Assembly: GCF_002156705.1 (NCBI RefSeq)
Contig: NZ_CP019893.1
Span: forward strand, 2,976,001 to 3,040,000
Origin: Natrarchaeobaculum aegyptiacum
GTDB lineage: Archaea > Halobacteriota > Halobacteria > Halobacteriales > Natrialbaceae
Reading direction: 5' to 3'
Length of the DNA stretch: 64,000 nucleotides
Positions within the stretch are counted from its first letter, which is position 1, and each line of letters starts with the position of its first letter. Made by a program: the position numbers and the translations under genes. Positions 1 through 64,000 of this stretch are shown here, piece by piece. The notes below the pieces were generated by a model. That model worked only from the letters and a program-made list of their open reading frames with translations. It was not told the DNA's origin and did no database searches.

Positions 1-35
1 TATTCTGTTATGAGTTACCCATACAAAAGCTTCAC

Positions 36-48
36 AACGCTTATTCTG
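36..48 (+). promoter_or_regulatory. TATA-like promoter element of the first glycosyltransferase gene
   Basis: The AT-rich element GCTTATTC lies 25-32 nt before the ATG at 71. This spacing fits archaeal leaderless transcription, where the start site coincides with the start codon. Confidence 0.45.
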
Positions 49-70
49 ACCCCTTCTCAACTCGTACCGA

Positions 71-997
71 ATGCAGGTTTCCGTCGTCGTCTGTACGTAC
101 GCACCCGAACGCTACGATGACTTCGTCGAGGCCGTCGAGAGCGTCCTCGAACAGACCTACGATTCGCTCGAGGTCGTACTCGTCGTCGACGGGACCGAAG
201 AGGTCTACGAGCAGGTACAGTCGGATTTTGGAGCCCTGGAGAACGTCGTCACACACTGTAACGACGAGAATCGGGGCGTGTCCGCCAGTCGGACGACAGG
301 TGCCGAACTGGCGAGCGGTGACGTAGTCGCGTTTATCGACGACGACGCGATCGCCGAACCCAACTGGGCCGCGGAGTTGGTGGCGGTGTACGAGTCGACC
401 GATGCACTCGCAGTCGGTGGCCGAATGGTCGGGGAATGGCTCGCCGGCCGGCCGTGGTTCCTTCCTGAGGAGTTTTACTGGCTCGTCGGCGTGACCTATC
501 CCGGCTTCGCCGAGGACGGTGCAGAGGTGCGAAACACGTTCGAATCGAACATTTCGTTTCGTCGGGACGTCTTCCTCGAGCTCGGTGGATTCGACCCCGA
601 TCTGGGACCGACAGCCGACGAGTACAGTCACTCCGAAGGGGCCGAGATCGGTGCACGATTGCGGGCGACGTATGGTCGGGGAGTCGTCTATACCGCCGAC
701 GCGGTCGTTCGACACAAGGTCTTCGAACATCGGATTCAGTTCAGCTGGTTGTGCAAGCGAGCTTTCGAACAGGGACAGTCGAAACGAGCGATGGAACGAC
801 GGGACGCTGCGTCGGCTGGTGAAGAATACGGGTATCTGCGGATGCTGTTCACCCAGCATGTCCCGCGACGGATTCGACAACTATTGCAGTCGCCATCGAG
901 CGCTGCTGTGGTGCAGTTCCTGATGATGTTCGTCTTCACTTTGATCGTGGGTGTTGGGTACGTGCACAGCGCTGCAATGGCGTTTAGGGGTGAGTAA
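71..997 (+). CDS. GT2-family glycosyltransferase, AglG-like
   Basis: A family 2 (GT-A fold) glycosyltransferase of 308 aa. The N-terminus reads VSVVVCTYAPERY, the typical beta1 nucleotide-binding start, and the donor/metal motif FIDDDA follows at about residue 95. A hydrophobic C-terminal stretch (about residues 275-300) would anchor it to the membrane. The layout resembles Haloferax AglG/AglI, which add hexuronic acid to dolichol-phosphate-linked S-layer glycans. The substrate here is not known, so the Agl resemblance is a family statement. A TATA-like box sits 25-32 nt upstream, so transcription is probably leaderless. It opens the surface-glycan locus that extends to AglF. Confidence 0.85.
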   Translation: MQVSVVVCTYAPERYDDFVEAVESVLEQTYDSLEVVLVVDGTEEVYEQVQSDFGALENVVTHCNDENRGVSASRTTGAELASGDVVAFIDDDAIAEPNWAAELVAVYESTDALAVGGRMVGEWLAGRPWFLPEEFYWLVGVTYPGFAEDGAEVRNTFESNISFRRDVFLELGGFDPDLGPTADEYSHSEGAEIGARLRATYGRGVVYTADAVVRHKVFEHRIQFSWLCKRAFEQGQSKRAMERRDAASAGEEYGYLRMLFTQHVPRRIRQLLQSPSSAAVVQFLMMFVFTLIVGVGYVHSAAMAFRGE

Positions 998-1120
998 CTG
1001 TCCAATGCAGTGAGAACGACTGCTAGAGAGCCACCGGACACGAAAGCCATCTTCAGCGAGCTAATTTCGCGTGCATTCCAAAGCGGTACGTATTTTCGCT
1101 GCTGCACGAAACGAGATGCT

Positions 1121-2254
1121 ATGTCGGATATCGACGACGTCTGCGTCGTCACTCATCCGCTCGGATCCGCGAGCGACAGCCACGCTCGAACGCTTCTTGA
1201 CGTCATTTCAGCGATCACGTCGGTATCGCTCGTCGCCATCACAGTCTCCGCAGACTCGTCACTACGTGACGAGTATGAGTCCATCCAGATTTCTGAGGAG
1301 GGCACTGGTGGGAGCATTCCCGTAGCCGCGGCGCGGTTCCTCCTGTACCAGTTTCAGATGGCACGTGTTATCCGTCGCCGTCCCGAATCGACCGTGCTGT
1401 TTTTCGGCGTGACGTCGTATCTCCTCCCGATCATTGCAGCAAAAATTACGGGGAAGAAAGTCGTCCTCCAGCCCCGTGGAGACGTTCCACTCACATTGCG
1501 TCTCCAGTGGCAACAGCGTATGCCCAACGTCTTCGCGCGCACTCTGGCGGGATGTGTGTGGACACTCGAGTGGATTGGGTATCAATCGGCCGATGCCATC
1601 GTCACGTACACCCCGTCGATGGCCGAGGAACTGGGACTCGATCGATTCGACTACAAACTCTATCCTCACGGGGCAAGGTACGTAAATCTCGATCGGTTCT
1701 ATCCGCATCGTCCCTTCGAAGAGCGGGATCGCGTGGTCGGTTTCCTGGGTCGACTCGACGAAGAGAAAGGAATCCGGACACTCGCCGAGGTCGCGAAACG
1801 GCTACCAGACGACGTTACGTTCCGGTTTATCGGTGACGGAGCGCTTCGGGACTGGCTTGAGGCGGAACTCTCCGAGGAAATCACTTCAGGCCAGGTCGAA
1901 ATAACTGGCTGGGTCGACCACGATGCCGTTCCCGAAGAGTTGAGCCATCTCCGGTTGCTTGTGATGCCTTCCGCGCCTACTGAGGGACTACCAACAACGA
2001 TCCTCGAGGCGATGGCGTGTGGGACGCCGGTCTACGCGACGCCCGTCTCGGGTGTTCCGGACGTAGTTCGGGAGGGAGAGACGGGGTTTTTGATGGACGA
2101 AGTTGAACCTGCGGAAATTGCTGAAAGCATCACATCGATACTGGTCCGGGACGATCTCGATGGATTGAGCCATAATGCTCGAGTTATGATTGATGAGGAA
2201 TACAGTTTCGATGCTGCGGTTAAGCGATATCGAGTGATTCTGAGAGATGCTTAA
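1121..2254 (+). CDS. GT4-family glycosyltransferase
   Basis: A GT-B fold retaining glycosyltransferase (glycosyl transferases group 1) of 377 aa. The C-terminal donor domain has VVGFLGRLDEEKGIRTL at about residue 210 and the EX7E-like stretch PTEGLPTTILEAMACGTPV near residue 290, both classic for the family. It probably transfers a sugar from an NDP-sugar during surface glycan assembly on the cytoplasmic face. I chose the ATG at 1121 over a longer in-frame start at 1010 because MSDIDDVCVVTHPLG begins the first Rossmann strand and a TATA-like element (GTACGTATTTT) lies about 30 nt upstream. Confidence 0.85.
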   Translation: MSDIDDVCVVTHPLGSASDSHARTLLDVISAITSVSLVAITVSADSSLRDEYESIQISEEGTGGSIPVAAARFLLYQFQMARVIRRRPESTVLFFGVTSYLLPIIAAKITGKKVVLQPRGDVPLTLRLQWQQRMPNVFARTLAGCVWTLEWIGYQSADAIVTYTPSMAEELGLDRFDYKLYPHGARYVNLDRFYPHRPFEERDRVVGFLGRLDEEKGIRTLAEVAKRLPDDVTFRFIGDGALRDWLEAELSEEITSGQVEITGWVDHDAVPEELSHLRLLVMPSAPTEGLPTTILEAMACGTPVYATPVSGVPDVVREGETGFLMDEVEPAEIAESITSILVRDDLDGLSHNARVMIDEEYSFDAAVKRYRVILRDA

Positions 2255-2321
2255 AATGGATCTCACAGGGCGGCCAGTGAAATGAAAGATATTTACCACA
2301 CCGATATAATCAGTCGCCATA

Positions 2322-3296
2322 ATGACTGTCGTCGTTTTCGGGATTGACGCACTTGATCCGGATCTGGTCGATCCTGACCAACATCCCAACTTAACTCTAG
2401 AGACCCACGACCGGATTGAAACAATTAACAGTTCAGCCGGCGAACCGAGCACACATGAGCTCTGGCCGACGATTATTACAGGCCTTTCACCCGAAGAACA
2501 CGGCCTGAAACTCGACGACGGTGTAGCATGGGAAAATCCTGTACTAAACTTTGGCAGTACGGTCGCTGACTACTTTCTCCCGAAGTCCCTGCAAACGCGA
2601 ATCGGCGGCTGGCTCCTGACGAATACGGAGACCGATGCATTTCGAACGAACGTAACGTACTACGAGAAAAACGAGCTCTCGACAGTCTTCGACGGCTACG
2701 AGTCGAAAGCAATTGGGATTCCAAACTACGTTGTTAATCCCAATGAAGAAGATCGCGAACATCAATTACGACGACAAATGGGTGATCTGTTTGCACGTGA
2801 TGGTGACGCTATGGGTGGCCACACGTCGTCGGACCCGGATCAGTTCTACGAACTGTGTATGGAGATGTCGATGATTCGGCTCGCTCGTATCCGTCGGGCG
2901 CTCCGTAGTCGACAGCATGAACTCGTCTTTGGATATACGAGCGGCCTCGATCTGATCGGACACGTCAGCTACGATCGACCAGCATTACAAGGACGGGCGT
3001 ACGAAGAGCTAGACGAGTTCGTGGGGGAACTCGTTTCCGATCTAGACGAAAGCAACGAGCTCGTGTTAGTCAGCGACCACGGCCTTCAGGACGGCCTCCA
3101 CACCGAGGAAGCGATGGTTGCCGCGACTAAACCAGCAATGATCGAGAAAATCTCAAGCGTTCTCGACGTGTGTGAAGCGATAGAATTCGAGCTGGATCAT
3201 ACCGACCATACACCAACTCCACCAAGTGATCAGAGAACTAAATTAGGCGACTCAGACAAAGTCCGAGAACAACTCGAAGATCTCGGATATTTGTGA
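2322..3296 (+). CDS. Alkaline-phosphatase-superfamily phosphodiesterase/nucleotide pyrophosphatase-like protein
   Basis: A 324-aa protein with the AlkP-fold metal and nucleophile layout. VVVFGIDALDPDL at the N-terminus supplies the first metal Asp, SAGEPSTHELWPTIITG carries the likely Thr/Ser nucleophile, and LVSDHGLQDG gives the DHG motif near residue 250. Members hydrolyse phosphodiester or pyrophosphate bonds of nucleotide sugars and phospho-lipids. There is no signal peptide, so a cytoplasmic role is likely. Its place between glycosyltransferases and CDP-polyol transferase homologues suggests turnover or trimming of activated precursors. That is inference; the substrate is unknown. A TATA-like element (AGATATTTA) precedes the start by about 30 nt. 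Confidence 0.75.
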   Translation: MTVVVFGIDALDPDLVDPDQHPNLTLETHDRIETINSSAGEPSTHELWPTIITGLSPEEHGLKLDDGVAWENPVLNFGSTVADYFLPKSLQTRIGGWLLTNTETDAFRTNVTYYEKNELSTVFDGYESKAIGIPNYVVNPNEEDREHQLRRQMGDLFARDGDAMGGHTSSDPDQFYELCMEMSMIRLARIRRALRSRQHELVFGYTSGLDLIGHVSYDRPALQGRAYEELDEFVGELVSDLDESNELVLVSDHGLQDGLHTEEAMVAATKPAMIEKISSVLDVCEAIEFELDHTDHTPTPPSDQRTKLGDSDKVREQLEDLGYL

Positions 3297-3321
3297 TCGT
3301 TCAGAGTTACTCCATCGACGG

Positions 3322-4569
3322 TTATGTATATTGACTGTCTGGATCGCTTTCATCATCGCAAAACCCCGAAAAAGCCAGTACTTTCTCGACTGTCGACTCC
3401 TTCCAATTCGGCAAAAGCACGCGCCGAACGAACGATCGATCCTCACTAAACGTCTCATCACCAGCGAGACAGGTCTCGAGGTGCTCGAGAAACTCTTCTG
3501 CTGAATCGATGGTTTTGCCAGGAAAATATCGGTCGTAGTCGAATGCAATCCCACGCTGATCGACAAACTGTTCGTGGCGATCGGTAACAAAAATCACTGG
3601 TCGATCGAACGGGAGGAAATCCATGTAAATCGACGAATAATCAGTAACGAGCACGTCTACGTGAGCGAGCAGTTCTAGCGACGATGGCGACCTGTCCTGT
3701 CCGGCGTAGAAGATAGTCTCTCCATCGACGAACTTCTCGTAGATTCCACTATCTTCCTCGTTCGGGTGCATGCGGAGGAACAACCGAGCGTCTTGCTCGC
3801 GGAGAAAGGTTCGTAACTCTTCCAGTTCGAAGTTCTCGAAGGGAAACGGCGTCGACCGGTACGCACCGTCCTTGTGGGTCGGCGCATAGAGGATGGTATC
3901 GTGGTCCGTTTTGAGTTCTTCAACGTCGATTTCTTCAGGAGGTGGGGACGGATCATCGCTCAGAAGCTCTGCGATCCGGTCATACCGTGGATACCCGAGT
4001 GTCTCAAAGTGAGCGGGATGTCGCCCTTCGGCACTCGAGCGAAAGAACCGTTCCACGTCTGAGGCTACTGATTGTGCGTCAATCCCTGTGTATAGATACC
4101 AGTCGAGGACGGTATTCTTCACCCGTCCAAATAGCGAGGGAGAAGAGTTGTCATTGGCATGCCGCCGATAGGCTTTCGTGATTACACCGTGATAAAATAG
4201 CACACAGGTTCGGCGGTAATTTTGCCAGAATAACCGATATCCATGGAGGTGATGTGGGCCTTCAAGTACGACGAGTCGACAGGTTGCAAGTTTGAACAAG
4301 AATGAGAACGTGTCTGATTCGACAATCGTAACTTGATCATTGTATGGCGATTCAAGATCGTTGGTGGAAGTGTCCAGTTGATCTTCTTGTACACAAACGT
4401 AAATCTGACCGGCAGAGACTTCCGATAACCGGTCCAACAGAGGTTTGACATCAGCGTCAAGAATAGCATACTGGGTGCAAATCATCACGTCTGATCGTTT
4501 CTGACGTACGAATAGGTCAATGACTCCAAAAATGATACTTAAGCTAATACGTCTTAGATACTCGACCAT
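3322..4569 (-). CDS. CDP-glycerol/polyol phosphotransferase family protein (TagB/TagF-like)
   Basis: A 415-aa member of the CDP-glycerol glycerophosphotransferase family, which in bacteria polymerises or primes wall teichoic acids from CDP-glycerol or CDP-ribitol. Family landmarks are visible: an HG motif (FYHGVITKAY), YAPTHKDG, RMHPNEED, and the diagnostic VTDYSSIYMDFLPFDRPVIF near the C-terminus. I chose the ATG at 4569; an upstream TTG at 4599 would add ten residues. It is transcribed against its neighbours and converges with the phosphodiesterase gene. Base composition is AT-richer than the core genes. The donor is likely a CDP-activated group, which matters given the CTP-dependent cassette at 7.9-12.5 kb. 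Confidence 0.8.
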   Translation of the reverse strand: MVEYLRRISLSIIFGVIDLFVRQKRSDVMICTQYAILDADVKPLLDRLSEVSAGQIYVCVQEDQLDTSTNDLESPYNDQVTIVESDTFSFLFKLATCRLVVLEGPHHLHGYRLFWQNYRRTCVLFYHGVITKAYRRHANDNSSPSLFGRVKNTVLDWYLYTGIDAQSVASDVERFFRSSAEGRHPAHFETLGYPRYDRIAELLSDDPSPPPEEIDVEELKTDHDTILYAPTHKDGAYRSTPFPFENFELEELRTFLREQDARLFLRMHPNEEDSGIYEKFVDGETIFYAGQDRSPSSLELLAHVDVLVTDYSSIYMDFLPFDRPVIFVTDRHEQFVDQRGIAFDYDRYFPGKTIDSAEEFLEHLETCLAGDETFSEDRSFVRRVLLPNWKESTVEKVLAFSGFCDDESDPDSQYT

Positions 4570-5035
4570 CACTGCTTGGTATGACTCAGAGTCGTTCAAG
4601 TACTTCGATTCAATGATGGTGTTTATCCCATCCGGCTCTATTCGCTAATAAATTATAATACCTGATACTCTAATGAGTGTCGTGAAAGTCCGGGGAACGG
4701 CCATGGTATATCCGACACGAAACTACGCCTATCTTATTTATGAGGATTGATGATCTGGTCGCCGGATATTAGGTCAGTAGCGAGCGGACTCCCCTCCAGT
4801 CACTAGCAGCATTTTAGCTAGCGTCACGACAGCCCTGGCAAAGCGGAAAGTTTAGACGTAATTCATCCACCGTTTCTTGCTACCCGGGATTTTTGCATCA
4901 GGCCAGCACAATCTTTTGATTCACCAGAGATCTATACGACACTTCTTATTTAGCTACGGCCGAATAATCTCAACAGCTCTACAGCGAAGCACTGTCGTTG
5001 AATATAAGCCCTCGAGATGCGATCCTCAAAGTACT
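4570..5035. other. Intergenic region between two divergent TagF-like genes
   Basis: About 466 nt without a supportable gene. It is AT-rich and must hold both divergent promoters. GAATATAAGCC at about 5000-5010 is a good TATA candidate for the gene starting at 5036. No repeat or RNA structure stood out. Confidence 0.5.
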
Positions 5036-6367
5036 ATGACTAATCCCCTGCTACGTGCGTATTATATCTCAAAGAATGAAGGGTTACGCTCATTGTTTCG
5101 CAAGAGCGTCGATTTTCTTCTAACACCTGTTCCATCTATCGATAATTTAAAATTTGCTGTTAAAGACCGGACCGGGGACTATCCCTGCGATAGAACGATT
5201 ATGGTAACTCTTCGTCAATCGATGTTTGACTCGGATACGTTATCCGTCGTTGTCCAATCTGTCAAGAGATCTGATATTGATACAGTATTCTTACTGGTTT
5301 CGTCGGAGAGTAAATTCATCTCCTCGAATAAATACGCCCTCGAAAGCATCACGGGGTCTGATACTGAGGTGAAAATAATCGAGGAAGGCTCTAGCCACCT
5401 TCCGAGTGCCGTTGCTCAATCACAGTTCATCTTCATCCGGAACGGTCCAGAACTCGCTGGCTACCGGTTTGTTAATACGAATTCGGAACGCAAGTTTGTG
5501 CGGATATTCCATGGTTTTGCTAAAGCAAGTGGTGGGTTCAGAGAACGAAACGCAGAAAGCGGGGCAGTGAGCACTGTTAGGCTTCCACGCCGATTCCGCC
5601 CTATTGACATATATCCTGTTGCGAGTGATGTCGAACTTTTCTATCGATCTGCAGCAGAAGGCATTCACCCGGCTCAGGTGAAAAAATGCAGCTACCCGAA
5701 ATACACTCGGCTTAAACGGCTACGGACTGGAAAAGATTCCCCCATTCTGCCAGAAAAGACAAAAGAATCACTCGGTAATGATGGTTGTAAATCCCGTATT
5801 CTGTATGCGCCTACTCATAAAGGAACTTACGAACCGACAGAGTTATTCCCGTTTTCCGATTTCGATCTTCAAGTGCTGCGGGAGCAGCTCGAGTCGTTAG
5901 ATGTTGTCCTTTATATTAGAATGCATATTCATGAAGAACAAGCGGGCATTTACGACGAATATATTGACGGCGACATAATAAAATATGCTGGACACGGATT
6001 CTCTCCCTCAGCGGCCGAAATCCTTCCCGAATTTGATGTGCTCATAACGGATTATTCGTCAATATACACGGAGTATTTGGCACTAGATAGACCAATTTTA
6101 TTCATCATTGACGACACGAATCCCTACTGGACTAACAAAGGCCTTGCTTTCGATGATGAAAAGTATACTCCTGGTCCTAAGATATCCGACTTTGAAGACT
6201 TCTTGCTAGAACTAGAAAACCACATCACTGATCAATCCAGATATTGTCGTGAACGAGAATTTGCGATAAATTCACTCGTACCTGATCGAGATATCGATTT
6301 CCTTGATTGCATACTCGACAACTGTATAGAGGGAAAACCAAATCGCAGTAGAGATATTGTCCAGTAG
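5036..6367 (+). CDS. CDP-glycerol/polyol phosphotransferase family protein (TagB/TagF-like), second copy
   Basis: A 443-aa homologue of the neighbouring TagF-like protein. Shared landmarks are the HG motif in IFHGFAKASGG, YAPTHKGTYE, RMHIHEEQAG (the usual RxHP has become RMHI) and ITDYSSIYTEYLALDRPILF. I chose the ATG at 5036 over an in-frame start 159 nt earlier because a TATA-like GAATATAAGCC lies about 30 nt before it and the 53 extra residues look non-coding. It is divergently arranged with the first copy. Having two copies suggests a primer/polymerase division of labour or different acceptors, as in teichoic acid systems (inference). Markedly AT-rich codon use suggests recent acquisition. 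Confidence 0.8.
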   Translation: MTNPLLRAYYISKNEGLRSLFRKSVDFLLTPVPSIDNLKFAVKDRTGDYPCDRTIMVTLRQSMFDSDTLSVVVQSVKRSDIDTVFLLVSSESKFISSNKYALESITGSDTEVKIIEEGSSHLPSAVAQSQFIFIRNGPELAGYRFVNTNSERKFVRIFHGFAKASGGFRERNAESGAVSTVRLPRRFRPIDIYPVASDVELFYRSAAEGIHPAQVKKCSYPKYTRLKRLRTGKDSPILPEKTKESLGNDGCKSRILYAPTHKGTYEPTELFPFSDFDLQVLREQLESLDVVLYIRMHIHEEQAGIYDEYIDGDIIKYAGHGFSPSAAEILPEFDVLITDYSSIYTEYLALDRPILFIIDDTNPYWTNKGLAFDDEKYTPGPKISDFEDFLLELENHITDQSRYCREREFAINSLVPDRDIDFLDCILDNCIEGKPNRSRDIVQ

Positions 6368-6394
6368 GTCCTCGGAAAGATACGCTCTGCACTT

Positions 6395-7855
6395 ATGAAT
6401 ATTGGACAGACATCACTGATCGTCTTTCTCTCAAAATTGGCAGGGTCCGCGTTAGGATTCATCGCAACGATTTACTTTGCTCGAGTGCTCGGAGCGGAAG
6501 TTCTCGGAATCTATGCTGTGATCATGTCGACTGTTGCTTGGTTGCAAACAGGCGGCAAAATGGGGATCGCGAAAGCGACGAATAAGCGTATTAGCGAAGG
6601 GGAAGACCGTGGAAAGTTCCTGGTTGCAGGAATAGTTTCCCTGGTATTGTTTATTACTGCTATTTCTCTTGTGGCTATTGCAGCAACGCCATTTATTGAA
6701 TCGTATCTCAGTGATTTTGAGAATTACTCTCAAACATCGGTGGTCTACTTCATATTGCTGTTGTTGGCTATTAAGTTAGTGTTCATATTCGTGCTGGAGG
6801 TCTTGAGGGGGCTGCATATGGTGCATATCGCTGGACCTCTAAAACCAGTCAAAACCGCCACCCAGAGCATTATTCAGTTGGCACTTGTTTTTGCGGGTTT
6901 GGGTCTTATCGGAATGCTGTTAGGATATTTTATCGGGGCAATTATTGTGCTGCTGGTTGCCGGAGTCTTCCTCAAAATCCGCCCAGCGAATCCGACTTCT
7001 ACTCATTACCAGTCTCTTCTTAACTATGCGAAGTTCTCCTGGCTCGGTGGACTAAAATCACGGGCACTAAACGATGTGGACATACTAATTCTCAATGCGA
7101 TGGTCGCCACCGGGTTAGTTGGGATTTATTCCGTCGTCTGGAGTCTTTCGAAGTTCCTCGACCTGTTCAGCAGTGCCATTGGGGAAACAGTGTTCCCAGA
7201 GATAAGTAAAATCAGTAAACAGCAGGAAATTGGTGAAGTAAAATTACTTATCGAAGATGCCGTTGCATACGCCGGCTTGATTACGATTCCGGGTCTAGTT
7301 GGTGGTGTCGTGATTTCCGATCGGCTGTTGCAGATTTATGGCCCGGAGTTCGTCCAAGGTGTAGAAATCCTCTGGATGTTGCTTCTAGCGGTCCTCTTTT
7401 TCAGCTATTATCGGCAATTTCTCAATGCGCTTAATGCTCTTGATTTCCCAAACTTGGCATTTTTTTCTAACATCGTGTTTGTAGTGTCTAATATCGTCCT
7501 GAATGTGATATTGATCTGGAGATTTGGCTGGATCGGTGCAGCAGTGGCAAGCACCCTTTCGATATTGATCGGACTGGTAGCGTCGTATCTCTTACTCATA
7601 CGAATTGTTACAATTGAAATCCCGGCGAACGAGATTGGACGTCAATTAGTTGCTGCTATTGCAATGGGTGCAATCGTGGCCATTACTCGGGGAACGATTG
7701 AATCAGCGGGCCTAATTGAAAATAATACCATTATCGTGCTGGGGCTCGTTTCACTTGGCACTATTGTTTATACGGCGACCTTGTATCAGATATCTCCGAA
7801 ATTCCAGACGACAGTCGAACGGAATATCCCCTTCAACGTACCATTCCGACAGTAA
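6395..7855 (+). CDS. Wzx-type oligosaccharide flippase (polysaccharide biosynthesis/MOP superfamily)
   Basis: A 486-aa integral membrane protein of the MOP exporter superfamily. About 14 hydrophobic segments run through the whole length. The N-terminus (IGQTSLIVFLSKLAGSALGF followed by IYFARVLGAEVLGIY) is the classic flippase start with the YFAR-LG signature. Such proteins translocate lipid-linked glycans to the outer face of the membrane. It lies 27 nt downstream of the second TagF-like gene on the same strand, so the two are probably cotranscribed. AglR-type flippases of haloarchaea belong to the same superfamily. The glycan carried is unknown. Confidence 0.88.
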   Translation: MNIGQTSLIVFLSKLAGSALGFIATIYFARVLGAEVLGIYAVIMSTVAWLQTGGKMGIAKATNKRISEGEDRGKFLVAGIVSLVLFITAISLVAIAATPFIESYLSDFENYSQTSVVYFILLLLAIKLVFIFVLEVLRGLHMVHIAGPLKPVKTATQSIIQLALVFAGLGLIGMLLGYFIGAIIVLLVAGVFLKIRPANPTSTHYQSLLNYAKFSWLGGLKSRALNDVDILILNAMVATGLVGIYSVVWSLSKFLDLFSSAIGETVFPEISKISKQQEIGEVKLLIEDAVAYAGLITIPGLVGGVVISDRLLQIYGPEFVQGVEILWMLLLAVLFFSYYRQFLNALNALDFPNLAFFSNIVFVVSNIVLNVILIWRFGWIGAAVASTLSILIGLVASYLLLIRIVTIEIPANEIGRQLVAAIAMGAIVAITRGTIESAGLIENNTIIVLGLVSLGTIVYTATLYQISPKFQTTVERNIPFNVPFRQ

Positions 7856-7917
7856 CTTCAGAAAGTGTTTCCAACGGATACTGTACAATCAGAAGCTGTT
7901 ACGATTATTGATCCACA

Positions 7918-7932
7918 ATTGATATATATGAT
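7918..7932 (+). promoter_or_regulatory. TATA box of the phosphoramidate operon
   Basis: GATATATATG lies about 23-33 nt before the ATG at 7953. It is the only promoter-like element before the three coupled genes, which have no gaps between them. Confidence 0.5.
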
Positions 7933-7952
7933 GGAGCGAAATCACCGTCAAT

Positions 7953-10900
7953 ATGACCTCGCCCCTTGTGGTATTCTTAGGTGCCGGCCGTCCCTTCTCC
8001 GGCACCGAACCATCTGCACTCCGCCACACAGCTGGCGACCGTCGAGTCCTCGACTGGCTCATCGATGCCTTCACCTCTGAACTCGAGTCCCCCGAACTCC
8101 ACTTCGTCGGTGGCTACCGCCTCGAGGAGATCGTGGAGGAATATCCAGAGATCCACTTCTCGAGAAACGAAGACTGGGAAGACACAGGGACTCTTGGGTC
8201 TCTCCTCGAGGCGCCCCTCCAGAGCGACCGCCCTACCTACGTCTGTTATGCCGACGTGGTCTTCCAGGCGGACGTCGTCGACCGACTCGAGCAAGCTACT
8301 GCCGACGCCGCCATTGCAGTCGACGAACGATGGCGAACGCGCTACAGTGCTCGATCGGACGAGAGTCGCGAACGCGCCGAAAAAGTTCGATACGAAGGAG
8401 ACCATATCGACCGCATTTCGAGCACGCTCGAGCCCGCCTCGGCCGATGCGGAGTTCACGGGGCTGGCACGGTTCTCCCCGGCTGCGATCGAGTTCCTGTT
8501 CGATATCGTCGACCGTGGTCTCCTCGGTCCGGAGAACGCCCTCCCGGATCTCGTGACGGCGCTCTCGCTGGCCGGAATCGACCCGCACCCAGTCGACGTC
8601 GACGGACACTGGGCTGAACTCGAGACCGCGGCGGATCTCGCCCGGTTCGTCCTCGATACGAAAGCCAATACTCTCAAACGACTCGAGTCGATGGTCACCG
8701 AGAGTACGATCGCACCGCAATATACGTTCACGGTCGAGGAGTTCGCGACCGACCCGGCGACAATCTTGGCAGACATCCGCGAGGCATTCGACGTCGAGGT
8801 GATCGTTCGCTCGAGCACGCTCGCGGAGGACGGCTGGGAGCATTCGAACGCCGGTCGGTTCGAGAGCATCCTCGACGTCCGGCTCGAGGACGAGGCGCTT
8901 ACGGACGCGATCGAGACGGTGATCGACTCCTACGACGACAACCCGGACAACCAGGTCCTGGTCCAGCCGATGGTGGAAGACGTCGCCGCGAGCGGTGTGG
9001 CGATGACGCGCACCGTCGAGGGAGGAAGTCCGTACTACGTGATCAACTACGACGCGGCGACGGGGAGCACGGTGACCGTCACGGACGGCACCGGCGACGA
9101 GATTCGGACCGTCGTCGTCCGCAAGGACGCGGTGTCGTCGTTCGCGAGCGACGTTCCAGCATCCGACGATGACTCGACCCCCTCGCTCACCTCCGACGGT
9201 GGAACGGTCGCCCGACTCGAGGGCGACTCCACGATCGCCGGTGATCCGGCGCTCCGGCTCCCGTCGGTGCTCCGGGCGATCGACGAACTCGAGTCGGTCG
9301 TCGGGCACGACGGGCTCGACGTCGAGTTCGCGGTCACTGACGACGGCGAGGTGTACGTCCTCCAGGTGCGACCGATGACCGTGGACGCGGGCGAGCGGTC
9401 GGTCGACGACGACGCCGTCGTGCGGGCCGTCGAGGCGGCCCGCGAAACATTCTGCGAGAGCCAGCGATCGTCGCCGTTCGTCCTCGGCGACCGGACGATC
9501 TTCGGGGTGATGCCGGACTGGAACCCGGCCGAGATAATCGGTCGCAGTCCGCGCCCACTCGCGGAATCGCTGTACCGATACCTGATCATGGACGAGGTAT
9601 GGGCGACCCAACGCGCGGAGTTCGGGTATCGAGACGTCCGCCCGCAGCCGCTGATGCAAACCTTCGCCGGCCAGCCGTTCGTCGACGTCCGCGCGGATTT
9701 CAACTCCTTCGTCCCCGCGAGCGTCTCCGACGAACTGGCCGCGAAACTCGTCGACTACTACCTGACCCGACTCGAGGACCGCCCGGAACTCCACGACAAG
9801 ATCGAGTTCGAAATCGCGCTGACGTGCCTCCCGTTCGATTTCGAGTACCGGGCCGAACCGCTCCGGGAGGCGGGCTTCGACGACGACGAACTCGCGGAGC
9901 TTCGCGAGGGACTCGGAGAGATCACCCGCGGGGCGTTCGACCGCGTCGAGAGCGGGCGTGATATCGCGGCCGTCGAGGCGCTCGAGGACCGGTACGAACG
10001 GCTTCGCGAAGCCGACCTCCCTGACCTCGAGGCCGCTCGGCGGTTGCTCGAGGACTGTCGGCGGCTCGGAACGTTACCGTTCGCCCACCTCGCGCGGTCG
10101 GCGTTCGTCGCCGTCTCGCTGTTACGATCGCTCGAGCGCAAGAACGTCCTGAGCGACGACGACGTCTCGAGATTCCACAACTCGCTGTCGACGGTCGCCC
10201 GCGAATTCGAACTGGACGGCTACCGCGTCGACACTGGCGACCTCGCGTTCGAGGAGTTCGTCGACACGTACGGCCACCTCCGGCCGGGAACGTACGACCT
10301 GACGTCGCCGCGGTACGCGACCGATCCCGACGACTACCTTCGGCCGACCGTCGAAGCAGCGACCGCGCCCGGAGACCATCCCGACCCGCGGGACGTCTGG
10401 GACGAAGATACGAAAGCCGAGATCGAACGCGAACTCGAGGCGATCGGGCTCCCAGCGGAGTGCGAGCGCTTCGTGACGTTCCTCGAAGAGGCCATCGAGG
10501 GACGGGAGTATTCGAAGTTCGTCTTCAGCAAGAACCTGAGCGAGGCGCTCGAGCGGATCGCAGCCTTCGGCGACGGGAACGGGTTCGACCGCGAGGAACT
10601 CTCCTACGTCCCCATAGAGGAGTATCTCGAGCTGACGACCAGTCCGCCGGCCGAGGATCTCGAGACGTGGCTCGAGCGGCGGATCGACGAGGGTCGCGGG
10701 CGGCACGCGATCGCCCGTGCCGTCGAGTTGCCGCCGTTGCTCTGTGACGACGCTGACTTCCTGTGTTTCGAGCGACCGGCGCGGGAGCCGAACTTCGTGA
10801 CGACCGAGATGGTTCGGGCGGAACTCGCTGAGCCCGACCTCGAACCGGACGTCGACCTCGACGGGAGGATCGTGATGATCCCGCAGGCCGATCCCGGCTA

Positions 10901-11096
10901 CGACTGGCTGTTCGGATACGACGTCGAGGGATTGATCACGATGTACGGCGGGACGAACTCTCACATGGCGATCAGAGCCGCCGAGTTCGAACTGCCTGCG
11001 GCGATTGGCGTCGGCGAGTCGCTGTACGAAAAGCTCAGTGGCGCGTCAGTGGTTGAACTGGATTGCGAAGCAAACACCGTCGAGACGATTCGATGA
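7953..11096 (+). CDS. NTP-transferase-like domain fused to PEP-synthase-like L-glutamine kinase (Cj1418-like)
   Basis: A 1047-aa protein. Residues 1 to about 235 resemble a nucleotidyltransferase fold with a weak GxG motif (FLGAGRPFSG). Residues about 255-470 form an ATP-grasp domain like that of PEP synthase (VRSST at 285-289, then HSNAGRFESIL). Residue 520 begins MPDWNPAEIIGRSPRPLAES, a block characteristic of C. jejuni Cj1418-type L-glutamine kinases. The C-terminus is the phosphohistidine domain with MYGGTNSHMAIRA, His1004 being the expected phosphorylated residue. Cj1418 phosphorylates the amide nitrogen of L-glutamine using ATP, releasing AMP and phosphate. The stop overlaps the next start as ATGA. 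The family assignment rests on recalled motifs; substrate identity is inference strengthened by the two following genes. Confidence 0.8.
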   Translation: MTSPLVVFLGAGRPFSGTEPSALRHTAGDRRVLDWLIDAFTSELESPELHFVGGYRLEEIVEEYPEIHFSRNEDWEDTGTLGSLLEAPLQSDRPTYVCYADVVFQADVVDRLEQATADAAIAVDERWRTRYSARSDESRERAEKVRYEGDHIDRISSTLEPASADAEFTGLARFSPAAIEFLFDIVDRGLLGPENALPDLVTALSLAGIDPHPVDVDGHWAELETAADLARFVLDTKANTLKRLESMVTESTIAPQYTFTVEEFATDPATILADIREAFDVEVIVRSSTLAEDGWEHSNAGRFESILDVRLEDEALTDAIETVIDSYDDNPDNQVLVQPMVEDVAASGVAMTRTVEGGSPYYVINYDAATGSTVTVTDGTGDEIRTVVVRKDAVSSFASDVPASDDDSTPSLTSDGGTVARLEGDSTIAGDPALRLPSVLRAIDELESVVGHDGLDVEFAVTDDGEVYVLQVRPMTVDAGERSVDDDAVVRAVEAARETFCESQRSSPFVLGDRTIFGVMPDWNPAEIIGRSPRPLAESLYRYLIMDEVWATQRAEFGYRDVRPQPLMQTFAGQPFVDVRADFNSFVPASVSDELAAKLVDYYLTRLEDRPELHDKIEFEIALTCLPFDFEYRAEPLREAGFDDDELAELREGLGEITRGAFDRVESGRDIAAVEALEDRYERLREADLPDLEAARRLLEDCRRLGTLPFAHLARSAFVAVSLLRSLERKNVLSDDDVSRFHNSLSTVAREFELDGYRVDTGDLAFEEFVDTYGHLRPGTYDLTSPRYATDPDDYLRPTVEAATAPGDHPDPRDVWDEDTKAEIERELEAIGLPAECERFVTFLEEAIEGREYSKFVFSKNLSEALERIAAFGDGNGFDREELSYVPIEEYLELTTSPPAEDLETWLERRIDEGRGRHAIARAVELPPLLCDDADFLCFERPAREPNFVTTEMVRAELAEPDLEPDVDLDGRIVMIPQADPGYDWLFGYDVEGLITMYGGTNSHMAIRAAEFELPAAIGVGESLYEKLSGASVVELDCEANTVETIR

Positions 11097-11749
11097 CTCG
11101 GCCCCGAATCGGACTCACCCAGCGCGTCTACGAGGTCGAGGCCTACGAGGAGCGACGCGACTGTCTCGATCAGCGGTGGGGACCGTTCGTACAGTCGTTC
11201 GGCCTCGACCCAGTCCCGCTTCCGAACCGGGTCGAGGACGTTGCAGGCTACGTCGATCGGCTCGAACTGGACGGCGTCGTCGTCACCGGTGGCAACGACT
11301 TCGCTCACCTCGAGGACGGGACGAACGTCGCTCCGGAGCGCGACGAGTTCGAGCGGACGCTCCTCGAGGCCGCGATCGATCGCAACCTCCCAGTCCTTGG
11401 CGTCTGCCGCGGGTTGCAGCTACTCAACCTCCACTTCGGCGGTTCGCTTCGCGACGTCGACGGACACGTCGCGAAAGAACACGAACTCGAGGTGGATCCG
11501 AACGCGACGGCCCTCGAAGACGTCCCCCGGACCATCCCGGTCAACAGCTACCATGGGTATGGCATCGGCGAGGACGACCTGGGCGACGGCCTGCGCGTCT
11601 GTGGGCACGTTTCGGACGGGACGATAGAGTGGGTCGAACACGACCGCTATCCCATCACGGGGATCATGTGGCATCCCGAACGCGAGTCACCATCGTCCGG
11701 GCTGGATCGGCGCATTATTAGGTCGCGTCTCCCAACCGAAACTGTATGA
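11093..11749 (+). CDS. Class I glutamine-amidotransferase-fold hydrolase, gamma-glutamyl-CDP-amidate hydrolase-like (Cj1417-like)
   Basis: A 218-aa peptidase C26/GATase1-fold protein. The nucleophile elbow is VLGVCRGLQLLN with Cys105, and GIMWHPERE supplies His194 and Glu196 to complete the triad. VTGGNDFAHL near residue 64 is the expected glycine-rich loop. In C. jejuni, Cj1417 removes glutamate from CDP-L-glutamine to give cytidine diphosphoramidate. A generic gamma-glutamyl-GABA hydrolase annotation would also fit the fold, but the setting argues otherwise: the gene overlaps the glutamine-kinase gene (ATGA at 11093) and the cytidylyltransferase gene (ATGA at 11746). The start at 11093 is supported by this coupling and by the conserved beginning TRPRIGLTQRVYEVE. 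Confidence 0.8.
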   Translation: MTRPRIGLTQRVYEVEAYEERRDCLDQRWGPFVQSFGLDPVPLPNRVEDVAGYVDRLELDGVVVTGGNDFAHLEDGTNVAPERDEFERTLLEAAIDRNLPVLGVCRGLQLLNLHFGGSLRDVDGHVAKEHELEVDPNATALEDVPRTIPVNSYHGYGIGEDDLGDGLRVCGHVSDGTIEWVEHDRYPITGIMWHPERESPSSGLDRRIIRSRLPTETV

Positions 11750-12525
11750 GCACGGGGACGACGGCCATCCACCTCGCTGCCGGCGAGGGGACGCGACTCA
11801 GGCCGCTGACGAACGATCGACCCAAGCCCCTCGTAGAACTCGGCGGTACCTCGCTGCTCGAGCGAAACGTCGAGACGCTCGAGCGTGCTGGCGTCGAGAA
11901 CCAGATCGTGGTCACGGGCCACGAGGGTGACCAAATTAGGGATCTCGGCCTCGAGACAGTCCACAACGGGGTATACGACGAAACGGAGATGGTATACAGT
12001 CTGTTCAGGGCCGCAGACGAGTTCCCTGAGGAGGGAGCCGGCGACCTCATCATCTCCTACGGCGATATCGTCTACGAACGGGCGATCGTCGAGGAACTGC
12101 TGGCCTGTGACGCCCCGATGTGCATTGTCGTCGACCGCGAGTGGCGAGCCCTGTGGAACGCCCGGTTCGACGACCCGCTCGAGGACGCAGAAACCCTCTC
12201 GCTCGATGGCGAAGGCCGAATTCGTTCGATCGGAGACACCCCCTCTGGCTACGACGACATCGACGCCCAGTACACCGGCCTCCTCAAAGTGCGGAACGAT
12301 CACGTCGAGCCCCTGATCGACGTCTACCGCGATCTGGACGATCAGCAGGACGGCTACGTCTCGGTCGACACGACCGCGTTCCTCCAGGGGTTGATCGACG
12401 ACGACTGGCACCTCCAGGCCGTCCCGGTCGACGGCGGGTGGCTCGAGGTGGACACCCTGTCCGACCTCGAGCACTATCGCCAGCGATACGAGGATGGGTC
12501 TCTCGACGAGTTCATCTCGCTGTGA
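11746..12525 (+). CDS. Nucleotidyltransferase, probable CTP:phosphoglutamine cytidylyltransferase (Cj1416/LicC-like)
   Basis: A 259-aa NTP transferase. The N-terminal signature HLAAGEGTRLRPLTNDRPKP binds the nucleotide. EMVYSLF near residue 82 and ISYGDIVYE near residue 103 are typical of phosphocholine or phosphoglutamine cytidylyltransferases rather than sugar nucleotidylyltransferases. VDREWRALWNARFDDPLEDA and a C-terminal WLEVDTLSDLEHY complete the pattern. In C. jejuni, Cj1416 makes CDP-L-glutamine from CTP and L-glutamine phosphate. The gene overlaps its predecessor by ATGA and is last in the three-gene operon. Phosphocholine activation is the main alternative, but it would not explain the kinase and hydrolase partners. 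Confidence 0.78.
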   Translation: MSTGTTAIHLAAGEGTRLRPLTNDRPKPLVELGGTSLLERNVETLERAGVENQIVVTGHEGDQIRDLGLETVHNGVYDETEMVYSLFRAADEFPEEGAGDLIISYGDIVYERAIVEELLACDAPMCIVVDREWRALWNARFDDPLEDAETLSLDGEGRIRSIGDTPSGYDDIDAQYTGLLKVRNDHVEPLIDVYRDLDDQQDGYVSVDTTAFLQGLIDDDWHLQAVPVDGGWLEVDTLSDLEHYRQRYEDGSLDEFISL

Positions 12526-12619
12526 GGTCCCCCACTGACGTCGTTCGCCTGACTGGACACCGGATCAGTCCGAAACGAAAAACCGACAACCCCCAATCAC
12601 GGTCGTTCGTCGTCGGTCG

Positions 12620-14425
12620 TCACTCGACGGTCACGCTCTTGGCCAGATTCCGCGGCTTGTCGATCGAGCGCCCCTTCAGATTGGCGACGTGGTAGGCGAA
12701 CAGCTGGAAGTAGACGTTCGCCACCAGCGGTTCGAACAGCCCGACCGACGGAACCTCGAGCGCGACGTCGACCGATCCCCCCTCACCCGCCGATGAAACA
12801 ACGCCGATAGCGGGTGCCCCCCGCGTCTGGGCCTCGACGACGTTGTGCATCGTCGCCTCCCGTTCCGCAGCCTCCGTCAGGACCGCCAGAACGGGCGTAT
12901 CGTCGTCGACCAGCGCCAGCGGGCCGTGTTTCAGCTCGCCGGCGGCGAACCCTTCGGCGTGATCGTAGGAGATCTCCTTCAGTTTCAGCGCGCCCTCGAG
13001 GGCCACGGGATAGCCGAATCGCCGGCCGACGAAGAAAAACGACGACGCGTCCTGATACTCGCGAGCCGTCTCGAGCACCTGCTCGTCCTCGTCGAGAACC
13101 TGCTGGACGGCTCCCGGGAGTCCTCGGAGATCAGCGAGGACGTCGCGAGCCTCGGCGGCCGACAGCTGGCCGCGCTCGCGTCCCATCCGGACGGCGAGCA
13201 AGGCGAGCGTGGTCACCTGCGAGGCGAACGTCTTGGTCGCGGCGACGCCGATCTCGGGGCCGGCCCGGATAAAGGCCGTCTCGTCGGTCTCCCGCGTGAC
13301 GGTGCTGCCGAGCGTATTGGTCACGGCGAGGGTTCGAGCGCCGGCACCCGCGGCTTCCCGGATCGCCCCCAGTGTATCTGCGGTCTCACCGCTCTGGGTG
13401 ACTGCCACGACGAGCGTGCGCCAGGGGTCTCGTCCCCCATTGAACCGGTACTCGCTCGCGATTTCGACGCTCGTCCTGACGTCTGCGAGTTCCTCGAGCA
13501 ACTGCGCGCCGTAGAGACTCGCGTAGTAGGAGGTTCCGCAGGCGACGAACTGGACCTCCTCGAGCGAATCCAGGTATCCCTGCGGGAACGAGACGTCGAG
13601 GTCCACGTCGCCGCGGTCCCGATCTACCCGACCCGAGAGCGTCTGTCGGAGGGCAGCGGGTTGTTCGTGGATCTCCTTTCGCATGTAGTGGTCGTAGCCG
13701 GCCTTCTCGGCGGCGTCGGCCTCCCACTCGACGGTTTCGATCGCTGGCTCCACTGTCCCGCCGCCCCGATACACCGTCACCGACTCACCCTCGAGGGCGA
13801 CCAGGTCGTCGTCTTCGAGGTAGGTCACCGACCGCGTGTGCTCGAGGAACGCCGTCACGTCGCTCGCGAGGAAAGAGCCGTCATCCCCGTGTCCAATTAC
13901 GAGCGGGCTCTCGTGGCGGGTGGCGACGATTCGATCCCGACCGGCGCGGACGGCCGCGATGGCGTAGCTCCCATCGAGTCGGTCGACGACGGCTTCGAGT
14001 GCCGACAGCAGGTCGTGGCCGCCCTCGAGTTCGCGCTCGAGGAGGTGGGGGACGACTTCGGTGTCCGTATCACTGGCGAACGCGTAGCCGTCGGCCTCGA
14101 GTTCCCTCCGCAGGGCCTCGTAGTTCTGGATGATCCCGTTGTGGACGACGGCGACCTCGCCCGACTGACTGCAGTGGGGGTGGGCGTTTCCGTCCGTGGG
14201 CGGGCCGTGGGTCGACCACCGCGTGTGGCCGATGGCTGTCGTCGCGCCGGGCGCGTCGGGGACCGACAGTTCGCCGACCTCCCCGGCTCGCTTCGCGACC
14301 GTCAGGTCGTCCCCGACGAGCGCGACGCCCGCGGAGTCGTACCCCCGGTACTCGAGGTTCTCGAGTCCAGCGGACACGAGCGGTCCGGCCGCCTCGTCTC
14401 CAGTGTAGCCGACGATTCCGCACAT
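12620..14425 (-). CDS. glmS: Glutamine--fructose-6-phosphate aminotransferase (isomerizing)
   Basis: A 601-aa enzyme that converts fructose-6-phosphate and glutamine to glucosamine-6-phosphate and glutamate, the entry step to UDP-GlcNAc. The true start is the ATG at 14425, because the mature protein must begin with the nucleophilic cysteine (MCGIVGYTG). The N-terminal Ntn glutaminase shows GHTRWSTHGPPTDGNAHPH. Two SIS isomerase domains follow (VACGTSYYASLYGAQ and FFVGRRFGYPVALEGALKLK), and the protein ends in the family-typical DKPRNLAKSVTVE. It starts one nucleotide after the stop of the GlmU-like gene, so the two form an operon that feeds amino sugars to the surface-glycan genes. Confidence 0.95.
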   Translation of the reverse strand: MCGIVGYTGDEAAGPLVSAGLENLEYRGYDSAGVALVGDDLTVAKRAGEVGELSVPDAPGATTAIGHTRWSTHGPPTDGNAHPHCSQSGEVAVVHNGIIQNYEALRRELEADGYAFASDTDTEVVPHLLERELEGGHDLLSALEAVVDRLDGSYAIAAVRAGRDRIVATRHESPLVIGHGDDGSFLASDVTAFLEHTRSVTYLEDDDLVALEGESVTVYRGGGTVEPAIETVEWEADAAEKAGYDHYMRKEIHEQPAALRQTLSGRVDRDRGDVDLDVSFPQGYLDSLEEVQFVACGTSYYASLYGAQLLEELADVRTSVEIASEYRFNGGRDPWRTLVVAVTQSGETADTLGAIREAAGAGARTLAVTNTLGSTVTRETDETAFIRAGPEIGVAATKTFASQVTTLALLAVRMGRERGQLSAAEARDVLADLRGLPGAVQQVLDEDEQVLETAREYQDASSFFFVGRRFGYPVALEGALKLKEISYDHAEGFAAGELKHGPLALVDDDTPVLAVLTEAAEREATMHNVVEAQTRGAPAIGVVSSAGEGGSVDVALEVPSVGLFEPLVANVYFQLFAYHVANLKGRSIDKPRNLAKSVTVE

Positions 14426-14426
14426 G

Positions 14427-15584
14427 TTAGCCCCTCCTGACGACCGCATCCGGTTCGATCCGACCGCCGACGGTTGCCCCCGCGTCGACGACTGCGCCGT
14501 CGCCGAGCACGGTTCCCGGTTCGGCCGTTACCCCTGCCCCGACGACGGCGTTGTCACCGACCACGGCTCCGAGGGCGATGCCCTCGTGGACCTCGCCGTC
14601 GACGACCATCGTCGCGCCATCGCCGGTGAGCGTGGCGTTCGCCCCGACCCGGGCGTTCTCGCCGACGATCGAGTTTCGGACGACCGCACCCGCTTCCACG
14701 ACGGCGTCGGGGAGAACCACGGCGTTCGAAACCACGGCGTTCGCCTCGATCGTGACGTTGTCACCGATGGCCGTCGCGCCGCCGATCGTCGCGTTCGGCC
14801 CAGTCGAGACGTCCTGGCCGAGCACGCTATCACTCGGGGCCAACTCTCGACCGCTCGAGCCACCGTCCTGGTCGACCTGTGCGGCGTTCACGTCGAGCAG
14901 ATCCCAGAGGTGGGAGACGTCGAGCCAGCGACCGCCGTACCTGACCGCTCGCATCGACTCCTCCTCGACGAGGCCCTCGAGCGTCGTCGTGATCGCGAGT
15001 TCACCGTCTCGTGTCGGCGTCTCGCCGATCGCGTCGAAGATCGAGGGCTCGAAGCCGTAGACGCCGGCGTTGATGAGTTCGGCGGTCGTCGACACCTGTG
15101 GCTTCTCTTCGATTTCGGTCACCGTCTCGCCCTCGAGGGTGACGATTCCGTACTCGCTCGCCGATTCGGAGCGCGTGACAGACAGGACCGGTTCGCCGGT
15201 TGCCAGCAGTTCGTCCCGGACGCGTTCGACGAGGTCGGCGTCGACGATCTGGTCGCCGTTGAGCACCACGAACGGTCCGTCGACGCGTTCTCGTGCCTGT
15301 TCGATCGCGTGTGCAGTCCCCAGTTGCGACGCTTGCTCGACGTACTCGATGTTAACGCCCCAGTCGTCACCGTCCCCGAAGTAGTTCCGAATGCGTTCTT
15401 GCTGGTAGCCGACGACGAGGACGATCCGGTCGATACCGGCGTCGACGACCGACTCGAGGACGTGTTCAAGGATCGGTCGGTTCGCGACTGGAACCATCGG
15501 TTTCGGTCGCCGGTTCGTCAGTGGCTCGAGCCGGCGACCTTCGCCGGCCGCGAGGACGACAGCCGGCACGTCGCTCTCGGTCAT
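14427..15584 (-). CDS. glmU: Bifunctional sugar-1-phosphate nucleotidylyltransferase/acetyltransferase (GlmU-like)
   Basis: A 385-aa protein. The N-terminal nucleotidylyltransferase carries VVLAAGEGRRLEPLTNRRPK, the pyrophosphorylase signature. The C-terminal about 150 residues are left-handed beta-helix hexapeptide repeats (ANATIGGATAIGDNVTIEAN and similar), as in GlmU and the archaeal bifunctional ST0452-type enzymes that acetylate GlcN-1-P and make UDP-GlcNAc. Its position one nucleotide before glmS supports that job over dTDP-glucose synthesis. The start at 15584 is preferred over one 48 nt upstream, since AGTATTCGGTTATTCG lies 17-33 nt before it as a leaderless promoter. Confidence 0.85.
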   Translation of the reverse strand: MTESDVPAVVLAAGEGRRLEPLTNRRPKPMVPVANRPILEHVLESVVDAGIDRIVLVVGYQQERIRNYFGDGDDWGVNIEYVEQASQLGTAHAIEQARERVDGPFVVLNGDQIVDADLVERVRDELLATGEPVLSVTRSESASEYGIVTLEGETVTEIEEKPQVSTTAELINAGVYGFEPSIFDAIGETPTRDGELAITTTLEGLVEEESMRAVRYGGRWLDVSHLWDLLDVNAAQVDQDGGSSGRELAPSDSVLGQDVSTGPNATIGGATAIGDNVTIEANAVVSNAVVLPDAVVEAGAVVRNSIVGENARVGANATLTGDGATMVVDGEVHEGIALGAVVGDNAVVGAGVTAEPGTVLGDGAVVDAGATVGGRIEPDAVVRRG

Positions 15585-15600
15585 GCCTGCTGGTCTCGGG

Positions 15601-15617
15601 CGAATAACCGAATACTT
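15601..15617 (-). promoter_or_regulatory. TATA-like element for the glmU-glmS operon
   Basis: On the minus strand, AAGTATTCGGTTATTCG lies 17-33 nt before the glmU start at 15584. Confidence 0.4.
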
Positions 15618-15768
15618 GATGGTCGCGTACACGCCGGTGGCAGTCGGGGGTGGAGGGGGCAGGGCTCGGTCGACGCTCGACCCCGGGTACCGACGACGCG
15701 ACCGAGACCCGGGACCGTCCAGCGGCTGCTTCGTAACAGACTAGTGACCCGCCTCCGTCCACGGGGGT

Positions 15769-16752
15769 ATGACCGTGCTGGTAACCGGCGGGGCCGGATT
15801 CATCGGCTCGCACCTCGCCGAGGCCTTCCTCGAGGACGGACGCGAGGTCGTGGTGATCGACCCGCTGGACCCGTACTACGATACGGACATCAAACGGCGA
15901 AATATCGACCGCTGTCGGTCGGTCGGCGGCGACCGCTACGAGTTCGTCGACGGCTCGATCACCGACGAGGCCCTCGTTCGCGATCTCGTCTCGAGTCGAG
16001 ACGTCGAGTACGTCTTCCATCAGGCCGCACAGGCGGGCGTTCGGACCAGTGTCGAGAATCCGAAGAAGCCCCACGAGATCAACACGACGGGGTTGCTCAA
16101 CCTGTTACTCGCCGCCGAGGAGGCGGGTGTCGAACGGTTCGTCAACGCCTCGTCGTCGTCGGTCTACGGCGAGATGGAGTATCTCCCGTACGACGAGGAT
16201 CACCAGAACGTGCCACAGAGCCCCTACGGCGTGACCAAGCTCACGGCCGAACACTACTGTCGCGTCTGGACCGACGTCTACGACGTCCCCACCGTCAGTC
16301 TCCGGTACTTTACGGTCTACGGGCCGCGGATGCGTCCGAACATGGCGATCACGAACTTTACGTCGCGCTGTCTCAACGGCGAACCCCCGGTCATCTACGG
16401 CGACGGGCAACAGACCCGGGACTTCACCTACGTCGACGACATCGTCGAGGCCAACCGCTCACTCCTCGAGACCGACGCGGCCGACGGAGAAGCGATGAAC
16501 GTGGGTTCGACGGGCAACATCACGATCGAGGAACTCGCCGAACACATCGTCGAGGAGACGGGTGCTGACGTCGACCTCGAGTACGCCGAGGCGAAGGAAG
16601 CGGACGCTCGCCACACGCACGCAGACGTCTCGAAGGCGACGGACCTGATCGGCTACGAACCGACGACCACCATCCGTGAGGGCGTTTCCAGATTCGTCGA
16701 CTGGTACCGCGAGAATCGTGACTGGTACGAACCGCTCGTGTTGAACTCCTGA
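15769..16752 (+). CDS. NAD-dependent nucleotide-sugar epimerase/dehydratase
   Basis: A 327-aa extended short-chain dehydrogenase. The N-terminus is the Rossmann signature VLVTGGAGFIGSHLAEAFL. The catalytic Ser-Tyr-Lys is visible as ASSSSVYGE followed by SPYGVTKLTAEHYC. A conserved substrate-domain stretch is TVYGPRMRPNMAITNF. The family includes UDP-glucose 4-epimerase and UDP-glucuronate 4-epimerase, and the exact nucleotide sugar cannot be fixed from sequence. It lies between the amino-sugar operon and aglF, so it belongs to the nucleotide-sugar supply for surface glycans. Confidence 0.85.
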   Translation: MTVLVTGGAGFIGSHLAEAFLEDGREVVVIDPLDPYYDTDIKRRNIDRCRSVGGDRYEFVDGSITDEALVRDLVSSRDVEYVFHQAAQAGVRTSVENPKKPHEINTTGLLNLLLAAEEAGVERFVNASSSSVYGEMEYLPYDEDHQNVPQSPYGVTKLTAEHYCRVWTDVYDVPTVSLRYFTVYGPRMRPNMAITNFTSRCLNGEPPVIYGDGQQTRDFTYVDDIVEANRSLLETDAADGEAMNVGSTGNITIEELAEHIVEETGADVDLEYAEAKEADARHTHADVSKATDLIGYEPTTTIREGVSRFVDWYRENRDWYEPLVLNS

Positions 16753-16860
16753 GTCAGCGAGCGAGCGTCTGCACCAGTCGGTGGTTCCTCCCCGTCGTCG
16801 AGTGAGTCCGGTACTCGCGGAGCCGAAAGTATTTGGCCGCTGGTTCGGATCTTTTTGGGT

Positions 16861-17616
16861 ATGCAAGCTGTCGTGTTGGCCGCGGGCAAGGGAACCCGCC
16901 TCCGGCCGCTCACCGAAGACAAGCCGAAGGTACTCGTCGAAGTCGACGGTAAGCCCCTGATCGAGGACGTCTTCGACAACCTCATCGACATCGGCGTCAC
17001 CGAGTTCGTCGTCGTCGTCGGCTACCAGAAAGAACAGATTATCGAGCGCTACGGTGACGATTACGAGGACGTTCCGATCACGTACACCCACCAGCGAGAA
17101 CAGCTGGGGCTTGCCCACGCCATCCTCCAGGCCGAGCCGTACGTCGAGGACGATTTCGTTCTGATGCTCGGGGACAACATTTTCCGGGCGAACCTCGGCG
17201 ACGTGATCAACCGCCAGCGCGAAGACCGGGCCGACGCGGCGTTCCTCGTCGAGGAGGTCCCCTACGAGGAGGCCTCCCGCTACGGCGTCCTCGACACCAA
17301 CGAGTACGGCGAGATCGTCGAGGTGATGGAGAAGCCGGACGATCCACCCTCCAATCTCGTGATGACCGGCTTCTACACGTTTACGCCCGCAATCTTCCAC
17401 GCCTGTCATCTCGTCCAGCCCTCCGATCGCGGCGAGTACGAACTCCCGGACGCAATCGACCTGCTCATCCAGTCCGGGCGAACCATCGACGCGATCCGGA
17501 TGGACGGCTGGCGGATCGACGTCGGCTATCCAGAAGATCGCGACAGCGCAGAAGCGCGCCTCGCGGCCGAGTCCGAAACCGGAAACGGTGCCGAACCGTC
17601 GACGACTGCCGAATAA
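16861..17616 (+). CDS. aglF: UTP--glucose-1-phosphate uridylyltransferase AglF
   Basis: A 251-aa nucleotidyltransferase that matches my recollection of Haloferax volcanii AglF closely across its length. Shared blocks include MQAVVLAAGKGTRLRPLTED, QREDRADAAFLVEEV, NLVMTGFYTFTPAIFHACHL and a C-terminal GWRIDVGYPEDRD. AglF makes UDP-glucose from glucose-1-phosphate and UTP in the N-glycosylation pathway. The ATG at 16861 is used; a TTG two codons earlier is in frame but less likely. A weak TATA-like AGTATTTGG lies about 30 nt upstream. The divergent epimerase and glm genes nearby complete a sugar-activation group. Confidence 0.9.
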   Translation: MQAVVLAAGKGTRLRPLTEDKPKVLVEVDGKPLIEDVFDNLIDIGVTEFVVVVGYQKEQIIERYGDDYEDVPITYTHQREQLGLAHAILQAEPYVEDDFVLMLGDNIFRANLGDVINRQREDRADAAFLVEEVPYEEASRYGVLDTNEYGEIVEVMEKPDDPPSNLVMTGFYTFTPAIFHACHLVQPSDRGEYELPDAIDLLIQSGRTIDAIRMDGWRIDVGYPEDRDSAEARLAAESETGNGAEPSTTAE

Positions 17617-17732
17617 GACCGCAGCGAATTTACAGCCACCTGCACCACGCCTGCGCCCCGCCTCGTCCCGACCGGTGCTACTTTCGCCGCTCGCCACGCT
17701 TTGCCCTCGCTGGTCGACCCCTCGACTCGACC

Positions 17733-20669
17733 CTATTCGTCCCCACTCCCGGTGACCTCCTCGAGTGAGGACGCCTGCAGGGAATCGACCGCGTCGGAGG
17801 CCGCTGCTCGAGTCTCGTAGGCCTGCGTACTCTCGAGCAGTCCCGTCTCGGTGGCGTCGACCAGCCGCCAGCGCCAGCCGTCGTCGGCGACGTACAGTTC
17901 GAACGCCGGCCCCTCGAGTTCGAGCACGGACGCCCGCTCGATGGCAGATCGAACGTCGTCGACTGCATCGCGGGCGTCCTCGGTCGAGGTCCACGAGTCT
18001 GCGGCAGTGGCAACGAGCTCTCCATCACCGTCGAGCAGTCGCCAGCGCCAGCGGTCGTCGTCCAACTCGACGAGGTCGAACGACGCGCCGGTGCGATCGA
18101 TCCGTCCGGCAGACGGGGCGAGTCGCCTGAGTTCGTCGACGGTCGACCGGACCATCGACTCGGTCTCGAGGGTGTCGACGGCGACGCCGAGAGGATCGCA
18201 GTCGCTCGAGACGAGCGTCCAGTGCCACTCGTCGCCGGCGCGCTCGAGTCGGATCGCCGCGGTGTCGCTCGCGAATATCGGTGCCTCGTCTGCGTGGGTC
18301 TGGAGCACCTCGACGGCCTCGTGAACAGCGTCTCGGTCGGAATAGCGCGCCGTGCCGTCGGCGATCGGTTCCCGGTCGCGATCGAGCACGCGAAAGCCCC
18401 AGTCGCCGCGGTCTGCGAGCTGGACGCTGTAGCTCCCGACCTCGTGGGTCCCAGCGTCGGCTACGACCGCCCGGACCTCCGCGATGTGGTCGACCAGCTC
18501 GTCTCGCGTCGTGAAGCCGCCCCCGGCGACCGCAACCGCGTCGCCTCCCGGAAGGACGAACCGCCAGCGCCACTCCTCGGCCGGGTACGGCTGAAAGACC
18601 GGTCCCTCGAGCCGATGGACGGCCGCGTCCAGATGGTCGAGCAGGCGCGTCATCGCCTCCTGAGCGGCGTCTCGCGTGGGATGGACGGCCGGTCCAAGAG
18701 CGACGAGTTTGCCGGTGCTGTCGATCAGCCGCCAGCGCCAGCCGTCGTCGGCGACGAACAGTTCGAACGCTGCGGTTTCGATCTCGAGGACGTCGGCGTC
18801 GGGGGCCTGCTGTTTCAACGTGACCATCGCCTCGGCGGCCTCGGTCCGCGAGTCGTGTTCCGTCCCGCTGTCGGCGAGCACGCTCCCGTCTTCGTCGATC
18901 AGTCGCCAGCGCCACTCGCCCGAGTCGGTCTCGTAGACCCGGAACGCCGCGTCCTCGAACTCGATGAGTTCTGCCTCACGGGCCTGCTCGCGGACGCGCT
19001 CGATCGCGTCGCCGACCGCCTCGGCATCGGCCGCGGGTTCGGGACCGACGGCGACGACGTCGCGTTCGGCGGTGACGAGCCGCCAGTACCAGCCGTCACC
19101 ACCGCCCGCAGCGTCGTCACTCGAGGTCCCACTCGATGCGCCCTGTCGATCGTACTCCGACTGGGACTGTCGATCGGCTGTCGTCTCCCCGGGCGATCCG
19201 GAGGCCGTCTCCTCGGGTGACAGTGAACTCGTCTCCTCGGGTGTTTCAGGACCTGCACCGCGAATCGGATCGGTGGCCGTAGCCGTCTCCCGGCCGGCAA
19301 CGTCCGCGTCGCTGGACGGCTGCTCCGACGATGGCGACGCGCCGTCCGTCCGTACGTCGTCTCGGGCGACGGCCGTCGGTACTCGATCGCCCCCTGAGCC
19401 GTCCGGGCCGTTCTGGGAGAAGACCTCGAACGCAGCGTCCTCGAGCCCGAGGACGTCCGCATCGGGTGCGTGCTCGGCGAACAGGTCGGCCGTTCGTTCC
19501 GCGTCGTCCCGACTCGAGGTTACGTCTGACGACCGGGCGACGACGCGGCCGGTTCCGTCGACGAGTCGCCAGTGCCAGCAGTCGCCCTCCCGATACCGTT
19601 CGTACGCGGGCTCGCCGGCGACCGTCACCGCAGCCGACTCGAGCCCCGATCGTACCTCGTCGGCCGCAGTCTCCGCGTCCCGCCGCGTGTCGTACCGTTC
19701 GGTCGCGTCCGCGAGAACGTCGTGGTCCTCGTCGACGAACCGCCACGACCAGTCGTCGCCGTCTTCGTACAGTTCGACGCCGACCCGGTCGACGGACACG
19801 ACGCGGGCATCCACGAGTGCCTCGAGGAACGGATCGATCGCCGCATCGGCCCGGTCGGGATCGGGGTATCCGTCGGTGCTCTCGGCGAGGGGAGTCCGTT
19901 CGTCGTCGAGTAACTGCCAGTACCACCGACCGTCTCGTCGGATGATCGCGAACGCGGCCGTCCTGGCGTCGAGAACGTCGGCGTTCGGGCCGTGGTCGGT
20001 CACGGTGGTGACCGCATCCCGTGCGTCAGACCGGGTTTCGGACGCTCGAGCCGCGGTGGCGAGCGTGGTGCCGTTCGAGCGAACCAGCGACCAGTGCCAG
20101 CGCCCGTCCCCGTCTTCGTACAGCCGGATCGCCGCGTCTCGAATCGCCCGTAGCCCTGCGTCGTCGATCACATCTCGAAGCGCCTCGACGTCTGCCGCGG
20201 TCTCGTCTCGGGCGGATGTGCCCTGAGAGCCCTCGGCGACGGTCTCGAGTCGGTGGATGCGCACCGGCCACTCGTCGTCCCCCGGGCGGGTTGCGACGTG
20301 GACTCGTTCCCCGGCGGCGACGGGAACGCCCATCTCGTCGGTCGCGACGTCGGCTCGATCGGCTCCGTCGACCTCGTGCTGACGGTCGAGAAAGCGAATC
20401 AGGACGACGACACACCCGAGCACTGCCAGCCCGAGGAAGATCGCGACGCCGGTGTGCAGTTCCAGTCCCCGGTCCGTCCAGCGAACCGCGGCGACCGATC
20501 CCGGAAACGTGAGACCGGCGGCGGGTGCTGCGACTGCGGCGAGGACGAGCCGTCCGTCGTCTCCCTGGCCGCTCGAGCCGTGGGTGTTCGCCGGCGCTCG
20601 CCGCAGCCAGTCGACGACGCGAACGGCGAGTCTCGCCGCGTCCCGGCGAACGGCGCTCGAGACAGCCAT
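17733..20669 (-). CDS. Membrane-anchored protein with twelve tandem DUF1508 (YegP-like) modules
   Basis: A 978-aa protein. Residues about 40-110 contain two hydrophobic segments (LVLAAVAAPAAGLTFPGSVA and HTGVAIFLGLAVLGCVVVLI), so the N-terminus is membrane-embedded. From about residue 170 to the end I count twelve modules of about 58 residues, each with a core such as FELYVADDGWRWRLVDATE (aromatic-WxWRLV) followed by a Ser/Thr-Arg-Ala-A helix, which is the DUF1508 pattern. Module 5 is interrupted by an acidic, Ser/Thr/Pro-rich insert. Haloarchaeal DUF1508 proteins normally have one to a few modules. No function is established; a scaffold or binding role is possible. Its upstream region holds AT-rich ATAATAATAGG as a possible promoter. 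Confidence 0.8.
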   Translation of the reverse strand: MAVSSAVRRDAARLAVRVVDWLRRAPANTHGSSGQGDDGRLVLAAVAAPAAGLTFPGSVAAVRWTDRGLELHTGVAIFLGLAVLGCVVVLIRFLDRQHEVDGADRADVATDEMGVPVAAGERVHVATRPGDDEWPVRIHRLETVAEGSQGTSARDETAADVEALRDVIDDAGLRAIRDAAIRLYEDGDGRWHWSLVRSNGTTLATAARASETRSDARDAVTTVTDHGPNADVLDARTAAFAIIRRDGRWYWQLLDDERTPLAESTDGYPDPDRADAAIDPFLEALVDARVVSVDRVGVELYEDGDDWSWRFVDEDHDVLADATERYDTRRDAETAADEVRSGLESAAVTVAGEPAYERYREGDCWHWRLVDGTGRVVARSSDVTSSRDDAERTADLFAEHAPDADVLGLEDAAFEVFSQNGPDGSGGDRVPTAVARDDVRTDGASPSSEQPSSDADVAGRETATATDPIRGAGPETPEETSSLSPEETASGSPGETTADRQSQSEYDRQGASSGTSSDDAAGGGDGWYWRLVTAERDVVAVGPEPAADAEAVGDAIERVREQAREAELIEFEDAAFRVYETDSGEWRWRLIDEDGSVLADSGTEHDSRTEAAEAMVTLKQQAPDADVLEIETAAFELFVADDGWRWRLIDSTGKLVALGPAVHPTRDAAQEAMTRLLDHLDAAVHRLEGPVFQPYPAEEWRWRFVLPGGDAVAVAGGGFTTRDELVDHIAEVRAVVADAGTHEVGSYSVQLADRGDWGFRVLDRDREPIADGTARYSDRDAVHEAVEVLQTHADEAPIFASDTAAIRLERAGDEWHWTLVSSDCDPLGVAVDTLETESMVRSTVDELRRLAPSAGRIDRTGASFDLVELDDDRWRWRLLDGDGELVATAADSWTSTEDARDAVDDVRSAIERASVLELEGPAFELYVADDGWRWRLVDATETGLLESTQAYETRAAASDAVDSLQASSLEEVTGSGDE

Positions 20670-21127
20670 GTGTCTCCGTCGGAGAGCCGGCGGATCATAA
20701 TAATAGGCACCTTACGAACCGTCGGATTCCGACGGGCCGAGTGCCGTTTCCCAGTACAGCGCGTCTGGGCAGAACCGCACCGACTATAAACCGCTTCGGG
20801 AGGTGCCGAACAGTCACGAGTACGAGACCGTGAATCGGCGGTCTGGACGTGGAAGGAACGCTTACATCCAGTCTGACAGCCACGCCCACTCACCGTCGAC
20901 GGTCGCCTGCTGTCCGCTGGATATCGGCCGGGGCTGAACCCCCGTCGTTGGAATTGATCGGGTATATGGGGCAGTCGCCGGTGCCGACCGCCGGCGATTG
21001 TGACGGTCGTTGGCATCGATCCGTCGTCGACAGGGACTGCGGCTGGACCAGTCCGTCGGCCGACGGGACTGTCAGGCCTACCAGTGTATGACGTACGCTT
21101 ATACGCTCTCGCCAGTACGTTTGGGGT
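20670..21127. other. Intergenic region between the DUF1508 protein and crtD
   Basis: About 458 nt with no supportable gene; short ORFs on both strands lack family features. It holds an AT-rich ATAATAATA stretch near 20698 that could serve the minus-strand gene, and the crtD promoter at its right end. Confidence 0.5.
21096..21105 (+). promoter_or_regulatory. TATA box of the crtD-lyeJ operon
   Basis: CGCTTATACG lies 23-32 nt before the ATG at 21128, the spacing expected for a leaderless haloarchaeal transcript. Confidence 0.5.
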
Positions 21128-22663
21128 ATGCAACCGCTGGCCGGCGAGTCTGTCGTGGTGATCGGGAGCGGATTCGGCGGACTCTCGAGCGCCTGTTACC
21201 TCGCTGACGCCGGGGCCGACGTCAGGGTCGTCGAGAAGAACGAACAGTTGGGCGGTCGGGCGAGTGTCCTGGAGCGCGATGGCTTCCGGTTCGATATGGG
21301 ACCGTCGTGGTACCTGATGCCGGACGTATTCGAGCGATTCTTCGCGGACTTCGACCGCACCCCGACGGACTACTACGACCTCGAGCATCTGGACCCACAC
21401 TATCGTATCTTCTTCAAGGAGAGCTCCGAACTCGATTCTGTGGATCCTGCCAGCGAGCACCACTCGAGCGTGCACGGCGATCGCGTCGACATCACGCCCG
21501 ACCTCGAGCGAACCAAGGAGATTTTCGAGGAGTACGAGGCAGGTGCCGGGGAGACCCTAGAGCGCTACCTCGAAAAATCACGGGAGAACTACGAGGTGGG
21601 GATGGAACACTTCGTCTACGAAGATCGCCCGCGACTGCGCGATTACCTCGACCTGGACGTCGCCCGGAACGCTCGCGGGCTCTCGCTGATCGGGTCGATG
21701 CAGGGCCACGTCGAGGACTACTTCGATCACCCGCGGCTCCAGCAGATCATGCAGTACACGCTGGTCTTCCTCGGCGGGTCCCCCTCGAACACGCCAGCGC
21801 TGTACAACCTGATGAGTCACGTCGACTTCAACCTCGGCGTCTGGTACCCCGAGGGTGGCATCGGCAGCGTCGTCGACGCCATCGTCGACCTCGGAACTGA
21901 ACTCGGCGTCGAGTACGAGATCGGCCGGCCGGTCACCGAGATCAAGGGCCGCGAGGGCGCATTTCTGCTCGAGACGCCCGACGGTCCGATCGAGGCCGAT
22001 CTGGTGGTCAGTAACGCCGATTACGCCCACACGGAACAGGAACTCCTCCCGTCGCCAGGACAGAGCTACGACGCCGATTACTGGGAGTCACGGACCTACG
22101 CGCCGTCGGCGTTCCTGCTGTACCTCGGCGTCGAAGGAACGGTCGGCGAACTGGCCCACCACACGCTCGTGTTGCCGTCCGACTGGGATCGTCACTTCGA
22201 CCAGATCTTCGAGGACCCGCAGTGGCCGGACGATCCCGCCTACTACGTCTGCGCACCGAGCGAGACCGACGAGACGGTCGCTCCCGAGGGCCACAGCGCG
22301 CTCTTCGTGCTCGTCCCGATCGCACCCGGACTCGAGGACGACACCGGGACCCGAGACCAGTACCGCGATGTGGTGCTCGACGATCTGGCCAGGCACACGG
22401 GGACGGACCTGCGAGACCGGATCGTCCTCGAGGAGCGCTTTTGCGTCTCGGACTTCGCCAGTCGGTACAACAGCTACGACGGGACGGCCCTCGGGTTAGC
22501 TCACACCTTGCGCCAGACTGCACTCTTCCGGCCGCCCCATCGGTCGAAGGGCGTCGACGGGCTCTACCACGTCGGTGGCGACACGACGCCCGGCATCGGG
22601 ATGCCGATGTGTCTCATCAGCGGTGAGTTGACCGCAAGCAAGGTACTCGAGGACCACGCCTAG
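21128..22663 (+). CDS. crtD: Phytoene-desaturase-family flavoprotein, probable carotenoid 3,4-desaturase
   Basis: A 511-aa FAD-dependent carotenoid desaturase. The dinucleotide-binding start is VVVIGSGFGGLSSACYLADA, followed by EKNEQLGGRASVLERDGFRF and DMGPSWYLMPDVFERFF. The C-terminal CrtI signature is GLYHVGGDTTPGIGMPMCLI. In haloarchaea the copy located next to the lycopene elongase gene is CrtD, which introduces the 3,4 double bond during bacterioruberin synthesis. The gene ends 6 nt before the prenyltransferase gene, so they are cotranscribed. A lycopene-forming CrtI role cannot be excluded from sequence alone; the linkage to lyeJ decides my call. Confidence 0.85.
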   Translation: MQPLAGESVVVIGSGFGGLSSACYLADAGADVRVVEKNEQLGGRASVLERDGFRFDMGPSWYLMPDVFERFFADFDRTPTDYYDLEHLDPHYRIFFKESSELDSVDPASEHHSSVHGDRVDITPDLERTKEIFEEYEAGAGETLERYLEKSRENYEVGMEHFVYEDRPRLRDYLDLDVARNARGLSLIGSMQGHVEDYFDHPRLQQIMQYTLVFLGGSPSNTPALYNLMSHVDFNLGVWYPEGGIGSVVDAIVDLGTELGVEYEIGRPVTEIKGREGAFLLETPDGPIEADLVVSNADYAHTEQELLPSPGQSYDADYWESRTYAPSAFLLYLGVEGTVGELAHHTLVLPSDWDRHFDQIFEDPQWPDDPAYYVCAPSETDETVAPEGHSALFVLVPIAPGLEDDTGTRDQYRDVVLDDLARHTGTDLRDRIVLEERFCVSDFASRYNSYDGTALGLAHTLRQTALFRPPHRSKGVDGLYHVGGDTTPGIGMPMCLISGELTASKVLEDHA

Positions 22664-22669
22664 GACAGT

Positions 22670-23680
22670 ATGGCTCGAGAAGGGGCGGGTTCCGGCGGTG
22701 GCAATACCAGCAGTGGCGATTCTGGCGACGATTCCGGCGGCGTTTCCAACGGTGGCCCCGGCACCGACGAGGCCGGCAGCGATCGTCCAGAAGCCACTGC
22801 CATCGGTGATCGCTCGTCCTCGAGCCCTTCGTCTTCGACACACTCCCTCTCGAGTCTCCGATACCTGCTGATCCTCTCGCGACCGCGGTTCTGGCTCTAC
22901 CTCGCGGGGCCGGTGATCGTCGGCGTCGTCTACGGTGCGACGACGGTCGAGCAGCTGTTCACACCTATTACCGTCGGCCTGTTCGCGTACTTCCTGCTGC
23001 CGGCGAACGTGTTCCTCTACGGGATCAACGACGTCTTCGACAGCGAGATCGACGCCGCGAATCCGAAGAAAGCCGACAGGGAGGCCCGCTATCGCGGCCA
23101 GCGATTCGTCCCGGTGGTCGTCGCTGTCTCTGCGATGCTGTCGCTTGCGTTCGTTCCGGCTCTCCCCGCAGACGCCCTGTTCTGGATCGCCGTCTTCCTC
23201 GTGCTCGGGGCGGCCTACAGCGCGCCGCCGGTCCGGTTCAAGACCACGCCCCTGCTGGACTCGCTTTCGAACGGTCTCTACGTCGCTCCCGGTATCGCGG
23301 CGTACGTCGCCGTCGCGGGGAGCCAGCCGCCTGCACTCGCCATCCTCGGCGGCTGGCTGTGGGCGATGGGGATGCACACCTTTTCTGCGATCCCCGACAT
23401 CGAACCGGACCGCGAGACCGGGATCCGGACCACTGCGACCGTCCTCGGCGAGCGACCGACCTACGCCTACTGCGGGCTGTGCTGGCTCGGGAGCGCCGTC
23501 GCGTTCGCCGCGGTCGACCCTCGCCTCGGCGCACTGCTCGGCGTCTACCCGCTGCTCGTGGCCGTCGTCGCCGCCTCGAGCGTCTCCGTCCACCGCGCCT
23601 ACTGGTGGTTCCCGGCGATCAACACGCTCGTGGGGACGGCGCTGACGATGGGCGGGCTCTGGGTACTCGTTCACGCGTGA
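22670..23680 (+). CDS. lyeJ: UbiA-family prenyltransferase, lycopene elongase
   Basis: A 336-aa membrane enzyme. The first about 60 residues are a Gly/Ser/Asp-rich hydrophilic extension that is unusual for the family. The UbiA core then shows the first Asp-rich motif NDVFDSEIDAANPKKADREA near residue 120 and the second as DIEPDRETG near residue 243, with about eight hydrophobic helices. LyeJ adds C5 isoprene units to lycopene at both ends on the way to bacterioruberin. It follows crtD by 6 nt. The third gene usually found here, cruF, is not present downstream. Confidence 0.85.
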   Translation: MAREGAGSGGGNTSSGDSGDDSGGVSNGGPGTDEAGSDRPEATAIGDRSSSSPSSSTHSLSSLRYLLILSRPRFWLYLAGPVIVGVVYGATTVEQLFTPITVGLFAYFLLPANVFLYGINDVFDSEIDAANPKKADREARYRGQRFVPVVVAVSAMLSLAFVPALPADALFWIAVFLVLGAAYSAPPVRFKTTPLLDSLSNGLYVAPGIAAYVAVAGSQPPALAILGGWLWAMGMHTFSAIPDIEPDRETGIRTTATVLGERPTYAYCGLCWLGSAVAFAAVDPRLGALLGVYPLLVAVVAASSVSVHRAYWWFPAINTLVGTALTMGGLWVLVHA

Positions 23681-23847
23681 CCGGTCTGTTTGATGCTGGT
23701 CGATGACTCGAGCACTTGTCGGCACACTCGAGCGGCGAAACCAGATCCGATCGGTACACTCGACCTGATCGGCACATCTGAGCTATGGGCGGTGACTGTA
23801 GACGACGAACTCGAGGCTGTGGCTCGGTTCCTGATCGAGGTCGGGGC

Positions 23848-24177
23848 CTAGTTGTACTCGCGCCAGCGGTGTCCACACTCGGTGCACTTGAAGAACCGCG
23901 TGGGCGGTTCGTCAGCCGAGGCGGTCTGTTTGAGCGTGTACCACGCTTCCTGTGTGCCACACTCGTCGCAGACGACGTCCGTCGACTTCGGCTTCCCCTC
24001 GAAGTTCGCGTCCTCCGTCGACTCGATCACCTCGTCGCCGGTCTGGGCTTCCGTCGTGACGAACGCCGCCTCGGCATCCCGATCGCGCGCGCTTGAGGTG
24101 TCACACTCCTCGTTCGTACAGACCATCCGATCGCCGTCGGCTTTCATCATCGAGCCGCACTCGTCGCAAAATTGCAT
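23848..24177 (-). CDS. tfs: Transcription elongation/cleavage factor TFS
   Basis: A 109-aa protein with two zinc ribbons. The N-terminal one is MQFCDECGSMM with a later CTNEEC, and the C-terminal TFIIS-type ribbon uses CDECG, and CTECGHRW near the end. The acidic tip SADEPPTRFF contains the Asp-Glu pair that reaches into the RNA polymerase active site to stimulate cleavage of backtracked RNA. The ATG at 24177 is used rather than one 27 nt upstream, since it places the first zinc ribbon at the N-terminus as in all TFS proteins. Confidence 0.93.
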   Translation of the reverse strand: MQFCDECGSMMKADGDRMVCTNEECDTSSARDRDAEAAFVTTEAQTGDEVIESTEDANFEGKPKSTDVVCDECGTQEAWYTLKQTASADEPPTRFFKCTECGHRWREYN

Positions 24178-24257
24178 ACGTCGGCGTAGGTGTCGGGGAT
24201 GCAAAAGTGCTACTCGAGCGTCTCGCTGCTACTCCAACTCGTCCCGTAATACGAGCC

Positions 24258-24680
24258 CTAGGCGGAACCGTCTCGAAATCGCTCGAGTGGGACGTCTGAA
24301 ACCTCGTCGTAATCGTCGTCGCCACCAACGATGAGCATGGCTCCGAGAGTGTCTGCAGTTGCCAGAGCGAACGAATCTCCTAACGCTGGATTATATTCGA
24401 AGACGTAGTCCGATGCGTCGCTCCAGAGCGATTCCACACCGACACCCTCGATTCCAAGATCGCGTAGCCAGTCGACGTACTCGTCCGCTGTTTCTCGCCC
24501 ATACTTTCGAGCGAGGGTGTATCTCACTTCCGCCAGGTTGACGAAGTTGACGTAGGCGTTCACGTCTTCGGCGGCAACAGCGTCGAGGAACGTTTCGACG
24601 ACGTCGCTTCCGGGTTCATCCGTCGCATGTGCGATCAACGGTTCGGCGTCGAAAACGACGTCTTCTGGTACCGTCGTCAT
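24258..24680 (-). CDS. vapC: PIN-domain ribonuclease toxin (VapC family)
   Basis: A 140-aa PIN domain protein. Acidic metal-binding positions are visible in VVFDAEPLIAHA near the N-terminus, NLAEVRYTLARKYG in the middle and ALGDSFALATA near residue 100. VapC toxins cleave RNA and are held inactive by a cognate VapB. The start overlaps the stop of the upstream AbrB-type gene by ATGA, the standard toxin-antitoxin coupling. The RNA target is unknown. Confidence 0.85.
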   Translation of the reverse strand: MTTVPEDVVFDAEPLIAHATDEPGSDVVETFLDAVAAEDVNAYVNFVNLAEVRYTLARKYGRETADEYVDWLRDLGIEGVGVESLWSDASDYVFEYNPALGDSFALATADTLGAMLIVGGDDDYDEVSDVPLERFRDGSA

Positions 24681-24973
24681 GTCTCGAATTGGGATTCGCG
24701 CTCGTTTCGGTCCTGTTTTCGTTTGTCTCTGAGTATTTGTGTAGCGGGAGTGTCGGTTTTTGGTTCTTGGCGGGATGCAAATCCACGCATCTCACTCGGT
24801 GACCGAACCTGCTCGACGACGACGTCTCCGTCTTCGGTTTCGCGGAAGAGGACCTTTCCTGGCGCTTCGATACCAAGCTTGTCACGGAACCGCTTCGGTA
24901 TCGTCGCCTGTCCGTGTTTGGTGACGGAAACGACCTCTTTCTCTGAATCAGAGGGGTGTTCTGACTTACTCAT
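24677..24973 (-). CDS. vapB: AbrB/SpoVT-fold antitoxin (VapB family)
   Basis: A 98-aa protein whose central part, VSVTKHGQATIPKRFRDKLG, is a clear AbrB/MazE-type swapped-hairpin DNA-binding domain. The C-terminus (about residues 55-98) is highly charged and would wrap the toxin. It precedes and overlaps vapC by 4 nt. Such antitoxins usually repress their own promoter, so the short intergenic stretch beyond 24973 is the expected operator, though I could not identify a specific repeat there. Confidence 0.82.
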   Translation of the reverse strand: MSKSEHPSDSEKEVVSVTKHGQATIPKRFRDKLGIEAPGKVLFRETEDGDVVVEQVRSPSEMRGFASRQEPKTDTPATQILRDKRKQDRNERESQFET

Positions 24974-25060
24974 AGTTCATAGATACGGTGCACTCATACG
25001 AAAGCGTTCTCCCTGTGAGTTTGCGAGTCCGGCGGGGGTTGGTGGGGTATCCACGACGTC

Positions 25061-25576
25061 TCAGTACTCGCGCTCGAGCGCCTCGTCCTCGAGGACGACG
25101 GGACAGTCCACGACCCGGAACGTCCCGAGGTCGGTCAGTTCGATAATTTCGGTGCCCTCGAGCCCGCAGCTAACGTCGGGCGGGGCCGAGAAGTGCTCAC
25201 ACTGTTTGCAGTAGCGGTGGGCGTCGATTTCGCGTTCGTCGCGGTCGTCCTCGAGCGGCGGCGTCTCGGTTGAGGTGTCCTCCTCGAGCCGTTCCCAGAG
25301 TCGGTCACTGTCGAGTTCCGAGACCGTGTGCTGGTCGAAGAGGCGGTCAGCCTCCGTCTGGGTACCGGCGTCAGTACTCGAGGCGGTCTCCCGCTCGCCG
25401 ACGCTGGCTGCGAGGTCGGCCAGCGGCGCTTCCGTCGGATCGTACGTGACCTCGCGCTCACTCGTCTGGTCAGGAATCCCACTGGCCCGAGTCTCGTCGT
25501 CAGCCTCGAGCGTTCCGCCAGCGTCACTCGCACTGTCGGTATCGTCTGGTCCACTGGCCGGCTGGTCGTCGCTCAT
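25061..25576 (-). CDS. Haloarchaeal hypothetical protein with a C-terminal cysteine cluster
   Basis: A 171-aa acidic protein I do not recognise. Residues 1-120 are low-complexity and Asp/Glu/Ser/Thr-rich. The C-terminal 50 residues are better ordered and contain HRYCKQCEHFSAPPDVSCGLEG and VVDCPVV, four cysteines that could bind zinc. Its start codon overlaps the stop of the upstream gene by one nucleotide (TGATG), so the two are translationally coupled and probably act together. Confidence 0.65.
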   Translation of the reverse strand: MSDDQPASGPDDTDSASDAGGTLEADDETRASGIPDQTSEREVTYDPTEAPLADLAASVGERETASSTDAGTQTEADRLFDQHTVSELDSDRLWERLEEDTSTETPPLEDDRDEREIDAHRYCKQCEHFSAPPDVSCGLEGTEIIELTDLGTFRVVDCPVVLEDEALEREY

Positions 25577-26493
25577 CAGTCACCCCCCGTTTCGGCTCCG
25601 CGAAACCCCCCTGTCACCTCGTCGTCGTCCGCCGTCTCGGCTGCGACCGCCTCGAGGGCGTCGCTCGGTCCCTCAGCTGCAACGCTGCGGGCGTGACCCT
25701 CGAGCGCCGGTGGATCGCCGGTGACGAGCGTCGGCGAACCGAAGAAGCCGGATTTCGGTTCGACGTCGGCGATCGTACTCGCGCAGGTCGGACACTCCGG
25801 TTCGGTCAGGAGAGCGACGTCGACGCTCTCGCCACACTCCTCGCAGGCTGCGCTCGAAACGCCGAGCCGGTTCGCCGCGAGTTTGAGGCTCTCGACCCGG
25901 GCCCGCCGACGTTCGCGCTCGAGGAGCGTTTCCTGTCGCTCGCGAAGGTCGAGGACCGCCGAGGCGAGGACGGTCGCCCGCGACTCGACCTCGTCTGCGC
26001 GCTCGAGGAGGTGTTCGAGCACCTCCTCGAAGTTCTCGAAGCCTGCGTCGAGCCGGCGGTCGATGGCTTCGACGGTCCCCTGAACCGACTCGAGGTCGTC
26101 CTGATCGGCGTAGGAGGAGTGATCGTGGGCCGCCGGTGCCTTGGCGTCGGTCTCCCGTTTGACCTGGATAACTCGGTCGCGGACGTCCTCGAGGAGGTCC
26201 TGAAACTCTTCGCGGGCGTCCTCGATGTCGGTCTGGAGGTCGGTCTCGAGTTCCCGAAGGTCCGAATCGGCGGCGAGAGTATCGAGGTCCGCTGCGTCCG
26301 GGAGGCTCGAGAGGACGTCGGGATCGATCGCGTCGGCGTCGTCGGTGGCGACGGCGTGTGCGGCGAGAAGGAGTCGGCGACAGGTCTCTTCGCGGCTCTC
26401 GTCGTACCGATCGGCGACGTTCGCGAGCCAGTCGTCGACGTCGGGCGGGAGCGAGATGGATACGGGGGAGCGCTCCGTTTCCTCGCCAGCCAT
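25576..26493 (-). CDS. Ribbon-helix-helix/coiled-coil/zinc-ribbon protein of unknown function
   Basis: A 305-aa protein with a suggestive three-part layout. Residues about 8-50 (VSISLPPDVDDWLANVADRY) look like a ribbon-helix-helix DNA-binding motif. Residues about 75-210 are predicted coiled coil rich in Glu, Arg and Leu. Residues about 215-245 form a zinc ribbon with CEECGES and CPTCAS. This combination suggests a dimeric DNA-associated protein, but no precise function is known to me. It is coupled to the downstream 171-aa gene, which also carries a cysteine cluster. Confidence 0.65.
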   Translation of the reverse strand: MAGEETERSPVSISLPPDVDDWLANVADRYDESREETCRRLLLAAHAVATDDADAIDPDVLSSLPDAADLDTLAADSDLRELETDLQTDIEDAREEFQDLLEDVRDRVIQVKRETDAKAPAAHDHSSYADQDDLESVQGTVEAIDRRLDAGFENFEEVLEHLLERADEVESRATVLASAVLDLRERQETLLERERRRARVESLKLAANRLGVSSAACEECGESVDVALLTEPECPTCASTIADVEPKSGFFGSPTLVTGDPPALEGHARSVAAEGPSDALEAVAAETADDDEVTGGFRGAETGGD

Positions 26494-26596
26494 TTCGAGA
26501 CGCTACGGCCGTCCTGCTGATAAGGATTGTTGCCATCCACGATCTGCGTGAAAAGTTCTCACTCGCCAGTCCTGCGATTCCGCTCGAGTCCCCCCG

Positions 26597-26680
26597 GTGG
26601 CGGTCCAAGCCTGAACTGATAGCTCGAACCGATCGGCGTCAGTCGGATCGACCTATCGGTCGACGCCTGGAACGGCACTA
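26597..26680 (-). repeat. Dispersed repeat unit (84-nt copy), beginning with an IS-end-like sequence
   Basis: Read on the minus strand, this unit begins TAGTGCCGTTCCAGGCGTCG and ends in TTGGACCGCCAC. A 71-nt relative lies at 31190-31260, identical over most of its length but missing 13 nt in the middle. The first 21 nt also match the left end of the IS630 element at 31261. A small hairpin (TCGACC-GATA-GGTCGA) is kept in both copies. Its first three bases are the stop codon of the ATPase gene at 26678. Confidence 0.7.
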
Positions 26681-27514
26681 GCGGATCTTGCGGACGTTGC
26701 TGATGTCGAAGCCGCTGTCGTGGATCTCGGTCTCGAACTGGACGACGTTCTCGTCTTCGAGCCGCGAGAGAACGCCCCGGAGTTGCTCGACGACGAGGGT
26801 GCGAGCGCGTTCGGCGCCGCCGGTCTGCCAGCCGAACCGGAAGGTGCCGTCGGCGGCCTCCTTCAGTTGGCCCAGTTGCGTCTCCTCGAGGACGTCCGCG
26901 TTGACCAGCAGCAAGATGACGCCGCTCCAGCGGTGGGACGCCCGTGCGAGCCCCTTCAGCATGACCGTCAGGTCGGCCCACTCGAGGTGGTCGTCGGCGA
27001 CCGCGACGAGGTCGGTGATCGAGTCGACGACGACGAGATTGCCCGCTGCGTTGTCGGTCAGGTAGGCCGCGAACGCCTCGACGACGTCGTCCCTGCTGGT
27101 GTGGCTACCGAGACTCTGGAGGTCGGTCGGCCCGTCGTCGTACCACTCCCGGGGCACCGGCGTCGCCTCGAAGTACTCGCGTGCCAGTTCGCTAAAGGCC
27201 ACCTCGTCCATCCCCGTCTCGACGAAGTCGTCGTCCATGACGACGGCCATCTCGCTCGCGACGGCGTCGCGCTCGTCGGTGAAGGAGACGTAGTGTATCT
27301 GTTCGGGCAGCACCGCACCCTCCTCGAGGGTGCCGTAGTGGAGGTCGAACAACTCGTCTCGCGCGATAGCCAGTCCGTTCATCACCGTGCTCGTGTAGCA
27401 AAACTCCCGCGCGCCAGCGCCCGATTCCCCGGCGAGCAGGATCACGCTCCCGGCGGGAACGCCGCCGCCGATCGTCCGATCGAGCCGCGATATCCCAAGC
27501 GGCATCCGCTCCAT
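26678..27514 (-). CDS. RecA/KaiC-superfamily ATPase-like protein with degenerate Walker A
   Basis: A 278-aa RecA-fold protein of the haloarchaeal KaiC-like (HTR-like) group. The start MERMPLGISRLDRTIGGGVP is typical of KaiC/RadA domains. The P-loop position reads GESGAGAREF (residues 29-38), where the GKT/GKS expected at its end is GAR, so nucleotide binding may be lost or altered. The Walker B-like strand is NLVVVDSITDL. Such haloarchaeal proteins are often regulators or accessory factors, and no substrate is known. The stop codon is also the first codon of the dispersed repeat unit that follows. Confidence 0.75.
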   Translation of the reverse strand: MERMPLGISRLDRTIGGGVPAGSVILLAGESGAGAREFCYTSTVMNGLAIARDELFDLHYGTLEEGAVLPEQIHYVSFTDERDAVASEMAVVMDDDFVETGMDEVAFSELAREYFEATPVPREWYDDGPTDLQSLGSHTSRDDVVEAFAAYLTDNAAGNLVVVDSITDLVAVADDHLEWADLTVMLKGLARASHRWSGVILLLVNADVLEETQLGQLKEAADGTFRFGWQTGGAERARTLVVEQLRGVLSRLEDENVVQFETEIHDSGFDISNVRKIR

Positions 27515-27608
27515 ACCGCCTGTCTCGAGGGCAGGCGCTTACCTGTTGTGGCACCAGTCGGCCGCCGCTTTTCACGATGGAATCGGATCCACTGCGGTGG
27601 CGGAATCG

Positions 27609-28586
27609 TCACTCCTCGAGTCTCACGCGCGCTCCCTCGCTCGCTGCCTGCGACAGCACGACTCGCCCGTCGAGTCCCTCGCACTCGAGGGCGTCCTCGG
27701 CGGCTGCCCGGGCCTCGTCGACGTGGGCGCGATCGGTCACGCCGTAGACGACCGGCCCCCACGAGGACTGGCCGACGCCCGAGAGGACGGGACAGTCCTC
27801 GAGCGCTTCGACGAGGACGCCCGCGGGCGGGCGGAAGACCCCGCCCTGGGCGTCGGCGTACCAGCTGCCGTTCTTGCGACCGATCTCGGCGATCGCCTCG
27901 CCGAAGGACTCGAGGCGGCCGGCGGCTGCGGCCGGGAGGAGTTTTCGGGTGACGATGCCGGCGATTTCGTCGGCGACCGCGGGGTCGGCTCGCTCGACGA
28001 CGGTTCGCATGCTCGCGTCTTCGTCGTCGCCGCTGCGGCCGGGCTGGGCGTCGGGGACGATCACGAGAAAGCGCCAGTCGTCGGGCAGATCGTGGCGCGC
28101 GACGACCGGGGGAACCGTCCAGTCACCCGCCGCAGGTGGTTCGGTCGTAAAGCGATTCGTCGGGTGGCCAGCGTCGACGACGAACCCGCCGGCCTCGAAC
28201 GTCGCGACCCCGACGCCGCTCCGGCCGCCCCGGCCCATCGCCGGTGCACGAGAGCGGACCCGCGGCTCGAGGTCGTGGGCCCTTGCAGTCGCCGCGAGGA
28301 CGGCCAGCGCGAGTTGCGTCCCGCTGCCGAGACCGACGTGACGCGGAAGCCGTTCCTCCAGGGTGAGTGAGACGCCGGAGACCTCGAGGACGTCGACGGC
28401 CCGCTGGGCGTAGTCGGCGACGAGCGAGTCGTCGGCCTCGACGCTCGAGGCTGGTTCGGCGACGACCGTCACGCGAGGTGCTGTGAGACCGACGCCGATG
28501 CCGCCGTAGAGGCGGCGGCGCGCGAGTGAGAGATTCTGAAATCCGACGTGGAGGCGGCCCCCGGTGGTGACGGTCGCGCGTGTCAT
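27609..28586 (-). CDS. Beta-ribofuranosylaminobenzene 5'-phosphate synthase family protein (GHMP fold)
   Basis: A 325-aa GHMP-kinase-fold protein. The start TVTTGGRLHVGFQNLS and the glycine-rich loop PRHVGLGSGTQLALAVL are characteristic of RFAP synthase, which joins PRPP with p-aminobenzoate (or hydroxybenzoate) at the head of methanopterin-type cofactor synthesis. Haloarchaea use folates rather than complete methanopterin, so the role of this widely kept homologue is uncertain. FolC lies in the same window but 34 kb away. The ATG at 28586 is preferred over longer upstream extensions because the family sequence begins there. Confidence 0.82.
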   Translation of the reverse strand: MTRATVTTGGRLHVGFQNLSLARRRLYGGIGVGLTAPRVTVVAEPASSVEADDSLVADYAQRAVDVLEVSGVSLTLEERLPRHVGLGSGTQLALAVLAATARAHDLEPRVRSRAPAMGRGGRSGVGVATFEAGGFVVDAGHPTNRFTTEPPAAGDWTVPPVVARHDLPDDWRFLVIVPDAQPGRSGDDEDASMRTVVERADPAVADEIAGIVTRKLLPAAAAGRLESFGEAIAEIGRKNGSWYADAQGGVFRPPAGVLVEALEDCPVLSGVGQSSWGPVVYGVTDRAHVDEARAAAEDALECEGLDGRVVLSQAASEGARVRLEE

Positions 28587-28765
28587 CCGTATCCGGGCTA
28601 GCGCGCTCCCGTCAAAGGGGGTTTCGACGGTGGCAACGTCTGGGACGTTCTCGACCAGTTTGGTCTTGTGAGGCCGTGAGCCGACGGGTGTGCGTCTCGA
28701 CGGCGCTCTCACCGTTCTTCGTCCGTGGAGTACCGGTCTCCGTCTCGGGGACGGTGGACCGGTCG

Positions 28766-29092
28766 CTACCGGGTAGACGCGTCGTACGTAACGTGAACGG
28801 TCGGGGTATGCGGTGAGTCGGGTGCGGGGACACCGTTCCAGTCGACGAGGTGGACGTTCGCCATGCGGCCGGAGAAGCGAAACCGGCGCACGCCGACGTC
28901 GATCGTTCCCTCGGCGACCTGGTCGGTGACGACTGTCGCGTCCGCGGCTGGATCCTGTCCGACCATCTCGAGGTCGCCGTCGACGGCGATCTCGTAGGAG
29001 GCGGGGACGCCGCGCCCGACGATCGTCACGAGGTTCGGAAGGGGATCGGTTGACTGTGCTGACTGGCTGCGTACCGGAACGTCGCGTGCCAT
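28766..29092 (-). CDS. Conserved haloarchaeal hypothetical protein
   Basis: A 108-aa acidic beta-rich protein with no signal peptide and no family I can name. It contains NLVTIVGRGVPASYEIAVDG and RRFRFSGRMANVHLVDWNG, a regular alternation that looks like a small beta-sandwich. The start at 29092 (MARDVPVRS) is chosen over a much longer open frame because upstream codons lose haloarchaeal character and a TATA-like stretch (TATACCGCC on the minus strand near 29120) precedes it. Confidence 0.55.
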   Translation of the reverse strand: MARDVPVRSQSAQSTDPLPNLVTIVGRGVPASYEIAVDGDLEMVGQDPAADATVVTDQVAEGTIDVGVRRFRFSGRMANVHLVDWNGVPAPDSPHTPTVHVTYDASTR

Positions 29093-29328
29093 AGTTCGAC
29101 GAGGCGAATCCGGCGGTATAAGTTTTCTTGCTCGCGAATTGGCCGGTCTCGGTGACTTCCATCGGGCTTGACAAGCCGACGGCCGTCGGCTGCACGAGGC
29201 GGTCCCGGCGAGCCACCACTCTCTCGGGGGTCTGACCGCTCGCAGTAATCTGTCTATCCAGCGGCAACAACTGTTTTGTTTCTCTATTAGAGATAACACG
29301 ATCACACCACGGTTACTGTTTCGCAGAC

Positions 29329-29484
29329 ATGGCAAGCCAATCGATTCACCTGACTGAGTATCGACAGCGGCGTATCGCGCGTGACGACCATCACTGGTGG
29401 ACGACTTCCCGACCGGTAGCCGAGCAGACCCTGACCAGGTCCGAAACGGCTGATCGCTCGTCTGTTCGGAGTGCCGACCGATGA
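29329..29484 (+). CDS. 51-aa ORF translationally coupled to the opsin-like gene
   Basis: A short reading frame (MASQSIHLTEYRQRRIARDD at its N-terminus) of 51 residues whose TGA overlaps the start of the opsin-like gene (ATGA at 29481). It has a tandem Trp pair and many Arg, no cysteines and no hydrophobic segment. In Halobacterium, small genes such as brz and brb lie near bop and regulate it, but this one lacks the zinc-finger cysteines of Brz, so homology is not claimed. The overlap is the main reason to take it as real. Confidence 0.45.
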   Translation: MASQSIHLTEYRQRRIARDDHHWWTTSRPVAEQTLTRSETADRSSVRSADR

Positions 29485-30224
29485 TCGAACACACGACGCT
29501 CTTCGGGCTCTCGAGTGGCATCATCGGGTTGATGGCGGTCGTTTTCTTCGGCTGGACCGTCAGGCGATCGTCGCGGTTTCGTGTATACGGATTTGCCGTC
29601 GTCGTCGCTTGCGGTGCCATGAGCGTGGCCTATCTCCTCATGGCTGCCGAGGTGTTGACCGTCACCACGACTGGGAGAGAGGAATCTGTCGCCCGATTCT
29701 TCGGGTACACGATCGCGTGGGCTGCCGTCTGTGGAGTCGTCGGTGCAGTTACCGACGCAGACCGCCGGTACGTCATCGGATTGCTCGTGTTCGTCCTCGG
29801 GTGTCTCTGGGGAACCTTCGCGAGTTGGGTTCTGGGCGGTCTCGCCGGGACGGTCGTTTCGATCGGTATCTTCACGTCGCTGATCGCCATGGTATACGTG
29901 CTGTTCGGGCCGCTGACGAACTCGGCTCGGACGGTCAGCGCTGACCGACTGTTGCTCTACGAGAAGACACGAAATCTGGTGATCCTGGTCTTCGCTGGCC
30001 TCCTCCTCACGGGGCTCGTCTCCGAACAGAACTTCGGGCTGACCGACGCGTTCGTCGGTCAGTTAGCCGCGACGTACATCGATCTGGTCTGGCTCGCTGG
30101 CTTCGGCGGGCTGGTCTTTCGCTATCAGGATGCCCTCGAAGAGGCAGGGAACGGGCCGCTGGGGACGACGACCCGTGACGACGACTCGAGTCTCGGTGAG
30201 TCAGCTGCTGGAGCGGCGAACTGA
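29481..30224 (+). CDS. Bacteriorhodopsin-fold protein lacking the retinal-binding lysine
   Basis: A 247-aa seven-helix membrane protein. Three stretches align by eye with bacteriorhodopsin. In helix C, ARFFGYTIAWAAV starts with Arg72 in place of R82, but D85 has become Gly75, W86 has become Tyr76 and D96 has become Val86. Helix E ends in YVLFGPL (YVLFFG in bR). In helix G, YIDLVWLAGFGGLVFR keeps Asp201 (D212) but has Leu205 where the Schiff-base K216 belongs. It therefore cannot bind retinal by the usual linkage and cannot pump protons in the known way. Fungal opsin-related proteins are a precedent for lysine-less members. A signalling or chaperone-like role is inference. Confidence 0.75.
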   Translation: MIEHTTLFGLSSGIIGLMAVVFFGWTVRRSSRFRVYGFAVVVACGAMSVAYLLMAAEVLTVTTTGREESVARFFGYTIAWAAVCGVVGAVTDADRRYVIGLLVFVLGCLWGTFASWVLGGLAGTVVSIGIFTSLIAMVYVLFGPLTNSARTVSADRLLLYEKTRNLVILVFAGLLLTGLVSEQNFGLTDAFVGQLAATYIDLVWLAGFGGLVFRYQDALEEAGNGPLGTTTRDDDSSLGESAAGAAN

Positions 30225-30377
30225 GCGGCAGCGACGGTGACCTGCTGTCCTGTTTTCACGGCAGTTCGATCGTCGCCCCGGTCGCTCGGCCGTTGGTTTC
30301 GCGACACTCGAGCCACGCCCATCGTGTGCTCGAGTGTCCACAGCCGGTCAGCGGTTACGGCGTCACCGCGGTCGCGG

Positions 30378-30806
30378 TCACAATCGCTTCGCAACGACGG
30401 CCGCGTACAGGACGCGCCAGCCGAGGATAGCGACCAGCCCGGTGCCGGTCATCACGAGGCCGAACGGCCATTCGGCACCGCCAGCAAAGAGGTCGGACGC
30501 TCGCAGGAGGAGGCCGATGTTCGCCGCCGCGATCCAGCTGACTGCGCTCAGGCGGACGGCTCGAGGCACCGACGTCGCGACCTCGCGGGCGTACACCCCG
30601 GCGAGCAGCGAAGCGACGACCCAGCCGGCGACGAACGGGATCATCGTCTCGACGGACGCGACCGGGTCCGACAGGAGGCTGATCCCGTGGGAACGCTGGC
30701 CGAGGAGGATCAGTACGGCGATCACCAGCACGTCGACCGCCGCGAGTGTCAGGACGCGTGGATCGGTGCTGCCGGACCACTCGGCACTGCGCGTTGTCGC
30801 GTTCAT
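30378..30806 (-). CDS. DUF3054-family membrane protein
   Basis: A 142-aa protein with four predicted transmembrane helices, starting at about residues 20, 52, 84 and 114. The pattern LAAVDVLVIAVLILLGQRSHG near the N-terminus and FVAGWVVASLLAGVY in the second helix is typical of DUF3054, a small membrane family of unknown function found in haloarchaea and actinobacteria. It converges with the opsin-like gene. Nothing in the context reveals its role. Confidence 0.75.
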   Translation of the reverse strand: MNATTRSAEWSGSTDPRVLTLAAVDVLVIAVLILLGQRSHGISLLSDPVASVETMIPFVAGWVVASLLAGVYAREVATSVPRAVRLSAVSWIAAANIGLLLRASDLFAGGAEWPFGLVMTGTGLVAILGWRVLYAAVVAKRL

Positions 30807-31189
30807 GGCTGTTCTTCCGGATCGTATCCCTATCTGTCTCCCGATTCAGTTGCGACAGAGTCGACTCGATAGCCTGCGATGGATCGAGTCAGTCGACCTC
30901 GAGGCGTTCACGGACCACAGACGTCGACACAGGTGTCGCTACTCGCTGGGACAGTCTTCGAGTGGAGTGGTCGATTCCGGCACCGTACGCGAGCGCAGAA
31001 ACGGTGAAATCGGCGACACGTGGTCGCCGAGACGTCCAACGGACGGAGCACTGCGAGGTCGACCCCCGCATCTTCCTCGAGTCTCGACAGGGACTTTGTT
31101 ATCGTCGTCGTTCCTCCTCGTGGCGTGGTGCGGTGAAACCGGTGACACGTCTCACTCGAGGACTCCGCTGGATGCGAGTACGCACTGCC
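30807..31189. other. Gene-free stretch left of the IS630 element
   Basis: About 383 nt with no gene I can support. Two loosely similar segments occur near 31000 and 31130 (GGTGAAATCGGCGACACG and GGTGAAACCGGTGACACG). It may be degraded sequence associated with repeated insertion at this site. Confidence 0.4.
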
Positions 31190-31260
31190 TAGTACCGTTC
31201 CAGGCGTCGACCGATAGGTCGATCCGACTGTCGCCGATCAGTTCAGGCATAGACCGCCAC
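31190..31260 (+). repeat. Dispersed repeat unit (71-nt copy) abutting the IS630 element
   Basis: This copy begins TAGTACCGTTCCAGGCGTCG, ends GACCGCCAC, and is followed at once by the IS left end, which starts with the same 21 nt in the same orientation. The relative at 26597-26680 is inverted with respect to it. It could be a deleted (MITE-like) derivative of the same element family. Confidence 0.65.
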
Positions 31261-32476
31261 TAGTACCGTTCCAGGCGTCGAGTGACTAGTTCTCAGCCTC
31301 CTCGAGAGTTGGATAGAGCCGGTGTAATTTCGTTCGAGCGTCCTGGTTAGTGAATTGCCAGTCGATCGTGGCATCCATCTCGTTGCGCTCGGCTTCCCAC
31401 GCAGCGACCTCCGACCGGAGGGTCGCTGCGTCGGGAATGCGGCGGTTGAGACACTGGGTCTGGAGCGAACTCCAGACGAGTTCGGCCATATTCAGCCAAC
31501 TGCCGTGCGTGGGCGTGTAGTAGAACTCCAGTCGATCGAGATACTCGCGTGCTTTCTCGGGTGTGAGGAATCGATAGAATGCAGCGGGATTGTGCGTACT
31601 GAGATTATCCACGACTACCCGGATGCGGTCCGCATCCGGGTAGTCGTCAGCGATCGCCACCATGCAGTCGATCCACTCGGACGTTCGTCGGCGTTCCGTC
31701 ACGTGAAGGCGACACTGGCCAGTCAACGGCTCAGTCGCAACGTGGAGCATTCGGGTCCCATTGCGTTCGTAGTGATGGTCTGTTCGAGCGACCGCTCCCG
31801 GTTTCGCCGGGAGCGGGTCGCGGACGTGCTTGCGAAGTTCCTTGCTGGACTCGTCGAAACAGACGACTGGACGGCTCTCGTCGTACGGTTCTTCGTACAG
31901 CGAAAGGATCGTTTCCATCCGGTAGACGAACTCGGCGTTCTCTTTTGGCGGAATCAGCCAGTACTCAGAGCGGTGTGGCTTCAGGTCGTTTTTTTAACCG
32001 CTGTCTGACGGTTTCCTCGGAGATCGAGTCGAACTCGATCTCCTCAAGGGTGACAAGGCGGTCAGCAAGCAAGGCGTACGTCCAGCGAGTGTGACCTTCT
32101 GGAGGCTCTGAACAGGCGAGAGCGACGAGATGTGCTTCAGCACGACCATCAAGTTTCGGCGTGTAGTCTCTGTCGGGTTTGCGGCGATGGATCGCCGCAA
32201 TCCCTCGCTCAGCGTACGCTTTTCGTGTTCGGTGAGGTGTCGAGATGCCGCAGTCGAGGTGCTCACAGATCGTAGGATCTGTGAGCCCCTCATCACTCTT
32301 TAGAAGAATCTTGGCACGGGTGATGGCTTCGGCTCTGTGTTCTCCTTTCGTGACGAACTCCGTGAGTTCACGGCGTTCTTCCTCTGTGAGGTCAACAACG
32401 TGCTTCTTTCGTCCCATTACTGTAGATACGCGTCCAGAGTAGATAACCTAGTCTGTCGACATTTGGGACAGTACTA
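31261..32476 (-). mobile_element. IS630-family insertion sequence
   Basis: A 1,216-nt element bounded by TA dinucleotides, as expected for the IS630/Tc1 superfamily. The ends are imperfect inverted repeats: 31261-31281 (TAGTACCGTTCCAGGCGTCGA without its last base is 20 nt) against 32456-32476, matching at 16 of 21 positions when one is complemented. It contains one transposase read on the minus strand in two frames. It separates the DUF3054/opsin region from sod. Confidence 0.85.
31286..32417 (-). pseudogene. IS630 transposase in two frames (frameshift at an A7 run)
   Basis: The N-terminal part (32417 down to 31965) holds the helix-turn-helix region and ends in a shifted tail after RQRLKK. 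The C-terminal part (through 31286) reads on in the +1 frame as NDLKPHRSEYWLIPPKENAE and carries a complete DDE triad: VVCFDESSKEL, RVVVDNLSTHN and GSWLNMAELVW. The two frames meet at TTAAAAAAACG near 31990, where an A7 run could allow slippage. Either a one-base change has broken the gene, or a fused product is made by programmed frameshifting, as in other insertion sequences. Confidence 0.8.
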
Positions 32477-32739
32477 GACCCGGGACAGACGTCGGAACGG
32501 AACGTCCCAACTGACGGGCAGCGGACGGTCCCCGCCGCCGCTCTCGAGTGTCGTCTCGAGTCGGCTGCTGGTCTCGGTTGTGATCCTCGCCGCCGCCGCT
32601 GAAAGGTTTAACACGCGGTTCGTGGTGTTTCCGTACGTCGCCCGCGGCCGTCGCGGGACCCACTGAAGTGAGGTGTGATATCATTTCACTCCTCAACACT
32701 TAACAGGAGAGATACCGATACAGATAACAGGTGTTATCC

Positions 32740-33342
32740 ATGACTGACCACGAACTTCCACCACTTCCGTACGACTACGACGCACTCGAGCCATCGATCT
32801 CCGAGCAGGTCGTGACCTGGCATCACGACACCCACCACCAGGGCTACGTAAACGGCCTGAACTCGGCCGAAGAGACTCTCGCGGAGAACCGCGAATCCGG
32901 CGACTTCGACTCGACGCCGGGCGCACTCAGTTCGGTCACCCACAACGGCTGTGGACACTACCTCCACACGCTGTTCTGGGAGAACATGAGTCCGGACGGC
33001 GGCGGCGAGCCAGCGGGCGACCTCGCCGAGCGCATCGAGGAGGACTTCGGCTCCTACGAGGGCTGGAAAGGCGAGTTCGAAGCCGCTGCCGGCGCCGCCG
33101 GTGGCTGGGCGCTGCTGGTCTACGACCCCGTCGCCAAGCAGCTTCGCAACGTCGCGGTCGACAAGCACGACCAGGGCGCACTCTGGGGTTCTCACCCAAT
33201 CCTCGCCTGTGACGTCTGGGAGCACTCGTACTACTACGACTACGGCCCAGACCGTGGCAGCTTCGTCGAGGGCTTCTTCGACGTCGTCAACTGGGACAAG
33301 GTCGACGAAGAGTACCAGAAGTGCATCGACCACTTCGAGTAA
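32740..33342 (+). CDS. sod: Superoxide dismutase (Mn/Fe family)
   Basis: A 200-aa iron/manganese superoxide dismutase, which converts superoxide to oxygen and hydrogen peroxide in the cytoplasm. Metal ligands are visible: WHHDTHHQGYVNGLN near residue 27, CGHYLHTLFWENM near residue 75, and DVWEHSYYYDYG near residue 160 with the Asp and His ligands. The ATG at 32740 gives the conserved start MTDHELPPLPYDYDALEP; an upstream GTG adds three residues. AT-rich sequence (GATATCATTTC) near 32690 may be part of the promoter. A redox-linked dehydrogenase follows. Confidence 0.95.
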   Translation: MTDHELPPLPYDYDALEPSISEQVVTWHHDTHHQGYVNGLNSAEETLAENRESGDFDSTPGALSSVTHNGCGHYLHTLFWENMSPDGGGEPAGDLAERIEEDFGSYEGWKGEFEAAAGAAGGWALLVYDPVAKQLRNVAVDKHDQGALWGSHPILACDVWEHSYYYDYGPDRGSFVEGFFDVVNWDKVDEEYQKCIDHFE

Positions 33343-33456
33343 GTCGGAACGCGACGATTCGGTCAATCTCGAACTTTTCTGCAACGTATCTGCCCAGCCC
33401 CCGGTGTCCCCAACTGGCAGTAGGATTATCCCGTCCGCGCTCGTCACTGTCGGGAA

Positions 33457-36400
33457 ATGGCTGCCGAGGACGAACGGAGACTTCGGGAGAGGGGAACCGG
33501 TCGCGACGAAGCGGCTGACGATACCGGTGAGTGGGTGCTCGAGGGGCCGTCAGCACCCACGCCAGACGCCGCAGCCGCGGATCTGGCGAGTGACCTCGCG
33601 GACTCCTGTCGCGGCGACGTCAGGTTCGACGAGTACACGCGCGTGCTCTACGCGACCGACGGCAGCATCTACAGCGCCCAGCCAGCCGGTGTCGTCTTCC
33701 CGCGAGACGTCGACGACGTGCAGGCTGCAGTCCGGGTCGCCTCGGCACACGACGTCCCCGTCCTCCCGCGTGGGGCAGGCTCCTCGCTCGCCGGACAGGC
33801 CGTCGGCCCCGGTTGCGTGGTACTCGACCTCTCGAAGCATATGGACTCGGTTCTCGAGGTCGACACCGATGCCCGACTCGCTCGAGTACAGCCGGGAGTC
33901 GTTCAGGACGACCTCGACGCGGTGCTCGAGCCCCACGGGCTGAAGTTCGCCCCGGACCCGGCGTCGTCGAACCGGGCGACCGTCGGCGGTGGGATCGGTA
34001 ACAACTCGACGGGTGCCCACTCGGTGCGGTACGGGATCACCGACGCCTACACCGAGGAGCTTCGGGTGGTGCTCCCGAACGGCGAGGTGATCCACACCCG
34101 CGAGGTCGTCCTCGACGGGCCGGAGTACGACGAGATCGTCGAGGCAGACACTCGCGAGGCGGCGATCTATCGGACGGTCAGGCAACTGGTCGAGGAGAAC
34201 CACGATGAGATCGACGAGCGCTACCCGGACCTGAAACGGCGAGTGACCGGCTACAACCTCGATCGGGTGATCTACGAACGTGCAGACGGCGAGCGGGTGA
34301 TCAACCTCTCGAAGCTCCTCGTCGGTGCGGAGGGAACCCTCGGCGTCGTCGTGGAGGCCACCGTCTCGCTGGTCACCCGTCCCGGAGAAACCGCGCTCGC
34401 GCTCTACTGTTTCCCCGAACTGCAGGCGGCCCTCCGGGCGGTCCCCGAAGCGCTCGAGTACCCCGTCAGCGCGGTCGAATTGATGGACGAGGAGGTCTTC
34501 CGACTCGCCCGGGAGTCAGACGGCTACGCCCAGTACGCCGAGCCCATCCCGGAGGAGACTGCGGCAGCGCTGCTGCTCGAGTGGGACGACGAACTCGTTT
34601 CTGGTACCGAGGACGGTGACGACGACGGCCACACCCAACGGGCGGCCTTCGAGGCTGCCGTCGCGGAGACGACCGCCCACTTCGTCGACGACGGCGACGC
34701 GTTCGAGGTGCTCGAAGCCTACACCGAATCGGCACAGGCTGATCTCTGGAACCTCCGGAAGGCCGCGATCCCCCTGCTCATGAGCCTCGAGGGCGATCCG
34801 AAGCCGTACCCGTTCATCGAGGACGCGACAGTCCCTCCCGAGGAACTCGCCGCCTACGTCGCGGACTTCGAGGCGGTGCTCGAAGATCACGACACGGAGG
34901 CTGCGTACTTCGCGCACGCGGGTTCGGGAACGCTCCACATCCGGCCAATCCTGAACCTCAAATCCGGGTCTGGCGTCGAGGCCATGCGGTCGATCACCGA
35001 CGACGTGACCGACCTCGTCCTCGAGCGCGGGGGCTCGTTCTCGGGCGAACACGGCGACGGGATGGCCCGGACGGAGTTTACTCCCAAGATGTACGGCGAG
35101 GACCTCTGGGAGGCTTTCAAGCGAGTGAAAACCGCATTCGATCCCGACTGGCTCATGCACCCGGGGAACGTCGTCTACCGCGACGGTCCCGGGGACGTCG
35201 GTCCGGACTCCGAGCGCGGCGTCGGCGCTGACGTGCGCGACCACCTGCGATACGGGCCGAGCTATAGCTCGCTCGAGCCCCAGACGACCCTCGATTTCGA
35301 GCCGGAGGGCGGCTTCTCGCACCTCGTGGAACTCTGTAACGGCTGTGGCACCTGTCGGCAGCGCGACGGCGACGTGATGTGTCCGACCTACCGGGCGAGC
35401 GACGAAGAGATCGAGACCACGCGCGGGCGGGCGAACCTCCTGCGAGCGGCCATCAGCGGCGATCTTTCGCCGGAAGAACGCCACAGCGAACAGTTCCAGA
35501 CCGCGGTGCTCGACCACTGCATCGGCTGCAAGGGCTGCCAGCGGGACTGCCCGACCGGCGTCGACCTCGCGAAGCTCAAAGCCGAGGTGAAACACCCGTA
35601 CCACGAGCGCGAGGGCGTCACGCTTCGCGAGCGACTCTTCGCCGATATCGATCGGTTCGCGGCGATCGGCAGCACCCTCGCACCGGTCGCGAACCGCCTC
35701 CCGCAGGTTCCGGGAGCACGGTCCCTCCTCGAGCGGACCGTCGGAATCGCTGCCGAGCGAAGCCTTCCCACGTTCCACCGGGAGTCGCTGGTCGAATGGT
35801 TCGAGTCGCGAGGCGCCGACGGCGCCTCGAAAACGCGAGCGGCAGCGCCGCGGGCGAAGCGCGGCCCGCAGGTCGACGCCGACGAAGCCGATCTCGGAGT
35901 CGTTCTCGTTCCGGACACCGATACGAACTACTCGAATCCCGATCGTGGAAAGGCCGCCGTCGCGTTGCTCGAGGCGGCGAACGTCCACGTGCGCGTGCCG
36001 GACCTCGGTCCGACAGGCCGGGCGGCCTACTCACAGGGACTGCTCGAGACAGCCCGCGAGCAAGGGGAAGCGTTCCTCGATGACTGTGAGCCGTTCCTCG
36101 AGCGCGGCTGGTCGATCCTGTTCGTCGAACCGAGCGACGGGGCGATGGTGCTCGACGAATACAGTTCGCTCCTCGACGTCGACGACAGTGACCTCGAGCG
36201 CCTTCAGACGAACACGTTCGGCGTTTGTGAGTACGTCGACGAGCACGGTCTCGACGGCTGTTTCGCCTACGACCGCGAGGCCGCTGCCCGGACGCCGCTG
36301 GTCTATCACGGCCACTGCCACGAGACGGCCCGCGGTGCGGAGGGCCACGCCATCTCGGTACTCGAGCGGGCAGGCTACGACGTCACGCCGGTCGACTCGA

Positions 36401-36732
36401 CCTGCTGTGGGATGGCCGGCAGCTTCGGGTACGAGGCCGAACACTACGACCTCTCGCGGGAGATCGGGCGTCTCCTCCGCGACCAGCTCGTCGGCGCGAC
36501 GACCGGGAACTCGAGTGAGCGAGCACCGACTGGTGGTTCCTACGCTGGCGACGAATCGAAATACGACGCCGATAGGAGCCCCGGGCCCGTCGTCGACGAC
36601 GGCGCTGACGCTGTTGTCGACGCGACAGTCGTCGCCACCGGCACCTCCTGTCGGACCCAGATCGGAGACTTCGACGGATTCGACGACCCGCTCCATCCGG
36701 TCGAGGCGCTCGTGGCCGTCCTCGAGGACTGA
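33457..36732 (+). CDS. FAD-linked and iron-sulfur dehydrogenase (D-lactate/glycolate/2-hydroxyglutarate type)
   Basis: A 1091-aa fused enzyme. The N-terminal FAD-binding domain (FAD_binding_4) shows PRGAGSSLAGQAVG and TVGGGIGNNSTGAHS. The FAD-oxidase C-terminal domain contains FSGEHGDGMARTEF. A ferredoxin-like region has CNGCGTCRQRDGDVMCPTY and CIGCKGCQRDCPTG, binding two 4Fe-4S clusters. The end carries CCG-type motifs, including CCGMAGSFGYEAEHYDLSRE. Proteins of this layout (YdiJ or Dld type) oxidise D-2-hydroxy acids and pass electrons to the respiratory chain. D-lactate is the commonest assignment in haloarchaea, but sequence alone does not settle the substrate. Confidence 0.85.
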   Translation: MAAEDERRLRERGTGRDEAADDTGEWVLEGPSAPTPDAAAADLASDLADSCRGDVRFDEYTRVLYATDGSIYSAQPAGVVFPRDVDDVQAAVRVASAHDVPVLPRGAGSSLAGQAVGPGCVVLDLSKHMDSVLEVDTDARLARVQPGVVQDDLDAVLEPHGLKFAPDPASSNRATVGGGIGNNSTGAHSVRYGITDAYTEELRVVLPNGEVIHTREVVLDGPEYDEIVEADTREAAIYRTVRQLVEENHDEIDERYPDLKRRVTGYNLDRVIYERADGERVINLSKLLVGAEGTLGVVVEATVSLVTRPGETALALYCFPELQAALRAVPEALEYPVSAVELMDEEVFRLARESDGYAQYAEPIPEETAAALLLEWDDELVSGTEDGDDDGHTQRAAFEAAVAETTAHFVDDGDAFEVLEAYTESAQADLWNLRKAAIPLLMSLEGDPKPYPFIEDATVPPEELAAYVADFEAVLEDHDTEAAYFAHAGSGTLHIRPILNLKSGSGVEAMRSITDDVTDLVLERGGSFSGEHGDGMARTEFTPKMYGEDLWEAFKRVKTAFDPDWLMHPGNVVYRDGPGDVGPDSERGVGADVRDHLRYGPSYSSLEPQTTLDFEPEGGFSHLVELCNGCGTCRQRDGDVMCPTYRASDEEIETTRGRANLLRAAISGDLSPEERHSEQFQTAVLDHCIGCKGCQRDCPTGVDLAKLKAEVKHPYHEREGVTLRERLFADIDRFAAIGSTLAPVANRLPQVPGARSLLERTVGIAAERSLPTFHRESLVEWFESRGADGASKTRAAAPRAKRGPQVDADEADLGVVLVPDTDTNYSNPDRGKAAVALLEAANVHVRVPDLGPTGRAAYSQGLLETAREQGEAFLDDCEPFLERGWSILFVEPSDGAMVLDEYSSLLDVDDSDLERLQTNTFGVCEYVDEHGLDGCFAYDREAAARTPLVYHGHCHETARGAEGHAISVLERAGYDVTPVDSTCCGMAGSFGYEAEHYDLSREIGRLLRDQLVGATTGNSSERAPTGGSYAGDESKYDADRSPGPVVDDGADAVVDATVVATGTSCRTQIGDFDGFDDPLHPVEALVAVLED

Positions 36733-36759
36733 GGCGAGTACTCTCCACCTGCTGCCGGT

Positions 36760-38496
36760 TCAGGGCGCTTCGTTGTCGGGGAGGTCGGTCTCCGACGCGT
36801 CACGTTCGACCCCGGAAAATTCGAAGCGTGCGCCACCGGACGCGCTCTCGGTGACTTCGACGGTCCAGCCGTGGGCGTCGGCGATCTGGCGAACGATACT
36901 CAGTCCGAGTCCGGTTCCGTCGCGGCCGGTCGAATACCCGTGTTCGAACACCTGCTCGCGGTTTTCGGGTGGAACGCCGACACCGTCGTCCTCGACGACG
37001 AACGTGACGTGACCGGAGCCCCCGGCCTCGACGCCGACGGTCACGGTGAGTTCCTCCGACGCCCGGTCGTCCTCGTCCGGGACGCCGTGTTCGATCGCGT
37101 TCCGGAACAGGTTCTCGAGCACCCGGAGCAGCCGATCGGGATCGGCCTGGATCGTCGCACTCGAGTCGATCTCGAGGGTTGCCGATCCCGTGTCGACGCC
37201 CTCCCACGCTCGTCTCGCCAGTGCCCCGAGATCCACGCGTTCGGTCCCGGTCACGGCTTTCCCCTCGCGGGCGAGTGTGAGGATGTCCTCGATGATCGCT
37301 TCCATCCGACCGTGGTGTCGCTCGATCTTCTCGTAGTACTCTTCCTCCCCGGTCTGTTCGACGAGGCCGAGCGAGCCGCGGGCGACGTTGAGCGGGTTGC
37401 GCAGATCGTGTGAGACCAGACTGGCGAACTGCTCGAGGCGGTCGTTCTGGCGGCGAAGCTGTCGCTCCCGTCGGCTCACGTCAGTAACGTCGTGGGTGAT
37501 CAGGACCCAGCCGACGTGGCGGCCGTAGTCGTCCTCGATCGGCCGGGTCGTCACCTCGAGTCTCGTCTCCGTCTCCTCGACGTCGATCGTCGTCCCGCCG
37601 GACCCGGTGGTGAGTGACTCGACGTGGTGGTAAAGTGCCGTCTCGCCGACGAGGTCGGCGAACGGCCGACCGATCAGACTCGTCGACTCGACGCCGAGAA
37701 CGCTCAGCGTGAATCGCCCAGCGTCGTTGACGTCGATCAGCCGCCCGGCGTCGTCGAGGACGAACACGCCGTCCTGGACGGTCTCGAGGACGCGATCGCT
37801 GGCGATGGGGAGGAGGTCGATCAGCTGATACCGGATGATCGCGACCGCGAACAGGAGACTCACGACGGGGAGGACCAGTGGAGTCACGTCGACGTCGACG
37901 AGCCCGACAGTGAGTGCGAGGCTGGTCACCCCCGGTGTGAGTGTTGCCAGAACGAGCATCGCAGCCTGGCGGCGGTAGATCGACCTCGATCGAAGGGCAA
38001 CGCCAGCGAACATCGCACCGACCGCCAGGAGTAGCGCGTAGCTGTAAGCCAGGTGACCGACCAGCGCCACGCCGTGATCCGGCGCGACCGCTATACTCGA
38101 GGCTGGGTCGGGTTCGATCGTCCCGAAGAAGTGGTTGCCGGGGTCAGCGATGGCGAAGACAGCGACGGTGACCGGATGAACCGACAGTGCGAGGTACGTG
38201 GCCGGCCCGAGAAACCGTTCACGGCCAGTGTACTCGAGAGCGAAGACGACCAGTGCTGCAGCGCCGATAGCGATCCCGACGTACAGAGCGCGGTACAGCA
38301 CCGCCGAGAGCGCGGGGTCGGTGACCGTCACGTTCGCCAGCAGGATTGCGCTCCAGTACAGCCCGGCACCGACGTACACGAGCAGTGACCAGCCACCGGG
38401 GCGGTCTCGGTACTGCCAGAGAACGGCCAGCAGCAGGATCGACGTGAGTACAGCCGCGGCGTACCCGGCCTGCAGCGCCGGTTGCTCGAGAGCCAC
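36760..38496 (-). CDS. Sensor histidine kinase with 7TM N-terminal domain and PAS domain
   Basis: A 578-aa membrane kinase with a GTG start. Residues 1 to about 225 contain seven hydrophobic helices of the HisKA_7TM type. A PAS domain follows (DGVFVLDDAGRLIDVNDAGR near residue 245). The dimerisation/phosphoacceptor H-box is SLVSHDLRNPLN near residue 365, and the ATPase shows ENLFRNAIEHG (N box), VEDDGVGVPPENR (G1) and GTGLGLSIVRQI (G2). It probably passes a membrane or energy-related signal to a response regulator that is not encoded nearby. The next gene is a close paralogue in the same orientation. Confidence 0.9.
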   Translation of the reverse strand: MALEQPALQAGYAAAVLTSILLLAVLWQYRDRPGGWSLLVYVGAGLYWSAILLANVTVTDPALSAVLYRALYVGIAIGAAALVVFALEYTGRERFLGPATYLALSVHPVTVAVFAIADPGNHFFGTIEPDPASSIAVAPDHGVALVGHLAYSYALLLAVGAMFAGVALRSRSIYRRQAAMLVLATLTPGVTSLALTVGLVDVDVTPLVLPVVSLLFAVAIIRYQLIDLLPIASDRVLETVQDGVFVLDDAGRLIDVNDAGRFTLSVLGVESTSLIGRPFADLVGETALYHHVESLTTGSGGTTIDVEETETRLEVTTRPIEDDYGRHVGWVLITHDVTDVSRRERQLRRQNDRLEQFASLVSHDLRNPLNVARGSLGLVEQTGEEEYYEKIERHHGRMEAIIEDILTLAREGKAVTGTERVDLGALARRAWEGVDTGSATLEIDSSATIQADPDRLLRVLENLFRNAIEHGVPDEDDRASEELTVTVGVEAGGSGHVTFVVEDDGVGVPPENREQVFEHGYSTGRDGTGLGLSIVRQIADAHGWTVEVTESASGGARFEFSGVERDASETDLPDNEAP

Positions 38497-38558
38497 TCGG
38501 CTATGTCGTGTCGAAACCGCCTAAAACTCTCTGGCCAGCGGGTTTCCCCTCCCGCTGG

Positions 38559-40379
38559 TCACTCCGCTGACGACACGGCTCGTCGAGCATCCCGGTCGTG
38601 CCGTGGGTCGTGGTCGGGGTCGACGACTTCGACACCATGAAACTCGAAGCGTGCGCCACCGGACGCGCTCTCGGTGACTTCGACGGTCCAGCCGTGGGCG
38701 TCGGCGATCTGGCGAACGATACTCAGTCCGAGGCCAGCGCCGTCGGACCCGGTGGAGTAGCCGTCCTCGAACACCGCCTCGCGTTTCGAGGGTGGGATGC
38801 CGACGCCGTCGTCCTCGACGTAGATGCCGTGACGGTCGGACTCGATTTCTGTGAACAGGCCGGCGGCGACCTCGAGGGACTCGGCCGGTGGATCGTGGTC
38901 TCCAGAGACGCTACTATCGGCCCGGTCGTCGTTCAGGCGGGCCTCGAGTTCGGGGCTCAGATCGTCCTCGACTCCGTGTTCGATCGAATTGCGAAACAGG
39001 TTCTCGAGCAAGCGTCGGACCCGATCTTCGTCGGCGACGATTCGTGCGTCGCCGTCGACGGTGAGCGTCGCCGCACCGGTTTCGACGCCGTCCCAGGCGC
39101 GTTCGGCGAGCGCGGCCAGGCTGACGGGTTCTGGATCCGTCACGGGCTGGCCAGTGCGGGCGAGCGCGAGGACGTCCTCGATGATCGTTTCCATCCGCTC
39201 GTGGGAGTGTTCGATCTCCGCGAGATAGGTCTCGTCGCCGGTTTCGCGGGCCATCTCGAGGTAGCCGTTGGCGACGTTGAGCGGGTTACGCAGGTCGTGT
39301 GAGACGACGCGGGCGAACTGCTCGAGCCGGTCGTTCTGGCGCTCGAGTTCCCGTTCGCGACGGTGGCGATCGGTGACGTCGGCGATCAGGACGAGCCAGC
39401 CAACGTGGCGATCACGGTCGTCTTCGATCGGCGTCACCCGGACCTCGTAGTGGCGGCCGTCGACGGTCACGTCCGTCGTCGACGGCTCGGCCGTGTCGGT
39501 GAGTTCGGCGAACACCGACTGACGGTCCGGGACGTCGCCGATGATCGAGTCGACGTGTCGACCGGCCAGTCGTTCGTCTCCGGTTGCCAAAATCGCTCGG
39601 CCGGCGGGGTTGACGTCGACGAGTCGCCCCTGCCTGTCGACGACGAAGATCCCTTCCGAAATCGTGTCGAGGACGCGGTCGTGAGCGATCGGTACGATGT
39701 CCCCGAGCCGGTAGCGGACGATCGCGACCGAGTGGAGCCCGCCCATGACGACGTAACCGATCGGCGTCGTGTCGGCGGAGACAGGGCCGACGACGTGAAC
39801 TGCGTTGAACAGCCACGGGAACGTCGCCCCGCCGAGCAGCGCGAGCGCCTGTCCACGGTACAGCGACCGGGACGTGATCAGGAACTCGAGGATGAGCGCG
39901 GTCGCGACGGTCATCAGGAAATACGAGTAGATCGTGTGAAGCTGGAACGCGACGCCCCACTCGACAGCGACACCGGTCACCAGCGTCGGATCCGGCTCAA
40001 GAGCGGTAAAGAAGACGTTCCCGGGGTTCGAAAAGGCGAGGGCGACGACGACGATTGGCTCGATCGAAAGCAGCGCGATCGTCTCTTTCCTGACGAATCG
40101 CTCGCGTCCGGTGTAGACGAGCGCGAACACCAGGACCGCGACGACGCTGAGGCCCACGCCGACGTAGAGGAACCGCTCGGCGAAAACCGAGATTGTGTAA
40201 CTGTCACTCGCGGTTCCGACGAGCCGTGATGCAGAGAAGATAGCGGTCCCGAGGAGCGTCGCGGCGAGCGGCGTGGCACCGACCCGTTCGCGGTAGTGCC
40301 ACATAACGACCGTGAGAACTGCTCCAACGGCGGTGGCGACGGCGTATGCGACGAACAACACCGCATGACTGACCGTCAT
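38559..40379 (-). CDS. Sensor histidine kinase, 7TM/PAS type, paralogue of the downstream kinase
   Basis: A 606-aa kinase with the same domain order as its neighbour. Seven N-terminal helices are followed by PAS (EGIFVVDRQGRLVDVNPAGR), an H-box RVVSHDLRNPLN, and an ATPase with ENLFRNSIEHG and GAGLGLSIVRQIADAHGWTV. The two are nearly identical over the final G2-to-C-terminus stretch (VTESASGGARFEF) while the membrane parts differ, which points to tandem duplication followed by sensor divergence. An insert of about 30 residues precedes the G1 box. Only 62 nt separate the genes, so they may be cotranscribed. Confidence 0.9.
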   Translation of the reverse strand: MTVSHAVLFVAYAVATAVGAVLTVVMWHYRERVGATPLAATLLGTAIFSASRLVGTASDSYTISVFAERFLYVGVGLSVVAVLVFALVYTGRERFVRKETIALLSIEPIVVVALAFSNPGNVFFTALEPDPTLVTGVAVEWGVAFQLHTIYSYFLMTVATALILEFLITSRSLYRGQALALLGGATFPWLFNAVHVVGPVSADTTPIGYVVMGGLHSVAIVRYRLGDIVPIAHDRVLDTISEGIFVVDRQGRLVDVNPAGRAILATGDERLAGRHVDSIIGDVPDRQSVFAELTDTAEPSTTDVTVDGRHYEVRVTPIEDDRDRHVGWLVLIADVTDRHRRERELERQNDRLEQFARVVSHDLRNPLNVANGYLEMARETGDETYLAEIEHSHERMETIIEDVLALARTGQPVTDPEPVSLAALAERAWDGVETGAATLTVDGDARIVADEDRVRRLLENLFRNSIEHGVEDDLSPELEARLNDDRADSSVSGDHDPPAESLEVAAGLFTEIESDRHGIYVEDDGVGIPPSKREAVFEDGYSTGSDGAGLGLSIVRQIADAHGWTVEVTESASGGARFEFHGVEVVDPDHDPRHDRDARRAVSSAE

Positions 40380-40464
40380 CGATCGTGATAGGTCTACGAT
40401 CGCTAAAAATGTGTGGTCGATTTGCCGGGATACAATTCGCTCGACGAACGACGTCGGCCCCTGC

Positions 40465-41373
40465 TCAGCCAGAACGGTGGGCGGTCGTTACTTCACAGCC
40501 GTCCTCGGTAACGATCACGGTATGTTCTTTCTGGCTGACGAGACAGCCGTCGTCCTCCTTCAGGACGGGATACCCGTGGAGGACGTTGTTGCGCTTGAGC
40601 CGGCGGACCGCCATCTCCGCGCGGTCGGTCTCGAGCCAGCGCGTCGCGAACGGCAGGGTGCGGAACTCCGCTGTAATCTGGTCGAGTGCCGCTCGAGCCT
40701 GTCGGTTCCGGACGTTTCGTTCGTGTTCGAGGGCGAAGATTTCCTCTTTGGCTCCCTCGGTGACCTTGCCGCCGCCGTCTGTGGCGAACGGTTCGATCGC
40801 GACGACGTCGCCGACCTCGAGGGTTGTCCCCTGTGAGACGGCTCGGTTGGGGATGTTCGGACTGGTGTGTTGTTCCCAGTGGCCCAGCCCGTGCCCGGTG
40901 AGGTTAACGACGGGGTTGTAACCGTAGCCGTCGATGACGTCTTCGATCTCGGCACCGATATCGCCGGTACTCACGCCCGGTTCGACGACGTCGATGGCAG
41001 CCTCGAGTGCCTGTTCGGAGGCTTCCGCGAGTTCGGGGTTCCCGGAGAGGTCGACCGTGATCGCGGTGTCGGCGAGCCAGCCGTCGACGTGAACGCCGAT
41101 GTCGAGGTTGATCATCTCCTCGCCGAAGGTCGTCTCGTCGTCGATCGACGGCGTCGCGTGCGCGGCCTCCTCGTCCACGGAGATGTTGACCGGGAACGCT
41201 GGCTGGCCGCCGAGTTCGCGGATTCGATCTTCGGCGTACGCTGCGATCTCGAGGTGGGTCACACCGACCTCGACGCGTTCGGCGGTCTCCTCGCGCACCT
41301 GGGCCAGGATCTCACCTGCCTCACGGTGTTTCTCGTACTGCTCGGACTGAAGGTCCACCTCGGAATCGGCCAT
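40465..41373 (-). CDS. map: Methionine aminopeptidase, type II
   Basis: A 302-aa enzyme that removes the initiator methionine from nascent proteins. Metal ligands are in INLDIGVHVDGWLADTAITV (two Asp), GHGLGHWEQH (His) and VAIEPFATDGGG (Glu). An insertion of about 60 residues between the two C-terminal ligands identifies the type II (archaeal/eukaryotic) class. The ATG at 41373 (MADSEVDLQSEQYEKHREAG) is chosen; upstream in-frame extension looks non-coding. Confidence 0.94.
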   Translation of the reverse strand: MADSEVDLQSEQYEKHREAGEILAQVREETAERVEVGVTHLEIAAYAEDRIRELGGQPAFPVNISVDEEAAHATPSIDDETTFGEEMINLDIGVHVDGWLADTAITVDLSGNPELAEASEQALEAAIDVVEPGVSTGDIGAEIEDVIDGYGYNPVVNLTGHGLGHWEQHTSPNIPNRAVSQGTTLEVGDVVAIEPFATDGGGKVTEGAKEEIFALEHERNVRNRQARAALDQITAEFRTLPFATRWLETDRAEMAVRRLKRNNVLHGYPVLKEDDGCLVSQKEHTVIVTEDGCEVTTAHRSG

Positions 41374-41491
41374 GCACCGGGGTTGTACCGGTCGACAAAA
41401 AGAGGTTCCGCTCTCGAGATCGGTAGCGCCCTCGTCCGGACCGATCGTGTATCCTCGACGCTCGCGATCCGCGCTCCGTTTCGCGGTCGCC

Positions 41492-41611
41492 TCAGGAGTC
41501 ACGCCGGTCGACCCACGAACACCGTGGGCAGGCGGCCAGTCCCTGAACGTTCGACAGCGTCGTCTCACAGTCAGGGCAGACCCGAGCCGGATGATGTGGT
41601 GCTCGAAGCAT
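41492..41611 (-). CDS. 39-aa zinc-ribbon small protein
   Basis: A short gene on the minus strand with two CPxC knuckles, [12 protein letters not shown] and [13 protein letters not shown], 16 residues apart. Haloarchaea encode many such tiny zinc-finger proteins, some affecting motility and biofilm formation, though this one is not assigned. A strong TATA-like GATTAAATATC lies 23-33 nt before the start, matching leaderless transcription. It sits between map and a small membrane protein gene. It is too short to be picked up by a simple long-ORF scan. Confidence 0.72.
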
Positions 41612-41633
41612 CACTCCGGACCACGAATACGAC

Positions 41634-41644
41634 GATATTTAATC
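41634..41644 (-). promoter_or_regulatory. TATA box of the 39-aa zinc-ribbon gene
   Basis: On the minus strand GATTAAATATC lies 23-33 nt before the ATG at 41611, with consensus-like haloarchaeal spacing. Confidence 0.55.
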
Positions 41645-41725
41645 TTGGGTACGACGATCGTCGATGATCCGTGGACGGCCGAAACCCGCACACTTACCTC
41701 GGGTGCTCGTGAACAACCGGCGACG

Positions 41726-42082
41726 ATGACGGAGGTCGCGTTGCTCGTCGCGTTCTGCGCCGTAATGGGGGCCGTCGCGATCGTCAAGTTCGCCCTCGCA
41801 GACGAACGCGACCCCGTCGACGCGGGCGTGATTCTCGTCGTGTGGGGGATCACCGTGCTCGCAGCCCTGTGGACGGCACTCGAGGAGGGCTGGCTCGTCT
41901 TCGAGCACCACCTGTTGCTCGCGGTGGTCGGGATCGTCCTCGTCGGAAGCGGCGTCGCGGTGATGGTCGTCTACTGGCACCATTCTCCGCAGTCGACACC
42001 GATGCGCCGCCGGGTGGCCGAGTCCGGAGAGCGGGCCGAGTCCACCGACCATGAGGCGAACGGTGATTCACCGCGACAGTGA
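41726..42082 (+). CDS. Small membrane protein of unknown function
   Basis: A 118-aa protein with three hydrophobic helices (about residues 3-23, 33-52 and 60-82) and a hydrophilic C-terminal tail. I do not recognise the family. I chose the ATG at 41726 (MTEVALLVAFCAVMGAVAI), which begins the first membrane helix; the longer open frame upstream overlaps the map promoter and the antisense zinc-ribbon gene and is not credible. Confidence 0.6.
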   Translation: MTEVALLVAFCAVMGAVAIVKFALADERDPVDAGVILVVWGITVLAALWTALEEGWLVFEHHLLLAVVGIVLVGSGVAVMVVYWHHSPQSTPMRRRVAESGERAESTDHEANGDSPRQ

Positions 42083-42319
42083 CTCCGGAACGATCGCTCG
42101 TCAACCGTCGGCTTCTACCGACGACGATCGACGAGGATCCGTCCACCGGCGGCCAGCCGTCGTTCACGATCGTTCGACGACGTTTGCCGTCTGACGGGCT
42201 CGAGGTGACGATTTTCGGACGTTCGACGGATCGAGACGCGCCGACGCGGGCAGACCGGCACCCGTTCCAGACGGAAATGGTAGGTCTTTTACCCGCCCTC
42301 CGAGCAGTCTACAGACGAG

Positions 42320-43582
42320 ATGAGTTACGACAAGATCGAGGTCCCTGAGGAGGGGGAAAAGATCACGCTCAAAGAGGGCTCGGAGACCGAACTCGAGGTT
42401 CCGGACAACCCAATTATCCCGATCATCTACGGTGACGGCGTCGGCAGTGACGTCGGTCCTGCAGCCCAGAAAGTGCTCGAGGCCGCCGCTGAGGCGACCG
42501 GCCGCGAGATCAACTGGATGCGCGTCTACGCTGGCGAGTCCGCTCGCGAGAAGTACGACGAGAACCTGCCCGACGAGACCGTCGAGGCGATCAAGGAACA
42601 CCGCGTCGCGATCAAGGGCCCGCTGACGACGCCCGTCGGTGCCGGCTTCCGCTCGCTGAACGTCGGTCTGCGCAAGCTGCTCGACCTCTATGCGAACGTT
42701 CGTCCGACCTACCACCTCGACGGCGTCCCGTCGCCCGTCAAAAATCCCGAGCAGATGGACATGGTCACCTTCCGTGAGAACACGGAAGACGTCTACGCCG
42801 GCATCGAGTGGGAAGCCGGCACCGACGAAGTCGAGCAGGTCAAGGAGTTCGTCGAAGACGAGATGGGCGCGACCGGCGTCATCCACGACGGCCCGGTCGG
42901 CATCGGCGTCAAGCCGATTACGGAGTTCGGGACGAAGCGACTCGTCCGCGAGGCCATCGACTACGCCCTCGAGAACGACCGCGACTCCGTCACCCTCGTC
43001 CACAAGGGGAACATCATGAAGTTCACCGAGGGCCAGTTCCGCGACTGGGGCTACGAGGTCGCCGAAGAGGAGTACGGCGACGAGGTCATCACCGAGGACA
43101 CCCTCTGGGAGGAACGCGACGGTGAAGCGCCGGAAGACGCCGTCGTCGTCAACGACCGCATCGCGGACAACATGCTCCAGCAGATTCTGACCCGCACCGA
43201 CGAGTACGACGTCGTCGCGACGATGAATCTGAACGGCGACTACATGTCCGACGCCTGTGGTGCCCAGATCGGTGGCCTCGGCATCGCCCCCGGTGGCAAC
43301 TTCGGTGAAGGCCGCATGCTCGCCGAACCCGTCCACGGCTCCGCACCCAAGTACGAGGGCCAGGACAAGGTCAACCCCACCGCCATGATCCTCTCGGGCC
43401 GCATGATGCTCGAGTACATGGGCTGGAACGACGCCGCAGACCTCGTGCGCGACGCCGTCGAGGAAACAATCTCCTCCGGCAAGGTCACCTACGACCTCGA
43501 ACGCCAGCTCGAGGACGCCGAGAAGCTCGCCACCAGCGAGTTCGCCGAGGAAGTCGTCGCGAATATCGAAAAACTGGCATAA
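42320..43582 (+). CDS. icd: Isocitrate dehydrogenase
   Basis: A 420-aa dehydrogenase that oxidises isocitrate to 2-oxoglutarate in the TCA cycle, probably NADP-linked as in other haloarchaea. The start region has IPIIYGDGVGSDVG. The substrate-binding serine region is GAGFRSLNVGLRKLLDLYAN. The family signature is NLNGDYMSDACGAQIGGLG, and the cofactor loop is EPVHGSAPKYEGQDKVNPTA. The final codons, encoding ANIEKLA, form the left arm of a 12-bp stem-loop that includes the stop codon and are repeated downstream in degenerate form. Confidence 0.95.
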   Translation: MSYDKIEVPEEGEKITLKEGSETELEVPDNPIIPIIYGDGVGSDVGPAAQKVLEAAAEATGREINWMRVYAGESAREKYDENLPDETVEAIKEHRVAIKGPLTTPVGAGFRSLNVGLRKLLDLYANVRPTYHLDGVPSPVKNPEQMDMVTFRENTEDVYAGIEWEAGTDEVEQVKEFVEDEMGATGVIHDGPVGIGVKPITEFGTKRLVREAIDYALENDRDSVTLVHKGNIMKFTEGQFRDWGYEVAEEEYGDEVITEDTLWEERDGEAPEDAVVVNDRIADNMLQQILTRTDEYDVVATMNLNGDYMSDACGAQIGGLGIAPGGNFGEGRMLAEPVHGSAPKYEGQDKVNPTAMILSGRMMLEYMGWNDAADLVRDAVEETISSGKVTYDLERQLEDAEKLATSEFAEEVVANIEKLA

Positions 43583-43807
43583 GCCAGTTTTTCGCACTCT
43601 CACGGCTTCGCCGTGAGAACATCGAGAAGCTCGCATAAGCTCGCTTCTCGGGCGTTCGGCTTTCACCGAACACATCGAAAAATTGACATAATCCAATTTT
43701 CTGGACAGTCAGGCCGCGAAGCGGACTGACGTTTTCGAGAAAACCCCATCAGGCTTCTCAAGCTCTCGCAGCGACGCCGCGAGAATATCGAGAAATTGTT
43801 GTAAACG
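43561..43807 (+). repeat. Degenerate ladder of icd 3'-end repeats with paired stem-loops
   Basis: Copies of the icd end recur with a step near 55 nt. Landmarks (ATCGA) fall at 43565, 43621, 43674 and 43787, with room for one more decayed unit near 43730. The first has a perfect 12-bp stem (43567-43578 with 43583-43594) around the loop ATAA, which overlaps the stop codon. The second keeps the ATAA loop and 10 of 12 pairs despite several changes. Read as protein, units 1, 2 and the last give ENIEKLA or ENIEKLL plus stop (N-IEKLA in icd itself). A second hairpin follows each unit: 43598-43618, 43654-43671, 43708-43730 and 43764-43784. Confidence 0.85.
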
Positions 43808-44206
43808 CCTCTTCCGCAAGCTGGAACCGTTTAGAAAGTCCGCATGTTATCTACAGGACATTAGTATTCTGACTGTTTGGCTCGTAGCGGGTGATGTCGA
43901 CTCGATCGAGTGGGACGTATTTCGGTGTGAACCAGTGAAGTGGGATACGATCTCGAGCCTCTCTTTCTGGGTCCGCTGTAACGGGTTGAAAGCAGCCACC
44001 GAGATCAGCGGACGAACAGTATGATTGCTGCCAGGTCTGTCGGTTCGCGGTCGGTATGGGGCTTCTTTCGATGGGAGTGGAACTATCATGTTCGAGCAGA
44101 TCTAGTTCGGATTCTGATCGGCGAGGGGAAAGACTGAGCTGTTGATAACTATTATACTACACACCGAATAGAAAGTTTTTACATACTTATTATACCAATA
44201 AATAGT
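43808..44206. other. Gene-free stretch at the left edge of the accessory island
   Basis: About 399 nt in which base composition shifts toward AT. Short ORFs on both strands lack recognisable features. The right end carries a promoter-like TTTTTACATACTTATTATA before the gene at 44207. Confidence 0.5.
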
Positions 44207-45784
44207 ATGAGGAACGAGTGTTTGTCTCCGCTCTTGATTGTCGTACTCGTCATTGGCGGGACTTTCGCTGTGAGCGGGGTGGCTGCCGGTGGATATCACC
44301 CTTCGTTGACGACCGATCAAAGCGAAGGTGTTGCAACGATCGCCGGTGAAGACGAAACGTACCGTACGGTTCAAGCAGCGATAAACGACGCAACGGCTGG
44401 AGATACGGTCGAAGTGCGTAGCGGGACGTATCGGGAACCCATCATCGTAAACGAATCGATCGTTCTCTCGGCCCCTGACGGGGCGACTGTCGACGGAACC
44501 ACTTCCCAGCAGAACGACCGAGGAATTACGATCAGTGGCGACAGCGAGCCGGTAGTCGATGGTTTCAGCGTGCAGGGATACGACGTCGGTGTGGCTGCGC
44601 AGGATACGGCGGGAGACTGGGAGATCCGAGAGATGGTGATCGAAGAAAACGAAATTGCTGGTCTATCTGCATCGAACTCGACCGGATCGTGGACCATTAC
44701 AAACTCCACTATTCGAGAGAATTACCACGAGGGGGTTTCCGCCGCCGGTTCCAGCGGCGACTGGACGATCCAGTCTTCGGTTCTCGAGCGGAATCACGAC
44801 GATGGAATCAACGGAGATTATTCGTCGGGCGAGTGGACGATCCGGGAGACGGTCATTCGATCGAACGGGGACGAAGGAATCGACGTGGAAAACAACACGG
44901 GGGACTGGCTGATCACTAACACTCTCGTCGAAGGGAACGATGACGACGGAATTGACGCAGACGGTCTGGAAGCGACAGGTAACTGGACCATCGAGGATTC
45001 CACTTTCCGTGAAAACGGAGACGAAGGAATCGACACCGACAACGCGCAAGGCGATTGGAAGATACGAAATACCACGATCAGTGAGAACGTTCAGGGGATA
45101 AATGCAGTCAACACGAGTGGAGACTGGAAAATCCACGATTCGACGATCGAGAAGAGTTTACGTAATGGTTTGAACACTCGTGGGTCATCAGGTGATTGGA
45201 CTGTCGACGACACGATCGTACGAAACAATACGATCGTCGGCGTCGCCGCGAGAAACGCGTCTGGGGAGTGGTCGATTCGCAATACCGATATCGAGAACAG
45301 TACTGTCGGTGTGTTTGCCGTCGCTTCCACCGGGGATTGGAGGATAACACACACGTCGATCAAAAACATTCAACTGTCCGAGTTCGGCTTTTCGACCGTC
45401 AATGAGGGGATCGGAATTGATGCACGCGAGACGAGGGGGTCGTGGGAAGTTTCGGAAGGACGTCTCGAAACGATCGACGAGTATTCGGTTGACGCGACTG
45501 GAGCAGCTGTTCGCGGCGATGCGACCGGGAACTGGTGGGGAAATCCCGAACCGGACGCTGTCTGTACCGGCAACGTTACGTGTGAAAATTCGTTGATGGA
45601 GGGCCCTAGTGATATCGGTGCCAGTGCTTCCGCTGAGACCGACACGTCCGATGACGAAGAGAGAGCGGAACGGGACGAACCAGATGCGGAAGAAATACCG
45701 GGATTTGGGGTGTCGGTCGTACTGATCGCTGTCACGACCTTTAGTTGTGGCCTATTCTACCGTAACCGATTGGACGGCTCCTGA
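44207..45784 (+). CDS. Secreted parallel beta-helix surface protein with PGF-CTERM anchor
   Basis: A 525-aa surface protein. It has an N-terminal signal segment (LIVVLVIGGTFAVSGVAAGG), then a NosD/CASH-like beginning (YRTVQAAINDATAGDTVEV). Eleven to twelve repeats of about 24 residues follow, each marked by G(D/S/E/N)WxI, for example SSGDWTIQSSVLERNHDDG; these form one beta-helix rung each. After an acidic linker the C-terminus is IPGFGVSVVLIAVTTFSCGL plus basic residues, a PGF-CTERM signal processed by archaeosortase and lipid-anchored. The ligand is unknown. It sits at the left of the lanthipeptide island and is AT-richer than core genes. Confidence 0.85.
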   Translation: MRNECLSPLLIVVLVIGGTFAVSGVAAGGYHPSLTTDQSEGVATIAGEDETYRTVQAAINDATAGDTVEVRSGTYREPIIVNESIVLSAPDGATVDGTTSQQNDRGITISGDSEPVVDGFSVQGYDVGVAAQDTAGDWEIREMVIEENEIAGLSASNSTGSWTITNSTIRENYHEGVSAAGSSGDWTIQSSVLERNHDDGINGDYSSGEWTIRETVIRSNGDEGIDVENNTGDWLITNTLVEGNDDDGIDADGLEATGNWTIEDSTFRENGDEGIDTDNAQGDWKIRNTTISENVQGINAVNTSGDWKIHDSTIEKSLRNGLNTRGSSGDWTVDDTIVRNNTIVGVAARNASGEWSIRNTDIENSTVGVFAVASTGDWRITHTSIKNIQLSEFGFSTVNEGIGIDARETRGSWEVSEGRLETIDEYSVDATGAAVRGDATGNWWGNPEPDAVCTGNVTCENSLMEGPSDIGASASAETDTSDDEERAERDEPDAEEIPGFGVSVVLIAVTTFSCGLFYRNRLDGS

Positions 45785-45920
45785 TGTAATAGAGTGATTC
45801 AGGTGCTGGACGACGGCTGAAACCGGACCGGTGTTGAGGTTTCCCTCTTCACGGATTCTGTAGCTTCCGATTTACTGGAACCGGCACAAATAAAGTGTGC
45901 TGCGGAATACCAGTGCGGTA

Positions 45921-46058
45921 TTAGTGCAGGTCCGGACTGGTATCGTAACAGAACGCGATCGTCATGTGTCCCGCACGATCGTTGCCGCCCTCAACGGTGG
46001 GTTCTTCTCGTTCGTACATCGATTCGATGCGCTTCTTAGCTTGGCTGTTTCGCGCCAT
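45921..46058 (-). CDS. Candidate lanthipeptide precursor (LanA-like) with GG leader
   Basis: A 45-aa ORF. Residues 1-25 form a charged, helix-prone leader (MARNSQAKKRIESMYEREEP and on) ending in VEGG, the double-glycine site typical of class II lanthipeptides. The 20-residue core ends HMTIAFCYDTSPDLH and contains one Cys (37) plus Thr33, Thr40 and Ser41. Thr33 to Cys37 could form one methyllanthionine ring. A TATA-like TTATAA lies 22-27 nt upstream for leaderless transcription. It points away from lanM, 1.9 kb distant, with the metalloprotease gene between. It is too short for a routine ORF scan. An unrelated small protein remains possible. Confidence 0.5.
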   Translation of the reverse strand: MARNSQAKKRIESMYEREEPTVEGGNDRAGHMTIAFCYDTSPDLH

Positions 46059-46223
46059 TGCGATTTTTAGTTCTATGTGTTATAACTTAATGTTTTTTAT
46101 CTAAATTCATATGTTTCTATGTTACTGGAGATGGTATATAAAATAGTATATATAAATAGTATTATCCACATTCGGCATGCTATGGAAATCACTTAGTTGG
46201 TGGAATTTATAGTGTGATAATAG
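46059..46223. promoter_or_regulatory. AT-rich divergent promoter region between the precursor candidate and the metalloprotease gene
   Basis: Very AT-rich for this genome. It holds TTATAA at 46080-46085 serving the minus-strand ORF, and TATATATAAAT near 46147-46157 plus AATTTATAG near 46204 as candidates for the plus-strand gene. Confidence 0.5.
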
Positions 46224-47846
46224 ATGGAGAAATCAAAATCGCATTATCGATCAATTACTGTATTACTCACTGGAATAATCGTACTAACTGGAATCGCTGG
46301 AATCGCAGGCAACGCTGCCGCGTCGCCCGTGGATCGAGTATCCGCGGGCCAACTGGATGCGAATGTAGCGGTCGATGCGGAAAGCGACGAGACGACCGTT
46401 CAACTCAATCAATCGGAGATAGATGAACTAACCGAACGAACAATTGAGCGAGTCGAAAAGATACGTGAACTAGAATTTAAAGAAGACGTGGATGTGGAGG
46501 TGATTTCGGTCGAAGAGTTCGCCGATCGGAACAGGGATGCATTCGCCGACACTTCGGAGTCGGAGGCCACACGAGAGAACGTGAAGTGGGAGGCGATGAT
46601 GATGGTAAACGAGAGCACTGATGCAACCGAACTCCAGCAGGCGAACGCCGTCGAAGGACCGCGTGGCTATTACGACCCTGAGCACGAACGGGTCGTTCTC
46701 GTCGTAGACGACGAAGCGTCACCGGAACTCAATGAACTAGTTCTCGCACACGAACTTGTTCACGCGCTTCAGGACCAACACTTCGATATCAGCGATCGCT
46801 TTCACTTCTCCCCGTTCGAGCGTCCACCGATGACACAGGACGAGTTGAACGCGAAGAACGGTATCGTCGAGGGCGATGCCGTCCGTGTCGAGCAACTGTA
46901 TCTCGATCGTTGTAGCGAAGAGTGGGAGTGTCAAATTCCTGATAGAATGCAAGCGGATGATGACGAACTTCCAGATAGACAGTGGGGAATGTATCTGGTG
47001 AGCCTCCAGCCATATAGTGACGGCCCTAACTTCGTCAATCACGTAGAATCCGACCACGGCTGGGAAGGTGTGAACGAAATCTATGAGAATCCACCTGCGA
47101 GTTCGCACCAAGTGATCGAACCCGAAGCATATCCGGACGACGAACCAGCGACGATCGAGTTCACAGATCGAAGCTCGAGCGACTGGGAGTTGGTCGAAGG
47201 AGAGGGCGATCAACCCGACTATGAGTCCGTTGGCCAGGCAGGGGCCGCGTCGATGCTCTTTTATCCGTACTACGACTCGGATCGTGACGACGAGGCGCCA
47301 GTGATTCCGGTGCTCAGTTTTCTCAACCTTACGGACTCCGGAGAACTGAGCGAGTATAGACCCGTCAAGTATGCGAACAACCCATACGTTTCCGGATGGA
47401 ACGGGGACGCGCTGTATCCGTACGTGATGGAAACGGAAGCCGGTGCGAAAGAAACAGCGTACGTCTGGAAGAGCAACTGGGAGACAGAGCGTGATGCCGA
47501 GCGGTGGCTCGACGGGTACACCGAATTACTCAACTATCACGGGGGGGAGGAGAGCGACGAGAATCCGAATGTGTTCGTCATTCCGGACGACAACGATTTT
47601 GCGGGCGCCTACTACATCGATCGATCAGGCGACACCGTCATAATTGCCAATTCACCTACTGAAGAAGAGTTACCCGCAGTATATGACGCTAGTGCGGTCA
47701 ACGGTGAACGACCGTCCGAGGATGAGCCGGTAGACGGCGGCGGAAGCGACGACTCATCGGACGGGCTGTCAGGATTCGGTATTGCAGTGACAGTTGTCGC
47801 TCTTATCACTGTAGCGTCGTCGTGGCGCAGGCTAGCGGAACGCTAG
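46224..47846 (+). CDS. Secreted HELVH zinc metalloprotease-like surface protein (Hvo_1808-like)
   Basis: A 540-aa exported protein. Residues about 10-33 are a hydrophobic signal segment ending in an Ala-rich cleavage site. The zinc motif is LAHELVHALQDQHFD with His176, Glu177 and His180, and the probable third ligand is Glu in NGIVEGDAVRVEQ about 35 residues later, a gluzincin-like layout. The C-terminus has an acidic Gly/Ser linker, then LSGFGIAVTVVALITVASS plus Arg, similar to a sorting/anchor signal. It resembles the haloarchaeal family named after Hvo_1808 (from memory). Sitting in the lanthipeptide island, it could remove leader peptides outside the cell, since the ABC exporter lacks a protease domain; this is inference. 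Confidence 0.72.
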   Translation: MEKSKSHYRSITVLLTGIIVLTGIAGIAGNAAASPVDRVSAGQLDANVAVDAESDETTVQLNQSEIDELTERTIERVEKIRELEFKEDVDVEVISVEEFADRNRDAFADTSESEATRENVKWEAMMMVNESTDATELQQANAVEGPRGYYDPEHERVVLVVDDEASPELNELVLAHELVHALQDQHFDISDRFHFSPFERPPMTQDELNAKNGIVEGDAVRVEQLYLDRCSEEWECQIPDRMQADDDELPDRQWGMYLVSLQPYSDGPNFVNHVESDHGWEGVNEIYENPPASSHQVIEPEAYPDDEPATIEFTDRSSSDWELVEGEGDQPDYESVGQAGAASMLFYPYYDSDRDDEAPVIPVLSFLNLTDSGELSEYRPVKYANNPYVSGWNGDALYPYVMETEAGAKETAYVWKSNWETERDAERWLDGYTELLNYHGGEESDENPNVFVIPDDNDFAGAYYIDRSGDTVIIANSPTEEELPAVYDASAVNGERPSEDEPVDGGGSDDSSDGLSGFGIAVTVVALITVASSWRRLAER

Positions 47847-47884
47847 TTACCAAACTGAGACTCCGCCCAGAATCCTACCAATTT

Positions 47885-47894
47885 TTTATATTTA
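47885..47894 (+). promoter_or_regulatory. TATA box of lanM
   Basis: TTTATATTTA lies 21-30 nt before the ATG at 47915; a second AT-rich element (ATATATTATA) follows it closely. Confidence 0.5.
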
Positions 47895-47914
47895 TGGGCA
47901 ATATATTATAGACG

Positions 47915-50900
47915 ATGGGATCTAAGGCAATTCTGTCTGAACGAGAAAGACGAACGATCGCTGGACGCGCTCGAACATTACAAGAGCGGCTCGAGACGAC
48001 CGGTGACGAAACCGAATCCGTCGTTGACGTCGACGACGTAATGGACAGGTGGCGGGAGCACGTTGCGAACGCTGATCCCGATGTATTTCGGACTCGACTG
48101 GATCGTGAGGGGCTCGACGAGCAAACGTGCCGGAACCGCATCGACGACGGTGGCTGGCCGTCGAACGAGCCGCTCCCGGCGTGGATCGATCGACTAGAGG
48201 CCCTGCTCCAGTACGTACACGAGAGCTCCCCTTCCGACTACGCGATTAGTGTAGACGAGGAACTACCGTTCGTGGACATTCTCCTCCCCGTTCTCGCCTT
48301 CGCGCGAGAGGGCATCGAACCCGTTTCCACCGAGTGCGTGACAGCGGATGCAGTTGAGGACCTGATTGAGATCCTCGCAAACCGCCTTTCGAAACTGTGG
48401 TCCCACACGGTGTTCATCGAGTTCAAAACACATATCGCGGAACGAGATCCGGACCTCGTCTTCGACGACGGAGACGTCAAACCCGATTCGATCGAACACT
48501 ACGAGGAGTTTTGCGATCGAATGCTTCGCGACGAACTCGCGGCGTTTTTCGTCGAGTACGCGTTTTTGGGTCGACTTGTGGTCAGCGTAATAGACCAGTG
48601 GAAAAACTGGGTCGGTGAGTTGTGCGATCACGTGACCCGGGACCGAGAGCGACTGAACAAACGTTTTGGATCCGAAACAGCCCTGGGACCCGTGGTGGAA
48701 ATCGATGCGATGGGGGACCCACACCACGGCGGTCGACGGGTGCTCAGCGTCACGTTTCAGTCCGGTACGACCGTCGCGTACAAGCCGCGCAACTCGGACA
48801 TCGTCGCCGGATTCTACGATCTCCTGGACTGGATAAACAGGACCGGTGATCTCCTCCACCTCGAGACCCTCGAGGTCCTTCCCAGGGAGACCTACGCCTG
48901 GATTGAGTGGGTGGAACCAAGGACTTGCGGGTCCGAGACCGAGGTACGCAACTATTATCGAAGGGCAGGGATGCTCATCGCCGTTTTCTACGCGCTCGAC
49001 GCGACGGACATGCATCTCGAGAACATCGTCGCCGTCGGGGACCAGCCGGTTGCAATCGACGTAGAAACGCTCGCCCAGCCGATGGTCAAGCCACAGAATC
49101 GGTCGGTGAACGAGGCGATCGAAGTAGCGAAAGACACCGTGGTCCGAACGGGAGCGGTTCCGGAACACGTCCAGTCACCGGACGTCGACGACGTCGCGGG
49201 CTTTTCGGCGAAACAGCTCGAGGTAAACATCACCGTGGACCGCTTCACCGACGTCAATACGGACCGGATGGACATCGAGTCGGTTCCACACCCGAATCGG
49301 GAGGGTGAAAGTCTCCCACAGTATTCCGGAGAGGTAATTGAACCCGAGGAGTACTCCGGTGCGATCGTTAGGGGATTTGTGGACGTATACGAGCTGTTTA
49401 TGGCGAACGAAGGCGCCTTGTTGAGCGATGACGGTCCGATAGAGCAGCTGATCGAAAGAGAGCCGAAAGTACGGGCCCTGTACCGAGACACGGCGGTCTA
49501 CACGAAAATCAACCGATCAGTGACGTCTCACTCGTACCACCGAACCGGACTCCGGTTCGGAACGCAGGTCGAGTCGCTCGCGAAGTTGCTGATTTCTGGC
49601 GAACTCGATCGGGACGTCTGGCCAATATTCGAGTGCGAGCGGAGTATCTTACGACGATTCAATACGCCTCGTTTCACCGCGAAGATCGACAGTACGGATA
49701 TATTTAATCGAAACGGGACGGTCGTCGAAGACTTCTTCGAATCGAAGGTCAGCGATCAGATTCGAGACCGAATTCGTGGATTCAGCAAGGCAGACCTCGA
49801 TGAGCAGGTAACGTATCTTCGCTGGGGGTACGGGGAATACGAGCAGATCCACGGAGGTGGCTCAACGGCGACGCTCTCCGCCACTGAGCTGGCGACCGGT
49901 GAACCGATCGACGGGTTGGTACTCGAGGAATCTCGACGACTGTACGACCGACTCATCTCGCACTCGAGACGCGACGACGGACTGCCGACGTGGGTTCTCC
50001 GCGAGGTGATGCAAGAGAGTGGAATCTACATCCACCCCGTCGAAGACAATCTCTACAGCGGCCGGCTCGGTATCGGACTGTTCGCCGCGGGATTAGCCCG
50101 ACTCGACGACGACGAGTCGTACCGCGATTTTGCACTGGACGTCGTCTCTCCGGTGATGACCAGACTAGAGGACGACATCTCACCTCCGTTCCCAATCGGC
50201 GGGGGCGTCGGACTGGGATCGATGGTGTACGGATTCACAAAGCTCGGCGAACTGTTGGCAGACGATGCGTGTATCGCCGCCGCGAGCGAGGCGGCAAGGA
50301 GGATCGACTCGGAACGGATCGCCGCCGATAACCGATACGACGTACTTCACGGGAGCGCCGGTGCAATTCTCGGATTACTCGCCCTGTACGAGGTAACAGG
50401 TGAGGAGGACATCCTGGACCGAGCGGTACAGGCGGGGGACCACTTGCTGAATCACCGCCACGATCACCAGGGAGTTCTCACGTGGAGTACACCGTCTATC
50501 GGTCGTCCGTTGTGCGGGTTCGCTCACGGTGTCGCCGGAATAGCATATGCGCTGTTCCGCCTCGGCAGTACAACCGATGCCGCACGTTTTTCCGACGCCG
50601 CTCTTGAGGGGATCAGATTCGAGCGCCAACAGTACGATCACCAGGCCCAAAACTGGCCGGACTTGCGGCCCAATACCGAGACGGACTGGATGGACGCCTG
50701 GTGTCACGGGCGGACCGGTATCGGCCTCGCTCGCCTCGGGATGTACGAGATTGAGCAAATTCCCGAACTTCGTCGCGATGTCGACCGGGCGCTTCAGGGC
50801 ATCGAAACGAACGAGTTATACGCTGCCGATCACCTCTGCTGTGGCAATTTCGGTCGGATCGAGTTCCTTCGGCGGGCGGCTCGAACACTTGATGAGCCCA

Positions 50901-51091
50901 CTCACCTAGTGGATGCGAAACGACTTGCGGCTGCCAGCGTGGAACGGGCCACCTCGTCTGGACAGTTCTCGACACCGTGGCAAACCGAGCACTGGTACAA
51001 TCCGTCGTTTTTCACCGGTGAGACGGGTATCGGATACTCGTTGATGCAGTTCGCCGCCCCATCACTACCGTGTGCGGTTCTGTGGGAGTGA
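47915..51091 (+). CDS. lanM: Class II lanthipeptide synthetase LanM
   Basis: A 1058-aa bifunctional enzyme that dehydrates Ser/Thr in a precursor peptide by phosphorylation and elimination, then closes thioether rings. The N-terminal dehydratase (DUF4135, lipid-kinase-like) shows TVAYKPRNSD, DATDMHLENIVAVGDQ (Asp365-Asn370) and AIDVETL. The C-terminal LanC domain (about residues 680-1058) shows CGFAHGVAGIAYAL, WCHGRTGIGLAR with Cys930-His931, and LCCGNFGRIEF with Cys975-Cys976. The CCG form gives three cysteine zinc ligands, as in ProcM-type synthetases. It starts an operon with the esterase-like gene 10 nt downstream. Class II systems are known in haloarchaea, so the novelty lies in this cluster's make-up. 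Confidence 0.9.
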   Translation: MGSKAILSERERRTIAGRARTLQERLETTGDETESVVDVDDVMDRWREHVANADPDVFRTRLDREGLDEQTCRNRIDDGGWPSNEPLPAWIDRLEALLQYVHESSPSDYAISVDEELPFVDILLPVLAFAREGIEPVSTECVTADAVEDLIEILANRLSKLWSHTVFIEFKTHIAERDPDLVFDDGDVKPDSIEHYEEFCDRMLRDELAAFFVEYAFLGRLVVSVIDQWKNWVGELCDHVTRDRERLNKRFGSETALGPVVEIDAMGDPHHGGRRVLSVTFQSGTTVAYKPRNSDIVAGFYDLLDWINRTGDLLHLETLEVLPRETYAWIEWVEPRTCGSETEVRNYYRRAGMLIAVFYALDATDMHLENIVAVGDQPVAIDVETLAQPMVKPQNRSVNEAIEVAKDTVVRTGAVPEHVQSPDVDDVAGFSAKQLEVNITVDRFTDVNTDRMDIESVPHPNREGESLPQYSGEVIEPEEYSGAIVRGFVDVYELFMANEGALLSDDGPIEQLIEREPKVRALYRDTAVYTKINRSVTSHSYHRTGLRFGTQVESLAKLLISGELDRDVWPIFECERSILRRFNTPRFTAKIDSTDIFNRNGTVVEDFFESKVSDQIRDRIRGFSKADLDEQVTYLRWGYGEYEQIHGGGSTATLSATELATGEPIDGLVLEESRRLYDRLISHSRRDDGLPTWVLREVMQESGIYIHPVEDNLYSGRLGIGLFAAGLARLDDDESYRDFALDVVSPVMTRLEDDISPPFPIGGGVGLGSMVYGFTKLGELLADDACIAAASEAARRIDSERIAADNRYDVLHGSAGAILGLLALYEVTGEEDILDRAVQAGDHLLNHRHDHQGVLTWSTPSIGRPLCGFAHGVAGIAYALFRLGSTTDAARFSDAALEGIRFERQQYDHQAQNWPDLRPNTETDWMDAWCHGRTGIGLARLGMYEIEQIPELRRDVDRALQGIETNELYAADHLCCGNFGRIEFLRRAARTLDEPTHLVDAKRLAAASVERATSSGQFSTPWQTEHWYNPSFFTGETGIGYSLMQFAAPSLPCAVLWE

Positions 51092-51101
51092 CAACACAAC
51101 C

Positions 51102-52370
51102 ATGCAAGAGCGATTCACGAGACATCTCGAACGATACACGACTCCAATACAGGAAACACGTCCCGGTGCGAGCGTCGACGATCTCGCTCCGCTCGGCGAC
51201 CGGTTCGATCGAAAGCGGATCATCGGACTCGGAGAAGCGACACACGGTACGAAAGAGTTCTTCCAGCTGAAACACCGCCTCATACGTTTTGCCGTCACGG
51301 AACTGGATTTTTTATTGATCGGGCTCGAATCGAACTTCGCAGAAACGGTCGCGATTAACGAATATGTGATCTCGGGATCGGGTGAGCCGTACACCGCACT
51401 CGCCGGTCTCTCTTACTGGCCGTGGAAGACCGAAGAGATGCTGGCACTCGTCGAGTGGGTTCGGATGTACAACGAAGGACGACCGGATTCACAGAAGGTT
51501 CAGTTCTACGGGTTCGATATGCAATCGGTGCGAGGATCGGCGCGTCGAATAGAAACAATCCTCAAACGGGTTGATGCCGACTGTCGTGCGGAACTCGAAT
51601 CGGAGATAACGACGCTCACGACGACGCTCGATCCGACGGACAGCGACAATACCTTCGGCTGGCTGACTGCGGCGACGACGGTTGTGACGGAACTGAGAGA
51701 CCGATTTCGCCGACGGGAAGACGCCTACCGGGCGCAGTTAACTCCTCGAGAGTGGCAGTTGGCTACCCACCATCTGCGCGTTATCGAACAGAGTCTCGAG
51801 TTCCACGAGTCCGTGAGTGCGTCGAACGATGCCGACCCAAACGGCGTTCGTGACAGATGTATGGCGGAGAACGTGTCGCGAATTATGGGGTTAGCAAACG
51901 AGGATCGAATCATACTTTGGGCCCACAACGGCCACCTCAAACGAGGCGAGTTCGCGACGTCCCACCGAGCGAACGCACCGAAAACCATGGGACACCACCT
52001 CGAGCAGGAGTACGGTGATCGATATCATCCAGTTGGCTTTGAATTCGGAACCGGAGCGTTCCAGGCATACCCGGACCCAGACACGAGCCAGGAACTCAGC
52101 TTGCGATCGTTTTCCGTCGAGTCAGTCCCCGACGAAACCGTTCCGGCGGTCCTCGCAGGTGTCGATGGTTCGTGCTGGTATCTCGATATCACGTCGGCGG
52201 TAGGCGATCAGGTCGTCGACGACTGGATCGATACCGAACAGATTATGCACAATATCGGCTCAGTACACCTGGGAGAATTCGACGCCTACGTGCCTGTCAC
52301 GTTAGCGGAAGCGTTTGACGGGTTAATTTACGTAACAGAAACGCATCGCGCAGTTCCGATCGACGCCTAA
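51102..52370 (+). CDS. Erythromycin-esterase-like protein
   Basis: A 422-aa protein of the erythromycin esterase (EreA/EreB) superfamily. Family blocks are visible: IIGLGEATHGTKEFFQLKHR near the N-terminus, a GLESNFAE segment with the catalytic-site acidic residues, and ILWAHNGHLKRGEF near residue 270 with the conserved His. Members hydrolyse macrolide lactones, but most are uncharacterised. Here the gene starts 10 nt after lanM, so a role in peptide tailoring, product inactivation or self-protection is more likely than macrolide resistance (inference). The ATG at 51102 is preferred; a GTG at 51072 would overlap lanM. Confidence 0.82.
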   Translation: MQERFTRHLERYTTPIQETRPGASVDDLAPLGDRFDRKRIIGLGEATHGTKEFFQLKHRLIRFAVTELDFLLIGLESNFAETVAINEYVISGSGEPYTALAGLSYWPWKTEEMLALVEWVRMYNEGRPDSQKVQFYGFDMQSVRGSARRIETILKRVDADCRAELESEITTLTTTLDPTDSDNTFGWLTAATTVVTELRDRFRRREDAYRAQLTPREWQLATHHLRVIEQSLEFHESVSASNDADPNGVRDRCMAENVSRIMGLANEDRIILWAHNGHLKRGEFATSHRANAPKTMGHHLEQEYGDRYHPVGFEFGTGAFQAYPDPDTSQELSLRSFSVESVPDETVPAVLAGVDGSCWYLDITSAVGDQVVDDWIDTEQIMHNIGSVHLGEFDAYVPVTLAEAFDGLIYVTETHRAVPIDA

Positions 52371-52443
52371 TGCACTACGCTCGTTTGAACGTCGACTGAA
52401 ACTATCCTTCCATACGAATGTATTTTTGGGAATAACGAGCGAA

Positions 52444-52453
52444 GATAATATAT
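52444..52453 (+). promoter_or_regulatory. TATA-like element before the ABC exporter gene
   Basis: GATAATATAT lies 28-37 nt before the ATG at 52481, suggesting the exporter can be transcribed separately from lanM. Confidence 0.45.
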
Positions 52454-52480
52454 GTGAGACGCTAATCTCATACGGATACA

Positions 52481-54388
52481 ATGGGAGAAGTGGACGCTTC
52501 TGGGTCCGACGGGACTAACTCTACTACCCTGTTCGAAAGCGAACAGGATGACATTGGCTGGCCGATCCCCCGGTTATTTCTGGAGTTTGGCCCGAAATAC
52601 AAGATCCTGGTTTTGGGAGCCCTTCTCACGTCGGTACTGGGACCGTTTGTCAATCTCATCCCTCCGTATATTTTACAGACGGCAATTGATGCCGTGTTAC
52701 TGGGTGATGAACCGTTCTCTCTGCCGGGTGTCTCCCCCGATCGACTCCCCGAGGACCAACTTCAGCAACTGTATCTGGTTTCCGCGATCATTATCGCCGC
52801 CTCTGTGGCCGGTGCGGTGCTTTCGTGGGCCGGCGGTTGGACCTGGGGTCTCTTCTCACAGGAAGTTCAGCACTCGATTCGGACCGAAACGTACGAAAAG
52901 GTCCAAACGCTCGGAATGGGGTTTTTCGATTCGGAGGAGACCGGCCAGATAATGAGCGTTCTTAATAACGACGTGAATCGGTTAAACCAGTTTCTCAAGG
53001 ATTTTCTCCGTGATTCGCTTCATATCACCACGACGTTGCTCGGAATCACCATACTGTTATTTATGCTCCACTGGGAGTTCGCCCTGATCACGTTCGTTTT
53101 CTTTCCGATAATGACGCTTCTCACCAGGTATTTCGTGAAGCGGATTCGGCCAAAGCACGAAGCGGTTCGAAAACAGGTTGGTTCACTGAACGCCTGTATC
53201 GAAAACAACATAAGCGGAATTCGGGTAATCAAATCGTATACATCAGAGTCGAACGAGGCAGATCGTATCAGAGACTCATCAGAGAGGTTGTATGACAAAC
53301 GGTGGAACGTCATAACGACTCGAATCAAGTTTTTTCCTGCTGTTTCAGCCGTTAACTGGATCGGATTCGGTGCGATCATCATTATCGGTGGAATCTGGAT
53401 CATCAATGGTCCACCGCTGTTTTTCTCCGAACCGCTTACTGTCGGGACTCTCGTTGCGTTTCTCGTCTACAACGAACGGCTGATGGAACCGATACTGGTC
53501 GGCGGAAAACTCGTCGACAGGTACTTCAAATCGCGTGCATCGGTCGTACGGATCTTTGCGCTGCAAGATTACGAGACGGAAATCACGGAAACCGACGATT
53601 CAGTCGATATTGAACCAATGACGGGAGATGTACAGTTCGTAGACGTTACCTTCAGCTACGACGAGAAACCGGTGCTGAAAAACGTCGATTTGGAGATCAA
53701 CCCGGGTGAGTTCGTTGGAATCGTTGGATCGACGGGATCCGGAAAGACGACGTTGACGAAGCTGTTGCTTCGCTTCTACGAACCCGACTCGGGCATGATC
53801 CTGATCGACGGTTACGAACTCGATCGAGTTTCCCTCGAAAGCTTGAGACGATCGATCGGTGTCGTCCACCAGGATCCGTATCTCTTCTCCGGAACGGTCC
53901 GTGACAACATTTCGTACGGAAGTCCCGAGGTGACAGAAGCCGAAATAGTCCAGGCGGCAAAACGGGCAAACGCACACGATTTTATTTCGGACCTCCCCGA
54001 TGGGTACGATACGGCCGTCGGTCAACGAGGCGTCAAACTCTCCGGTGGCCAACGTCAGCGAATCTCGATCGCTCGAGCGATTATCGGTGATCCAGACATC
54101 CTCGTTCTGGACGAGGCAACATCGCACGTGGACAATCGAACGGAATCACTGATCCAAAACTCCCTCTCGGACATCGTCGCCGATCGGACGACGTTTGCGA
54201 TCGCGCACCGACTCTCGACCGTTCGCCACGCCGACACGATACTCGTCCTAGACGATGGCCGGATCGTCGAACGAGGAACACACGACGAGTTGCTTCGCCA
54301 AGATGAGTTTTATTCTGATCTGTGGGAGATGCACATTGGAGAAGGAAATCAAACGTCCATCGAACGGGCCGGCTACACGAAGCCGTAA
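52481..54388 (+). CDS. lanT: ABC exporter (fused permease and ATPase), probable lanthipeptide transporter
   Basis: A 635-aa type IV ABC half-exporter. Six transmembrane helices span about residues 35-330. The ATPase has Walker A GSTGSGKTTLTKLLLRF, signature VKLSGGQRQRISIARA, Walker B ILVLDEATSHVD and the H-loop FAIAHRLSTV. There is no N-terminal C39 peptidase domain, so it cannot cleave the GG leader itself, unlike classical LanT. Its place at the end of the lanM group argues for export of the modified peptide or for immunity; the gene symbol reflects that inferred role. A general lipid or drug exporter of the MsbA type remains possible. Confidence 0.82.
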   Translation: MGEVDASGSDGTNSTTLFESEQDDIGWPIPRLFLEFGPKYKILVLGALLTSVLGPFVNLIPPYILQTAIDAVLLGDEPFSLPGVSPDRLPEDQLQQLYLVSAIIIAASVAGAVLSWAGGWTWGLFSQEVQHSIRTETYEKVQTLGMGFFDSEETGQIMSVLNNDVNRLNQFLKDFLRDSLHITTTLLGITILLFMLHWEFALITFVFFPIMTLLTRYFVKRIRPKHEAVRKQVGSLNACIENNISGIRVIKSYTSESNEADRIRDSSERLYDKRWNVITTRIKFFPAVSAVNWIGFGAIIIIGGIWIINGPPLFFSEPLTVGTLVAFLVYNERLMEPILVGGKLVDRYFKSRASVVRIFALQDYETEITETDDSVDIEPMTGDVQFVDVTFSYDEKPVLKNVDLEINPGEFVGIVGSTGSGKTTLTKLLLRFYEPDSGMILIDGYELDRVSLESLRRSIGVVHQDPYLFSGTVRDNISYGSPEVTEAEIVQAAKRANAHDFISDLPDGYDTAVGQRGVKLSGGQRQRISIARAIIGDPDILVLDEATSHVDNRTESLIQNSLSDIVADRTTFAIAHRLSTVRHADTILVLDDGRIVERGTHDELLRQDEFYSDLWEMHIGEGNQTSIERAGYTKP

Positions 54389-54767
54389 CGCCACTCACGC
54401 TCGAGTCACGATCGTCGGTCAGCGGACGGGTCCACGGCGGGAACGTAGCGCTGGTGATTGCAACCAAGGACGGTTCGACCGCGTCGGCCACGTGGTACGT
54501 CGTAGAGCGATCGCTTGACCTTGATCCAGCGTCCCCGCGGAAACGCGAAAACGTAGACTGAGACTCCCACCGCGACGCGACCGGAGTTCGAGTCGGCCCG
54601 CGACCCCGAAGACAGTGAGCGCGACCCTCGAGGTGGTGCGGCCGATTGCGTCCGGTCATTTCTATCGCGTACTCCATCGATTTCGAGTATCATAGGTACT
54701 GAAATCCCGTTCTCGAAACAATCAATTACGGTTATTCGCCAGTTCGGTGTGTATTTGGCTGGAATAC
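54389..54767. other. Gene-free stretch at the right edge of the accessory island
   Basis: About 379 nt in which composition returns to high GC. Overlapping short ORFs on both strands show no family features. I found no clear copy of the icd 3'-end repeat here that would mark a right attachment site. Confidence 0.45.
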
Positions 54768-55832
54768 ATGACAGACGATCGCGACCTTCCGGCGACACCA
54801 CGGCGAACCTTCCTCGCCGGGGCCGCCGGTGTGGCAGCTCTCGGAACGGCTGCGACGGCCGGCGCGAGCGACCACCACGAACGCAAACGCGAGACGCCGA
54901 AGACGACCGACGACGGGGACCTGACCGGCCACGACCTCACGATGGACGACGGCTACCGGCTCCGCGTGTGGGAGCGGACGGCCAGCGACGATCCCGAGGA
55001 GGCGGTCATCTTCGTCCACGGAATGACCTACGGCGCGGTACCGATGTTCGACCCGCCCGTGGCCCCGGACTTCGGTTGGCTGCCGTTCGCCGCCGGGCGC
55101 GGACAGGCTACCTTCGCCCCCGACATGCGCGGCTACGGCGATTCGGAACGTCCGCCCGAGTACGACGAACCGCCGGAGGCGAACACTTCCGGGCTGTCGT
55201 TCGAACGCGAAGCCCGTGACATCCTCGCGTTGACCCGCTGGCTCCGCGCGGAACGGAACTTCGACCGCATCCACTACGTTGGTCTCTCGGGAGGAACGTG
55301 GCGCGGCCGGGCCGTCTACACGCTCGGCGACCCCGACTACGCGACGGTTACGCTCGCCGGCGGCTCCTTCGAGACGCTCCCGGTTGGTGCCGAGCCTGAT
55401 GGCCCGTTTTACCTCCCACACACGCGCGAGGAGTTCGACGCGGCGTTGACCGGCGAGATTCCTGAGGGTGAGGCCGTCGACGACTGGCTCGGCGGCGACG
55501 AGTTCACCGCTCGGGAAGTCCTGGATGGCGTCTGGCAGCCGATCGTGACCTCGAACCAGCGCCTCGCGGAGCCGGATACGATCGCCAATCCGCTCGTACT
55601 CCAGCAGGCGACCTACCATCCGAAGCACATCGACGATCCGACGCTCGTGATCCGTGCCTCGGGCGACGAGACGATCAGTCGTGAGGGGGCGTTGAACCTC
55701 TACGATGGCGTCGGCGCGATCGAGGATCGAAAACGGTACGTCGAACTCGCGGGGGGAACCCACTTCGTGTTCTTAGAGCGCCGACGCCAGGCGTTCTTCG
55801 AGGAGGTGTACGGGTTCCAACAACGGTACTGA
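54768..55832 (+). CDS. Tat-exported alpha/beta hydrolase
   Basis: A 354-aa hydrolase. The N-terminus is a twin-arginine signal (PATPRRTFLAGAAGVAALGT), so the folded protein is exported, the usual route in haloarchaea. The mature part has FVHGMTYGA (oxyanion loop), DMRGYGDSERP, the nucleophile elbow YVGLSGGTWRG with Ser, an acidic residue in IRASGDETI and the terminal His in AGGTHFVF. The substrate is unknown; esterase, epoxide hydrolase or dehalogenase are all possible in this fold. The ATG at 54768 starts the signal peptide. Confidence 0.8.
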   Translation: MTDDRDLPATPRRTFLAGAAGVAALGTAATAGASDHHERKRETPKTTDDGDLTGHDLTMDDGYRLRVWERTASDDPEEAVIFVHGMTYGAVPMFDPPVAPDFGWLPFAAGRGQATFAPDMRGYGDSERPPEYDEPPEANTSGLSFEREARDILALTRWLRAERNFDRIHYVGLSGGTWRGRAVYTLGDPDYATVTLAGGSFETLPVGAEPDGPFYLPHTREEFDAALTGEIPEGEAVDDWLGGDEFTAREVLDGVWQPIVTSNQRLAEPDTIANPLVLQQATYHPKHIDDPTLVIRASGDETISREGALNLYDGVGAIEDRKRYVELAGGTHFVFLERRRQAFFEEVYGFQQRY

Positions 55833-55865
55833 CGACGAAGGGGCTGGTTCGATCGTACCAGCCGC

Positions 55866-56930
55866 TCACTCGGAGCGTTCGGCCATCCGCTCGCCGACCT
55901 CGAGTCCGTTCCGGAGCGCGGCCGCGACGCGACCCTCGCCGGCGACCCAGTCGCCCGCCACGAAGAGGCCGGCTGTCTCGGCCTGATCGAGCGGCGCGCT
56001 CCCGAGTTTGGCTTCGGGAAGCGCGTAGCGCCAGTGCTGGTGGTCCGTCCAGTCAGGGTCTGTGAGTCGGTCGTCGCCGACGACCTCGGCGGTGAGTCTC
56101 GCGAGCTCTGCCAGCGAGGCTTCCGGGTCGTCGTCCTCGCGGGCCACGGACCACTCGTGGTTCGCCTGTACGACGAGCAGTGACTCTCCCTCCGGGACGT
56201 GGCCGGGTTTGCACTCCTCGCGACCGATCCAGCCGATTTCGTGGTCCTTTTCGGGATTGATAAGCGCGTAGTACGGCTCGTCGAGCGCGAACGGGTAGTG
56301 GAAGACGCCGGTGAAGACCTGCCGGTAGGGGACAGAGCCGACGGCCTCGACCAGCCCATCGCGGGCCTCTGCGTCCCAGTCGGTCGCCCGGAGGAGCGCG
56401 GCGGTCTGTGGGGCCGGCGGCGTCAGGAGGACGGCGTCGAAGGGCCCCCATCGGTCGCCGCCGGCGTCCGTGAGGTGCCACCTGCCGTCGTTCGATCTGC
56501 CGGAGTCACCGGGTTCGCCTCCGAACTCGAGCCGTTCCACGCGCGTCCGCCGGTGGACCGTCGCGCCCGCCCGTTCGAACAGTCGTTTGGCGATCTGGGT
56601 CAGGCCGCGGCGGTACGTCCACCGCCGTCCGGACGGTTTCCGGCCCGGCGAGACGGTGCCGTCGGCGTCGAGCGTCCAGGTCGGCTCGGCAATCTCGACC
56701 AGCCCGTCGGCCTCGAGCGACTCGGTCAGCAGCGTCGCGACGCGGTCGTCGTCGGTGACGTAATTCGCGCCGTAGTCGTAGACGGTCTCATCGCGCCGGC
56801 GGGTCGCCGCCCGGCCACAGACGCCGCCTGACTTCTCGAGGACGGTGACGGCGGCGTCTGTGCGTTCCGAGAGGACGTGGGTCGCGGCCGCTCCAGCGGC
56901 ACCGGCACCGACGACGCAGATCCGTTGCAT
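55866..56930 (-). CDS. FAD-dependent amine-oxidase-fold protein (renalase-like)
   Basis: A 354-aa flavoprotein. The N-terminal ADP-binding motif is ICVVGAGAAGAAATHVLSER, followed by EKSGGVCGRAATRR and YDYGANYVTD, typical of renalase and related NAD(P)/FAD oxidoreductases. The C-terminal FAD motif is LFVAGDWVAGEGRVAAALRN. Substrates are unknown; renalase-type enzymes oxidise aberrant NAD(P)H isomers. It converges with the alpha/beta hydrolase gene and is divergent from carB. Confidence 0.82.
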   Translation of the reverse strand: MQRICVVGAGAAGAAATHVLSERTDAAVTVLEKSGGVCGRAATRRRDETVYDYGANYVTDDDRVATLLTESLEADGLVEIAEPTWTLDADGTVSPGRKPSGRRWTYRRGLTQIAKRLFERAGATVHRRTRVERLEFGGEPGDSGRSNDGRWHLTDAGGDRWGPFDAVLLTPPAPQTAALLRATDWDAEARDGLVEAVGSVPYRQVFTGVFHYPFALDEPYYALINPEKDHEIGWIGREECKPGHVPEGESLLVVQANHEWSVAREDDDPEASLAELARLTAEVVGDDRLTDPDWTDHQHWRYALPEAKLGSAPLDQAETAGLFVAGDWVAGEGRVAAALRNGLEVGERMAERSE

Positions 56931-57138
56931 ACTCGTCGGTGGCGCTCCGGGAATACGAAAGCTGTCCCAAACGGAGTGGGCTGTCGGCGTTCGAGGATCG
57001 CGGCTCTGTAGACGCCTGTCGGGACGACTACGGGAGGGCGGTCGCTCGCCGCCGATTCGAATTTCGAAATCGGATTTCGAGATTCGTATTGTTTCGTGGC
57101 GCTTATTACGATGTGCGAACTTCGAACGGACAGGACCA

Positions 57139-60100
57139 ATGAGTACGGATCAGAGCGAAGCCGGCACGGGAGACGGACGCACGATCCTCCTGATCGGAAG
57201 CGGACCGATCCAGATCGGGCAGGCAGCCGAGTTCGACTACTCGGGGGCACAGGCCTGCCGGGCATTGCAGGAGGAGGGGGCCGAAGTCGTCCTCGTCAAC
57301 TCGAACCCGGCGACGATCATGACGGACCCGGAGATGGCAGACCGGGTCTACATCGAACCGATCACGACCGAGGCGATCGCCGAGATAATCGAGAACGAAC
57401 AGCCAGACGGCGTCATCGCCGGTCTCGGGGGCCAGACCGGACTGAACGTCACGGCAGAGCTCGCCGAGGAAGGCGTTCTCGAAAAACACGACGTCGAGAT
57501 CATGGGGACGCCGCTCGACACCATCTACGCGACGGAAGACCGCGACCTCTTCCGCCAGCGCATGCAGAAGATCGGCCAGCCAGTTCCCCGGTCGACGACC
57601 ATCTCGCTCGACGAGGGTGAGTCGGTCGCCGACCTGACCGAAGCCGACCTCGAGGAGCGCGTCGAAGACGCCGTCGAGGCGGTCGGTGGCCTGCCGGTCA
57701 TCGCTCGCACGACGTACACGCTCGGGGGGTCCGGATCGGGCGTCGTCCACGATTTCGAGGAACTCCTCGCCCGCGTCCGCAAGGGACTTCGTCTCTCGCG
57801 AAACAGTGAGGTGCTCATCACCGAGTCCATCGCCGGCTGGGTCGAGTACGAGTACGAGGTCATGCGCGACGCCGACGACTCCTGTATCATCATCTGCAAC
57901 ATGGAGAACATCGACCCGATGGGAATCCACACCGGGGAGTCGACGGTCGTCACGCCGTCCCAGATCGTCCCCGACAGGGGTCACCAGGAGATGCGCACCG
58001 CGGCGCTCGACGTCATCCGCGAACTCGGCATTCAGGGCGGCTGTAACATCCAGTTCGCCTGGCGCGACGACGGAACTCCCGGTGGCGAGTACCGCGTGGT
58101 CGAGGTCAACCCGCGCGTCTCGCGCTCCTCTGCGCTGGCCTCCAAGGCGACCGGCTACCCGATCGCTCGCGTCACCGCGAAGGTCGCCCTCGGGAAGCGC
58201 CTCCACGAGATCGAAAACGAGATCACCGGCGAGACGACCGCTGCCTTCGAACCCGCGATCGACTACGTCGTCACCAAGGTACCACGCTGGCCCAAGGACA
58301 AGTTTGACGACGTCGACTTCGAACTCACCACGGCGATGAAATCCACGGGTGAGGCGATGGCCATCGGTCGTACCTTCGAGGAGAGCCTCCTGAAGGCCCT
58401 TCGTTCGAGCGAGTACGATCCAAGCGTCGACTGGGAGGAGGTAAGTGACGAGGAACTCGAGGAGCGCTATCTCGAGCGTCCCTCCCCCGACCGCCCGTAC
58501 GCGATGTTCGAGGCGTTCGACCGCGGCTACACGGTCGAGGAGGTCGTCGACCTGACGGGCATCTTCGAGTGGTACACCGAACGCTACAAGCGCATCGCCG
58601 AGTCGACTCGCGCCGCGCAGGAGGGTGACTTCACCGAGGCAGCGATCGTCGGCCGGACGAACGCCGCGATCGCCGCGACCGCCGGTGCCGACGTCGGCAC
58701 CGTCGAACAGGAGGTTCCGGGTCGCACCTACAAACAGGTCGACACCTGCGCTGGCGAGTTCGAAGCCCAGACGCCGTACTACTACTCCGCGCGCAAAGAC
58801 GAGTTCGAGTCCGGCCCGCTCGTCGGCGACGCTGCCGCGGGCGAACTCGAGGTCGACCGCGACGTCGAGAGCGTGATCGTCGTCGGCGGCGGCCCGATCC
58901 GCATCGGGCAGGGCGTCGAGTTCGACTACTGTTCGGTCCACGCGGTCCAGGCCCTGCGTGAGATGGGCATCGACGCCCACGTCGTGAACAACAACCCCGA
59001 GACCGTCTCGACGGACTACGACACCTCCGACGGCCTGTTCTTCGAACCGATCACGGCCGAGGAGGTCGCCGACGTTGCAGAGGCCATCGACGCCGACGGC
59101 GTGATGGTCCAGTTCGGCGGCCAGACCTCGGTCAACATCGGCGAACCGCTCGAGGACGAACTCGAGCGCCGTGAGCTCGACTGTGCGGTCATGGGAACGA
59201 GCGTCGAGGCGATGGACCTCGCCGAGGACCGCGACCGGTTCAACGCCCTCATGGACGACCTCGGCATCGCCCAGCCCGAAGGCGGTACGGCGACGTCGAA
59301 AGAAGAGGCACTCGAACTGGCTCACGAGATCGGCTACCCCGTTCTCGTGCGTCCCTCCTACGTGCTCGGCGGCCGCGCGATGCAGGTCGTCTACGACGAC
59401 GCCGAACTCGAGGAGTACATCGAGGAAGCCGTTCGCGTGAGCCCGGACAAGCCGATCCTCGTCGACGACTTCCTCGAGGGCGCGGTCGAACTCGACGTCG
59501 ACGCCGTCGCCGACGGCGAGGACGTCCTCATCGGCGGCATCATGGAACACGTCGAGAGCGCCGGCGTCCACTCCGGCGACTCCGCGTGTATGATCCCGCC
59601 GCGTTCGCTCGGCCGGGACGTCAACCGTCGTGTTCGCGAGGTGGCAGAACAGATCGCCCGCGAACTCGACACCGTCGGCCTGCTGAACGTCCAGCTCGCG
59701 GTCACCAACATCGACGATCCGGACGCAGAGAGCGAGGTCTACGTCCTCGAGGCCAACCCCCGTTCCTCGCGCACGGTGCCGTTCATCTCGAAGGCGACGG
59801 GCGTCCCGATCGCCAAGATCGCCGCGAAGGTCATGACCGGCACCTCGCTCTCCGAACTCGACGTCGAAGAACAGGTCCCCGAACAGGTCTCGATCAAGGA
59901 GGTCGTCCTGCCGTTCGACCGCCTGCCGGGGTCGGACCCGCGTCTCGGCCCGGAGATGAAGTCGACCGGTGAGGTCATGGGCACCGCCGACACGTTCGGC
60001 AAGGCCTACGACAAAGCTCAAGACGCCGTCGGGAAGCCCGTCCCCGAGAACGGAACGGCTATCGTCGACCTCTCGGCCGACGAGTTCCCCGACCCCGACA

Positions 60101-60387
60101 CCGAGGCCGGCGAAGAACTCGTCGCTGGCTTCACCGAGTACTACGACCTCTGTGAGGAAGTCGACCTCGTCGAGGCCGTCCGCAGCGGCGACGTCGACGT
60201 CATCGTCTCCCGGGACCGCACACTGCTCGAGGCCGCCGTCGAAGAGGAAGTCACCTACTTCTCGACCGAGGCATCGGCGAAAGCCGCACTCGAGGCGAGA
60301 GCCGCACGTGACGAACCGATCGACGTGCAGGCGATCACGGACCGCCCACAGCGCGACGAGTACTGGGGACAGCCCAAGGACGCCTGA
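57139..60387 (+). CDS. carB: Carbamoyl-phosphate synthase large subunit
   Basis: A 1082-aa enzyme that makes carbamoyl phosphate from bicarbonate, ammonia (delivered by CarA) and two ATP, for arginine and pyrimidine synthesis. The two homologous halves start with GSGPIQIGQAAEFDYSGAQA near residue 20 and VVGGGPIRIGQGVEFDYCSV near residue 580, each followed by an ATP-grasp domain. The C-terminal about 140 residues are the MGS-like allosteric domain. The ATG at 57139 is used; the open frame extends 294 nt further upstream but lacks family sequence. carA is not adjacent in this window. Confidence 0.95.
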   Translation: MSTDQSEAGTGDGRTILLIGSGPIQIGQAAEFDYSGAQACRALQEEGAEVVLVNSNPATIMTDPEMADRVYIEPITTEAIAEIIENEQPDGVIAGLGGQTGLNVTAELAEEGVLEKHDVEIMGTPLDTIYATEDRDLFRQRMQKIGQPVPRSTTISLDEGESVADLTEADLEERVEDAVEAVGGLPVIARTTYTLGGSGSGVVHDFEELLARVRKGLRLSRNSEVLITESIAGWVEYEYEVMRDADDSCIIICNMENIDPMGIHTGESTVVTPSQIVPDRGHQEMRTAALDVIRELGIQGGCNIQFAWRDDGTPGGEYRVVEVNPRVSRSSALASKATGYPIARVTAKVALGKRLHEIENEITGETTAAFEPAIDYVVTKVPRWPKDKFDDVDFELTTAMKSTGEAMAIGRTFEESLLKALRSSEYDPSVDWEEVSDEELEERYLERPSPDRPYAMFEAFDRGYTVEEVVDLTGIFEWYTERYKRIAESTRAAQEGDFTEAAIVGRTNAAIAATAGADVGTVEQEVPGRTYKQVDTCAGEFEAQTPYYYSARKDEFESGPLVGDAAAGELEVDRDVESVIVVGGGPIRIGQGVEFDYCSVHAVQALREMGIDAHVVNNNPETVSTDYDTSDGLFFEPITAEEVADVAEAIDADGVMVQFGGQTSVNIGEPLEDELERRELDCAVMGTSVEAMDLAEDRDRFNALMDDLGIAQPEGGTATSKEEALELAHEIGYPVLVRPSYVLGGRAMQVVYDDAELEEYIEEAVRVSPDKPILVDDFLEGAVELDVDAVADGEDVLIGGIMEHVESAGVHSGDSACMIPPRSLGRDVNRRVREVAEQIARELDTVGLLNVQLAVTNIDDPDAESEVYVLEANPRSSRTVPFISKATGVPIAKIAAKVMTGTSLSELDVEEQVPEQVSIKEVVLPFDRLPGSDPRLGPEMKSTGEVMGTADTFGKAYDKAQDAVGKPVPENGTAIVDLSADEFPDPDTEAGEELVAGFTEYYDLCEEVDLVEAVRSGDVDVIVSRDRTLLEAAVEEEVTYFSTEASAKAALEARAARDEPIDVQAITDRPQRDEYWGQPKDA

Positions 60388-60600
60388 TCGGTCCAGTAAC
60401 TGCCACTCACCGATACTCTGGCCCGCATCGTTGATCACTTCCGTTCAGTCCCACGCTTCCGACGTTCCCTTTCCTGCTGCGTTCTGCCACTCCGCTGCCG
60501 ACCGCGGGTTCGCTGCCGAATCGTCACACTCGAGTCGAGCTCTCACCCCAGTGAGAGACAGCCCGCGTTTCAAGCCACCGGGCGTCCAAGTTTCCCCTGT

Positions 60601-61548
60601 ATGTCTGGCTCTGACTCCGATCCCGAGGCTGGTTCCGATGCAGCCGACGAGCGCGGCTCGATCACGTTCGTTCCGAGTGTCCACTTCTCGCCGGTCCACC
60701 GCCGCCGCGTCCGGCGGACGATCCGCGAGGTCGATCCGGACGTCGTCGCCGTCGAACTCGATGCCCGCCGGTACGACCGTATCGAGCGGAGTATCGACGG
60801 TGGCGCACTCGACCTCGCGCGTGACCTGCCGCCGCCGACGGCGCTGACCTACCGGCTCTTGCGGACGATCCAGCGAACGGTCGTCCGGCTCTTCGGTCTC
60901 GACCCGGAGCTGACCGACATGGAGGTCGCGATCGAGACGGCTGCCGAACGGGGCCACGAGGTCGCGCTCATCGACGACCCACTCGAGGACACCGTCGCGT
61001 CGCTCACCCGCCGCGTCGGAATCGATACGATCCCGAAGCTCCTGATGCGGGCGAGTCGACTCGGGCCGGAAGAGCAGGCTCGCGCGCTCGAGATGACGAG
61101 CCTGCCGTTCCGGGACGTCCGGTCCGGCGACGACGTCCAGCCAGCGATCGACCAGATGCGCCGGCTCCTCCCCGAGGTAGCCGAGGTACTCGTCGACCGG
61201 CGCGACCGATCGATGGCTCGACGGCTCCACGCGCTCAGGAACGAGGGCGTCGACGTCGTCGCCGTCATCGGCGCGGGCCACCACAACGGCATTCGTGACC
61301 ACCTCGAGCGCCTCGAGCGGCTGGACCGCACCGGGGACACCACCAGCGCCGAGGGGATCGGTGGCAGTGACGCCGCGTCAGAGACGGCTGTCGGCGAGGA
61401 ACCGCGGGATCGACTCGACTCGGGCGTCCCCGTCGGGTCGGGCGATACGGACGTGGTCGACGAACCACTCGACGTGGCCGATCTCGAGGGCGTCACGGTG
61501 CCACGACGGCGACCAACCCGGGACGTGACGACGATCCCGATCGAGTGA
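60601..61548 (+). CDS. TraB-family protein
   Basis: A 315-aa member of the TraB/PrgY superfamily. Characteristic blocks are FVPSVHFSPVHRRRV with the conserved His, DVVAVELDARRYDRI with the conserved Glu, DRRDRSMARRLHALRNEG, and VIGAGHHNGI near residue 220. Related proteins include pheromone-shutdown factors and predicted metal-dependent peptidases; archaeal functions are unknown. Unlike longer archaeal relatives it has no obvious C-terminal membrane helices; the last about 90 residues are acidic and low-complexity. Confidence 0.78.
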   Translation: MSGSDSDPEAGSDAADERGSITFVPSVHFSPVHRRRVRRTIREVDPDVVAVELDARRYDRIERSIDGGALDLARDLPPPTALTYRLLRTIQRTVVRLFGLDPELTDMEVAIETAAERGHEVALIDDPLEDTVASLTRRVGIDTIPKLLMRASRLGPEEQARALEMTSLPFRDVRSGDDVQPAIDQMRRLLPEVAEVLVDRRDRSMARRLHALRNEGVDVVAVIGAGHHNGIRDHLERLERLDRTGDTTSAEGIGGSDAASETAVGEEPRDRLDSGVPVGSGDTDVVDEPLDVADLEGVTVPRRRPTRDVTTIPIE

Positions 61549-61671
61549 GGTTCCGACAGCGTCGATCGCGCGTCTCGATCGCTCCTCACCGAGCAGGTAG
61601 ACGGTTCTGCAGGTGCGACCCTCGACACGGTCACCTCAACGTTTATGTTCGACAGACATCCTGTTAGCACA

Positions 61672-62481
61672 ATGAGCGGATCGTCGTCCCGTGTCGTCTC
61701 CGGGGGTGACCGCCGAGCGCTCCTCACCGGTATCGTCGCAGGTCTCCTGAATCTCCTCCTCGTCGTCGTGCTCTACGCTCGAGACGGCTACCCGACGCTC
61801 GAGTCTCCAGCCGCGACGGCAGTGCTCGCGGTCACGACGCTCCTGGTCGGTGCGATCCCGATGTTCGTCACCGTCCAGACCCGGCTACTCACGCCGGGAA
61901 TCGGGTTTCTCACGTTGCTTATCGGAGCGACGACACTCGACCTGCGGACGCCAGCTCCCGAGTGGGGCGAACTCGACGGATACGTGATCGTCGAGGGACC
62001 GACCCACGTCGGGAGTTACGCGAACCGGTGGTACCTCTGGCTCGGCCTCCTGCTGTACGCGGGAGTCCTCGAGTTCGCCGTCCGCCGCCGGTACGGGATC
62101 GCCGAGAATCGTCTTCGGGACCTGCCTGCGATTCCCTCGAGTCGGGCAGGTCGTCTTCGCATCGCTGCGGCCGGCGGCGTGCTGATCGGAATCGCGACGG
62201 CGCTGCTCGTCCTCGAGAGCGGCATCAGGCCCCCGCTGGCGGCGACAGCCGTCTTCGTGGTCGCGTTCGCGGTGGCCCTCGTGCCGCTGGTCGGCCTGCT
62301 CGAGCGCCGGCTTATCCTCCCGACGCTGTTGTTTCTCGCACTCGTGCCGTACCTGCTGGTCTTCGAGGCGTTCGTCACGACCGACAGTCCGGTCCACATC
62401 TTCCTGTTTGGCCCCTACGCGATCCTGCTCGCCGCCGTCGGTCTGCTCGAGGCGATCGTCAGATCCCGGTTCGGGGAGTGA
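61672..62481 (+). CDS. Membrane protein of unknown function
   Basis: A 269-aa integral membrane protein with about seven hydrophobic segments, beginning with ALLTGIVAGLLNLLLVVVLY and ending with a helix near residue 255. I do not recognise the family. The ATG at 61672 is chosen because a TATA-like GTTTATG lies about 25 nt upstream, favouring leaderless transcription from here rather than from an ATG 27 nt earlier. It precedes folC by 121 nt on the same strand. Confidence 0.65.
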   Translation: MSGSSSRVVSGGDRRALLTGIVAGLLNLLLVVVLYARDGYPTLESPAATAVLAVTTLLVGAIPMFVTVQTRLLTPGIGFLTLLIGATTLDLRTPAPEWGELDGYVIVEGPTHVGSYANRWYLWLGLLLYAGVLEFAVRRRYGIAENRLRDLPAIPSSRAGRLRIAAAGGVLIGIATALLVLESGIRPPLAATAVFVVAFAVALVPLVGLLERRLILPTLLFLALVPYLLVFEAFVTTDSPVHIFLFGPYAILLAAVGLLEAIVRSRFGE

Positions 62482-62602
62482 CCTCGTCTCCCCAACTCGG
62501 GTGGCCGGATACCGACCGGAAACCGCCGCTCGAGCGTGTGGACGGCTCTCAGACGAGACTCGACTCCGACACCCTAAAGCGCGCGCACTCTGTGGATCGG
62601 GT

Positions 62603-64000
62603 ATGGAGTATCACGAGGCGGCGGACTTCGTGTTCGGCCTGCGGCGGTTCCGGCCGAAACCGGGCACGGAGTCGACGGCGCGACTGCTCGCCTCCCTCGA
62701 GGATCCCCACGAGGGCATCGACTGCGTCCAGATCGCCGGCTCGAACGGAAAAGGATCGACCGCCCGAATGCTCGAGCGGACCCTCCGCGAAGCCGGGCTC
62801 TCCGTGGGACTGTACACCTCGCCACACCTCGAAGACCTCCGCGAACGGATTCGCGTCGACGGTCGCAAGATTCCGCGGACAGCGGTCTGTGCGTACGTCG
62901 AGGCCGTTCGTGACTACGTCACCGACGCGGCCGCAGACGGCTCCTCGCCGACGTTCTTCGAGGCGATGACCGCGATGGCCCTGTGGCATTTCGACCGTGA
63001 AGACGTCGACGTTGCCGTCCTCGAGGTCGGCATCGGCGGCAAGTACGACGCCACGAGCGTCGTGTCGCCGGTCGCGAGCGCGGTCACGAGCGTCACCCTC
63101 GAACATACCGGGATCATCGGCGACACCGAGGAGGCCATCGCCCGCGACAAGGCCCACGTCGCCCCTGACGACGCGTCGCTCGTGACCGCCGTCTCCGGCG
63201 ACCCGCTCGAGGCAGTCCGTGAGGTCGCAGGCGACGTCGTGACGGTCGGCGATGGGAGTGCCAAGGACGCGGCTGCCGGTGCCGACGCTTCGGCGGACGT
63301 CCGGGTCACCTACGGCGGCCTGACCAACCACACCGAGGCGGCCGTCAGCATCGAGGCCGACGACTGGAGCGTCGAGACGAAGATTCCGTTCCCCGGCGCA
63401 CACCAGGCGACGAACGCGGCGATCGCCGCCGCCCTCGCCCGACAACTCGCCGACGTCGACGAGGCCGACCTCGCCCGCGGGCTTCGAAACGCCCACTGGC
63501 CCGGCCGCTTCGAGGTGATGGACACCGGGCCGCTGGTCGTCCTCGACGGTGCCCACAACCCCGGGGCCTGCGAGACCCTCGCCGGGACGCTCTCGAGTTG
63601 CGACTACGACGACCTCCACGTCGTCTTCGGCGCGATGCACGACAAGGACCACCGCGAGATGGCCCACGCGCTCCCCACTCCCGACTCGGTCGTCGCCTGC
63701 GAACCGACGCTCGACCGGGCCGAAGATCGGGCCGTCCTCGAGACCGTCTTCGCAGACGTCGGCGTTCCCGACACCGAGTCGGTCGCCGCCGTCTCCGACG
63801 CCGTCGAACACGCGCTCGAGCGCGCAGACGAAGGTGACTGCGTGCTCGTCACCGGCTCGCTCTTTGCCGTCGCGGAGGCCCGGTCCCGCTGGACGCGTGC
63901 CGACGTCCCGAAACGCGTCCGGAACCTGGCGGACGCTCGCGAGACCCTCGCCGGCGCGTCGGTCGCCGACGGGAACGTCCACCGACTTGGTGGTGACGCC
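62603..64000 (+). CDS. folC: Dihydrofolate/folylpolyglutamate synthase, N-terminal part (cut by window end)
   Basis: An open frame of 466 codons that runs off the right edge. It begins MEYHEAADFVFGLRRFRPK, with the FolC P-loop QIAGSNGKGSTARMLERTL at about residue 43, the SVGLYTSPHLEDLRERI segment, EVGIGGKYDATSVV and the C-terminal domain motifs AHWPGRFEV and LVVLDGAHNPGAC. It attaches glutamate to folates (or dihydropteroate). In Haloferax volcanii folC is fused to folP (dihydropteroate synthase); the family part ends near codon 450 here without a stop, so the same fusion is likely. Confidence 0.92.
   Translation, partial: MEYHEAADFVFGLRRFRPKPGTESTARLLASLEDPHEGIDCVQIAGSNGKGSTARMLERTLREAGLSVGLYTSPHLEDLRERIRVDGRKIPRTAVCAYVEAVRDYVTDAAADGSSPTFFEAMTAMALWHFDREDVDVAVLEVGIGGKYDATSVVSPVASAVTSVTLEHTGIIGDTEEAIARDKAHVAPDDASLVTAVSGDPLEAVREVAGDVVTVGDGSAKDAAAGADASADVRVTYGGLTNHTEAAVSIEADDWSVETKIPFPGAHQATNAAIAAALARQLADVDEADLARGLRNAHWPGRFEVMDTGPLVVLDGAHNPGACETLAGTLSSCDYDDLHVVFGAMHDKDHREMAHALPTPDSVVACEPTLDRAEDRAVLETVFADVGVPDTESVAAVSDAVEHALERADEGDCVLVTGSLFAVAEARSRWTRADVPKRVRNLADARETLAGASVADGNVHRLGGDA

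Follow-up and report, generated by a model that had tools for sequence, protein, structure and literature searches.

Three coupled genes within an N-glycosylation locus of the haloarchaeon Natrarchaeobaculum aegyptiacum raise the question of whether an archaeon can make a CDP-activated phosphoramidate and, if so, what would carry it to a glycan. Phosphoramidate marks are known from the Campylobacter capsule and a few other surface glycans. In C. jejuni, L-glutamine, ATP and CTP are converted to CDP-phosphoramidate 3′-phosphate (PMC11800397). A first-pass annotation had assigned the three genes to this pathway, likening their products to Cj1418, Cj1417 and Cj1416. They lie in a 64,000-nucleotide stretch of DNA (the window), where the relevant features are as follows.

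71 to 997, plus strand: AglG-type glycosyltransferase of N-glycosylation (NF041394, 493.9 bits, cutoff 440).
1010 to 2254, plus strand: GT4 glycosyltransferase (PF00534, 1.4e-32).
2322 to 3296, plus strand: phosphodiesterase/transferase of the alkaline phosphatase superfamily (PF01663, 4.2e-14).
3322 to 4599, minus strand: PF04464 (TagF-like) transferase of a trio-linked subfamily (4.4e-36).
4877 to 6367, plus strand: another PF04464 transferase from that subfamily (4.4e-31).
6395 to 7855, plus strand: MurJ/Wzx-type polysaccharide flippase (PF01943, 2.9e-16).
7953 to 11096, plus strand: putative L-glutamine kinase of 1047 aa, with a Cj1418-type catalytic part and an extra N-terminal domain.
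7953 to 8651, plus strand: that N-terminal domain (aa 1 to 233), a degenerate cytidylyltransferase fold (structure model, Foldseek, residue mapping).
11093 to 11749, plus strand: C26 hydrolase, class I glutamine amidotransferase-like and Cj1417-type (start ATG at 11093).
11746 to 12525, plus strand: Cj1416-type enzyme resembling CTP:phosphoglutamine cytidylyltransferase.

The three reading frames of the trio and their coordinates held as first annotated, as did the ATGA overlaps joining them, at 11093 to 11096 and 11746 to 11749. The kinase gene starts 97 bp after the flippase gene, relatives of which lie close to the trio in loci L017, L018 and L028. An AglB-type oligosaccharyltransferase is encoded a few kilobases upstream of the window start. 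Since AglB anchors the locus, a point new here, an N-glycan is the likely target of any phosphoramidate made here, although this is inferred without a glycan structure. The GC3 of the trio is high and host-like and the PF04464 genes are AT-rich, a contrast that leaves open the possibility that the two blocks were acquired separately.

The kinase matched NF004508 over its full length with 896.6 bits (curated cutoff, 501) but scored at most 57 bits against PEP synthase models, which speaks against an ordinary PEP synthase. It combines PPDK_N (ATP-grasp) and PEP-utilizers (phosphohistidine) domains. The proposed phosphohistidine, His1004 in YGGTNSHMAIR (codon 10962 to 10964), was invariant in family alignments spanning haloarchaea, bacteria and Campylobacterales, and the MPDWNPAEIIG block singled out in the first-pass annotation was identical in the Campylobacter-type kinase. 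The Cj1418-like identity is therefore supported; phosphorylation of the amide nitrogen of L-glutamine is inferred, and the activity remains unproven.

The hydrolase carries PF07722, and its top family by far was NF045546, gamma-glutamyl-CDP-amidate hydrolase, at 125.8 bits; the next-best family reached about 56 bits. This score lies below the strict NF045546 cutoff of 250. The predicted triad of Cys105, His194 and Glu196 (numbered from the ATG at 11093) was nevertheless invariant in family alignments, and both the triad and its surrounding motifs were invariant with the Campylobacter-type enzyme. Top family, triad and linkage to the kinase together support the Cj1417-like reading.

In the nucleotidyltransferase, the signature of G-x-G-x-R, Lys and two Asp is intact, with G13, G15, R17, K27, D107 and D236 invariant across haloarchaea, bacteria and Campylobacterales, as is the hydrolase triad. 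The EMVYSLF and YGDIVY motifs noted earlier align with T-N-M-V-x-(S/T)-L-F and SY(G/A)DIVY of its relatives. The best Foldseek match was the phosphonate cytidylyltransferase PntC (6pd2, E of 2e-18). PntC and LicC, which it matches best by fold and profile, have 2-aminoethylphosphonate and phosphocholine as substrates, whereas the window enzyme groups with Cj1416-type trio enzymes: in the tree it falls in the starred 54-row clade with Campylobacterales enzymes, sugar nucleotidyltransferases lie outside, and a split with a support of 80 keeps all 92 trio cytidylyltransferases together on the same side. The Cj1416-like reading is supported by the clade and the intact signature, with activity again unproven.

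No locus was labelled C. jejuni. L122 and L124 served as stand-ins, chosen for scores above the NF045546 cutoff and for the gene order of cj1413-cj1423. Each of the three window proteins is homologous over its full length to its counterpart in loci with this order, at 31 to 34% identity. Pairwise against Campylobacterales locus L124, the kinase gave 34% identity over 769 columns (E of 4e-153), and the full-length hydrolase and nucleotidyltransferase matches gave E values of 1e-37 and 2e-51. Since gene order and coupling are also the same, chance resemblance is excluded. A close known system is C. jejuni Cj1415-Cj1418, of the O-methyl phosphoramidate capsule, which the window trio resembles in full-length homology, order and catalytic residues.

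We looked across kinase loci, mostly bacterial, to determine how often the trio is linked. Among 91 loci with room in the flank, both partners were found in 87, and in 72 of those 87 kinase, hydrolase and transferase were adjacent in that order; kinase and hydrolase were adjacent in 81 of the 91. Among 391 Halobacteria genomes, 7 had the complete trio and 5 had a member of the hydrolase family (E < 1e-25), which lay next to the kinase each time. The public records that we examined give the long-kinase branch no labels other than PEP-utilizing enzyme, C26 hydrolase and phosphocholine cytidylyltransferase. Generic Pfam labels would allow the three to be chance neighbors with other roles: a dikinase akin to PEP synthase, a hydrolase like PuuD and a sugar nucleotidyltransferase. 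The kinase scores, the exclusion of sugar nucleotidyltransferases from the clade and a linkage that spans phyla all but eliminate this explanation, and we rejected all three readings on scores and tree.

It seems likely, by analogy with the C. jejuni pathway, that the trio makes cytidine diphosphoramidate (CDP-NH2), as the first-pass annotation had proposed. The kinase would supply L-glutamine phosphate, the 11746-12525 enzyme would join it with CTP to give CDP-L-glutamine, and the C26 hydrolase would remove L-glutamate to leave CDP-NH2. This rests on homology, without biochemistry.

The first-pass annotation had passed over kinase residues 1 to 233, an extra domain absent from Cj1418-type kinases; Campylobacterales kinases are about 775 aa and lack the extension. 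Long kinases form a separate clade of 66 rows. The domain was modelled with a mean pLDDT of 94.4, and its best Foldseek match was CTP:inositol-1-phosphate cytidylyltransferase (4mnd/2xme, E of 2e-12). A PDB sequence search with the domain alone found no match, so the relation surfaced only in the fold search. Residue mapping showed that the domain lacks the G-x-G-x-R triphosphate loop and has Ser or Ala at the equivalent of catalytic K27. We rejected an active second cytidylyltransferase because the family has lost the G15-R17 loop, T22, K27 and D236. We instead read the domain as a catalytically dead paralogue of the cytidylyltransferase, with L-glutamine phosphate or the CDP adduct as its probable ligand, which it would hand between active sites. 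One locus (L057) encodes a Rosetta-stone fusion of cytidylyltransferase, N-terminal domain and kinase. To find a cytidylyltransferase fold on this kinase is new here.

Alternatively, the pathway could end at, or branch from, CDP-glutamine or L-glutamine phosphate toward another N-phosphorylated product, the C26 protein cutting a different gamma-glutamyl bond. The hydrolase score under the NF045546 cutoff would fit this, and the N-terminal domain resembles a ligand-binding cytidylyltransferase for which a different substrate is conceivable. Against it stand the lead of NF045546 over any other hydrolase family, the invariant triad and motifs, and the adjacency of kinase and hydrolase. We consider this alternative improbable and retain CDP-NH2 as the product.

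We then asked about the later Campylobacter steps. The Cj1415-type 3′-kinase (APS-kinase family) was found at 3 of 50 long-kinase loci but at 19 of 26 loci with other kinases. By count, N-terminal domain and APS-kinase are anticorrelated (p = 1.8e-9), but this largely reflects one deep split, with two to three independent pairs. The anticorrelation suggested that the domain might substitute for Cj1415, but its fold is that of a nucleotidyltransferase, not a kinase, and we rejected the idea. One locus (L132) encodes an APS-kinase-kinase fusion, also of the Rosetta-stone kind. The rarity of the 3′-kinase with long kinases is likewise new.

The first-pass annotation had seen no Cj1415-like kinase or methyltransferase in the window and suspected a product other than O-methyl phosphoramidate. 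The first absence extends to the whole genome, where the sole PF01583 match, a P-loop fragment within a frame of 428 aa, scored 24 bits. The second held for Cj1419/1420-type methyltransferases, of which a profile (cluster 20) found none in the window. These two absences strengthen the suspicion. Among the window proteins from 71 to 12525, no DUF2972 (Cj1421-like) transferase was found. An O-methyl mark completed by unlinked or unrecognized enzymes remains conceivable: in Haloferax elongans (L020/L078) an APS-kinase-like gene overlaps the end of the trio operon, so a four-gene Campylobacter-type set is possible in haloarchaea. With no APS-kinase beyond the fragment in this genome and no such methyltransferase in the window, we regard that rival as unlikely. 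Neither 3′-phosphorylation nor methylation would be expected, so the mark is inferred, though not shown, to be probably an unmethylated phosphoramidate.

What might transfer it? The usual donor of PF04464 enzymes is CDP-glycerol or CDP-ribitol, which counts against their using CDP-NH2. The two window proteins scored 125 (3322-4599) and 108.6 bits (4877-6367) against PF04464 (gathering cutoff, 22.1). The catalytic His pair, invariant or nearly so, is conserved in both (His137/His278, with Asp320 and Ser322, in the first; His212/His350 in the second). They share fold family, two His, Asp and Ser with the CDP-glycerol/ribitol phosphotransferases TagF, TarF and TarL, but form a distinct subfamily whose Pfam and TarF/TarL scores are weak, which is linked to the trio and for which CDP-NH2 is the proposed donor. 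The genome has only three PF04464 genes, all upstream of the trio. Within Halobacteria the subfamily occurred in 4 of 8 trio genomes versus 1 of 383 others (p = 3.6e-7). A PF04464-like gene immediately followed the cytidylyltransferase at 19 of 70 loci, as in an operon annotated by RefSeq on a Vibrio plasmid, and PF04464 was present at 34 of 54 loci without APS-kinase versus 3 of 22 with it. That PF04464 transferases accompany the pathway is new here.

From this linkage, both proteins are possible phosphoramidate transferases, although donor use has not been shown. One of them would move phosphoramidate from CDP-NH2 to a sugar hydroxyl of the AglB-locus glycan, releasing CMP; this step falls a little short of being the more probable outcome. 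Not every trio has PF04464: it was absent from the searched flank of some complete haloarchaeal trios (L018, L027 and L028; the L018 genome, G098, has one such gene about 13 kb off), and in Agrobacterium a CDP-alcohol phosphatidyltransferase takes its place.

It is also possible that the trio makes CDP-NH2 while the PF04464 proteins are unrelated CDP-polyol phosphotransferases and another enzyme, such as the 2322-3296 protein or an unlinked transferase, moves the phosphoramidate. Most of the 61 Halobacteria with PF04464, among 391 examined, lack the trio (56 genomes have no kinase), and the Agrobacterium arrangement also favors this rival. The 2322-3296 gene adjoins a PF04464 gene, and a copy with 66% identity is present in trio locus L019, where the pairing is kept; its product weakly matches the CMP-phosphonoformate transferase PhpG (E of 0.0055). 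Against it, the trio-linked subfamily hardly occurs outside trio genomes, and no clear CDP-glycerol synthase was found, the strongest PF01467 match of the genome scoring 42.7 bits with TIGR01518 (cutoff, 165). For the explanation as a whole, CDP-NH2 synthesis, PF04464 transfer and an unmethylated mark, we lean moderately in favor, without biochemistry or a glycan structure.

Relative to C. jejuni, the window kinase adds 233 N-terminal residues, the genome lacks the Cj1415 3′-kinase, and the genes examined lack the Cj1419/1420-type methyltransferase and DUF2972 transferase; the window instead has PF04464 enzymes in an archaeal N-glycosylation locus. A CTP:phosphoglutamine cytidylyltransferase has likewise been predicted from structure in a glycan cluster of Borgs, which are archaeal extrachromosomal elements (PMC12660748). 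There, in Borgs of methanotrophic archaea, O-methyl phosphoramidate is predicted, whereas the window operon lies on a haloarchaeal chromosome, belongs to the long-kinase class and has PF04464 transferases. The lipooligosaccharide of Xanthomonas campestris carries a phosphoramide substituent with no methylation described (PMC8042644), also on a surface glycan but on bacterial LPS.

A complete coupled trio in an archaeal N-glycosylation locus means that P-N glycan chemistry may occur in Archaea, and the gene context supplies a concrete candidate class of transferase. The family divides into a Campylobacter-like branch with 3′-kinase and methyltransferase and a long-kinase/PF04464 branch found across many phyla. 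In a bolder and only possible reading, the latter represents a separate and widespread second type of P-N surface chemistry, in which the dead cytidylyltransferase domain of long kinases would channel labile phosphoglutamine and TagF-like transferases would use CDP-NH2 directly, placing unmethylated phosphoramidate on bacterial polymers and on the S-layer N-glycans of haloarchaea.

The three genes of the proposed CDP-phosphoramidate pathway, in a window covering 2976001 to 3040000 of a single-contig 3.93-Mb genome, haloarchaeal to judge by its relatives, are real open reading frames.

7953-11096, kinase (Cj1418-type), 1047 aa
11093-11749, hydrolase (Cj1417-type), 218 aa counted from the ATG at 11093
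11746-12525, cytidylyltransferase (Cj1416-type), 259 aa

An ATGA overlap lies at each of the two junctions, GC3 is 0.76 to 0.82, and codon-position GC and acidic composition match those of genuine haloarchaeal genes. From ORF coordinates and a reading of the junctions, the three genes and both couplings claimed in the first-pass annotation held. So did its view of the kinase as Cj1418-like and not a PEP synthase, since the protein scored 896.6 bits with NCBIfam NF004508 (cutoff, 501) versus 57 bits with the top PEP-synthase model. For the hydrolase, NF045546 (gamma-glutamyl-CDP-amidate hydrolase) was by far the best family (125.8 bits, with runner-up families at about 56), yet this falls under its strict cutoff of 250. 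Family matches to the 11746-12525 protein were only generic, and we therefore used trees and folds for it.

We searched 391 Halobacteria genomes and found the kinase in 8, of which 7 were over the cutoff and one (G129) carried a relic. The hydrolase family (E < 1e-25) occurred in five, all kinase-bearing, with the gene directly adjacent. All seven intact loci carried kinase, hydrolase and cytidylyltransferase in the same order, which answers the linkage survey that the first-pass annotation had called for. A scan of named genomes recovered at least 546 relatives from many phyla, and the best 80 were retained. Among 91 loci with downstream room, both partners lay within the flank in 87 and the adjacent trio order was kept in 72. 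Natural fusions support one shared pathway: cytidylyltransferase, N-domain and glutamine kinase in locus L057 (8992-12927), APS kinase and glutamine kinase in L132 (8566-11499), and a TagD-like PF01467 domain and kinase in L019 (8582-11467), L137 (7425-10223) and L138 (2837-5614).

For reference, we ran NF045546 against Campylobacterales genomes, five of which were over the cutoff. Two of the resulting loci, L122 and L124, encode in turn one or two roughly 610-aa proteins, methyltransferases, the three trio enzymes (kinase, hydrolase, cytidylyltransferase), an APS-kinase-like (Cj1415-type) protein and two more capsule proteins, an arrangement that we take to be the cj1413-cj1423 gene order. 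Along their lengths, the window proteins are 34% (kinase; E = 4e-153), 31% (hydrolase; 1e-37) and 34% (cytidylyltransferase; 2e-51) identical to their L124 counterparts. In family alignments, kinase His1004 and hydrolase Cys105, His194 and Glu196, the residues named in the first-pass annotation, were invariant across haloarchaea, bacteria and Campylobacterales; the kinase MPDWNPAEIIG block was kept almost throughout, its D522 being only nearly invariant. In a tree of 113 nucleotidyltransferase rows, a starred clade of 54 rows unites the window cytidylyltransferase with every one of the five Campylobacterales enzymes. Grouping with sugar nucleotidylyltransferases would have refuted the assignment; instead, a split with support of 80 holds all 92 trio cytidylyltransferases and leaves outside it 11 sugar-type enzymes drawn from trio loci, two of them from the window. 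The predicted structure (pLDDT 95.1) best matched the fold of the phosphonate cytidylyltransferase PntC (6pd2; E = 2e-18), while LicC was the nearest solved sequence by profile.

The window kinase is of a long type, and its residues 1 to 233 are confidently predicted to adopt a nucleotidyltransferase fold (pLDDT 94.4), nearest to CTP:inositol-1-phosphate cytidylyltransferases and PntC. In alignment with the active cytidylyltransferases encoded alongside it, this domain retains D107 (as D101), D130 (D124), W133 (W127), R140 (R134), E149 (E143), G178 (G170), W232 (W220) and E234 (E222); it has lost the G15-x-R17-L18 loop by deletion, along with T22, K27 (now S/A) and D236 (now N/E). We infer, for its role from context only, a ligand-binding, noncatalytic domain. 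In L019, L137 and L138, the TagD-like cytidylyltransferase domain fills the N-terminal slot of this degenerate domain, and in the L136 kinase (8077-11031) about 195 N-terminal residues have no Pfam match. Long kinases form a 66-row clade (support, 100) that includes the window's six-row haloarchaeal clade, itself nested among bacteria; the Campylobacterales kinases fall in a separate 21-row clade of short kinases (support, 100). These are FastTree values and need care. Haloarchaea seem to have acquired the system at least three times (the main clade, Haloferax elongans L078, and L019 of genome G285).

When counts were limited to loci with 4 kb or more of flanking sequence on each side, an APS-kinase gene was nearby for 3 of 50 long kinases versus 19 of 26 others (P = 1.8e-9), and Cj1419/1420-like methyltransferases for 2 of 50 versus 18 of 26. 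Genes for PF04464-like proteins (TagF-like transferases) showed the opposite trend (32 of 50 versus 5 of 26), occurring in 34 of 54 loci without an APS kinase versus 3 of 22 with one (P = 1e-4). These raw counts overstate independence, because the tree offers only two or three independent contrasts for the N-terminal domain and six for APS kinase versus PF04464 (on average 3.7 opposite and none the same). The 80 loci were also picked by similarity to a window-type alignment, so the long class is overrepresented.

The Campylobacterales locus L125 (5441-10436), of O-methyl phosphoramidate type, has methyltransferases, lacks an APS kinase in its flank and includes PF04464-like genes, one of them within the trio; we read it as intermediate between the branches. 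A formyltransferase-like PF00551 protein recurs beside the trio and PF04464 genes in 35 trio loci of bacteria (cluster 4, e.g., L050, 15080-15946); it is absent from the window, and in some loci it is a 450-aa version carrying an additional part. Downstream of the trio on Agrobacterium vitis plasmid NZ_AP023281.1 (L144, 5529-12844) come genes for a LysE exporter and a CDP-alcohol phosphatidyltransferase, and the opposite strand carries an aminoacyl-tRNA-ligase-like gene and one for a TauD dioxygenase; this resembles a small-molecule phosphoramidate cluster more than a capsule cluster. Cupriavidus taiwanensis symbiosis plasmid NZ_CP016951.1 (L143, 7791-13358) has a lone glutamine-kinase relative without hydrolase or cytidylyltransferase; it adjoins nif genes, and a TPP enzyme and an aminotransferase are encoded close by. 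Divergent cysDN sulfate adenylyltransferase genes adjoin the trio operon on a Vibrio alfacsensis plasmid (L127, 5481-7886). A full-length kinase relative (32% identity) is encoded at 673-3006 of MT837632.1, a 9.5-kb record from human feces labeled bacteriophage, possibly a mislabeled bacterial contig.

The trio sits in a glycan locus. Genes for a PF04464 protein and for an AglB-type oligosaccharyltransferase (TIGR04154, 813.8 bits) lie shortly before the window, whose first genes encode AglG (NF041394, over cutoff), a GT4, a phosphodiesterase-superfamily protein, the two PF04464 proteins listed below and a flippase.

3322-4599, minus strand, PF04464 transferase
4877-6367, plus strand, PF04464 transferase

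The phosphodiesterase, PF04464 and flippase stretch (2322-7855) has a GC3 of 0.42 to 0.54 versus about 0.8 in the trio and core genes, and may have arrived later than they did. The glycan locus is bracketed by a pair of proteins, each about 1,090 aa long and 46% identical to one another, encoded some 50 kb apart (window 33457-36732 and L014 2949-6209).

PF04464 proteins number exactly three in this genome (at 2974831, 2979421 and 2981354), and each lies no more than about 10 kb upstream of the trio. Across the 391 Halobacteria genomes, 61 have PF04464, mainly in a strong TarF-like form. Both window proteins belong to a weaker subfamily (E = 1e-29 to 1e-40) that was found only beside the trio in four trio genomes (G000, G308, G285 and G128) and in G303, that is, in 4 of 8 versus 1 of 383 genomes (P = 3.6e-7, an optimistic value, as the subfamily was bounded by score after the list was seen). 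Bacterial loci have a PF04464-like gene immediately after the cytidylyltransferase in 19 of 70 cases, and RefSeq annotates the four-gene run on the V. alfacsensis plasmid. Two histidines, one Asp and one Ser are conserved in the PF04464 proteins; by analogy with TagF, the histidines would be catalytic. No APS kinase was found in the genome, nor any glycerol-3-phosphate cytidylyltransferase over the cutoff; for the latter, only the strongest PF01467 protein was searched against families, and the others resembled NMN/CoA-type enzymes by eye.

We found no description of phosphoramidate on an archaeal glycan in the literature searched. The notion of P-N chemistry at glycan loci in archaea is not wholly new, because an O-methyl phosphoramidate cluster was predicted in archaeal Borg elements in 2025 (PMC12660748). 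A phosphoramide has been described for Xanthomonas LOS (PMC8042644). The direct evidence gathered here consists of sequence, gene order, homology, conserved residues, predicted folds for two domains and co-occurrence. C. jejuni Cj1415-1418 convert L-Gln, ATP and CTP to CDP-phosphoramidate 3'-phosphate (PMC11800397). By analogy with that biochemistry, the trio would make glutamine phosphate, then CDP-Gln, then cytidine diphosphoramidate (CDP-NH2), and the first-pass reading of these steps is kept as such an inference. Its suspicion that the end product may differ from O-methyl phosphoramidate fits the absence of an APS kinase from the genome, again a matter of context. Position in an AglB/AglG locus makes a lipid-linked or protein-linked N-glycan the most likely acceptor. 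Inferred from context only, the PF04464 enzymes would use CDP-NH2 directly, and the mark on the N-glycan would carry neither a 3'-phosphate nor a methyl group.

Follow-up and report, generated by a model that had tools for sequence, protein, structure and literature searches.

A candidate one-ring class II lanthipeptide precursor in an 11-kb lanM block of the haloarchaeon Natrarchaeobaculum aegyptiacum

The analysed window is a 64,000-nucleotide stretch of Natrarchaeobaculum aegyptiacum (NZ_CP019893.1, positions 2,976,001 to 3,040,000). It carries a lanA-like precursor gene of 45 codons at 45921-46058 on the minus strand, recognised by its ATG start, its homology and its codon-position identities. 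The translation (MARNSQAKKRIESMYEREEPTVEGGNDRAGHMTIAFCYDTSPDLH, 45 aa) contains Gly24-Gly25, a single cysteine (Cys37), Thr33, Thr40 and Ser41, exactly as a preliminary description had stated. Its N-terminal part includes the leader motif K8-x-x-I-E-x-x-Y15 (46014-46037, minus), and a C-terminal core with Cys and Ser/Thr follows. A TATA-like word, TTATAA, lies 22-27 nt upstream of the ATG (46080-46085, minus). The gene had been credited with its own TATA box; the word is indeed there, but it is weak evidence of a promoter because the 165-bp spacer between the divergent precursor and Hvo_1808-family genes (46059-46223) is AT-rich, with 27% GC against 62% in the window.

Five neighbouring genes, all on the plus strand, accompany the precursor: a surface β-helix (NosD-like) protein (44207-45784), an Hvo_1808-family surface protein with an HELVH motif (46224-47846), LanM (47915-51091), an erythromycin-esterase superfamily protein (51072-52370) and a one-piece ABC exporter (52481-54388). 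The precursor is on the opposite strand to lanM, as had been noted, and stands outside the lanM operon with one gene in between.

LanM is a class II lanthipeptide synthetase with dehydratase and cyclase domains (Pfam DUF4135 and LANC_like; NCBIfam TIGR03897). The alignment to LicM2 covers residues 87-1054, and that to CylM falls into two stretches; the enzyme is both the sole LanC-like match and the sole DUF4135 match reported in its own 3.93-Mb genome. Where CylM has CHG, this LanM has CCG, presumably a three-cysteine zinc site as in ProcM. CCG was rejected as a peculiarity of this enzyme, since 34 of 46 full-length haloarchaeal LanMs carry it as judged by a simple pattern.

The Hvo_1808 family is ubiquitous and no mark of the cluster, because all 21 genomes searched (own included) carry a member; this removes the protein as a candidate dedicated leader protease, although some role in the cluster is possible. 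Its namesake in Haloferax volcanii is described as cell-associated (PMC2945643). The erythromycin-esterase gene overlaps the end of lanM and probably belongs to its operon; it was dropped as a conserved partner, no homologue being reported in the 12 other lanM loci compared. The exporter has ABC_membrane and ABC_tran domains only, and Pfam reports no C39 peptidase domain in it.

The precursor and its five neighbours lie in a block of about 11.1 kb (about 43701 to 54803) between stretches that match a congener without lanM (G240). In that congener, whose icd protein is 97% identical, icd and an alpha/beta-hydrolase gene are about 0.8 kb apart; the empty-site comparison is with this one congener, the icd match reaching the contig end in the other two. 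At the left edge of the block (43565-43695) the 3' end of icd is repeated in three degenerate tandem copies (ATCGAAAAACTGGCATAA and variants), every copy preceding its own near-inverted repeat, and the congener has two such units in the same place. A pattern search allowing up to three mismatches recovered two of the three copies and none elsewhere in the window. The copies could be the scar of repeated integration at the icd end. A second precursor within the block was considered and rejected: among 19 ORFs of 20 aa or more in its intergenic gaps, the precursor ORF alone has the leader motif.

Homologues of the precursor were found beside other haloarchaeal lanM genes, where the preliminary description had proposed to look for them. 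Across 392 genomes of the order, 38 of which contain LanM (PF13575), two non-self matches had E < 0.005: G124 (2.5e-6) and Natronobiforma cellulositropha (G169, 0.0037), both no more than 2 kb from a lanM gene. Matches at E ≤ 1 occurred in 146 of the 392 genomes, all except these two and the own genome being taken as chance; reading frames were extracted for four weak-match genomes (G390, G154, G249 and G047). In the own-family search, 5 of 125 genomes matched; the own genome and G169 look real, and the remainder are two matches inside frames of more than 900 aa (G394, G395) and one 74-aa frame (G368). The G124-family search gave 6 matches in 28 genomes (three real, three inside frames of more than 650 aa). 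In the G390-family search (5 of 146), three matches fall inside frames of more than 800 aa, one (G227) adjoins lanM, and the fifth (G452) is a short frame that runs antisense to an ORF resembling acyl-CoA synthetase; LanM was not found in the 3.1-kb G452 locus. A scan of named genomes returned 8 loci, 5 of them haloarchaeal, and every LanM matched in the plasmid search was below 60% identity.

A leave-one-out profile of six family members, with the window ORF excluded, ranked the precursor ORF first over its whole 3.93-Mb genome (E 1.2e-7; runner-up 0.097). A five-seed profile was run against 8,609 small ORFs from 56 other lanM regions and 24 kb of the window; at E ≤ 0.05 it matched the window and nine loci (L062, L063, L064, L065, L067, L068, L080, L081 and L090), the seed sequences among them matching by construction. 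The archalan gamma precursor (L117) scored E 0.54, below this set.

Glu12, Tyr15 and Cys37 are invariant in all seven aligned members of the leader family, the L065 row of the alignment starting one codon after a Met (SATSM). The published haloarchaeal LanA leader motif is Kx(Y/F)(D/E)xx(F/Y) (Castro et al., as quoted in PMC10105419). At this place the precursor reads KRIESMY, with Ile at the first aromatic position, and archalan gamma likewise has Ile (KAEIETEY). Relatives lacking GG or Cys, or found elsewhere than by lanM, had been named as contrary evidence: the aligned relatives retain the Cys and adjoin lanM but lack the GG. A single Cys after the leader motif also occurs in L068 (10516-10635 and 10845-11141), L063 (8429-8557) and L080 (7909-8043). 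Because several leader-family precursors have a single Cys, this LanM branch may commonly make one-ring products.

The enzymes pair in the same way as the precursors. Of the LanMs at the compared loci, the most similar is that of G124 (50% identity; next 43%), which stands by the closest precursor, and in a tree of 46 full-length LanMs it and the window enzyme are sisters with support 100. Eight LanMs with leader-bearing neighbours form one branch (support 99; none of 500 shuffles as low), in a hand-picked set that includes L117 (E 0.54) and omits L090 (E 0.022). With cut-offs of E ≤ 0.05, 0.6 and 1e-5, the leader label requires 3, 2 and 2 changes, respectively, over the 46 enzymes. The tree was built by FastTree alone, which gave a long-branch warning, and excludes L064 and L080, whose LanM frames are split or short.

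The nearest relative is the G124 precursor (contig C4, L081:10694-10828), which reads MSSDSLKDQIEAAYEQDERPVEAGTEQAGQMTVAFCGGHYTNLE. Since its genome carries the published archalan alpha, beta and gamma cores, G124 is probably the archalan producer Halorussus salinus YJ-37-H or a near relative. The two clusters share the leader, the T-x-x-x-C core, a nearby LanM and a nearby β-helix protein. They differ in the tail after the Cys and in transport, G124 having ABC ATPase and ABC-2 permease genes where the window cluster has a one-piece exporter; its precursor and lanM have no gene between them. Over 41 aligned codons, identity to this relative is 66, 66 and 37% at codon positions 1, 2 and 3, the pattern expected from selection on the precursor reading frame.

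Hundreds of predicted haloarchaeal precursors and two dozen products have been described (PMC10105419, PMC12144867), and haloarchaeal class II lanthipeptides are an established kind. As far as the consulted passages of these two papers go, the 45921-46058 ORF is a new one, but both it and its G124 relative may already figure in published lists of predicted precursors. Archalan gamma, a product verified by experiment, has the same K-x-x-I-E-x-x-Y-x-R type of leader, and its LanM falls in the same branch at about 40% identity; the archalan gamma core (CSCYTRICCDIDS) differs in that it has four Cys and forms two thioether rings plus a disulfide (PMC12144867), against one Cys here. Sallan A2 resembles the predicted product in that a haloarchaeal LanM makes its one thioether ring, but its core is CTRYSF with a proven ring Cys1-Ser5 (PMC12144867). 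The Natronobiforma cellulositropha locus (L062) shares the leader family and the position next to lanM (LanM 39% identical), but encodes three tandem precursors (9957-10549) with near-identical DSCWSSSC cores, two Cys each and no GG. These adjoin fatty-acid or polyketide-like genes, including an acyl-carrier-protein-like ORF. In L065 (12318-13604), a luciferase-like monooxygenase (PF00296) and an MFS transporter are found by lanM, and ORFs with N-termini like those of these L065 neighbours also lie by lanM in L062 and L067.

Within the core, the start is better conserved than the end. The segment AGHMTIAFC (45948-45974, minus), which begins at Ala29-Gly30 and contains the probable ring residues Thr33 and Cys37, corresponds to AGQMTVAFC in G124; T-x-x-x-C is unchanged in both precursors and the tails differ. 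This core is shared with one relative only, and the ring reading draws on these two sequences. Because the T-x-x-x-C spacing is conserved, the single ring that had been proposed between Thr33 and Cys37 is the best reading, and a methyllanthionine at this position is probable. Such a forward i,i+4 ring has a precedent in Ser2-Cys6 of ciblan A1 (PMC12144867).

The leading alternative keeps the peptide as a LanM substrate and reverses the ring: Cys37 would add to dehydrated Ser41 (or Thr40), with Thr33 remaining Thr or becoming dehydrobutyrine. Cys37-Ser41 has the i,i+4 spacing of the Cys1-Ser5 ring in sallan A2 (PMC12144867), and Cys-first rings are also reported in archalan alpha (Cys2-Thr5 and Cys6-Ser10). 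Yet the nearest relative keeps T-x-x-x-C but not the residues after the Cys (GGHYTNLE, where the first Thr comes at i+5), which makes the reversed ring the less likely one.

The placement of the cleavage site at VEGG finds no support. GG is present in the window ORF, AG occupies the aligned positions in G124, and the other aligned members lack GG; the motif is thus not conserved, and no C39 domain was found in the cluster exporter. Ala29-Gly30, conserved in the nearest relative, is judged from the sequences to be an equally good candidate, and cleavage after it would leave a 15-residue core, HMTIAFCYDTSPDLH. For this core, the calculated [M+2H]2+ values with one, two and three waters lost are 866.8765, 857.8712 and 848.8660; for a core released after Gly24-Gly25 they are 1123.4913, 1114.4860 and 1105.4807.

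The reading preferred here, that the ORF encodes a substrate of the neighbouring LanM whose leader is removed and whose one-ring product is exported, is given a probability of roughly 85% on the sequence evidence. The leader would be the charged N-terminus, up to roughly residue 25 or 30, and would be recognised through K-x-x-I-E-x-x-Y. LanM would dehydrate Thr33, perhaps also Thr40 and Ser41, and add the sole Cys37 to dehydrated Thr33, giving one methyllanthionine ring, T-I-A-F-C. A protease other than the cluster exporter may then cut the leader near Ala29-Gly30 or Gly24-Gly25, and the peptide may be exported, perhaps via the ABC protein at 52481-54388. The product could act against or between haloarchaea, if the analogy with the archalans holds.

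The precursor might instead be a relic or silent gene, a former LanM substrate whose expression or processing has been lost. The divergent gene between lanA and lanM and the weak promoter evidence would fit this explanation. It is nevertheless improbable: the reading frame is intact, leader and core are kept, third codon positions are the most diverged, and LanM, the exporter and the other neighbours all have intact frames. That the ORF arose by chance in an intergenic spacer, its GG and Cys being accidental, was tested with the leave-one-out profile and a count of look-alike ORFs and is rejected as very improbable: GG followed by Cys and Ser/Thr occurs in 17 of 326 window ORFs of 30-80 aa, so that these features are not rare by themselves, and plus-strand ORFs of 57 and 46 aa overlap the gene, but the ORF is raised above chance because its protein is homologous to lanM-linked ORFs across families, its third positions have diverged in this frame, and stops interrupt two of the three antisense frames of the relative. 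The central proposal of the preliminary description, a lanthipeptide precursor, is supported by relatives that adjoin lanM and a nearest relative that retains both leader and T-x-x-x-C core.

Besides the precursor and LanM, the β-helix gene is common to the two nearest clusters, which belong to different families, and its orientation relative to the precursor differs between them. In G124 it directly follows the precursor, and its product is 37% identical over 493 aa. Among seven lanM genomes, homologues at E ≤ 1e-5 were found in the own genome and G124 only. In the order as a whole, 28 of 392 genomes have one at E ≤ 1e-25, the copy by the G124 precursor being the best non-self match, and the G251 homologue lies about 10 kb from a lanM. 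A partnership of lanthipeptide and β-helix protein is not mentioned in the consulted passages of PMC10105419 or PMC12144867, and a literature text search joining lanthipeptide, haloarchaea and β-helix returned no paper. A tentative proposal, held with well below even confidence and rather doubtful as it stands, is that the window and G124 clusters form a separate type, defined by a single conserved T-[IV]-A-F-C ring and a dedicated β-helix partner acting on the product. If so, the β-helix protein would be, for example, an immunity factor, a receptor or a docking site.

Archaeal lanthipeptides are few and recent. What gives the present case its value is that the precursor agrees with its LanM branch, with a sister cluster from a different family and with the empty site of a congener. 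The β-helix partner is the least ordinary part of the cluster, and the shared surface β-helix gene offers a concrete candidate for self-protection or reception.
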